A stretch of 40,862 nucleotides of DNA, taken from Bacteroidota bacterium. Its GTDB lineage: Bacteria; Bacteroidota; Bacteroidia; Chitinophagales; Chitinophagaceae. The position numbers were made by a program, and so were the translations under genes. This document shows positions 1-40,862 of the stretch, piece after piece. The stretch covers positions 1 through 40,862 of the forward strand of contig RDXK01000097.1 in the NCBI GenBank assembly GCA_004292605.1, read 5' to 3'. Numbering within the stretch: the stretch's first letter is position 1; every line of letters starts with the position of its first letter. The notes under the pieces were generated by a model that worked only from the letters and a program-made list of their open reading frames with translations, was not told where the DNA came from and ran no database searches.

Positions 1-788
<788 letters not shown>

Positions 789-2111
789 TTAGTTAGCTTC
801 CGCTACTTGCACCAACATTTTTTCTACTGCTCTTCTTATATCGGTTACGTTTCCCATGTGGTTATTTACCATCACAGAAAACATACACCATGTGCCGCTT
901 TTGGCTTGTATGTAGCCACTTAAACTTACGTTATTACTTAGCGTGCCAGTTTTTGCAAAAATTTTACCTGCGTAATTTTTATAATAACTGCCTAAGGTAC
1001 CCTTGCCACCCGTGGGTAAAATGGTGGTTAATCGCTGCCAGCTTATCTCGTTCTTCATTTGCTTCAGCAAACTAACCGTGGTAGCCGGCGTAAATAAATT
1101 ATACCTGCTTAATCCACTACCATCTACCCATTTCGGCTTTTGTGGTAGGGTGTTCAATTGCTTGTTAAGTACGGTATTGATAGCTTTTCTGTCATTTAGT
1201 TCTTGGTTCACTACACCGCCTACTTGAATTAGTAACTGCTCCGCAAAAAAGTTATCGCTGCGGTGCATCATTATTTTCAATACACTATCTAAGGGCTGGG
1301 AATGCAAGGGCTTCACCACCTCGGCAGTTGGTAGCTTACCCCAACCCACTGCTCGTTTTCCCGTTGCTGCTTCTAACAAATCTATCACCAATTTTTCTTG
1401 TGCCTGTGGCTGGTTCCAATACGTAGCTAAGGTGGTAGTAATTTCTGTTTCCTTACCGGGAAGTATGGTAAAAGAATTCGATTGAATTTGACGCCTTAAC
1501 TCAAAACCTTTTGCATTTGGTGCAATACTATTGTCAAAGTTGATTACAGGTGGTAGGGCCTTTAAGCTACCGTTTTGTAGAGTTACAGTTGCCGCATTGT
1601 AAAATAGAGGAACTTCACTTCGCTCTGCCATATAATCGGCTTCATAATCGTCCCAAGCCCAACCCATTCCCCAATGGTTGGCAGTAAAATTATTGTGTAC
1701 CAATACAATGGGTTTGTTACTGGCTTTTACTTTTTCCAGAAGTGGATGACGTTTAAAATCCTCTACCGCAGTGGTGGCATCGGCATTCCATTGTATATAC
1801 AGCGTATCGGCAGTTTCTACGGTATAGGCTGCTATTATACTATCTGGCAAATTTTTCAACGCTGCATAGCAGGTATATAGTTTGGTGTTACTAGCTGGTA
1901 TAAAATATTGGTTGGCTTGGTGTTGTAATAAAGGTGTTGCAGCATCTTCCGCCTGAATAAGGATTCCTACATGGGCACCTTGTAATTGTTTGTTTTGTAG
2001 CAAACTATCTAACCACGGCTCACCTGCTTGCTTAGGAGTTGACGCAGATTTTCGTTGAACAGAACACCCCACTACAACTAGTACACAGAGCCAATATATA
2101 CATTTGTTCAT
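789..2111 (-). CDS. dacB: D-alanyl-D-alanine carboxypeptidase/endopeptidase, PBP4-like, peptidase S13 family, lipoprotein-type signal
   Basis: SxxK (PASNTKLYT), SxN (HRSDNFFAEQLL) and KTG (AKTGTLSNN) motifs; start chosen at MNKCIYWLCVLVVVGCS (lipobox-like) rather than the ORF-track start at 2141. Confidence 0.9.
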   Translation of the reverse strand: MNKCIYWLCVLVVVGCSVQRKSASTPKQAGEPWLDSLLQNKQLQGAHVGILIQAEDAATPLLQHQANQYFIPASNTKLYTCYAALKNLPDSIIAAYTVETADTLYIQWNADATTAVEDFKRHPLLEKVKASNKPIVLVHNNFTANHWGMGWAWDDYEADYMAERSEVPLFYNAATVTLQNGSLKALPPVINFDNSIAPNAKGFELRRQIQSNSFTILPGKETEITTTLATYWNQPQAQEKLVIDLLEAATGKRAVGWGKLPTAEVVKPLHSQPLDSVLKIMMHRSDNFFAEQLLIQVGGVVNQELNDRKAINTVLNKQLNTLPQKPKWVDGSGLSRYNLFTPATTVSLLKQMKNEISWQRLTTILPTGGKGTLGSYYKNYAGKIFAKTGTLSNNVSLSGYIQAKSGTWCMFSVMVNNHMGNVTDIRRAVEKMLVQVAEAN

Positions 2112-2151
2112 AACAGTATAGTTTGCATCAAACCTACACAATAGTTGGTAC

Positions 2152-3276
2152 TTACATACGTTCTACTGCCCGTAAAAATCGTTCCGGTATTTCATTTCTG
2201 CTGGCAAGTACATAATCATTATAACTACAAGCTATGTATTCCTCGTTAGGCAATTGCACCCACCATTTACCCGTTTGCTTACTTTGTAAAAACGTGGTGG
2301 CAAATGTTTCACCTTGAAAATAAAAGGTATTAAACTCGCCTAAGTCCGTAATGGCCGGCTCTTGAAAAAATTGCTTTACACCGTTTACAAAATACCAAAA
2401 CATATGGCTTACTTGTTTGGCAGTAAGTTCATGTACATCTGCCTGGTGCTTGTAGCCATACAAACCTACCGTACGCACTTTATTACTACTACCTGCGTAC
2501 TGTAACAGTGTACAAATTTCCTCGCCAGTAAATCCGTTAGGCGTAAGGGTATTACAAGGTGCATGGGCATGCTGTATAGCTGTAATATCTACAGTACATA
2601 TATGGCTGTTTCTAAAAACAGGTTCTACTTCTGCCAAATCATCTTTTACTTTACCTACCCTAAAACACTCAAAGCCCAACTTATCAATGGTTTCCAGCAT
2701 TCTTGGGTGTACTAAATAACTTTGGAATCCTATATGAGAATAATGCTTTACAAAGTTTGGACTAGAGGTAAGCATTTCCATTAAAAAACACTGATCGGGT
2801 GTAGGATCTTCCCAAGAAATATCCATGGCAGCATCTATACACACTACTTCTACCGTTTCGTTTAATTTTTTGTGGGCTTGGTATTGGGCTAAAGTAATAT
2901 CGTGGCTACCACCTAGTATTAATACCTTGGCTTTCAATGCAAGTAAATCGGCCAATACGGTACTCAATGCTACATAAGTATCGGCCAATGAATCGCCGTT
3001 TTTTACATTGCCAATATCTACAATATTTATATCGGTATGCCACTGATAAAGCGAGTAAATATGTGCCCGCATGGCATCGGCCGCATGGGTGTGTTTGCTA
3101 CTACTACCCCGCCACTCGTTACAGCCAACCAATATAATGTGAGCCTCCTGCAAACTAGGTAAATGCTCTTCGTATGCTGCAATATGAGCCCCTAACTGAG
3201 CATCTTTATAGCCTTCATCGTTACTAAGCTCAAACTTATTTATGGGTTCTAAAAAATCGGTAAGGGTATGTAGCAT
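2152..3276 (-). CDS. Arginase/formimidoylglutamase (ureohydrolase) family protein with degenerate metal-ligand motifs
   Basis: LILGGSHDITLAQY (GGDH-like), VVCIDAAMDIS (DAHxD-like), CTVDITAIQHAHAP (SxDxDxxDP-like); start could also be at 3297. Confidence 0.75.
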   Translation of the reverse strand: MLHTLTDFLEPINKFELSNDEGYKDAQLGAHIAAYEEHLPSLQEAHIILVGCNEWRGSSSKHTHAADAMRAHIYSLYQWHTDINIVDIGNVKNGDSLADTYVALSTVLADLLALKAKVLILGGSHDITLAQYQAHKKLNETVEVVCIDAAMDISWEDPTPDQCFLMEMLTSSPNFVKHYSHIGFQSYLVHPRMLETIDKLGFECFRVGKVKDDLAEVEPVFRNSHICTVDITAIQHAHAPCNTLTPNGFTGEEICTLLQYAGSSNKVRTVGLYGYKHQADVHELTAKQVSHMFWYFVNGVKQFFQEPAITDLGEFNTFYFQGETFATTFLQSKQTGKWWVQLPNEEYIACSYNDYVLASRNEIPERFLRAVERM

Positions 3277-3367
3277 TCGGCTGTATTTACTAACCAAACA
3301 TACTATCTAAAACGGCCCACCGCCCTTGTGTGAAAAACATTGCCACCCGCTAAAAAGTTATGAGAGT

Positions 3368-4471
3368 TTAGGGCAAACTAGCCTGTTCAAAATACTGGTG
3401 AATAAGCTTAGGAAACGCCAGCGAAAGCAACTCACTCCTTTGTATCCACTTTCCACCCGTTAATACAGGCTTTTTGGGCAAGTGTACCTCGTAAAACAAA
3501 CCTGTAATTTGCTGGTGAGTTAATTGCTGTTTTACTTGTATGGGTTTTAGAAATTCGGTAGGCCTCACTTGTAATTGCTGTGCTATAAAATCTTGCTCAT
3601 CTGTGGCTAGCTGTACGCCCTTTGTTTCCAACAATAGAAATTCATACAAGTTTTGCCAAACATCGGGCAGGGTTCGCTGCCGTACCCAAACCTGTTGCTT
3701 GTGTGTAAGCACCCAATAGTGAAATACCCGCTGTTTCCGCTGGATGGTTTTTTCCTTAATAGGTAATTTCCATTGTAATTGCTTTGCAAACCCTTCGCAG
3801 TGCATTTGTAGTGGGCAAGTACCGCAAGTAGGAATTTGGGGTTTACAAACCGTAGCACCAAAATCCATAATAGCTTGGTTAAATAATGCCGCCTGTTTTG
3901 GGGGCAACAATTCCTGTACCAATTGTTCGAAATATTGTTTACCTGCCGTAGAATCGCTTGCTATTTCGATGGCAAAAAAACGGGCCAATACACGGTAAAC
4001 ATTACCATCTAGCACGGCATGTGGTAGATTATAGGCGAAAGAGGCGATGGCGGCGGCGGTATACGGACCAATACCTTTTAAAGCCAATAACCCCTCGTAC
4101 GTGTTGGGGAAAACTCCTTGAAAATGGTTTACTACCACACGGGCTGTGTGCAATAGATTTCTGCATCGGTTGTAGTAGCCCAAACCTTCCCATAATTTAA
4201 AAACAGCCTCATCGGTAGCAGCCGCTAAATCAAATATAGTGGGGTAATTCGCTAAAAACTTTTCGTAGTAGGCTATACCCTGCTGTGCACGGGTTTGCTG
4301 CAATATAATTTCGCTGAGCCAAATTTTATAAGCATCGGTTTCGCCTTTCCATGGTAACCATCGATGATTGTGGCTTTGATGCCAGTTTAGTAAAAGCTTT
4401 GTGAAAAAATGCTGTTCAGTAATCTTTAACTTATTCACTATCAATAAAAACTGTTCATTTGTACTATTCAA
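3368..4471 (-). CDS. mutY: A/G-specific adenine glycosylase
   Basis: EIILQQTRAQQG, GIGPYTAAAI helix-hairpin-helix, VLDGNVYRVLAR catalytic region, Fe-S cluster Cx6Cx2Cx5C (CKPQIPTCGTCPLQMHC), C-terminal Nudix-like domain. No ATG start; TTG at 4471 or GTG at 4438. Confidence 0.93.
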   Translation of the reverse strand: MNSTNEQFLLIVNKLKITEQHFFTKLLLNWHQSHNHRWLPWKGETDAYKIWLSEIILQQTRAQQGIAYYEKFLANYPTIFDLAAATDEAVFKLWEGLGYYNRCRNLLHTARVVVNHFQGVFPNTYEGLLALKGIGPYTAAAIASFAYNLPHAVLDGNVYRVLARFFAIEIASDSTAGKQYFEQLVQELLPPKQAALFNQAIMDFGATVCKPQIPTCGTCPLQMHCEGFAKQLQWKLPIKEKTIQRKQRVFHYWVLTHKQQVWVRQRTLPDVWQNLYEFLLLETKGVQLATDEQDFIAQQLQVRPTEFLKPIQVKQQLTHQQITGLFYEVHLPKKPVLTGGKWIQRSELLSLAFPKLIHQYFEQASLP

Positions 4472-4512
4472 TTAAATTGATACAAATTTACGAACTAAAA
4501 AATCCCTATAGT

Positions 4513-4803
4513 ATGCGTAAGAGTGATTTGATTAACAGTATTTCCGAGAAAACGGGAATTCCAAAGGTGGATGTGTTGGTAGCGGTAGAAACGTTTATTA
4601 AGGAAATAAAAGAGAATATAGTAAAAGGCGAAAACATTTACATACGTGGCTTTGGTAGCTTTATTACCAAAAAACGAGCCGCCAAAGTAGGTAGAAACAT
4701 CAAAAAGAATATTGCGGTAAACATCCCCGAACATTTTGTACCGGCATTTAAACCTGCCAAAGAATTTATTAATGAAGTAAAAGGTTTGCCCGCCGAAGGG
4801 TAA
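4513..4803 (+). CDS. HU/IHF-family DNA-binding protein
   Basis: MRKSDLINSISEKTGIPKVDVLVAVETFIKEIKENIVKGENIYIRGFGSFITKKRAAKVGRNIKK; classic HU fold signature GFGSF...RxGRN. Confidence 0.95.
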   Translation: MRKSDLINSISEKTGIPKVDVLVAVETFIKEIKENIVKGENIYIRGFGSFITKKRAAKVGRNIKKNIAVNIPEHFVPAFKPAKEFINEVKGLPAEG

Positions 4804-4827
4804 TTTTGCCCTTATTTATTTCGAAAT

Positions 4828-5709
4828 ATGAAGAAACAACAATGGATTTTAGTGATAGGTGCTGTTGCGGTAGCGGTAGCACTTTTTTTTATAGGTAATA
4901 CTGTACCCGATGCTAAGCCAGCAGCCGCGAACGCTGACATGGCAGATGGGCACTCGCCTAACGACGGGCATAACCACGAAGCCCCTGCAGCAGTAACTAT
5001 AGATACTGTGCTATTGCAAGCCAAAAAACTACTTACCACGGAGGATATCAATAAACTAGCACAGCTAGAACAAACGGAGGCTAGGGGCGATGTAAAAGCA
5101 CAGCAACTAGAAAAATACAAGCAATTGGCTAAATTTTGGGACGAAACCACGCATAACCACACCTTATACCATTATTATACAGGTGAAGCCGCGAAATTGG
5201 AAAATTCAGAAAAAAAGCTCACATTTGCAGCCCGATTCTTTTTAGAGGAGGTAATGGCAAGCGGGCAGCCTAGTGCGTTTAACACTTGGCAAGCCAACCA
5301 AGCCAAAGAGTTATTTGAAAAAGCTATTGAAATAAATCCGGCAAACGATTCGGCAAAAATTGCCATTGGCGCCTGCTACATGTTTGGTAACATTAGCACC
5401 AACCCAATGGAAGGCATTTTGAAAGTAAGAGAAATTGCAGAAAAAAAGCCCGACAATGTGTATGCCCAGTTAGTGCTTGGATTAGGTGGTTTAAGAAGTG
5501 GACAGTACGATAAAGCTATTGAGCGTTTTACAAAAGTGGTAACCGTACAGCCTAAAAACTTAGAAGCCATATTTCATTTAGCCGAAACGTACGATAGAAA
5601 AGGGGATAAAACCAATGCGGTAGTTTGGTACCAAAAAGCCAGCGACCTTATTAAAATTCCCGAAGCAAAAAAGGAAATTGAAGCCCGTATAAAGGCTTTA
5701 AAATCATAG
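4828..5709 (+). CDS. Tetratricopeptide-repeat protein with N-terminal membrane anchor/signal
   Basis: N-terminal hydrophobic helix (WILVIGAVAVAVALFFIG), His-rich spacer (DGHSPNDGHNHE), TPR motifs (AKELFEKAIEINPANDSA, YDKAIERFTKVVTVQPKNLEAIFHLAETYDRKGD). Confidence 0.88.
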   Translation: MKKQQWILVIGAVAVAVALFFIGNTVPDAKPAAANADMADGHSPNDGHNHEAPAAVTIDTVLLQAKKLLTTEDINKLAQLEQTEARGDVKAQQLEKYKQLAKFWDETTHNHTLYHYYTGEAAKLENSEKKLTFAARFFLEEVMASGQPSAFNTWQANQAKELFEKAIEINPANDSAKIAIGACYMFGNISTNPMEGILKVREIAEKKPDNVYAQLVLGLGGLRSGQYDKAIERFTKVVTVQPKNLEAIFHLAETYDRKGDKTNAVVWYQKASDLIKIPEAKKEIEARIKALKS

Positions 5710-5744
5710 AAAAAATATTATAGAACCAACAAACTTTTTAAAGT

Positions 5745-5840
5745 ATGCCTTGTGGTAAAAAAAGAAAGCGTCATAAAATTGCTACGCACAAACGTAAAAA
5801 ACGCTTAAGAAAGAACCGTCATAAGAAGAAGAATAAATAG
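5745..5840 (+). CDS. 31-aa Lys/Arg-rich microprotein, AURKAIP1/COX24 (mS38)-like putative ribosomal protein
   Basis: Manual translation ATG..TAG: MPCGKKRKRHKIATHKRKKRLRKNRHKKKNK; 18/31 residues K/R; matches the compact COX24/AURKAIP1 domain pattern. Below the ORF-track size cut-off. Confidence 0.85.
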   Translation: MPCGKKRKRHKIATHKRKKRLRKNRHKKKNK

Positions 5841-5862
5841 TTTTTCATAGTCTTATTATCCT

Positions 5863-5903
5863 GTAATGCTAGGTACATTCTTACGTACTTAGCATTACTT
5901 TAT
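5863..5903 (+). terminator. Intrinsic terminator-like hairpin after the microprotein gene
   Basis: 14-bp stem gtaatgctaggtac / gtacttagcattac (one G-U pair), 8-nt loop, followed by tttattt. Confidence 0.7.
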
Positions 5904-6044
5904 TTAAGTACAATCAGTACACGCCTTAGTTAACAGCAACTTACCTACCTACCTTACAACGCTGAAATGGGGTTATTATTGAAGGTGCATTTTTGTGTAC
6001 CTACCCATGTATTTTGAATTTTTCAAACAAATCGTTGCTGCAAA

Positions 6045-7592
6045 GTGAACAAAGAATTAATTGTAAATGCCACCGCCCAAGGTGTAGAAATAGCGTTTTT
6101 AGAAGATAAAAAGTTAGTAGAACTGCATCATGAACATGCCGATGCCAATTTTATAGTAGGTGATTTATACCTAGGAAAAGTAAAAAAACTGGTGCCTAGC
6201 ATGAACGCCGCTTTTGTGGATGTGGGAGCTGAAAAAGACGGCTTTTTGCATTATTCGGATCTTAGTCCGTACGCCAAAAGTCTACTAAAATTTACCCAGC
6301 ACTGTATGGTGCAAACCAATGAAAACATGGTAGACTTTGATAAGTTTACCGTAGAAAGCGAGATAGTAAAAACGGGTAAAATAAACGAAGTACTAGCGGG
6401 CAAGCCACATATTTTAGTACAAATTTTAAAGGAACCCATTGCCGCTAAAGGCCCACGTTTAAGTTGCGAACTTAGCTTACCCGGCAGGTTTGTGGTGATT
6501 ACTCCTTTTAACGATGTGGTAGCCGTAAGTAAAAAAATACATAGTAGCGATGAGCGTAAGCGGCTTCATAAAATCATCGAATCTATCAAACCCAAAAATT
6601 TTGGGGTTATTGTACGCACCGCAGCAGAAGGAAAAAATACAGCAGAATTACATGAGGATTTGACCGATTTAGTAGCCTCATGGAAACAATTGCAGCTAAA
6701 CTTACAAGGTGCAGAGCCACCTAAACGTGTGCTAAGTGAGCAAAGCAAAGCCACTAGTATTTTGAGAGATTTACTAAGTGCCGATTTTAACCGCATAGTG
6801 GTGAACGACAAAAAATTGTTTGTAGAAATAGAACAATACATTCAAAAAATAGCCCCTGATAAAGCCCATATAGTTACCCACCACAATAACAGCTACAATA
6901 TTTTTGAGCAATACAATATTGCTAAGCAGGTAAAAGCCGGTTTTGGCAAAACGGTAAACATGCCTAGCGGTGCCTATTTAATTATAGAACACACTGAGGC
7001 TTTGCATGTGATAGATGTGAACAGCGGTTATAAAAGTACCAGCAGCAATCAAGAGGAAAATGCCTTAGAAACTAACCTAGAAGCAGCATCCGAAATAGCC
7101 AGGCAGCTACGCCTAAGAGATATTGGTGGTATTATAGTGGTAGATTTTATAGATATGAAACTGCCCGATAATAAGCGTAAACTGCAAGAGGCCATGGAGG
7201 AGTTTATGCGAAACGATAGGGCCAAACATGCGGTACTACCCATTAGTAAATTTGGGTTGATGCAAATTACCCGCCAGCGTATGAAACCAGAGGTAAGCAT
7301 TAATACCGCCGAAGTTTGCACAGCTTGCAACGGTACTGGAAAAATTACCAGTACACATTTGCTAATAGATGATATAGAAACCCGGATGAATTATTTGCTT
7401 ACACATGCCCACAAAAACCTAAAACTATGTGTGCACCCCATTGTGGCTAGTCATTTAACCAAAGGGCTATGGAGTTTGCAAAACAAATGGTGGTGGAAGT
7501 ATAAAACCCGTATAGGCATAAGCTCTAGCACCGATTATCACCTCAATGAATTTCATTTTTTTGATAGCCAAGGCGAACAAATAAAAATCTAA
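6045..7592 (+). CDS. rng: Ribonuclease G/E family protein
   Basis: GTG start; S1-like N-terminus (IVGDLYLGKVKKLVPSMNAAFVDVGAEKDGFLH), VIDVNSG, GGIIVVDFIDMK, CTACNGTG zinc-link motif. Confidence 0.95.
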   Translation: MNKELIVNATAQGVEIAFLEDKKLVELHHEHADANFIVGDLYLGKVKKLVPSMNAAFVDVGAEKDGFLHYSDLSPYAKSLLKFTQHCMVQTNENMVDFDKFTVESEIVKTGKINEVLAGKPHILVQILKEPIAAKGPRLSCELSLPGRFVVITPFNDVVAVSKKIHSSDERKRLHKIIESIKPKNFGVIVRTAAEGKNTAELHEDLTDLVASWKQLQLNLQGAEPPKRVLSEQSKATSILRDLLSADFNRIVVNDKKLFVEIEQYIQKIAPDKAHIVTHHNNSYNIFEQYNIAKQVKAGFGKTVNMPSGAYLIIEHTEALHVIDVNSGYKSTSSNQEENALETNLEAASEIARQLRLRDIGGIIVVDFIDMKLPDNKRKLQEAMEEFMRNDRAKHAVLPISKFGLMQITRQRMKPEVSINTAEVCTACNGTGKITSTHLLIDDIETRMNYLLTHAHKNLKLCVHPIVASHLTKGLWSLQNKWWWKYKTRIGISSSTDYHLNEFHFFDSQGEQIKI

Positions 7593-7593
7593 T

Positions 7594-7630
7594 AAAAATG
7601 CCGTTGTACCTAGGTTATAGCGGCATTTTT
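7594..7630. terminator. Bidirectional intrinsic terminator between convergent rng and DUF3089 gene
   Basis: Perfect inverted repeat aaaaatgccg / cggcattttt with 17-nt loop, A- and T-tracts on both sides. Confidence 0.85.
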
Positions 7631-7658
7631 TATAATTGTTTGTAATAAACGTAAGCCA

Positions 7659-8636
7659 TTAACGCTTCCAAAAGGCGGCTACCCGCTGCTGCACATTTTG
7701 CTTGATGCTTAGGTAGTAAAAATTAATATCGGCAATATGATAGTTCTTGGTTCGTAAAAAAATACTGCCTTTAAAATGCGGTTTCACGGTGTGCAGTACA
7801 TTACCTGCCACAGTAGCGCTGGCCACTTTGGGTACTAGCTTATTAAAATTTCTCAATATGGAGCCATGGTTTGATTCGCGAGCAATGCTAGGTACGGAGG
7901 CCGACCATGTGAGCGGATTGGTAACAATCATAGGCTTGGTTTCTCGCAGAATGTTTTCTGGGGTAAAACCTTCCTTGTAAGTACGCCAGCTAATGATACA
8001 GCCAGTACTTGCGGGCTCAGCACAGGGTGGTAGATTCTTACATAAATCTACCGGTACATCCATCCCAATTAAGTAGGCCGCTACTAATCGGTTTTTTAGC
8101 AATGTAGTGTCTATCAATTCCTTTAGTAGCCGCTTAGCATGGGTAGCACCTTGGCTATGACTAGCAATGATAAAAGGTTTGTTTCTATTGTAATGTTGTA
8201 AATAGTATTCAAATGCAGCCCTAACATCGGCATAAGCGGTATCAAACAAACGTATTTGTAAAGCCCTCTCGTTTATAAAATAGGCCGATAAATGTACTTG
8301 CCTGTATAGCGGAATATATAGCTGATATTGATTAAATGCCGACGCCTGAAATAGCAATGTACTCCCTTGTATTTTTTGAATAAATGCATCGTCGGTTACA
8401 CTAGCAAACCATCCGTTAGGCTTATCCTTATCGGTATAAATGGTAGGATAAATAAAAAACACATCTACGCTTGTATCCTTTAAAAACTTCCCTACCAAGG
8501 GTTTGGAAATACTATCCGCAAACGATGTTTTTCCCGGCTTGGCTAGCCAATTTTCCTCCTTACTGTAGGCTAATGGCTGAGCAAAACCCACCATAGCAGC
8601 CGCTACAAAAATTACCGAGCATACCACATATTTCAT
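7659..8636 (-). CDS. DUF3089 family alpha/beta-hydrolase-like secreted protein
   Basis: VDVFFIYPTIYTDKDKPNGWFASVTD N-terminal motif; nucleophile elbow ASHSQGATH; N-terminal signal peptide. Confidence 0.85.
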   Translation of the reverse strand: MKYVVCSVIFVAAAMVGFAQPLAYSKEENWLAKPGKTSFADSISKPLVGKFLKDTSVDVFFIYPTIYTDKDKPNGWFASVTDDAFIQKIQGSTLLFQASAFNQYQLYIPLYRQVHLSAYFINERALQIRLFDTAYADVRAAFEYYLQHYNRNKPFIIASHSQGATHAKRLLKELIDTTLLKNRLVAAYLIGMDVPVDLCKNLPPCAEPASTGCIISWRTYKEGFTPENILRETKPMIVTNPLTWSASVPSIARESNHGSILRNFNKLVPKVASATVAGNVLHTVKPHFKGSIFLRTKNYHIADINFYYLSIKQNVQQRVAAFWKR

Positions 8637-8643
8637 AGTTAGC

Positions 8644-10206
8644 CTACTTGTATTTATTTACCAATGCTAGGAATACACCGTTGGTCCACCCGAAACCATC
8701 TTGGCCCGGGTATTCACCTCCACCCGCTAACTGAGAATCGTCTTCCACATTGTACTTCTCCATTAGCTTTCCTGTGCGTTGGTATACCTTTATATTTAGG
8801 TTTAACCATCGTTTAGCTATATCGTTTGCCAAAGCATTTTTATTGTATTTAGCCAAACCTTCCACCGTCATATATTGCATTGGAGCCCAGCCATTGGGGG
8901 CATCCCACTGCTGACCAGTATTATTTAAAGTAGTAACTACACCGCCTTTGCGTAAAAACTTCTTTTGAATGGTAGTAGCTATTTCATCGGCCTGCCGCTG
9001 CGTAGCCATACCAAAAAACAGTGGAGTTACACCTGCCAAACTAGGCACTTGTGTGTGCTTTTTGGTAATTAAATGATAGTCCATAAACAATTTTTGGGTA
9101 GGACTATAACAATACCGCAGCACAGCATTTTTACGTGCCAATGCTTTTTTCTGAAACAATTGCGATTGAAGTAAATCACCCGTGGTTTTATAGCTTTGGC
9201 TAAGTACCATTTCCAGTTGATACAATAAGCCATTCAAATCTACTGGTACAATATTGGTGGTTTCAATAGTTTCTAAAGTTTTACCATTGGCAAACCAACG
9301 GCTACTAAAATCCCATCCACTTTCAGCACCACTGCGTAAATGCCTTGCTAGCTCCTTTTGCTTGGCTTCAGGGGCTTTTTCTACTAGTTCATAATCCTCT
9401 TTAAAACTTTCTTGGCGGGGTTCATCATCCACATCATAGTACCTGTTTAGCAAACTTCCATCGGGCATTTTTACCACATGCTTGGTAGCAGCGTTCGATT
9501 TATCCATCCAATAATCATACTCCTTTTGTAAAGCATTTTGATAAGTGGCATATACTTGTCCACCATTTTTTTGTGCCAATAACTGCACCATTAAACTAAA
9601 AAATGGCGGTTGACTTCTGCTCAAATAATAGGTTCTATTGCCGTTAGGAATATGGCCATAATTGGTAATTAAATACGTGAAATTATCTACCATATTTTCA
9701 ATGGTTTTCCATTGGTTACTTTCCGCCAAACCTAGCATGGTAAAGTAGCTATCCCAGTAATACACTTCTCTAAAACGGCCACCAGGTACTATATAACCGC
9801 TTGGTAGCGGTAAAAGCGAACTTCCTTCTACAGGTACATCCGCCTTTCTTAATAAGGCCGTCCACAACTCATCTATATGTTGCAAAATATTCACGCCTTG
9901 CTGTGGCTTGTAACTAACTGGGTTCTGCGGGGGAATAATAAAATTTTCCTCTACAAAGCGTTGCAAGCTAAAACGTATGGCTGGGTTGCTAGTTACTTGC
10001 TCATAAGCGGCCACAATATCTTTGGGAGCTTTGCGTGGCACACAGTCAACAAACGTTTTTCCATCTTTAAAAATTACACTTAGCTGTACATCGGTAAAAA
10101 GTTTACCGTACACCACATTAGGTGGCTGGGGCGGCTGAGCAATAGCAGGCATAGTTAAGATGCACGCTGTAGTAAGAAGTGCTATAGAAATTGTTCTACA
10201 AATCAT
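8644..10206 (-). CDS. treA: Alpha,alpha-trehalase, GH37 family, secreted
   Basis: Trehalase signatures PGGRFREVYYWDSYF and QWDAPNGWAPMQY plus GGGEYPGQDGFGWTNGV; start set at MICRTISIALLTTACILTMPAIAQ (signal peptide) because a terminator hairpin lies inside the longer ORF (10299). Confidence 0.92.
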   Translation of the reverse strand: MICRTISIALLTTACILTMPAIAQPPQPPNVVYGKLFTDVQLSVIFKDGKTFVDCVPRKAPKDIVAAYEQVTSNPAIRFSLQRFVEENFIIPPQNPVSYKPQQGVNILQHIDELWTALLRKADVPVEGSSLLPLPSGYIVPGGRFREVYYWDSYFTMLGLAESNQWKTIENMVDNFTYLITNYGHIPNGNRTYYLSRSQPPFFSLMVQLLAQKNGGQVYATYQNALQKEYDYWMDKSNAATKHVVKMPDGSLLNRYYDVDDEPRQESFKEDYELVEKAPEAKQKELARHLRSGAESGWDFSSRWFANGKTLETIETTNIVPVDLNGLLYQLEMVLSQSYKTTGDLLQSQLFQKKALARKNAVLRYCYSPTQKLFMDYHLITKKHTQVPSLAGVTPLFFGMATQRQADEIATTIQKKFLRKGGVVTTLNNTGQQWDAPNGWAPMQYMTVEGLAKYNKNALANDIAKRWLNLNIKVYQRTGKLMEKYNVEDDSQLAGGGEYPGQDGFGWTNGVFLALVNKYK

Positions 10207-10253
10207 ACTTAAAATTAGGCGTAAAACGCTATTGAAACCCATAAAATGCCCGT

Positions 10254-10291
10254 AAAAAAATAAGCCTGAACCTAAAAAAGATTCAGACTTA
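10254..10291 (-). terminator. Intrinsic terminator of the haloperoxidase operon
   Basis: On the minus strand: TAAGTCTGAA-TCTTTTTTAGG-TTCAGGCTTA followed by TTTTTTT; 10-bp stem with one G-U pair. Confidence 0.8.
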
Positions 10292-10324
10292 GTTTTCATT
10301 CAAAATATAACCACGAGTAAGTAA

Positions 10325-11866
10325 CTAATCGGCGCCATCGGCACGGCCACGAGTAACGGCAAATGCCCCCACCCGTATACCACATTGTAAACCCACTTCA
10401 CAATCGCTTCGGTAGTGTATGGCCCCATACAGCCTACTAAGGCTAGCTTCTTTGGCCATAGCATCGTACTCGGCAGCTTTGGAAGGATTTATATAACTCA
10501 ACACAGTAGCCGCAGCACCACTGAAAGTACTATGCCCACTAGTATACGCCGGGAAATTAGGTACACCCGTTACGCTTTTTATAGCAGGGTTCATTTGTGA
10601 TGGACGAGGATTGAAATAGGTATATTTTGTATCCCAACATTGTATAGCAGCATCCATTAACGACATATTGAGCAAAGCCAAATTGCGTGCCCAACGTACC
10701 TCACTAAAACCAAGGTTTATAAAATCCTCACAGGCTACCGCATTCCAATGGCCCGGCGGTGTATAAGTGCCAATACCATCGGCCCAAAAATGAGCAATAC
10801 GTAATTGTTCTCTGGTTAGGTTTTGGCTAAAATTCAATACCTCATTTAACTCATCCTTAAACTTTTGCGATTGTGTGCTTGGCGGTGCAGCAGGCCTAAT
10901 GCTTACCATGGCAGCACTGTCTATCAGCCATGCACGTACTTTACCAAATAATGGCAGCATAGGTGGCCTAGCGGGTAACTCTAAACTCTTCCACGGGGTT
11001 TCGCCACGGGTAACTGCATCGGTTTCAAACTGTGCCCAAACAGCTGGATTGGCCGCAGCGGCACCAGCCCTATCGTTTCTAGCACGGGCTATAAATTTAT
11101 TGGCTACGGCTTTACCTAAAGCTTCACCGGCATCTACATCGCTTCGGGTATTCATACCGGCCATAATACGCACCACTTTATGTTCAGCGGCTTTGGCTTG
11201 TATATAGGCAATATCTGCTGGGAACAATAGTTTCAATATTTCTACACTTGCACCCATTACCACTGCATCTTCCGACGGATAAACGGGTAAATCGCTGGTG
11301 GGTAATAATGGTTGAATAGTAGCATCTACTTTATAAGGTGCTTGGCGTAGGTATTGTGCTTTATAAAAATGTGCAGCTACCAAGGCATCGTACTGTGCAG
11401 CAGCCAAGTACGCATAGGCCCTTGCTGCATAAGGCGGATTTGCAAAAGGAAAAATAGGATAGGCTAATGGATTGTTAGCATTAGGGAACGGATAGGTACC
11501 ATCTGCATTTTGGTAAGGCGGCAAATTTCGCTGTGCTACCAAGGTTCGCATTATTTCGTTCCAGCGTAGAACGGCACCTGCACCCCAAAAATTTATTTGC
11601 TGGCGCTGCTGCTGCGAAAGATTGGCTTGGTAACTTTTTATTTCATTTAACTCTAAAATATAATTGGGTGTACCCGCTAAAATACTGGGTGCTGCTAGTG
11701 GAAATTCATTGGCAGTACTCAATAAAATTGGCCGCCAATTACCTGCATTGGCATCGGTTTTTGTGGGGTTCAATACAGGAAATGCCTGCGAACGATCTTC
11801 TAAAGTTTTAGAGCAACTAGCCAAGGAAATAATGGCCATTGCTGCGATATATATCCTACATTTCAT
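10325..11866 (-). CDS. Vanadium-dependent haloperoxidase / PAP2-superfamily lipoprotein (paralog A)
   Basis: Lipoprotein signal (IISLASCSK); KYTYFNPRP (Kx6RP), AYTSGHS, SRLYGAIHYRSD (SRx5Hx3D). Confidence 0.85.
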   Translation of the reverse strand: MKCRIYIAAMAIISLASCSKTLEDRSQAFPVLNPTKTDANAGNWRPILLSTANEFPLAAPSILAGTPNYILELNEIKSYQANLSQQQRQQINFWGAGAVLRWNEIMRTLVAQRNLPPYQNADGTYPFPNANNPLAYPIFPFANPPYAARAYAYLAAAQYDALVAAHFYKAQYLRQAPYKVDATIQPLLPTSDLPVYPSEDAVVMGASVEILKLLFPADIAYIQAKAAEHKVVRIMAGMNTRSDVDAGEALGKAVANKFIARARNDRAGAAAANPAVWAQFETDAVTRGETPWKSLELPARPPMLPLFGKVRAWLIDSAAMVSIRPAAPPSTQSQKFKDELNEVLNFSQNLTREQLRIAHFWADGIGTYTPPGHWNAVACEDFINLGFSEVRWARNLALLNMSLMDAAIQCWDTKYTYFNPRPSQMNPAIKSVTGVPNFPAYTSGHSTFSGAAATVLSYINPSKAAEYDAMAKEASLSRLYGAIHYRSDCEVGLQCGIRVGAFAVTRGRADGAD

Positions 11867-11877
11867 ACTATTATTAT

Positions 11878-12819
11878 TTATGGTTTAGCTTTTTTGCCAC
11901 CTAATTTGGGCATATTCATAATATAAAAAACACCAAGTCCGTACGCGTTGGTTTGTCCTACGTTTCTACCACTTAAAACATGCTGTGTATTGGCTACTAT
12001 AGAAAGGCCATTGAGCTTATTTAAGAAATTATATTTAATGTTAGTGCCTAGCATACCCGCATTCATTCTATTGCTTGGGAAAGGCACATTGTTTCTGGTA
12101 ATATCAAAGCCGCCTAAAGTGGTAAACTGCGTATAAGTAGCTTCGGCTATCCAGCGTTCGCTGCGGTAGCCACTACGTACCTGCCATTGGCTAGCATTGG
12201 GCATAAACACTTCATTGGTATAGTGCATTTCCGTAGTGTAGTAGGCCGTTCTATCGAGCGTTATATTTTGCCTATGCATAAAGCTGGCACTTGCGGTAGT
12301 GGTAAAACTACCTAACTGGTAATCTACCATGGCTCGTAGTGTGGTAGTTTTGCTACGTAAACCAATGCTAAGGGGCAATAAATCGGCCGTATAATTACTC
12401 AACGGTGTACTATACCCTAACAAACCGTAGACCGATAAAAAACCATCTCCAATACTCTTTTCTATCGGCATATATTTTAACCATAAACTCAAATCTTGCA
12501 TGCCTTGCTGGCCCGCCAAATTACCGGCACTGGCTTTGGTACGCACATACGGCACATTGAATAAAAAATTCAATTTACCTGTGATACCATAATTACCCAT
12601 AAGGTTATAAGTAGTGGTAGAAACCGTTCCTAAATTCAAATTGTTTCTTTTCAAGGTGCCTTCCCAGTAGTGGTTCCAGCTGGCGTGCATATACATAGCA
12701 CCGCCACAGAAATTATTTTTTGCCATCATCAAACCATCTGCATCGGTTTGGGCAATACTAGGTGCTGCTAATAGGCAGCTTGCAGCCACCCATGCACCCA
12801 AAATTATTTGCTTCATCAT
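11878..12819 (-). CDS. Putative beta-barrel outer-membrane protein (transporter-like)
   Basis: Signal peptide (MMKQIILGAWVAASCLLAAPSIAQ), alternating beta-strand composition, ends in a GLGVFYI strand; lies between two haloperoxidase-like genes. Confidence 0.7.
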   Translation of the reverse strand: MMKQIILGAWVAASCLLAAPSIAQTDADGLMMAKNNFCGGAMYMHASWNHYWEGTLKRNNLNLGTVSTTTYNLMGNYGITGKLNFLFNVPYVRTKASAGNLAGQQGMQDLSLWLKYMPIEKSIGDGFLSVYGLLGYSTPLSNYTADLLPLSIGLRSKTTTLRAMVDYQLGSFTTTASASFMHRQNITLDRTAYYTTEMHYTNEVFMPNASQWQVRSGYRSERWIAEATYTQFTTLGGFDITRNNVPFPSNRMNAGMLGTNIKYNFLNKLNGLSIVANTQHVLSGRNVGQTNAYGLGVFYIMNMPKLGGKKAKP

Positions 12820-12846
12820 ATAGTTGTAATTGATTGTTGGCAAAAG

Positions 12847-14178
12847 CTATTTTGCCATTTTTAACTGTAACCGCTGGGTAACTATTTTACCCACTTGTTC
12901 GCCCTGCAGGGTTCCTACCGTACAGGAATTTTTATAATGTATACCACCGTAAAACCTACTTACACCGGCTTCTTGGGCGGCTTGTGTAAAACTGGTAAAA
13001 CTCCTAGCACCTATACCAAACTCCATTTGAGAGCTATCGGTAAAAGGCTTGTTGCCAAAATGGCTGGTAAGTACCTGTGCTACTGCTGCACTAATTACGG
13101 CATGACCGCTAGTGTATTCAGGAAAAGGTGGCGTTTGAATAAATGGTTGCCAATTTGCATTGAAATACTTGTTAATCACCGTTTCTGGGCGTACATAATT
13201 GCTTCTATATTTTTCATCCCAGCAGCTAATAAATGCATCAAATAAAGCGATGGCACTTTGTGCGTACGCAGCTATTGTTTCCGCAAAATTGGCTTGGTTG
13301 TTTTTGCAAGCAATACCTACAATATTCATCCAGTGGCCGGGTGGCGAAAACTTTTTAGTAGCATACATTACGTGTCCCGTTACATTCATTTTGAAAGGAT
13401 TATCGTCCCAAAACATCGCTATTTCTTGGTGCTGTGGCAAAGCACTATCACCCACTTCCATCACGGCCTTTACTTCTTTGTAAAAAACACTACTAGTATT
13501 GGTTACGTTAAAAGCAGGTGGTGGTACGGGCTTGCACTGCGATGCACTATCCAACACCAATGTTCTTATACTACGCCAATGTGGCTCTACAGCTTGTGCA
13601 TACATGGGTGGTGTAGGCTGCCAGCGGCCTTCCTCATCTAACACAGTAAACTTGGCTGCACTGCGTAGTTTGGCATAATTATCTTTTTTACTCCATGCTA
13701 TAATAGTATCCGCCACTTGCCCTGCATACTGCTGGGTAGCTTTCACTTGTGCAATTGGCATACCCAAACTATCGGCGTGGTGCAGTAGCATACTCACATA
13801 CTCATCCATACTGCCCTCCGGAAAAGTTACCGTGCTACCTACTTTACAAAAAGCTAATAGGGCAGCCAAAGAGGTGTTTACTTGCTGTTGCGGTAAGGGA
13901 ATACGAGGAAAATGCTTGATTTGCCCGTACAGCGATTGAAAACCCACGCTATCCACAGCCGCCATTACTTCGTACGCAGCAATATTGGCGTACGCATAGT
14001 TTCTGGATGCAATCATCGGCGGAAAATTATTTTCCAATACGATATTGTTCAGTTGCTTAACGGTACTAATATATAATTGGGGCGAACTAAAATATACATT
14101 GCTAGTATCTGGCTTGGTAGTACACGCATGTAGCATACAAACTAGTACGCAAGCCATAAGGCCACGATAAAAAATCAT
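12847..14178 (-). CDS. Vanadium-dependent haloperoxidase / PAP2-superfamily lipoprotein (paralog B)
   Basis: Signal with lipobox (ACVLVCMLHACTTK); KYRSNYVRP, EYTSGHA, SRFYGGIHYKNS. Confidence 0.83.
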   Translation of the reverse strand: MIFYRGLMACVLVCMLHACTTKPDTSNVYFSSPQLYISTVKQLNNIVLENNFPPMIASRNYAYANIAAYEVMAAVDSVGFQSLYGQIKHFPRIPLPQQQVNTSLAALLAFCKVGSTVTFPEGSMDEYVSMLLHHADSLGMPIAQVKATQQYAGQVADTIIAWSKKDNYAKLRSAAKFTVLDEEGRWQPTPPMYAQAVEPHWRSIRTLVLDSASQCKPVPPPAFNVTNTSSVFYKEVKAVMEVGDSALPQHQEIAMFWDDNPFKMNVTGHVMYATKKFSPPGHWMNIVGIACKNNQANFAETIAAYAQSAIALFDAFISCWDEKYRSNYVRPETVINKYFNANWQPFIQTPPFPEYTSGHAVISAAVAQVLTSHFGNKPFTDSSQMEFGIGARSFTSFTQAAQEAGVSRFYGGIHYKNSCTVGTLQGEQVGKIVTQRLQLKMAK

Positions 14179-14227
14179 AATAGAAACAGTAAATAATAAA
14201 GAAAGAAATCTCCAAGTAAATCAACTA

Positions 14228-14770
14228 CTAGCCAGCAATGGGTGGTTTGATTTCACCGTAAAGAAAAGGTGTTTTGTAATGGATGGTGAAGCATTCCTCA
14301 TAAGTTGGCGTTTGCTTTATAAACCTATCAACCTTCCAAATATCTTGTTCTTCAAATTCTGTGAAGCCTTTAAAAGAGGCAATTTTTTTACCAGATTGCT
14401 TTTGCGATTGTAAATCGTTCAACGATTCAAATACTTTTACGCTAGCAGCAGCAATATTGTTTTTTGCGGTATGCGGTATACACTGCAAAAACATGGTATC
14501 GTTGGTTATTTTTTGTTGTACATAATGGTATACTACCCCATCTATCTCAATTTCACCATCTACCCGTTGGTATTGCTGCCAATCTACCTGATACGGTAAC
14601 GAGATAGGCACTTTGATGGTAAACAATTCCTGCTCAGAAAAATTACCAGCATCTAACCGATTCTCCAATGCCACATCGCTCTGCCACTGGGCATAAGCAT
14701 TAGCTACCCTGTGGCCTATAGAAGCCCAGCATAGCACCAACAAACAGCATATGGCAATAACTTGTTTCAT
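14228..14770 (-). CDS. Hypothetical exported protein, first gene of the haloperoxidase unit
   Basis: MKQVIAICCLLVLCWASIGHRVANAYAQWQ... signal peptide; same strand and 49 bp from the next gene; start chosen at 14770 over ORF-track 14956. Confidence 0.7.
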   Translation of the reverse strand: MKQVIAICCLLVLCWASIGHRVANAYAQWQSDVALENRLDAGNFSEQELFTIKVPISLPYQVDWQQYQRVDGEIEIDGVVYHYVQQKITNDTMFLQCIPHTAKNNIAAASVKVFESLNDLQSQKQSGKKIASFKGFTEFEEQDIWKVDRFIKQTPTYEECFTIHYKTPFLYGEIKPPIAG

Positions 14771-14896
14771 GTTTTGGAATGGTGAATATACTGATTTTCG
14801 TTTTTTATTAACAAATACACCGAATTTAAAAAACCTTAATCTGCCTTTTGTGTTTTCTAATTGGGGAAATGATGAAACCATGCACAAGCAATGCAG

Positions 14897-14904
14897 TACA
14901 TTTG
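14897..14904 (+). promoter_or_regulatory. Candidate Bacteroidota -7 element (TAnnTTTG) upstream of the oxidoreductase gene
   Basis: TACATTTG, 38 bp upstream of ATG 14942; no clear -33 TTTG at the expected spacing. Confidence 0.45.
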
Positions 14905-14941
14905 CCCCGCAAAACATAGCAATCATTTTAGGGGATTTACC

Positions 14942-16786
14942 ATGAGTACAGAACAATTAGTAAAAGACGTAGTAATAAAATTTGCAGGAGATAGCGGCGA
15001 TGGTATGCAACTTACCGGCCAACAGTTTACCAATAACACAGCCTTACTAGGTATAGATTTAGCCACTTTCCCCGATTTTCCGGCGGAAATACGGGCCCCA
15101 CAGGGAACATTGCCGGGTGTAAGTGGATTTCAACTGCATTTTAGTAGCGATAAAGTATACACGCCCGGCGATTTGTGCGATGTGCTAGTAGCCATGAATG
15201 CTGCTGCCTTAAAAGTGAACTTGAACACACTAAAACCCGGTGGAAAAATAATCGTAAACACCGATGGTTTTGATGCCAAAAACCTACGATTGGCCAACTA
15301 TGCCGATGGTATAAACCCGCTAGAAAACGGAAGTTTAGATAGCTATGAGGTAATTAAAATGGATGTAACTAAAATTACCCGTGAAGCATTAAAGGAGGTA
15401 CATGAGCTAGGTACCAAGGAAAAAGACCGTGCCAAAAACATGTTTGTACTAGGTTATTTATACTGGATGTACAATAGAAGTTTGGAAAGCACCATTAGCT
15501 TTTTACAAGAAAAATTTGGTAAGAAAGATGTGGTTTTGCAAAGCAATATCAAAGTGCTACAAGCAGGCTACAACTATGGCGATACTACAGAAACATTTAC
15601 CACCCGCTACAAGGTAGAAAAAGCAAAGCTTGCCAGTGGAAGCTACCGAAATATTATGGGTAACCAAGCCTTAGCCTATGGTTTAATAGCCGCTAGCGAA
15701 CAAAGTGGCTTACCTATTTTCTTAGGTACCTATCCTATTACACCAGCATCGGATATTTTGCACGAATTAAGTAGGCACAAAAGCTTTGGCGTACAAACTT
15801 TTCAAGCGGAAGATGAAATAGCAGGTATTACAGCAGCTATTGGCGCTAGCTACGGAGGCAACCTTGGTGTAACTACTACAAGCGGCCCCGGTATGGCACT
15901 TAAAACCGAGGCTATGGGTTTAGCGGTAATGCTGGAAATACCTTTGGTAATAGTAAACGTACAACGTGGTGGCCCTAGTACAGGATTGCCCACTAAAACC
16001 GAACAGAGCGATTTAATGCAAGCCTACTATGGTAGAAATGGCGAATGCCCTATGCCAATAGTAGCCGCCCATACACCTAGTAGCTGTTTTGATGCTGCCT
16101 TTGAAGCAGTAAGGATTGCCGTAGAACATATGACTCCGGTGATACTGTTAAGCGATGGTTTTATAGCCAACGGAGCAGAACCTTGGCAGTTTCCACAGCA
16201 AGAAAATTTACCTACCATACAAGTAAGTTTTGCGGAGGCGAAAGAGGATGAAGCTTTTATGCCCTATAGCCGTAACGAAAAACTAGCACGCCCTTGGGCC
16301 ATACCAGGAACCAAAGGGTTAGAACATAGAATTGGTGGTTTAGAAAAACAAAATATAACAGGTAATGTAAGTTACGATGCGGAGAACCACCAAACCATGG
16401 TGTTACTACGCCAAGCTAAGGTAGATGCTGTGGCAAACTATATTCCTGAACAAACCATTGATAGCGGCGCCGCCACAGGTAAGGTATTAATACTAGGCTG
16501 GGGCAGTACTTACGGAGCTATTAAAAGTGCTGCGTTGGCGTTACAAAAAAAGGGCTATGCTGTTAGTCATGCTCACCTTACATATATCCGTCCGTTTCCT
16601 AAAAATTTAGGTGCATTGTTGGCACAATTTGAACACGTGTTGGTACCGGAAATTAACAACGGTCAATTAGTAAAAATTATTAGAAGTGAGTTTTTGGTAA
16701 ATGCCAAAGGCTATAATAAAATCAAGGGTAATCCTATCACCACTACAGAGCTTGAAGCGTTTGTAGAGGAAACTTATTTTAGTTAG
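14942..16786 (+). CDS. 2-oxoacid:acceptor oxidoreductase, fused gamma-alpha subunit (KorA-like)
   Basis: FAGDSGDGMQLTGQQFTNNTALLGIDLATFPDFPAEIRAPQGT (gamma domain); YPITPASDILHELSRHK, QAEDEIAGITAAIGASYGG, TTSGPGMALKTEAMGLAVMLEIPLVIVNVQRGGPSTGLPTKTEQSDL (alpha domain). Confidence 0.93.
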   Translation: MSTEQLVKDVVIKFAGDSGDGMQLTGQQFTNNTALLGIDLATFPDFPAEIRAPQGTLPGVSGFQLHFSSDKVYTPGDLCDVLVAMNAAALKVNLNTLKPGGKIIVNTDGFDAKNLRLANYADGINPLENGSLDSYEVIKMDVTKITREALKEVHELGTKEKDRAKNMFVLGYLYWMYNRSLESTISFLQEKFGKKDVVLQSNIKVLQAGYNYGDTTETFTTRYKVEKAKLASGSYRNIMGNQALAYGLIAASEQSGLPIFLGTYPITPASDILHELSRHKSFGVQTFQAEDEIAGITAAIGASYGGNLGVTTTSGPGMALKTEAMGLAVMLEIPLVIVNVQRGGPSTGLPTKTEQSDLMQAYYGRNGECPMPIVAAHTPSSCFDAAFEAVRIAVEHMTPVILLSDGFIANGAEPWQFPQQENLPTIQVSFAEAKEDEAFMPYSRNEKLARPWAIPGTKGLEHRIGGLEKQNITGNVSYDAENHQTMVLLRQAKVDAVANYIPEQTIDSGAATGKVLILGWGSTYGAIKSAALALQKKGYAVSHAHLTYIRPFPKNLGALLAQFEHVLVPEINNGQLVKIIRSEFLVNAKGYNKIKGNPITTTELEAFVEETYFS

Positions 16787-16795
16787 TACAAACAC

Positions 16796-16827
16796 TTGCC
16801 AACGCCTTTGCTAATGGGTGTTGGCAA
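16796..16827. terminator. Hairpin between convergent genes, possible terminator
   Basis: Inverted repeat ttgccaac / gttggcaa with extra cc/gg pairing; weak T-tract. Confidence 0.5.
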
Positions 16828-16830
16828 TAT

Positions 16831-18642
16831 TTATGCTCCGTACATTTCACGCAGTTCCAGCTTTTTAATTCGGGATAAAATGGCCCCTTTTGTTCGACCG
16901 AAATAGGCAGCCATTTCAGTCAATGTTTTTCTTTCGTTGTACTGTATCGTAAGTTCCTGATCAAGTTCGGCGTCCCAAGGTTTGTAGGCATCCTTATAGG
17001 TTTGGCGTACTGTTTCCACGGTGTAAGCCGGAGCTTGCGAAACCTCCGCCTCCGTAACAGCTGGCCGCTGGTATTTTTGTTTGATAGGAAATATTTTTTT
17101 AGGGTCGGTAGTGGAACTTATTGGTGGGGCTTTGGTAATTACGTGAATATTAGCACCTACTGCAAAATTTTTCGGTACCAAACTCTCCGGAATACGAAGC
17201 TTATTGGTTGTACGAGTAATAGCTACATATAGTAAATTTATTTCCTCCAATAATCTCGCTTCATTTCCCTGTATTTCACCGTTATCTTTCCATTTCTCAA
17301 GCTTTTCTTGGGTCACAAAATCGTGTACCAATTCTACCGTATCGTACTCCATTCCTTTACAGCGGTGTACGGTAGAAAAAATTACTTGGGCCTGCTCTTT
17401 ATCGTCGCCATCAATATGTTTATCCTTAATGGCTTGTAAGATGGAAGGAATTTCATTACCATATTCCTTTACCATTTCTATCATCATACCCAGCTGTACA
17501 TCTTCTGTTTTTTCCACATATTCTTCTAGCTCCTCTAAACTCTTATTCTGCTGTATAAAACTATCTTTTATCAAGTGTGTTTTTTGGTTGTAAAGGTTCA
17601 ATACATCGTACAAGGAGGCTCCTTCGCTTGCGTAGGTGTAGGAGCTTAAATTTCCTTCAAAATAAATACGTTTAATATCTCGCCTTTCGGTGGTGTATTC
17701 TATGGCTTTCAGTAATAATCCTAAGTTGGTTCTGGCAATTACGGCGAGTGATTTGGTAGCCTTGCTAATTCCCTTACCCACCATGTTCACTTTAGGTGCC
17801 TGCGTTACCAATTTCTTCCATTGAAGTACCTGCATAGCTAGCGAAGCAATTGACTCACCAAAACGAAAACTAGTATTCAAATCAAACTGGGCAAACGGTG
17901 CTTTTTCCAAAGAGTTTACAGCATACCGCCAACCATAAATTTGCTGGTGTGTATCGCCTACAATCACTTTGGTAGCTGGCTGTTGAAAAAACACATCTAA
18001 CATAGCCATAGAAGCATCCTGCCCCTCATCGAACAAAATATATTGGTAGGGTAATTTTGGCTGCGATAATTGAAATTTCTTTAAGTAAAAATCATGCGTC
18101 ACGGGTATTTCAGCCTTATCCATTTTAGCTAAAAATAAGCGTGTTTGCAGCTCGATGTACGCATAGTTATTGGCTACAAAAGCTTTGGCGGTTTCATCTA
18201 CTACAGTATCTAAATAATTCAAAGCTTGTATTCGCTGTGCATCGCTATTACAAAAGTAGCTGGCGAATTTACTAATGTGGTTGGCCACCATATACTCTGC
18301 ATGCTTCTCTGCCCCAACCTGTAAGTTCAAAACCTGAACCAATTCATTGGTTTTATAACCCTTTGCATTTACTTTATACTTACTACCCGGGATGATGTAT
18401 TTAAAAGCTAATGAGTGAGCCGTTTCTACCGCTACGTTTTGCAAACCACCTGCTGCAAAACGCTGCATGGCTTGTAGTTTTACCGCCTTGTTAAAAGCCA
18501 GGTACAATAGGCGGCAATGGGCGGGCTGCAACTTGGCATATTCTATCACCGTAGTGGTTTTACCGGAACCTGCTACGGCATTAATAACCATATCACCCTT
18601 TGAATTTAAAATAGAAATTTGCTCCTGTGTTAGCTGCATCAT
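16831..18642 (-). CDS. UvrD/Rep-like superfamily 1 DNA helicase with C-terminal HTH
   Basis: Walker A NAVAGSGKTTT, DEGQD box, GDTHQQIYGWR, STVHRCKGMEYDTV, LLYVAITRTTNKL; C-terminus TLTEMAAYFGRTKGAILSRIKKLEL is HTH-like. Confidence 0.9.
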   Translation of the reverse strand: MMQLTQEQISILNSKGDMVINAVAGSGKTTTVIEYAKLQPAHCRLLYLAFNKAVKLQAMQRFAAGGLQNVAVETAHSLAFKYIIPGSKYKVNAKGYKTNELVQVLNLQVGAEKHAEYMVANHISKFASYFCNSDAQRIQALNYLDTVVDETAKAFVANNYAYIELQTRLFLAKMDKAEIPVTHDFYLKKFQLSQPKLPYQYILFDEGQDASMAMLDVFFQQPATKVIVGDTHQQIYGWRYAVNSLEKAPFAQFDLNTSFRFGESIASLAMQVLQWKKLVTQAPKVNMVGKGISKATKSLAVIARTNLGLLLKAIEYTTERRDIKRIYFEGNLSSYTYASEGASLYDVLNLYNQKTHLIKDSFIQQNKSLEELEEYVEKTEDVQLGMMIEMVKEYGNEIPSILQAIKDKHIDGDDKEQAQVIFSTVHRCKGMEYDTVELVHDFVTQEKLEKWKDNGEIQGNEARLLEEINLLYVAITRTTNKLRIPESLVPKNFAVGANIHVITKAPPISSTTDPKKIFPIKQKYQRPAVTEAEVSQAPAYTVETVRQTYKDAYKPWDAELDQELTIQYNERKTLTEMAAYFGRTKGAILSRIKKLELREMYGA

Positions 18643-18709
18643 TATTTATAAACAATAGCCGACAAAGTAACAGTATTCTACTGCTTACATAGCAAAATAC
18701 AGTCGCTTT

Positions 18710-21700
18710 TTAATTCACTGTAATAAGTGCTAGCTTATCGTTATTTCTGGCTACTAGGTACAATAGCTTTCCTTTTACTTGAATGGGCTGTATATGCCTT
18801 ACCTGCCCATCTAACGCATATCCCCGTACCACCTGTGTAGCAAAGCTAGTATTGTTATATTGAAACCAGGTGCCATGCTCTGCATCGTACCGCCCCATCT
18901 GAATATTATTTTCAAAATAGTTTCCGGCTAATAGCACTGCTTTATAATTATTCGAACTGTAATTGAACCCACATTTTAATGGTGATAATTGCAACGCATA
19001 AGGCAATGGTGTATCCTTAAACACACCGCCTTGGTTAATCAATAAAGTATTCCTTAGCTCCGTGGCTTTCCATTGGGTAGCTTGGTCTAGCTTTTCCTTA
19101 CCAAATAAATTTTCTAGCTGCGATTTTGCAAAATCCTCTGCGTATAAAAACTTCTTTTTTAACAAGGGCATTTGCTTTTCCAACTCAGCTTTATTTGCAA
19201 AAGGAATTTGCTTACCGTTTAGAAAATAAGTGAGCACTTGTTCCTTAACACCGTTACCATCAAAATCATTATAATACAACTGAATAGGCTCCTTTTCGCT
19301 GGCTTTTAACCTACTATTTAAGCCAATATTTCCCGCAATGATATCTATATCGCCATCGTTATCTACATCGGTCGGTATCACCGCATTCCAAAGCCCATTT
19401 TTGGTAAAGATGTTATTCACAGTAAGTGCGTTTTTAGTGCTTTGCAGCGAATATATTCCACCCCATTCTGTACTAATTACCAAGCAATTTTCTTTGTTTT
19501 TTCCAATGGGTGCCAACTTTGCATCTGTTACAAAACCAATGTTGTTCAATGCATTTTGAAAACTAGCTGGTGCCGATGCGAATGTTCCATTTTTTTGGTT
19601 GAGCAATACATAACTTTTGGGTTGTTCGCCGTAATTATATACTACTGCACGGCTGCCAATAAACACATCTTGCCAGCCATCTCCATTCACATCCCATACT
19701 ACTAAGCAAGCCGCAGTGGTAAATACATTTGAAAAAGCGTTAGGCATTGGTGTAAGTATACCTTTGTTGTTCATGTACAGTCTTGGTTGTTGACGTTTAT
19801 CGCTACCATAATATTCGTTTCCACCGCTGGCCACAAGCAAATCGTTCCAGCCATCGTTATTGATATCGGCAAAAACAGCGTCTACATCTTCATAAGTACT
19901 ATCGTTTATTAAACAGCTAGGTGTGTTGTTTACAAAACTACCTTGCGATGTTTGGGTGTATAACGCAGGTTTATTTCCTTTACTATTTCCAATAAAAAAA
20001 TCCTCTAATCCATCCTTATTATAATCGCCTACGGCCAATGCCGGTCCTTCTCTTGATACCATATGCGGAATCAATGGCTCTCGATCAAACTCATTGAAGG
20101 GATTTTCGGTATGTGTAAAATTTACTCCCAAGCTATCTGCCACATCTCGTACAATAGGAGTTGCGTTGTTAAACTTAGTTAGTCGATAATTGGCATAGTT
20201 ATAAAGCTTAGCATCGGCGGTGTATTGAACCTTGTAAACAGTATCCAACTGCTTAACAGGAACTTGCTGGTACGTATTGTTTGGCCAAATCACCAACACA
20301 CTATCTGGCACAGCGCTACCAGCTATACCCATATGCACAGGACCTAGCATACTACTCTGAAAGCCATGTACAGCCTGCATTTCAGCCGTTTGTATACTTC
20401 CGTTGATATACAGTAGTATCTTTGCCCCTATAGCAAACTCATTCCCTTTAGCACCTTGCAAATCAAATTTTATATAGTGGTGTTGGCTACTGGTATCGCT
20501 ACTGCTTATTCGGGTTTTATTTTCGTATAGCATGGCGGCAGCATCTATATTGTTTACCACCACATCCACATCGCCATCATTATCAAAATCGGCATAGGCG
20601 GCTCCATTGCTAAAAGTATTGGCATCGTTTTGTATGCTATTAGCAGCATCAGAAAACAACGCATCGCCCTGATTTATGTAAAATTTATTCGGAATTTTTA
20701 TCTGCGGAAATTGATTGATGACTGCCATTTGCTTTTCATCAATCTTGTTTTGATTAATGGTGGCTTGCACCGCATCGTTACTTATATAATTTACATAGTC
20801 TATATCGTTCAAGCGCTTGGGTATGCCATTGCTTACAAATAAATCTTTCTTACCGTCGTTATTAAAGTCCAGCCATAAAGGGCTCCAGCTCCAGTCGCTT
20901 GCGTATACACCACTGTACAAACCCACTTCAGAAAAGCGATTGTTTCTTCTATTTAACTGCAAGTTATTGCGGGTGTATTGGTAGCTATAACCGTACCTAA
21001 TTTTCATGTAAAAAGTAGTGTACTCATCCTCACCTAAACTCCGTTTTAATATATAAGGATCTTCCGGAAGCATATCTGCAGAAATTATTTCTGGATAACC
21101 ATCATTGGTAACATCGGCAATATCTACGCCCATGGTAAACTGGCTGGTATGATCGAGCCAGTTGCTACTTTGCTCCTGAAACGTTCCGTTTTTCTGGTTG
21201 ATATATAGATAATCATTTTCATGAAAATCGTTTCCAATATAAATATCTGGGTAGCCATCTATATTCACATCTTGTACCGCTACGCCTAACCCATAACCAA
21301 TGGCATTGCTATTGATACCCGATTGTGCGGTAACATCTACAAATTTTCCGTCGCTATTTTTATACAATCTATCACCCGATAAGTCGTTGGTTTTACCAAG
21401 AAAAAGACTCCGCTCGGCAAAAGTTCCATTTTGGTGAACGGAATGGTTGAGCAGATACATATCTAAATCGCCGTCTACATCATAATCAAAAAATACCGCT
21501 TGTGTACTGTAACCGCTAAAGTTTAGGCCGTACTCGGCAGCACTATCCTTATAGCTGGGAATACCATCTTTAATACCAGTACAAATCAATAACTCATTAG
21601 CTCCCCGCAGGTTTTCAAGCTTGCTCACTTTACACAAATAAATATCTAACAAGCCATCGTTATTAATATCTATCACACTAGCTCCCGTGTACCAATGGCC

Positions 21701-22024
21701 CGTGGCCACTATTTGGGTTTTTGCAGTAACATCCTCAAACTTATTTTCTTTTTTATTAATGTATAATGTGTTTGGTTTTTGGTTACCACAAAAGAAAATA
21801 TCCATCCAACCATCGTTGTTAAAATCGGCGGTAGCCACACCAGCACCGTTGTAAAAATACATGTACTTAAACACGTTGAAACTATCCGTTGCGGTAAGTG
21901 TATTCGCAAATACTAGTCCGGTTTTGCTGCTATCCAGCATTTCAAACAATACAGGCGATTTGGCTGTTTTGTGGCAGCTTGTAAACAATGCATAAGCCAT
22001 TATTAACCATAGAAACTTACGCAT
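18710..22024 (-). CDS. VCBS/FG-GAP repeat lipoprotein with UnbV/ASPIC domain (paralog 2)
   Basis: Lipobox LFTSCHK; at least ten D-x-D/N-x-D-G motifs (DFNNDGWMD, DINNDGLLD, DYDVDGDLD, DVNGDGWQD...); UnbV/ASPIC-like NEFAIGAKILLYINGS...GFQSSM...DSVLVIWPNN. Confidence 0.9.
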   Translation of the reverse strand: MRKFLWLIMAYALFTSCHKTAKSPVLFEMLDSSKTGLVFANTLTATDSFNVFKYMYFYNGAGVATADFNNDGWMDIFFCGNQKPNTLYINKKENKFEDVTAKTQIVATGHWYTGASVIDINNDGLLDIYLCKVSKLENLRGANELLICTGIKDGIPSYKDSAAEYGLNFSGYSTQAVFFDYDVDGDLDMYLLNHSVHQNGTFAERSLFLGKTNDLSGDRLYKNSDGKFVDVTAQSGINSNAIGYGLGVAVQDVNIDGYPDIYIGNDFHENDYLYINQKNGTFQEQSSNWLDHTSQFTMGVDIADVTNDGYPEIISADMLPEDPYILKRSLGEDEYTTFYMKIRYGYSYQYTRNNLQLNRRNNRFSEVGLYSGVYASDWSWSPLWLDFNNDGKKDLFVSNGIPKRLNDIDYVNYISNDAVQATINQNKIDEKQMAVINQFPQIKIPNKFYINQGDALFSDAANSIQNDANTFSNGAAYADFDNDGDVDVVVNNIDAAAMLYENKTRISSSDTSSQHHYIKFDLQGAKGNEFAIGAKILLYINGSIQTAEMQAVHGFQSSMLGPVHMGIAGSAVPDSVLVIWPNNTYQQVPVKQLDTVYKVQYTADAKLYNYANYRLTKFNNATPIVRDVADSLGVNFTHTENPFNEFDREPLIPHMVSREGPALAVGDYNKDGLEDFFIGNSKGNKPALYTQTSQGSFVNNTPSCLINDSTYEDVDAVFADINNDGWNDLLVASGGNEYYGSDKRQQPRLYMNNKGILTPMPNAFSNVFTTAACLVVWDVNGDGWQDVFIGSRAVVYNYGEQPKSYVLLNQKNGTFASAPASFQNALNNIGFVTDAKLAPIGKNKENCLVISTEWGGIYSLQSTKNALTVNNIFTKNGLWNAVIPTDVDNDGDIDIIAGNIGLNSRLKASEKEPIQLYYNDFDGNGVKEQVLTYFLNGKQIPFANKAELEKQMPLLKKKFLYAEDFAKSQLENLFGKEKLDQATQWKATELRNTLLINQGGVFKDTPLPYALQLSPLKCGFNYSSNNYKAVLLAGNYFENNIQMGRYDAEHGTWFQYNNTSFATQVVRGYALDGQVRHIQPIQVKGKLLYLVARNNDKLALITVN

Positions 22025-22025
22025 A

Positions 22026-25000
22026 CTACAGCTTTGTTTTTGGGGTGAAAGAATATACTTGTGGCTTGGCATTATTATTAGCTATCAATAGTTGACGCCC
22101 ATTTACATTATTCAGCCACACCATTTTACGCATAGCCAAGGCACTAAATATACCCGAGTGCCTATTTTCTACATAGGTGTAGCCACCCTTTTTATTATTC
22201 AATAATACATGGCCGTAACTAGCATCTAGCCGACAAAACTGTGGCAATAAATCAAAGAAATTTCCACCGCAAATTACATCCTCATATCCATCAGCATTTA
22301 CATCGGCTGGTGCAAAACATTGCACAGAACTTAACTGTACGGGAAGCGGTAACTGCTGGATAGTAAACTTGCCTCCGCCTTGGTTTACAGCCACTACAGA
22401 ATAAGGATTAGAGAATGTTTGCACCTCTGCTTTTTCCAATAAATCGGCGTCAAATAAATCGGCTACCGACTTGTTTGCATAATCGTGGTTTTTCAAGTTC
22501 TTCTTCTTTAAACTAGGCATCTGATCGGTCATGTCTCGTTTCATAAATACAGGCTTATCCTTGCCTGTCACGGAGCTTGTAATCACTTTATCTAACATGC
22601 CGTTTTTATCAAAATCTTGTATCCAAAGTTTTGCAGGTGCTTCCTTACTTACTTGCAGGTAATAATTCGGACTGATATTGCCCAATAGCAAATCGGCTTT
22701 GCCATCTTTATTGATATCGGTCGCCGCTACCGATTGCCAAAATCCAAACTCATTTTCAAGCGAAGTCTTCACCACCTTCCACGGCTTTGTGTTTGTTTTG
22801 AAAATGGTAGGAGCCATCCACTCGCCTACTACTAGTAATTCCTCGTCTGCATCCTCATCGATATTGGTCCAAATAGCTGCTGTAAGCATTCCCAAACGCT
22901 GCAATGGCGGGCAAAGTTCACTTGCTTTATCAAAAAACTTTCCTTTACCATCATTCTCTAATAAGGTAGATAAAGGTGCTACCCCATAATTCTGCGGTTC
23001 GCTTCTAGCAGTAACCACTAAATCTATATCACCATCCTTATCCCAATCTTTTGCAACGATGGAACTTGTATTATTTGTACTTACAGGTAAGGCAGTATAA
23101 TCAATTGCGAAATTTCCTTTACCATCATTTTTGTATACTCTATTTTGGTATTGTGGGCTACCAGCAGGTACATGATTGCCACCACTACCCACCACGATAT
23201 CAAGAAATTTATCACCATTCACATCTACCATTACAGCGGCCACATCTTCAAAAGATGCAAACTGTGTAAATACTTTTTGCTGCTGTTGGGTGTAACCGCC
23301 TTGACTGGTTTGAAGATATAATATTGCCGCTGAGCCGGCAGCACCACCCACAAAAACATCTTCCCTACCATCGCCATTTACGTCGCCTGTGGCTACACAA
23401 GGCCCTTGTGTGCTAAGCATATTAGGCACATTACGCTCCTGGTAAAAATCGTTGTAATCATCTTCTACATGGGCTTCAAAACTATTGGGTATAGCTGTAA
23501 ATAGGATATTCTCACTTGTCATTTCTGAAGCAACGAAGGGAACACTTGCCGACTTGCTGTATACAATATTATGAACCTTATTTACCGCTGGCTTTAGTAA
23601 GGTTTGCTGTGTATTGTTGGGCCATACTATCACTATACTGTCTATGTTTCGGGTGCCTAGGCCTAGCGTGGCTTTATACTCCATACTACTTTGGAATCCT
23701 CTACTAGGAATCACTTCCTTGCTTATAATATCGGCACCACAATAAGCCAATATTTTTGCTCCAATGGCAAATGAGTTGGCAGTATTCACACTGGTATCTT
23801 TTAGTAAAATACCAATGAATTTATTGCTGGAATGGGTTTCCTGTGAAGTGTTTTTGTAAACAAAACTTGGCTGGTTTACATTGTTTACAATTAGGTCTAA
23901 ATCGCCATCATTGTCCAAATCTGCATAGGCGGCTCCATTGGAAAAACTTGTTTGTGTAAAGCCAAATTTATCGCCTTCATCAGAAAACAAAAGGTTGCCG
24001 TTGTTCTTAAAAAAGTAATTTTTTACGGGTGTGATAGGCATTTTATTGATTACTTCATCTATCTGTTCCTTTTGACCAGTGATGGCCATTTTTTGTACTA
24101 CATCATTGGCAAAAAAGTCAATAAAATCTTGGTCGGTTACATCGTGGTAAATTCCATTGCAAACAAAAATATCGTTCCATCCATCGTTATCTGCATCAAA
24201 CAGTAAGCCTCCCCAGCTCCAATCGCTTGCAGCCACGCCACTCATAAAAGCAGTTTCCACAAAATGGCCGTTTTTGTTGTTTACTTGCAAAGTATTTTGC
24301 ATGTATTGATTGTAAAAGCCGTTGTTGGTTTTTACCCTATTCAAATCAACATTTTCAAAGCTAGAAGTGGTTTTTAATCGGTAATCATCTTTAGGAAGCA
24401 TATCCGTAGTAAATATATCGGGGAAGCCATCGTTATTTACATCGGCAATATCGGCACCCATACTACTTTGGCTAGTATGCTGAATTAAAGAAGTGAGCTG
24501 CTCCGCAAAGCGACCATTTTTTTGGTTGATGTATAAATAATCTCGTTCAAAAAAGTCGTTGCTTACATATATATCGGGATAGTTATCGCCATTTACATCG
24601 CCAATATTTACACCCAAGCCAAAGCCTATTAAGCTACCGTAAATACCTGCTTGTTCGCTTACATCTTCAAACACGCCTTTGTTATTGCGTAATAGTTTAT
24701 CGCCACCACCTTTTAGGAAGTCGGCCACAGGCCAATCCTTAGCCCGTAAATCGCGTTTATTGCTGTAGTTAAGGGTGTTTACTGGTATAAAGCTATTGTT
24801 TAAAATATAGCAGTCTAAATCGCCATCCTTGTCATAATCAAAAAAAGCAGCATGTGTGGTATAGCCACCATCTCGCAGGTTATAATCGTCTGCCTTTTCG
24901 GTAAATGTTCCGTTTTTATTATTAATGTATAGGTCGTTCCCTTGTGGAATTCCTTTTTGGTAGCCGGCATTACACACATAAATATCTAACCATCCATCAG

Positions 25001-25352
25001 CATTCAAATCTACCATCACTACACCTGTGCCCCATTTTTTTTGGTGTAGTATTCCAGCCTTTTGTGTAACATCTTCGAAGGTGAAATTTCCCTTATTTAG
25101 GTATAGTTTGTTTTCGCCCATATTACTGGTAAAAAAAACATCGGCCAAGCCATCGTTATTAATATCACCAGTGGCCACGCCGCCGCCATTGTAAAAATTT
25201 CGATAGCTAAAAATGTTGAAGTCGCGATTGTTTTCTACCTTGTTAGTAAAGTTAATACCGCTATTATCTACCAATTGAAAAACGGGCGGCTGAGCTTGTT
25301 TTGGGCTGCATGCCTGTGCTAGCAACAGCCACAAAAAACCATATCTGACCAT
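22026..25352 (-). CDS. VCBS/FG-GAP repeat lipoprotein with UnbV/ASPIC domain (paralog 1)
   Basis: Lipobox LLLAQACSPK; at least ten Ca-binding-type motifs (DINNDGLAD, DLNADGWLD, DYDKDGDLD, DVNGDGRED...); UnbV/ASPIC-like NSFAIGAKILAY...GFQSSM...DSIVIVWPNN. Start could be 25367 or 25421. Confidence 0.9.
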   Translation of the reverse strand: MVRYGFLWLLLAQACSPKQAQPPVFQLVDNSGINFTNKVENNRDFNIFSYRNFYNGGGVATGDINNDGLADVFFTSNMGENKLYLNKGNFTFEDVTQKAGILHQKKWGTGVVMVDLNADGWLDIYVCNAGYQKGIPQGNDLYINNKNGTFTEKADDYNLRDGGYTTHAAFFDYDKDGDLDCYILNNSFIPVNTLNYSNKRDLRAKDWPVADFLKGGGDKLLRNNKGVFEDVSEQAGIYGSLIGFGLGVNIGDVNGDNYPDIYVSNDFFERDYLYINQKNGRFAEQLTSLIQHTSQSSMGADIADVNNDGFPDIFTTDMLPKDDYRLKTTSSFENVDLNRVKTNNGFYNQYMQNTLQVNNKNGHFVETAFMSGVAASDWSWGGLLFDADNDGWNDIFVCNGIYHDVTDQDFIDFFANDVVQKMAITGQKEQIDEVINKMPITPVKNYFFKNNGNLLFSDEGDKFGFTQTSFSNGAAYADLDNDGDLDLIVNNVNQPSFVYKNTSQETHSSNKFIGILLKDTSVNTANSFAIGAKILAYCGADIISKEVIPSRGFQSSMEYKATLGLGTRNIDSIVIVWPNNTQQTLLKPAVNKVHNIVYSKSASVPFVASEMTSENILFTAIPNSFEAHVEDDYNDFYQERNVPNMLSTQGPCVATGDVNGDGREDVFVGGAAGSAAILYLQTSQGGYTQQQQKVFTQFASFEDVAAVMVDVNGDKFLDIVVGSGGNHVPAGSPQYQNRVYKNDGKGNFAIDYTALPVSTNNTSSIVAKDWDKDGDIDLVVTARSEPQNYGVAPLSTLLENDGKGKFFDKASELCPPLQRLGMLTAAIWTNIDEDADEELLVVGEWMAPTIFKTNTKPWKVVKTSLENEFGFWQSVAATDINKDGKADLLLGNISPNYYLQVSKEAPAKLWIQDFDKNGMLDKVITSSVTGKDKPVFMKRDMTDQMPSLKKKNLKNHDYANKSVADLFDADLLEKAEVQTFSNPYSVVAVNQGGGKFTIQQLPLPVQLSSVQCFAPADVNADGYEDVICGGNFFDLLPQFCRLDASYGHVLLNNKKGGYTYVENRHSGIFSALAMRKMVWLNNVNGRQLLIANNNAKPQVYSFTPKTKL

Positions 25353-25578
25353 TTTGAGAAGGCACATATTTGTGTAGTATTTACAACTGCGAAAGATACT
25401 TGATTTTAGATGCAATGCCATTAGATTAGGCTTGTTTGGTGCAAAAAAGGCTAGCTAATAGTAGAATATTTTCTTGAGTGGGAATGTAGTAGTTGTAAGA
25501 ATAAATTAAATCATCAAGCTACTCAGTGACTGGTTGTTTTCTTGGGTTAGTGGCCACAATTCATTCCCATATAGTCAC

Positions 25579-25612
25579 AAAAAAAGAGCCCCTTTTTGAG
25601 CGGCTCTTTTCA
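25579..25612 (-). terminator. Intrinsic terminator downstream of susD-like gene
   Basis: aaaaagagcc / ggctctttt inverted repeat with A-tract on the plus strand (T-tract for minus transcription). Confidence 0.75.
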
Positions 25613-25628
25613 TTATTTGGTTCATTAA

Positions 25629-27209
25629 CTAGTAACCAGGATTTTGACGCAAGTTCGGGTTTACAGCCAATGCCGAGTTAGGAATTGGGAAGTAAAGAAA
25701 CTTAGGATCAGATACGTTTGGTTTCAAAGTACGAGCGGCTAAGAAGGTACCAAAACGAATTTGGTCCATTCTTCTCCATCCATCCCAATAAAACTCTCTT
25801 TGCCTTTCGTCTAGCATGTTAGCAGCAGTTAAGCTAGCTAATGGAGTAGCTCCACGGCGAGTACGTAAGTTGTTTACGTTTACCAAAGCAGCAGCGGTAT
25901 TACCACTTCTCATTTCGGCTTCAGCACGCATTAAAACTACATCAGCATAACGGAAAAATACATAATCGTTATCTGCCTGATCATCGCTAGATACATAGTC
26001 AACTGGGTACCGGTTTACACGTATACCAGTAACCTCTAGGTTGGCACCACTTTCTTGTAATGCTACAGTACGAGTGAATGCTAAAGGGTTACCACGACGA
26101 TCGTTCAAAGCAGCATCATTAGCCAAGTTATATTGCTGACCAATTAAGAAACCTGCATTGATACGGTTACCTGGGTTAGGCAAACCAGCTACACCTGTAG
26201 GGTATACCACACCACGACGCTGATCAGCAGCTTCAAATTTGTCATACACATCGGCTAAAGTAGTAAAGCCATTCCAACCGCTTTTATTCTGATTGTAGTG
26301 AGAGCCTTTGTACCAGCTACTTCTAACGTTTCCACCACGAGAGCTACCTTGGTTCTCATTGGTAAAAATGTTTTCTGTAGAAATAGCATCGTTGTTACGA
26401 GCATAGTTATCAAAAACGTTGGTAGCTAAAGAATAACGACCAGAGTTCATGATACCAGTAGCCAACGTAATTACTTGAGCCATATCGGCTGCTGCAAACG
26501 TAGGCGTAGCACGATTAGCGTAAGTACCTTTTTGTAAAAGCACTTTCATCATTAATACATCCGCAGCATCTTTAGTAGCTCTTTTAGCGCTAGGTACGCC
26601 AGTAGAGTTAGGCAAATTGGTACGGATAGCAGTTAACTCGCTCAATATAAAATCGGCTGCTGCTGTTCCACTTAAAACCGTTGGAGGATTTCTTAAATCC
26701 TCGCCTGGCTGGCGGAAAGGCACCTGACCATATAAATCTAATACGGTAAACATAGCAAATGCACGGATGAAGCGAGCTTCAGCGGCAATTTGATCTTTGT
26801 TTGCTGCGGTAGAAATAGAAGTGAACGTAAGTACGTTGGTAGTGTTAAATACGATACCCAACAAACCATTGAATACGTTCTGTACTTGCTGATGATCGGC
26901 ATTCCAAGTATGGTTGTGTATTACACGCCATACACCGTTATCATCCCAGTCACCACCACGGGTAGGTACCAAACTTTCATCGGAACTGTTTTCCATTAAT
27001 GATGTAGGACCATCCTGGTTTTGAAATATTTGTAATCCATCATAGCACGATTGAATCAATACGTTCAAATCGGCCGTAGCACCTAAGAAAGTAGATGCTT
27101 GCGCCTGAGTGGCGGTACTATTTAAATTTTCTTCTAGTTTGGTACAACTAGCTAAAACTACAAAAGCACCTACTCCCACCAAAGCACCTCTTTTCAATAC
27201 ATTTTTCAT
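25629..27209 (-). CDS. RagB/SusD-family outer-membrane lipoprotein
   Basis: Lipobox VVLASCTK; SusD features RAFAMFTVLDLYGQVPF, RYADVVLMRAEAEMRSG, ERQREFYWDGWRRMDQIRFG, C-terminal NPNLRQNPGY. Confidence 0.95.
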   Translation of the reverse strand: MKNVLKRGALVGVGAFVVLASCTKLEENLNSTATQAQASTFLGATADLNVLIQSCYDGLQIFQNQDGPTSLMENSSDESLVPTRGGDWDDNGVWRVIHNHTWNADHQQVQNVFNGLLGIVFNTTNVLTFTSISTAANKDQIAAEARFIRAFAMFTVLDLYGQVPFRQPGEDLRNPPTVLSGTAAADFILSELTAIRTNLPNSTGVPSAKRATKDAADVLMMKVLLQKGTYANRATPTFAAADMAQVITLATGIMNSGRYSLATNVFDNYARNNDAISTENIFTNENQGSSRGGNVRSSWYKGSHYNQNKSGWNGFTTLADVYDKFEAADQRRGVVYPTGVAGLPNPGNRINAGFLIGQQYNLANDAALNDRRGNPLAFTRTVALQESGANLEVTGIRVNRYPVDYVSSDDQADNDYVFFRYADVVLMRAEAEMRSGNTAAALVNVNNLRTRRGATPLASLTAANMLDERQREFYWDGWRRMDQIRFGTFLAARTLKPNVSDPKFLYFPIPNSALAVNPNLRQNPGY

Positions 27210-27234
27210 TTTCTCTTGTTTTGAAGTTTTATAA

Positions 27235-30225
27235 TTATAGTCCAAATCTAACACCTAATTGGATATTTCTGGCTGTTGGGTAAGGAATATACTCGATACC
27301 GAATGAAGGTACACCACCGATGTTTCTATCGGTATTTACTTCAGGGTCAAAACCAGTGTATTTAGTGATGATAAATAGATTTTGTGCATTTAAGAACACA
27401 TTTAAGCTCTTAATGTTTTTGCCTACTGAACCTACGTTATAAGCTACTGAAACGTTAGCCAAACGAAGATAATCACCACTCTCTAAATAACGGCTAGATG
27501 CCTTGATTGGGTTTGATAAAGATTCTCTTGGGCTCAAGCTCATTAAACTGCTAGCAATGTTACGGCTACCTAAGTTACCAATTGGTAATACAGCGTTCAA
27601 AGTATTGTTATAAATACTGTGGCCATAAGCACCATTAGCATTCAAAGCGAAAGACCATTTTTTGTAAGTCAAATCGGTAGAAATACCTAATAACATGCGT
27701 GGGTTTGGATCGCCAACGTACTGAGGATTCTCGTTATCGGCATAAGTACCAATACCGTTAGCATCTAAACCTGTGAAGCGACGAAGGTACCAAGCATTTA
27801 CTGGCTGGCCACCTTCGTTTCTTTGAGAGAAAGCACCACTTAAACCTTGACCACCAATAGCACCTGTTAAGATAGCAGGGCCGTTATAGTCTTGGAATAC
27901 GTTTTTCAAGAAAGCAGCATTAACATTGAAATTCCAAGTTAAATCTTTCTTCTGCATTACTACAGTACCTAAACTTACTTCCACACCTGAGTTCAGGATT
28001 ACTGCATTTTCAATATTTCTCCAAACTACTACAGCAGGAGCTGGTTGAATGGCGTTGAAAGCAAATAATATGTCAGATGACTGACGGTTAAAGTAGTCGA
28101 TGCTACCATAAACTTTTCCTTTGGCAATAGCAAAGTCAACACCCACGTTGAATTGTTTGGTGGTTTCCCACTTCAAATCTGGGTTGGCTACGTTTAACTG
28201 TACCAAACCACCACCGTTAGCGCTGTAACCCCACTGGGTTTGAGCAGCACCAGCTGGGAAAGCTTGGTTACCCGTTAAACCGTAAGATGCACGAATTTTT
28301 AAATTTTGGAACACTTTATTGTTCTTCATAAAGTCTTCGTTCATTACGTTCCAAGCTATAGCCGCAGATGGGAAATAACCGTACTTGTTGTTGGCACCAA
28401 AACGAGAAGAACCATCAGCACGCATAGTACCAGTGAAAATATAACGATCCTTGTAGTTTAGAATTACACGACCGAAGTATGACTGGATAGAAGCAGCAGG
28501 ATCTTCGAAAGAACCAATTACACGAGAAGCTGTAGGTGCATTTTGGATGATATTATAGAAAGGAACATCATCGTTAGCAAAACCAATACCGCTCATGCTG
28601 CTGTTTCTGAATACAAATTTTTGGTATTCGTAACCAGCTAAAGCTGTCAAGTTTAAATCTTTGGTTACACGCTTGTTGTAGTTCAAAGTGTGCTGTACTA
28701 CTTGAGTGTTGAACTCGGCAGTACCGTAAGCACCCAAACCTCTGTTTTCTACAGATGGTAAAGTGATGTAACGTGCAATCATTGAACGGCGGATACCAGA
28801 CTGGCGGTTTAAACTCACGGTTAATTTATAATCTAAATCATCAGTCAATTTGTAACCTAAGCCTACAATACCCTGGAAATTGCTGATATCAGAAATATCG
28901 CGGTATCCACGCTGCATAGCTACAGGGTTTACTATACTTGAACCTGGGATGATATTTAAACCAGTAGGATGAGCAGAATTATACAAAGTTTGTGTAGGAT
29001 TCCACTGTAATGCCATGGCAATTAAGTTACCCGTAAAACCGGCATCGGTGGTAATAGGAGCAATATTTTCTTTGGCTTGGCCAGCGAAAATGTTGAAATC
29101 AAGACTTAATCTCTTGTTCTGTAAAAACTTGTACTGACCGTTTGCATTAATGGTAAAGCGCTGCAAATTGGTATTTTTAATAATACCATTTTGATCGAAG
29201 AAACCTAATGAAACACGGTATTTACCGTTTTCGCTACCGCCACTAATACCCACATTATGGTTATTAGTAATGCCAGTTTGTAAAATTTCGTCAAAAGCAT
29301 TTACGCTAGTACCAAAGTTACCAGTAGGTACCGCAGAGGTACTAACTGTAGTAGGTAAGCCATAAGTACCAAGAGCACTTCTGTACTCATCGCCACTTAA
29401 GGTTTTGTATCTGCGTAAAATATTGCTGGTTCCTATGCTAGAGCTTACATCTACTTTAGCAGCTCCGCTAGAACCTTGTTTGGTAGTAATTACAATAACA
29501 CCATTAGCACCACGAGAACCGAAGATAGCTGTAGCAGAGGCATCTTTCAATACATCCATGCTAGCTATGTCGGCTGCGTTAAAAAAGTACAATGGGTTAC
29601 TTTCTGGTGTGGTACCTAATGCCGCTGAACCGAAGCCAGGGCGGGCCAAACGGCCATCTAAAGGAATACCATCTACCACAAATAATGGGTTGTTTCCTGC
29701 ACGGATACTACCATTACCACGAATACGAATAGTAGATGCAGCACCTGGAGCACCAGAGCTAGTAACTACTTGTAAACCGGCCACTTTACCTTGGATCAAC
29801 TGATCGGGAGATGCAATTACACCTTGGTTAAAATCCTTGGCTTTAACGGATGCTACTGCACCTGTTAAATCCTTTTTACGTGTAGTACCATAACCAATTA
29901 CTACTACATCTGATAATGAACCGCTAGAAGCCACAAGACTTACACTAACATCGCCACTACCTACACTTACCTCTTGCTCATCAAAGTTCAATGAGCTAAT
30001 TACCAGCTTGGTTACACTAGCTGGCACACGAAGACTAAAAGTACCATCGGCTTTAGTTTGGGTGCCTACTTTTGCACCCTTAGCTACTACGCTGGCACCT
30101 GCTACCGGACTACCGTCTTTTGAGTCCGATACCTTTCCTGACACGGTTTTATCTTGAGCCAAAGCTGGTAACGATACACAGCTAAGCACTACCAGAAAAA
30201 CCTTAAACAGTCGTTTTAGATTCAT
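27235..30225 (-). CDS. SusC/RagA-family TonB-linked outer-membrane protein
   Basis: Carboxypeptidase-like regulatory domain (VSGKVSDSKDGSPVAGASVVAKG), SDVVVIGYGTTRKKDLTGAV, plug motif LKDASATAIFGSRGANGVIVITTK, C-terminal beta strand. Confidence 0.96.
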   Translation of the reverse strand: MNLKRLFKVFLVVLSCVSLPALAQDKTVSGKVSDSKDGSPVAGASVVAKGAKVGTQTKADGTFSLRVPASVTKLVISSLNFDEQEVSVGSGDVSVSLVASSGSLSDVVVIGYGTTRKKDLTGAVASVKAKDFNQGVIASPDQLIQGKVAGLQVVTSSGAPGAASTIRIRGNGSIRAGNNPLFVVDGIPLDGRLARPGFGSAALGTTPESNPLYFFNAADIASMDVLKDASATAIFGSRGANGVIVITTKQGSSGAAKVDVSSSIGTSNILRRYKTLSGDEYRSALGTYGLPTTVSTSAVPTGNFGTSVNAFDEILQTGITNNHNVGISGGSENGKYRVSLGFFDQNGIIKNTNLQRFTINANGQYKFLQNKRLSLDFNIFAGQAKENIAPITTDAGFTGNLIAMALQWNPTQTLYNSAHPTGLNIIPGSSIVNPVAMQRGYRDISDISNFQGIVGLGYKLTDDLDYKLTVSLNRQSGIRRSMIARYITLPSVENRGLGAYGTAEFNTQVVQHTLNYNKRVTKDLNLTALAGYEYQKFVFRNSSMSGIGFANDDVPFYNIIQNAPTASRVIGSFEDPAASIQSYFGRVILNYKDRYIFTGTMRADGSSRFGANNKYGYFPSAAIAWNVMNEDFMKNNKVFQNLKIRASYGLTGNQAFPAGAAQTQWGYSANGGGLVQLNVANPDLKWETTKQFNVGVDFAIAKGKVYGSIDYFNRQSSDILFAFNAIQPAPAVVVWRNIENAVILNSGVEVSLGTVVMQKKDLTWNFNVNAAFLKNVFQDYNGPAILTGAIGGQGLSGAFSQRNEGGQPVNAWYLRRFTGLDANGIGTYADNENPQYVGDPNPRMLLGISTDLTYKKWSFALNANGAYGHSIYNNTLNAVLPIGNLGSRNIASSLMSLSPRESLSNPIKASSRYLESGDYLRLANVSVAYNVGSVGKNIKSLNVFLNAQNLFIITKYTGFDPEVNTDRNIGGVPSFGIEYIPYPTARNIQLGVRFGL

Positions 30226-30492
30226 AATGGATTGGTTTACTTGGTTTATAAAAGCAAAAAGTTAGAATTAAATAGTTGCGGCGTACCGAGTTAGCTGCTA
30301 GTACTACCGAAAAAAGAACAATAAAAAGCATTGCAAAATTGCTGATATAGCCAAGAGGCCACCACTGTAACATACACAGAGTAAACATTGCAAGCATTCG
30401 TTATAAAAATTGAGCCTTACTCAATGGCGATGAAAGTAAAGCATTTTAGCATTTAGACAACAATTTGTTAACATCTGCTGCATTAAAAAAAG

Positions 30493-31227
30493 CTAAAAAT
30501 CTATCCCAACCCAGTCTTTTTTGCCGCTTTCGTATTTTTTATAGTTAAAAGTGTACAATTTACCGGGCCTGTGGGCAACGTTTAACTCCATTTCGCCGGT
30601 ATCTTCCAAGAAATCCATGGTAAAAAATTTCTTTCTAAAATTTCGCCTATCCAGTTTCATTCCTAAAATGGCTTCGTAAACGCCTTGTAATTCTCTTAGG
30701 CTAAATTTCTCCGGTAGTAGGCTAAAACCTAAAGGGTGTTCCTGAATACGTTTTTGTAACCAACCGTAGCAGGTTTCAAATATTTCTTTATGGTCAAATG
30801 CCCAATCTATTTCATCTTGTACTGGGTGCCAATGCAAATCGTTATCGGTGCAGGTAAGCTGATGATGAGCAATATTTATAAGGGAACAATAAGCCACCGT
30901 TACCACCCTTCCGCCGGGGTGCCTATCTGGTGTGCTAAAACATTTTACTTGATCCAAAAAAACATCGCTTAAACCGGTGCGTTGTTTCAAGACACGGTAA
31001 GCGGCTTCGTCGGTAGTTTCAGTGTGGGTAATTTCATTTCCTAGTAAACTCCACTGCTCGGTATAGTTTTCCAAATCGCTTTTAATCAATAGTACTTTCA
31101 GCTGCCCATCTTGGTAGCCAAAAATTACACAGTCGATAGTAACAGCAATTTTTTGGTACGAACGTACTAGCTGGCTTGCATTTTTTGTATCGGAAAACAG
31201 TTGTTTGCTTAATGGTTCAGCGTTCAT
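30493..31227 (-). CDS. Nudix-domain transcriptional regulator (NrtR/AraR-like, Nudix + winged helix)
   Basis: Nudix-like region VTIDCVIFGYQDGQLKVLLIKSD...GNEITHTETTDEAAYRVLKQRTGL; C-terminal wHTH FSLRELQGVYEAILGMKLDRRNFRKKFFTMDFLEDTGE. Confidence 0.85.
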   Translation of the reverse strand: MNAEPLSKQLFSDTKNASQLVRSYQKIAVTIDCVIFGYQDGQLKVLLIKSDLENYTEQWSLLGNEITHTETTDEAAYRVLKQRTGLSDVFLDQVKCFSTPDRHPGGRVVTVAYCSLINIAHHQLTCTDNDLHWHPVQDEIDWAFDHKEIFETCYGWLQKRIQEHPLGFSLLPEKFSLRELQGVYEAILGMKLDRRNFRKKFFTMDFLEDTGEMELNVAHRPGKLYTFNYKKYESGKKDWVGIDF

Positions 31228-31268
31228 GTACTAGTAAATATCTGTACAATATTACAAAACAGTTATAA

Positions 31269-31306
31269 AAAAAGGGCCTTGTCATTTAACCGACAAAGCC
31301 CTTTCG
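31269..31306 (-). terminator. Intrinsic terminator at the end of the sus-like operon
   Basis: aaagggccttgtc / gacaaagcccttt hairpin with flanking A-tract on the plus strand. Confidence 0.75.
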
Positions 31307-31319
31307 TATTATATGTCGC

Positions 31320-32477
31320 CTATTGTACTTCTACCGTATATCTATTGGTATGAAAGTTCAATGTGTATCGGTAGTTACCAGCTACGGCTGGTGTAGGAAT
31401 GGCATCAGGGTCGCCACCGGAACCAAAGTTGGCTCCTAACACTCCACCTGTGGCACTGCTTCCACCAAACTGCGGCTGCCAGTTGCCTGGATTTGAAACA
31501 AATTTTATAAATCTACCAGGCTGTGTAGCCATCGTAATTTGGAAAATACCATTGGTAAGTTGGGTTAACTCTTGGTTAGTGGGTGGGTTATTGTTCCAAC
31601 CACCGGCTGTACCATCACCCAAAGCCCATAAACGTTCTGGCAAAGGATCGGTACGACGGGTAACGGTGAACTGACCTGCTTGAAAATCGAACACCATACG
31701 GTACCAGCCAGCACCACCACTTACGTTACCTGGGAAATTGTCGTTTAAGTTTACACCAAATGCACCTCCGTTGGCCAAACTAGGTAAGGTATTGTTGGCT
31801 ACAGCTAGTTTGTTATCCCAAACGTTGCCCAATTGTGGTAAAATTAAATACGAACCAGAACCACTTAATTGAAAAATTCCCGCCCATGTAGTTTCATCTA
31901 CACGTGTTAATTCTCTTACAGCAGGGAATGGTGGGTTTTGTGGGTTGTTCCAGCCAAAAGTAGTAGCATCACCCACTATCCATAGGCGTTGCGTACCAGG
32001 TAAAGGAACCCGTGGAGGAATTTTATAAGGTGTTACACGTATACGCAAAACGTTGCTACGCAATTGCTCGTTATTATTAGCGTGGCTAGATGTTACACGA
32101 ACCTCTATATCATACGCTGTATTGAACGCAAAACCAAAACCAAGTAAAATGGTATTTAGCTCACGATTGGTCATGCTAGTAGTTAGGGCACCGGAAACGG
32201 TTCTGCTTACGGCCTTATTAAAGTTTCTACCTACACTATCAATTTCTAATACGTATTTAACCGAAGCAGAATCTACACTATAATTAGGATTTGTCCAGTT
32301 AAAACGTAATCCTAGGTTGTTAGAGTCGGCAGGCAACGGTGCCCATGTGGTGGCAGAAGCTGTTAAAACAGGTGCTGCACCATTTTGAAAACTTGGTAAA
32401 GGGTCTACTTTAGTACAAGCTGCAAACGCTAGTACCAATAGGGTAATGCCCGATAATAATTGAAATACTTTTTTCAT
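31320..32477 (-). CDS. SusE/SusF-like surface glycan-binding lipoprotein with two C-terminal modules
   Basis: Lipobox LAFAACTK; SusE N-terminal pattern FNWTNPNY...VLEIDSVG; two repeats LWIVGDATTFGWNN and LWALGDGTAGGWNN. Confidence 0.87.
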   Translation of the reverse strand: MKKVFQLLSGITLLVLAFAACTKVDPLPSFQNGAAPVLTASATTWAPLPADSNNLGLRFNWTNPNYSVDSASVKYVLEIDSVGRNFNKAVSRTVSGALTTSMTNRELNTILLGFGFAFNTAYDIEVRVTSSHANNNEQLRSNVLRIRVTPYKIPPRVPLPGTQRLWIVGDATTFGWNNPQNPPFPAVRELTRVDETTWAGIFQLSGSGSYLILPQLGNVWDNKLAVANNTLPSLANGGAFGVNLNDNFPGNVSGGAGWYRMVFDFQAGQFTVTRRTDPLPERLWALGDGTAGGWNNNPPTNQELTQLTNGIFQITMATQPGRFIKFVSNPGNWQPQFGGSSATGGVLGANFGSGGDPDAIPTPAVAGNYRYTLNFHTNRYTVEVQ

Positions 32478-32489
32478 ACTATGTTGTTT

Positions 32490-33353
32490 TTACAGTCTTG
32501 TTACAGTATAAATACCTCTTTGAAAATCTACTACAATTTTGTAGTTGCCGCTAGCAGCGGGTGCACGAAGGTTGTTACCACCCTGGCGGAAATTATCGGA
32601 ATCTGGGTTGGGAGCATTCGTTACGGCACCATATTTTTCAGGATCGGGTGCTACTGCACTCCAGTTTCCATAACGGGGAACCAACAAATATTCTGCACCA
32701 CCATTTAAGGCAATCGAAGGTATTTCGTATAAAGTTCTGCTGCGTCTAATAAACTGTTGAGCAGCCACCGGGGCATCGCCTCCGCCCATCCAGCCAGCTG
32801 GTGTGGCAGCGCCCGTAATCCACAGGGTTTGTGGTGCAGGTGGTTCCACCGCTGGTGGTATAGCAAATGTGCGAACCACAAAACGTATGGTGTTAGATAC
32901 TACAGGCAATGCATTGTTAGCCAAGCTAGCGGTAACACGTACTTCAATCGTGGTGTTACGCAAGCTATCTACACTAAGGCGGTTTAGCAATAAGCTATTT
33001 AATTCGCCTACGGTAAACTGCTTCATTAAATCGCCGCTGTAAGTAATAGCAATACGACTTGGTGAACTAAAGTTTACACCAAGGGTATCAATTTCTAATA
33101 AATAGTTCACGGTTTGTGAGCTAATACCAGTAGTAAACTGATAGTTAGGGTTTGTCCAATTTAAACGAATCAAATTATTGTCTCTATTGGCAAAACGCAT
33201 ATCGGCTACTAGCGATGCTCCTGCTGCCCTATCGGCACTAATTACAGGTGCAGTGCTACCCTCTGCATATAACTTATTTTCTGTTTTGTAACAGCTGGCC
33301 AGCATCATACTAGTAGCTACCACCAGCGTTAACAGTTTCATTATATTTTTCAT
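32490..33353 (-). CDS. SusE-like surface glycan-binding lipoprotein with one C-terminal module
   Basis: Lipobox MMLASCYK; LNWTNPNYQ...YLLEIDTLG; single LWITGAATPAGWMGG module. Confidence 0.85.
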   Translation of the reverse strand: MKNIMKLLTLVVATSMMLASCYKTENKLYAEGSTAPVISADRAAGASLVADMRFANRDNNLIRLNWTNPNYQFTTGISSQTVNYLLEIDTLGVNFSSPSRIAITYSGDLMKQFTVGELNSLLLNRLSVDSLRNTTIEVRVTASLANNALPVVSNTIRFVVRTFAIPPAVEPPAPQTLWITGAATPAGWMGGGDAPVAAQQFIRRSRTLYEIPSIALNGGAEYLLVPRYGNWSAVAPDPEKYGAVTNAPNPDSDNFRQGGNNLRAPAASGNYKIVVDFQRGIYTVTRL

Positions 33354-33372
33354 TGTTGAAATATGTTTTAAA

Positions 33373-34959
33373 TTAATAACCTGGGTTTTGTACTAAATTA
33401 TTGTTGGCTTGTAAATCGTTTGCAGGAATAGGATACAATCTACGGAAAGCTGGAACAGCAGTACCATCTCGTACACCACCTTTCCAAGGCCATAGGTAAG
33501 AAGCTTCTACAAAACGATTGTATCTAATTAAATCGGTACGGCGGTGGCCTTCCCAGTACAATTCTCTTGCACGCTCATCTAGAATAAAATCTAAGTTTAA
33601 CTGACCGCTGTTAATGTTTCCTGTAGCATTTCCATAAGCCCTTGTGCGTAGCAAATTCACATAATTTAACGCTGTAGCTGCATCGCCACCAGTACCACCA
33701 CGTAAAACTGATTCTGCATATATTAGATACATTTCAGCTAGGCGGAACAAAGGCATGTCAATGTCCACAAAAGTGGGGTTGCTACCATTGGCACCGCTAC
33801 GCGTACGGTTACGGTATTTGGTGATGGCGAAACCATCGGTAAACGTGGTTTGATTTGCGATATCAATGCTTTGACCAGAGGTAAAAAACTGCGATCTTCT
33901 GTCGGCCGCACCGGTAACATCAGGAAATAAATCGGGAATACGGCGGGTAGTTCTAATACCACCCCAACCATTGTCTACCCCAAAATCGCTAGCATTCATG
34001 GTGCCACCAATAGCAGCGTGTGTAAGGAAGGTAGTACCACCAAAGTTCTGGGTTCTGATTCCATCGTAATTGATAGTACCAATAAACTCCGATGTGTTTA
34101 GGTTATTATCGGCCAACATTAGGTTACGATAATCACCAATCAATGTATAACCACCTGCAATTACCCTGCTAGCGTAAGTAATAGCATCGGTAAAACGGTT
34201 GGTACCTGTGTATACACCAGCGTTTAAATACAAGCGAGCTAATAAAGCTTGAGCAGCACCTCTGTCTACACGGCCATACTCGTTGGTACGGTAAGCAGGC
34301 AATAAGGTTTCTATAGCTTTTAACTCATTTTCTATGTAGGTAAATAACTCCGCTCTGCGTATTTGGCGTGGGTTACCAGCACCTATTACATCGGCCTCGG
34401 TAATGAATGGAGGATTTCCAAATAAATCCATCAATATCCAATATTGGTAGGCACGTAAAAATCTTGCTTCTACTGCATAGCCAGCAATATTGGTAGCATC
34501 GGCACCAGAAATTCCTCTTTCGGCTACTTTACCTGGAGCACTCTGACGAATAAATTCGTTACACAAAGTAATTTGGTAGGTACTACGGTAATACAAACCC
34601 GTTAACATTGGGTTGGCTGCCGTCCAGTTCATGTTATGAAAATCCTGTATACCCGGATCGCCCCATGCTACTACAGCCTCATCGGTGCTTAGCTCTTGGG
34701 CTTTCCAATACAAGCGGAAAAAATCGGATGTACCAGCATCTATACCAGCAATATCGCCAGAGCCTGGGCCTCCATTACCTGTTAAGGCAAAGGCACCGTA
34801 CACTTTAGCTAAGGATTGCTTGTAGCCTTGCGGTGTGCTATACACCACTTCAGCAGTAATATCGTTGGTAGGAAAAAGGTCTAATTTTTTCGAGCAAGAT
34901 GCTACTGCACCCGCTAAAAATGTAGCTACCACCGTAAGTTTTAAAATACTTCTTTTCAT
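33373..34959 (-). CDS. RagB/SusD-family outer-membrane lipoprotein
   Basis: Lipobox GAVASCSK; RFLRAYQYWILMDLFGNPPF, RLAEMYLIYAESVLRGG, ERARELYWEGHRRTDLIRYNRF, C-terminal NNNLVQNPGY. Confidence 0.95.
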   Translation of the reverse strand: MKRSILKLTVVATFLAGAVASCSKKLDLFPTNDITAEVVYSTPQGYKQSLAKVYGAFALTGNGGPGSGDIAGIDAGTSDFFRLYWKAQELSTDEAVVAWGDPGIQDFHNMNWTAANPMLTGLYYRSTYQITLCNEFIRQSAPGKVAERGISGADATNIAGYAVEARFLRAYQYWILMDLFGNPPFITEADVIGAGNPRQIRRAELFTYIENELKAIETLLPAYRTNEYGRVDRGAAQALLARLYLNAGVYTGTNRFTDAITYASRVIAGGYTLIGDYRNLMLADNNLNTSEFIGTINYDGIRTQNFGGTTFLTHAAIGGTMNASDFGVDNGWGGIRTTRRIPDLFPDVTGAADRRSQFFTSGQSIDIANQTTFTDGFAITKYRNRTRSGANGSNPTFVDIDMPLFRLAEMYLIYAESVLRGGTGGDAATALNYVNLLRTRAYGNATGNINSGQLNLDFILDERARELYWEGHRRTDLIRYNRFVEASYLWPWKGGVRDGTAVPAFRRLYPIPANDLQANNNLVQNPGY

Positions 34960-34986
34960 TGCTATTATTTTATAATTGAGTGGTGA

Positions 34987-37974
34987 TTAAAAATCGATGT
35001 TTACGCCCAATACAAAAACACGTGGACGAGGGTAAATGTTGTTGTCAATACCACCAAAAACTTCAGGATCTAAACCTTGGTATTTAGTAATTACAAAGGC
35101 GTTTTGTATGTTTCCTGTAATACGTAAGTTGGCTTTGCCATTGATTACTTTACCTACGTTGTATCCAATATTGATATTATCCATTCTTAGGAAACTTGCA
35201 TTTTGTACCCAGTAGTCGCTAGCAAAATATAAATCGCCGTTACCACTTAAATTGCTACGCAACACTTCGGTGGATGCATTGGCTAAGAAGCCCAATGGAT
35301 TGATGATGTTACGACGTACACCAGCATTGCTAAACAAATTGTTATACACGTAGTTACCAAAACTAGCACGGGCTACAAAACCTGCATTCCAACGCTTGTA
35401 GGTAAAGTTTGAATTGATACCCATAAATACCACTGGGTCAACTTGTTTGATAGGAGAACGGTCTCTATCGTTAATAATGCCATCCCTGTTTCTATCATCA
35501 AATAAACCATCGATCGGGCGTTGGTTTTTATCGTACACTTGTTTGTAAGTGAAGAAAGCACCACGTGGGAAACCTACTTGGTTAATTAAAATGGTTTGCC
35601 CTGTAGCACCACCTATACCACCAAATTGGTTACCAGCATAATTTGGATCGTCGGATACTGTTAAACGAGTGATGGTGTTTTTATTGTAAGAAACGTTGAA
35701 ACCAAAATCCCAGCTAACATCTTTCTTGCGAATAATGCCGGTGTTCAAAGTAAACTCCACACCCTCATTTTTCATGGTACCTACGTTAGCGGTAATAATA
35801 TTGGTAAAGTTGGCACCAGCACTTTGGTTTACGCTATTCAATAAATCCTTTGTGTTACGGTTATAGTATTCTACGCTACCAGTAACACGGTTATCGAACA
35901 AAGCAAAATCAACACCAGCGTTAAACATTTCTGTTTGCTCCCAACGTAAATTAGCGTTGAAGCCAAATGGTGCCCACATATTAAAGAAAGTATTGCCAAA
36001 CTGGTACATACTTTGGTTACTACTTAACCCATAGTTACCCAAGTAGCTGTAGTTTCCAATACCATCCTGCTGACCAGTAATACCGAAGCTAGCACGAAGT
36101 TTTAAATCGTTTACTGCCTTTACGTTTTTCAAAAAGTTTTCCTCTTTTAAACGGTAAGCCACTGCCGCAGATGGGAAATTACCCCAACGGTTTTCTTTTG
36201 CAAAACGAGAACTTCCATCTCTACGCATGGTAGCAGTAAGTAAGTACTTGCCTTTGTAGGAATAGTTTAAACGACCGTATACACCAATTAACCTATTCTG
36301 TTGAATATCGAAAGGAAAATTAGGGGTAACTACTGTAGTACCATTATAGGTAACATCTGGGAAAAAGTCGTTGGTAGTTTTCCAATCTTGGTAGCTGTAA
36401 CCACCGGTAATATCAAAACGACCGAACTTGGTTTCTTTTACATAATTCAAATAAAAATCGAATACCGTATTTTGTTTACGCTGCTTGTATTGGTTGTTTA
36501 CACCACCATGGAAAACGTTGCTCGCATCTTTAAATCTGCGGTAGCTCATAGCAGCACTGTCGTTGATAACAATAGTACCCGTACCTTGAGAAATATCGTA
36601 ACCCAAGTTTAAGTTGGCACGCAAACCATCCACAAAAGGAATTTTGTAATCAAACGCTATGTTACCTATGCTACGCTGTACATCGCTTCTATCGTCTCGC
36701 TGCATTAGTAAACCCACTGGGTTTAACGGTGCCAAACCACGTAAACCTGTAGCAGAAGCAGGATCTAACCACTCATGGTAACCACCAAAACGTGGACCAC
36801 CGCTAAATACCGGCTGTGTAGGATCGAAAAATACAGCTGCACCAATGGCACCCTCATTAGCAAAACGAGTAGCTGTGGCAGAACCTTTTAAGTTGATATC
36901 TACCCGCAAGGCATCGTTAAAGAATTTAGGGCTTAAGTTAATACCCACTGTACCACGCTGTAAATTGCCTGTTTTTAAAATACCATCTTGGTTTAAATAA
37001 CCTGCACTAAAGCGGTAAGGCACTTTTTTTAAGGAACCTGCTACGCTAAAGTTATTATCGGTACTTAAAGCTGTTTTAAAAATTTCATCCTGCCAGTTGG
37101 TACGTGCATTACCCAATAAAGCACGCTGTGTAGCATTGCCATTGGCATTTACATATGCTCTGAATTGATCAGGATCTAACACATCAATTTCGCCGCTACG
37201 TGTATACACACCAACTAGCGAATTAAAATTGTACTGAGGTTTACCAGCCTTACCTTTTTTAGTAGTGATGATTAACACACCGTTAGATGCTCTAGAACCA
37301 TAAATAGCCGTAGCAGAGGCATCTTTCAATACGTTGAAACTCTCAATATCGTTCGGGTTAATTAAGTTTAAAATATTAGCACTACCTGCTATACCACCTG
37401 CATCTACGGGTACTCCATCTATTACTATCAATGGGTCATTGCTGGCATTAATAGAGGAACCACCACGGATACGGATTACACTACCGCTACCAGGAGCACC
37501 ACCATTAGGTGTAATGGCCACACCGGCTACTTTACCCGCAATCAACTGTTCTGGTGTAGTAATGGCACCTTTCACAAAGTCCTTAGAGGTTACGGTAACT
37601 ACAGCACCAGTAACATCTTTTTTACGGGCTGTACCATAACCTATTACTACTACATCGTTCAAGTTACCAGCAGTGGCTACTAAACTTGCGTTAAGGGCAC
37701 CACCACTAATGGCCAACTCGACATCGCTAAAACCCACACTACTTACTACTATGGTAGTAGCGCTGGCAGGCACTTTTAGTATAAATGTACCATCGGCCTT
37801 GGTTTGGGTACCGGTTTTGCCACCTTTTACCGTAACAGTAGCTCCCTGAACAGGACTACCATCCTTGGCATCAGTAACTTTACCAGAAACCGTCTTGTCT
37901 TGTGCAAACGTAACTACACCCACTAAAAGCAGTAGGGGCAGCATCAGCACTTTTACTAGATTTCTCATCTTCAT
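34987..37974 (-). CDS. SusC/RagA-family TonB-linked outer-membrane protein
   Basis: VSGKVTDAKDGSPVQGATVTVKG, NDVVVIGYGTARKKDVTGAV, LKDASATAIYGSRASNGVLIITTKKG, C-terminal VFVLGVNIDF. Confidence 0.96.
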   Translation of the reverse strand: MKMRNLVKVLMLPLLLLVGVVTFAQDKTVSGKVTDAKDGSPVQGATVTVKGGKTGTQTKADGTFILKVPASATTIVVSSVGFSDVELAISGGALNASLVATAGNLNDVVVIGYGTARKKDVTGAVVTVTSKDFVKGAITTPEQLIAGKVAGVAITPNGGAPGSGSVIRIRGGSSINASNDPLIVIDGVPVDAGGIAGSANILNLINPNDIESFNVLKDASATAIYGSRASNGVLIITTKKGKAGKPQYNFNSLVGVYTRSGEIDVLDPDQFRAYVNANGNATQRALLGNARTNWQDEIFKTALSTDNNFSVAGSLKKVPYRFSAGYLNQDGILKTGNLQRGTVGINLSPKFFNDALRVDINLKGSATATRFANEGAIGAAVFFDPTQPVFSGGPRFGGYHEWLDPASATGLRGLAPLNPVGLLMQRDDRSDVQRSIGNIAFDYKIPFVDGLRANLNLGYDISQGTGTIVINDSAAMSYRRFKDASNVFHGGVNNQYKQRKQNTVFDFYLNYVKETKFGRFDITGGYSYQDWKTTNDFFPDVTYNGTTVVTPNFPFDIQQNRLIGVYGRLNYSYKGKYLLTATMRRDGSSRFAKENRWGNFPSAAVAYRLKEENFLKNVKAVNDLKLRASFGITGQQDGIGNYSYLGNYGLSSNQSMYQFGNTFFNMWAPFGFNANLRWEQTEMFNAGVDFALFDNRVTGSVEYYNRNTKDLLNSVNQSAGANFTNIITANVGTMKNEGVEFTLNTGIIRKKDVSWDFGFNVSYNKNTITRLTVSDDPNYAGNQFGGIGGATGQTILINQVGFPRGAFFTYKQVYDKNQRPIDGLFDDRNRDGIINDRDRSPIKQVDPVVFMGINSNFTYKRWNAGFVARASFGNYVYNNLFSNAGVRRNIINPLGFLANASTEVLRSNLSGNGDLYFASDYWVQNASFLRMDNINIGYNVGKVINGKANLRITGNIQNAFVITKYQGLDPEVFGGIDNNIYPRPRVFVLGVNIDF

Positions 37975-38003
37975 ATTCTGTGTTGTGTTTTGAATGGAAA
38001 AAT

Positions 38004-40862
38004 TTATGGGGTTATTACAAATTTTTTGATCGTTGTTTGTCCGCCATACACGGTACGTATTAGGTACACACCAGCCTGTAAGCGTAAGCCACTAAATCCG
38101 GTATTGGAAAGCTGTGTGTTATAAGTGGCCTGTGCTGCACCATTATAAAAAGTATGCAGTTTTCTGCCAGCAATATCTAATAAATCTATGGCCATGGTGC
38201 CGCTAGCATTGGCCACATCTACCCGTATGGTAGCATTGGCACCCCGTGCAGGGTTGGGAGCAATATTAATTTGTACACCACCAGCCTGATTACCGGGAGC
38301 AATGGTACCACCACCACCACCGCTAGTAGCTAAATTGATATTAGTGTAAACGTAATATTGGCCAGGCTCTAGGGTAATATTGGTACTACCTGCATTGATT
38401 ACGGTACGTGCACTACCATCTAAAAAACTATACCATGTTCCTGTAGATGGGAACGATATGGTGGTTTGTTGCCTATTTACATCAAAGTTGCCCACTACTA
38501 CTAGGTTTAGGGAGTCGCTGGTAATGGTCATGGATTTTATGGCACCTGTAAAATTATTGGCACCCAAAACACCTGTGCTAAATGTGCTATTAAACCTTGG
38601 ATTAGTTCTTAGGTTCAGTAGTTTGCTGTAAACATTATACAAGGCCCTACGCTCCGGAACATTGTAATAATCCCACCGAACAGGTTTTGGACTGGTTCTA
38701 CAATTGTTATTGATAATACTCGTGTTTTCGCAGGTATTGATAGAAAAATCGTACCCAAGTTCGCCAAATTGCCACAATAGTTTTGGCCCTGGCATCATAG
38801 CCCAAAACGCAGCTGCCACTTGGTTACGGGCTAATCCTACATTTATATTTTTTACATCGTGGTTGGGGTTTGTGCTTACACCAAACGTACGATTGCGGTA
38901 CATAAGGCGTTCTTCATCATGACTTTCCTGATAACTCATTAGGTGGTTTACTGGCCAGTTTCTTTTGCTAGCCAAGGCACCTTCAAAATTTGAGTTACCC
39001 AAATTACCCATAGTGGCCTCGTTAAAATTGTAATTCATGTTGCCCCATAAAAGCATGCCCTTGGTGGCCAACTCACGCTCCTCGGTATTTACACCAAGGT
39101 GTTCTAAAATACAGTAACTATCGGCACTCAAGGCCTGCATTTTATCGTAAATTCTATTCCAAATAGCTATTCTTGAAGCATCGTAATTACTCCAGGTACC
39201 TACGTTACAGTTATCACCGTTATCGTCGCAGGTTTGCACTTGGGTAAAGCCTTTGCTTAAATCCCATCTAAAACCGTCTATTTTATAATTCACCAGCCAA
39301 TGCTCCACTACTCTATCTACAAAATCTCGGGTGGCTTGGGTTTCATGGTTCATATCAAACCCTACATTGAAGGCATGTTTTGCTACTGGATTAAACCACG
39401 GACTATTTGCCGCAGGCCTATTGGTAGCAGCATCCCAATACATACGCACCATGGGGCTTTCACCAAATTGGTGGTTCAGTACCATATCTATCACCACGGC
39501 TATACCTTGGGCGTGGCATTCATCAATAAATTGTTTCAAGGCATTTTCGGTACCATAGTATTTATCGGGCGCTAGCATAAAGCTTGGGTTATACCCCCAA
39601 CTGTTATTTCCCTCAAACTCATTGATGGGCATTAAGTGTATAGAATTAATACCTAAGCGTTTTAAGTAGCTCAACGTGTCGCGTAGGGCTGTATAGTTTT
39701 GTGCAGCCACAAAATCTCTTACCAGCAATTCATACATTACTAGGTTACGCTTATCGGGGCGGGTGAAATTATTGATACGCCATGTGTAACCAGGCTTCGC
39801 AGTTTGAAAAATGCTCACGTTACCCGTGGTACGGCCTGTGGGGTAAGGTTTTAAATTTGGATAGGTGCTTGCCGGGATGAAAGGATCATCCTCCGGGTCT
39901 AGAATTTTCTCGGTTAAATAATCTGCCACCCGTAAGTTCCCATCAATCAAGTATTGGTAAGCATATTCTACACCTCTTGTTAAGCCTGTAATACGCACCC
40001 AGTAACGGTTACCATCGGGTGTACGGTTCATTTGGTGTTGTAAGGTTTCGGTCCAGTTATTAAAATCGCCTATTACAGCTACTTTAGTTTTGTTAGGGGC
40101 AAAAAGTACCAAGGTTACGCTGGTATCGCCAGGCTCGTAATTAATCCCTTCCCGTACACCGGCAGGTAAAGGAAGCACATTAGCCGGCGGTGCCACTAAA
40201 AACCGAATAGTATCAGCCACTGTGGCAGTGCCAACGGTGTTGGTAGCTATGATGGTTTGCTGACCGGCCACGGTAATATTGCCAATGGCAGATGCTGTGG
40301 TAGAAGTGCTAGTACTAGCCAGTGTAGTACCGTTCCATACAATGCTTAATGTGCCTTGCAAACTACTGTTAGCAGTGATATTTACGCTACCACCAATAGC
40401 TGCATTGATAGGTTCTAATGTAGGGGTAAATGTAGGTGTACGCCTTGGAACATCTAACCTAACGGCATTGCCGTTATCGTATACGGGTATGTACATATCG
40501 CTCCCGTCGGCATTGCGTTGTACCCGTGTACCGGCGCCGTTTCTAAAAAGAATGGCTATTTTTTGTATACGCTCATTGGGGTTAGTAATATTAAAAAAGC
40601 TTCGCAAGCCACCGCTGATGGTAAAGCGCCACTGATTATTGCCTAAAAAACTACAATTGGCTGCTGCGGTAGTGGTTCCCCATGTAAAAGGTACATTTCG
40701 CCAATCGGCCGCACTAGTACTAAGGTTTGTAATGGCACCAATGTGTACAAAAACATCGTTGGTAGGTGTATAGCCTTGCAAATCGCCGTTGCCGCTTGCG
40801 GCATTTAGTGTAATGGTAATGGGAGTACTAGCTTCCTGAATAAACGATGGCGACCATTGTAA
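38004..40862 (-). CDS. GH13 alpha-amylase-family enzyme with CBM48-like domain and T9SS C-terminal sorting domain (N-terminus outside window)
   Basis: GH13 regions DMVLNH, GFRWDLSKGF, ILEHLG, SHDEER; CBM48-like VAVIGDFNNW; C-terminal INIAPNPARG...GVYLIRTVYGGQTTIKKFVITP. Frame is open to base 40862 (manual translation), so the ORF-track start at 40781 is an internal TTG. Confidence 0.93.
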   Translation of the reverse strand, partial: LQWSPSFIQEASTPITITLNAASGNGDLQGYTPTNDVFVHIGAITNLSTSAADWRNVPFTWGTTTAAANCSFLGNNQWRFTISGGLRSFFNITNPNERIQKIAILFRNGAGTRVQRNADGSDMYIPVYDNGNAVRLDVPRRTPTFTPTLEPINAAIGGSVNITANSSLQGTLSIVWNGTTLASTSTSTTASAIGNITVAGQQTIIATNTVGTATVADTIRFLVAPPANVLPLPAGVREGINYEPGDTSVTLVLFAPNKTKVAVIGDFNNWTETLQHQMNRTPDGNRYWVRITGLTRGVEYAYQYLIDGNLRVADYLTEKILDPEDDPFIPASTYPNLKPYPTGRTTGNVSIFQTAKPGYTWRINNFTRPDKRNLVMYELLVRDFVAAQNYTALRDTLSYLKRLGINSIHLMPINEFEGNNSWGYNPSFMLAPDKYYGTENALKQFIDECHAQGIAVVIDMVLNHQFGESPMVRMYWDAATNRPAANSPWFNPVAKHAFNVGFDMNHETQATRDFVDRVVEHWLVNYKIDGFRWDLSKGFTQVQTCDDNGDNCNVGTWSNYDASRIAIWNRIYDKMQALSADSYCILEHLGVNTEERELATKGMLLWGNMNYNFNEATMGNLGNSNFEGALASKRNWPVNHLMSYQESHDEERLMYRNRTFGVSTNPNHDVKNINVGLARNQVAAAFWAMMPGPKLLWQFGELGYDFSINTCENTSIINNNCRTSPKPVRWDYYNVPERRALYNVYSKLLNLRTNPRFNSTFSTGVLGANNFTGAIKSMTITSDSLNLVVVGNFDVNRQQTTISFPSTGTWYSFLDGSARTVINAGSTNITLEPGQYYVYTNINLATSGGGGGTIAPGNQAGGVQINIAPNPARGANATIRVDVANASGTMAIDLLDIAGRKLHTFYNGAAQATYNTQLSNTGFSGLRLQAGVYLIRTVYGGQTTIKKFVITP

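Follow-up and report, generated by a model that had tools for sequence, protein, structure and literature searches.

Bacteroidota take up nutrients chiefly through SusCD systems, whose accessory subunits known so far are for the most part enzymes and beta-sandwich proteins that bind sugars. The genes of surface glycan-binding proteins (SGBPs) commonly lie directly behind susD. SusCD and surface lipoproteins form utilisomes (PMC7618045), and a TonB transporter can also be capped by a propeller, as shown by BtuG, a seven-bladed surface lipoprotein sitting on BtuB (PMC10404256).

We analyzed a stretch of 40,862 nucleotides from a Chitinophagaceae genome (contig RDXK01000097.1; hereafter the window), in which a SusC/SusD pair is followed by two genes encoding FG-GAP/ASPIC lipoproteins, named here V_A and V_B (V for the whole family). 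Like the Sus and polysaccharide utilisation loci with SusE/SusF or SGBPs, and like utilisomes (PMC7618045), this locus has SusC-SusD, then surface-type lipoprotein genes, with sugar-enzyme genes and a regulator nearby. By contrast, SGBPs are beta-sandwich proteins whereas V proteins are tandem FG-GAP propellers of about 1,100 aa with an ASPIC domain, the V transcription block holds no endo-enzyme, and a terminator precedes V. The locus would resemble BtuB-BtuG (PMC10404256) in having a propeller-shaped surface lipoprotein that serves a TonB-dependent transporter. BtuG, however, is one seven-bladed domain replacing SusD as the lid, and V is an additional protein with two propeller halves in a system that retains SusD, which is not the arrangement of a BtuG-type lid. 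In the open-access literature, which mostly leaves subscription journals outside, we found nothing relevant on SusD together with VCBS, FG-GAP, UnbV or CRTAC1, an absence that is no proof.

Organization of the locus

As presented in Table 1, SusC2, SusD2, the hairpin, V_A and V_B form one co-directional block, with no enzyme gene between the four coding sequences. The adjacent SusC2 and SusD2 belong to SusCD by their TIGR04056 and PF07980 matches, both above the cut-off. Upstream on the same strand stand, in this order, a GH13 amylase, SusC1, SusD1, SusE, SusE/F and a Nudix/winged-helix regulator, then SusC2; this amylase and regulator, with alpha-glucan genes at 13 of 20 orthologous loci, mark a polysaccharide utilisation locus. 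On the other side, a helicase gene and, on the other strand, a POR-type oxidoreductase gene separate V_B from a run in which the genes of a 242-aa protein, two vanadium-haloperoxidase-like proteins and a trehalase are tightly packed, as measured by their gaps. The source genome has seven SusD matches and no ASPIC proteins other than V_A and V_B.

A sequence-only reading of the window had described SusC, SusD, a terminator and two tandem co-directional VCBS/FG-GAP + UnbV/ASPIC lipoproteins, and the profile matches and the hairpin confirmed each of these. It had also noted the lack of degradative enzymes, which holds between the genes but not directly upstream, where the GH13 amylase-SusCDEF locus and the Nudix regulator lie. 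Its proposal of a non-classical SusCD system was not sustained, as the pair adjoins a starch locus and its orthologs occur with GH13, GH65, SusE, trehalase and LacI/Nudix regulators.

Table 1. Features of the SusCD-V block and its surroundings (window positions).
Feature	Position	Strand	Evidence and remarks
SusC2, SusC/RagA-family TonB-dependent transporter	27235..30225	-	996 aa; TIGR04056 667 bits (cut-off 368); PF07715, PF00593, PF13715
SusD2, SusD-family surface lipoprotein	25629..27209	-	PF07980 90.6 bits; ATG at 27209, giving 526 aa; lipobox ..VLASC; PDB relatives are SusD proteins
Terminator-like hairpin between susD and V genes	25575..25609 (about)	-	Hairpin + T-run
V_A, FG-GAP/VCBS + UnbV_ASPIC lipoprotein	22026..25352	-	PF13517 (FG-GAP_3) 248 bits; PF07593 56 bits; ORF open from 25421
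V_B, second FG-GAP/VCBS + UnbV_ASPIC lipoprotein	18710..22024	-	PF13517 208 bits; PF07593 43 bits; ORF open from 22072
Nudix + winged-helix (NrtR/AraR type) regulator, directly upstream of SusC2	30493..31227	-	PF21906, PF19368, PF00293
Starch-type locus, upstream context	31320..40781	-	Five genes
GH13 amylase of starch-type locus	38004..40781	-	Carries CBM48 and a T9SS tail match
SusC1 of starch-type locus	34987..37974	-	
SusD1 of starch-type locus	33373..34959	-	
SusE of starch-type locus	32490..33353	-	
SusE/F of starch-type locus	31320..32477	-	
Downstream run: 242-aa protein, two vanadium-haloperoxidase-like proteins around a 321-aa protein, trehalase	8644..14956	-	PF01569, PF01204
Vanadium-haloperoxidase-like (PAP2) proteins	12847..14178 and 10325..11866	-	PF01569; 321-aa protein between them is a probable outer-membrane protein
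Trehalase	8644..10299	-	PF01204

V_A and V_B are distinct tandem-propeller paralogs

Both proteins carry FG-GAP repeats and one UnbV_ASPIC domain each above the curated cut-offs. The likely true starts, 25352 for V_A (MVRYGFLWLLLAQAC) and 22024 for V_B (MRKFLW..FTSC), would each give a clear lipoprotein signal, and a lipobox-like Cys was present in 191 of 235 V proteins. With its likely start V_B begins 1 nt past the V_A stop, suggesting translational coupling. The Ca motifs announced by the sequence-only reading were recovered, with 11 Ca-type DxDxDG motifs in V_A and 10 in V_B compared to 0.07 in shuffled sequences; each of 63 relatives had 10-13. The AlphaFold2 model of V_A, a confident one (pLDDT 91.8, pTM 0.91), comprises propeller-type strands, the ASPIC domain near 552-616 and further propeller-type strands. 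Its best solved fold match was CRTAC1 (9etn; E 6.7e-28), with a TM-score of 0.72 on the target but just 0.37 on the whole query, and CRTAC1 was also the top match of V by profile search. V proteins thus resemble CRTAC1 and integrin alpha propellers in their FG-GAP propeller, Ca motifs and ASPIC domain, whereas these are animal extracellular proteins and V adds a second propeller half and a lipoprotein signal. Only the FG-GAP and ASPIC families were matched in V_A and V_B, with none of the known SusE/SusF/SGBP domains; neither a catalytic family match nor a ligand-binding residue was found in the V proteins.

V_A and V_B are 38% identical to each other. A recent simple tandem duplication was rejected, since the V_A and V_B orthologs keep their order and 52-58% identity. 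Close relatives have, with few exceptions, an A-like V first and a B-like V second, and the A-then-B order was found in 30 of 45 V arrays across all depths.

Conservation of the SusC-SusD-V order

Searches with V_A gave a match in 70 of 100 genomes of the family and in 165 of 297 genomes of the phylum, and also covered additional named genomes; gene order was determined for 60 loci cut out of genomes and for 80 named loci. The order SusC-SusD-V(1-3) was observed in 102 of 128 evaluable loci, these loci being chosen by V and not by SusCD, and counted where the flank was sufficient. SusD stood upstream of V on the same strand at 19/20 closest, 28/39 other family and 55/69 phylum-wide loci. The sequence-only reading had asked whether VCBS pairs lie next to susCD in relatives, and these counts favour a module over chance. 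SusD-V loci come from at least 17 families, with one further record each from Calditrichota and Gemmatimonadota, and the order persists from Chitinophagaceae to Flavobacteriaceae and Cytophagales-type families. A total of 97 V genes lie directly 3' of susD, as SGBP genes commonly do.

Within six whole genomes, at least 13 of 44 ASPIC domains were encoded directly behind a PF07980 match (0.3 expected by chance) and at least 27 of 44 had such a match within 14 kb; the adjacency count is a lower bound, as PF07980 misses some SusDs. In the reverse direction, about one tenth of SusDs were V-linked (17/150 among the matches listed).

Some further features of these arrays were recorded. Between the V genes of SusCD-V arrays, 21 loci (L064:7191-7766 and 20 others) encode a family of about 196 aa that has no Pfam match. 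Another protein, some 310 aa long and with a weak match to a GyrI-like domain, lies beside V arrays in about 41 loci, often convergently (L042:2020-2946, L111:17916-18809). SusC-SusD-V arrays outside Bacteroidota were seen at L123 and L156, in records named Gemmatimonadaceae and Calditrichota.

Inheritance of the module

V-linked SusDs clustered in a tree of 115 SusDs, where their label required 8 changes compared to 29 in shuffles. Patristic distances were correlated for SusC-SusD (r 0.94), SusC-V (r 0.68) and SusD-V (r 0.55), with 0/2000 permutations for the two latter pairs, whose correlations are partly due to shared species history. Within single genomes, the SusD-V correlation vanished (r 0.13) and that of SusC-V was weak (r 0.51, p 0.04, 16 pairs). 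Strict co-evolution of V and SusD inside genomes was not supported, and partner matching of V appears looser than that of SusC and SusD. For 18 of 20 V proteins, the home paralogs were more distant than the V encoded next to the nearest SusC in another genome. Modules are thus inherited as ortholog groups, with looser long-term partner matching. Overall, the genetic coupling of V with SusCD is virtually certain.

Proposed function of the V proteins

The gene order, its conservation, the paralog order, the fold class and the neighbouring alpha-glucan genes are observed, and from them we infer surface exposure of V, a physical complex, a ligand and its hand-over. We favour, with some reserve, the reading that SusC2, SusD2, V_A and V_B work as one unit, a TonB-dependent SusCD importer with two tandem-propeller accessory surface lipoproteins. 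Anchored to the outer membrane on its outer face, the V propellers, predicted to be Ca-stabilised, would capture the ligand, act as a scaffold for the complex around SusC, or do both, and would hand the ligand to SusD, for import by SusC with TonB energy. In the susD-downstream slot of SGBPs, V would represent propeller-shaped capture or scaffold subunits of SusCD. The recurrence of the SusCD-V order across the phylum makes it very probable that the V proteins belong to a widespread and apparently undescribed form of surface sugar-uptake machine, and a role in uptake is reasonably likely. Counted against the one-unit reading were the looser partner matching within genomes, the roughly 20% of V loci with no adjacent SusCD, the terminator between susD and V, the different neighbours of V systems elsewhere and the lack of an identified ligand-binding residue.

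If true, this would assign a function to a lipoprotein family that ranks among the largest uncharacterised ones in soil and marine Bacteroidota, with up to 14 FG-GAP/ASPIC lipoproteins per genome among six checked, and would extend propeller lids beyond vitamin B12 uptake.

Alpha-glucan neighbours and the cargo

GH13, GH65, SusE or trehalase genes were present at 13/20 closest loci, the Chitinophagaceae-type orthologs, compared to 2/38 other V loci of the family (p = 1.9e-6), the loci having been split by V_A similarity before neighbours were counted and the marker genes chosen after the neighbours had been seen. LacI (9), Nudix/winged-helix (7), GH65 (6) and GH13 (5) proteins were found among 102 neighbours of the 20 closest loci, a set that also takes in those of three further loci. 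At L043 and L049, a co-directional GH13-regulator-SusC-SusD-V order corresponds to the window array minus the SusCDEF insertion. We lean slightly towards an alpha-glucan or alpha-glucoside oligosaccharide as the cargo here and in close relatives. Alpha-glucan uptake is the leading guess for the module of the window and is not proposed for every V module: elsewhere the neighbours differ, so that the cargo is not alpha-glucan in every case.

Import of a non-sugar cargo, for example peptides or a cofactor, with the alpha-glucan genes as incidental neighbours, is a doubtful alternative although the strongest of those considered. The diverse cargo of SusCD/RagAB and BtuBG systems and the scarcity of alpha-glucan genes outside the close group speak for it. 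Against it stand the strong enrichment within the ortholog group and the position of a Nudix or LacI regulator between the amylase or phosphorylase and SusC.

Vanadium-haloperoxidase-like neighbours

The commonest neighbour overall was a haloperoxidase-like family, found at 47/141 loci, with 32/49 copies immediately following a V gene in the same orientation. Families of the downstream run of the window were also found beside V genes in L046, L098 and L120. The first protein of the window pair (12847-14178) matched PDB 4cit, the Zobellia vanadium iodoperoxidase, over its full length (E 4.9e-117), and the K-x6-RP, SGH and R-x5-H motifs were present in 31/48 haloperoxidase-like proteins. Full-length relatives of 4cit are thus encoded directly behind V in many loci, whereas the window copy lies outside the V transcription block; family membership does not establish halide chemistry for the V-linked proteins.

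This link, a second testable lead, raises the alternative that V proteins are SusCD-associated enzymes or enzyme partners, acting with the downstream haloperoxidase-like protein to oxidise, halogenate or dephosphorylate a surface substrate before it is imported. The frequency and placement of the family, the 4cit similarity and the motifs agree with such a role, which we nevertheless consider unlikely: only 1/20 close loci has a haloperoxidase-like gene, most alpha-glucan-type loci have none, V matches no catalytic family, and the window copies lie two genes away from V_B, one of these genes on the other strand. Returning to V as accessory subunits of an importer, a broader version is tentative at best, in which importers across the phylum would use one to three double-propeller FG-GAP/ASPIC lipoproteins as a second SusCD capture layer, V_A and V_B being distinct subunits, and many lineages would add a vanadium-peroxidase-like enzyme at the surface that modifies the cargo before uptake.

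Alternative readings: adhesion and chance adjacency

Because the solved relatives of V are the FG-GAP propellers of integrin alpha and CRTAC1, and because a terminator precedes the V genes, V proteins could also be integrin-like surface adhesins or matrix proteins, co-expressed with SusCD on polymer surfaces and acting outside uptake. This is a little less likely still than the enzyme role, as a general adhesin would not keep so strictly to the place behind susD, the paralog order is fixed and V-linkage follows the SusD tree. The sequence-only reading had proposed ligand-capturing or adhesive accessory proteins; given the SusD-V adjacency counts in relatives, the ligand-capturing part stays the best reading, and the adhesive part is without direct support. 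Passive hitch-hiking of V genes with SusCD islands, to which the fifth of V loci without SusCD nearby and the numerous susD paralogs (182 in six genomes) might point, is highly improbable and, as a general explanation, refuted by the six-genome adjacency counts and by an order kept from Chitinophagaceae to the Calditrichota and Gemmatimonadota records.

Hairpins and expression signals

The hairpin 3' of susD pairs AAAGAGCC with GGCTCTTT across an 11-nt loop (GCTCAAAAAGG), with T's after (TTTTGTGA); a stock terminator scan missed it because its loop exceeds 8. Terminator-like hairpins were found in 65/90 SusD-V gaps of at least 25 nt compared to 0.8 in dinucleotide shuffles, and in none of the V-V or V-other co-directional gaps, the median V-V gap being 5 nt. 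This pattern suggests that SusCD and V are expressed at separate or unequal levels from one locus, the susD terminator probably setting a lower or separate level for V. Such hairpins also lie in 19/38 gaps behind other SusDs, and a susD terminator was therefore rejected as a hallmark of V loci.

Immediately beyond the right end of the window, the exact palindrome GTGTA-N5-TACAC occurs twice, 26 bp apart (L012:953-993; contig 40953-40993). The two copies lie upstream of the amylase operon, which ends with the Nudix regulator, and form a candidate operator. No operator common to the starch operon and SusC2/V_A was found, the pair being present only upstream of the amylase; its absence at SusC2 and V_A was counted against the one-unit reading. 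In another subset of V arrays (L084, L099, L101, L175 and L176), FecR/ECF sigma-type regulator genes lie upstream of SusC in place of LacI/Nudix.
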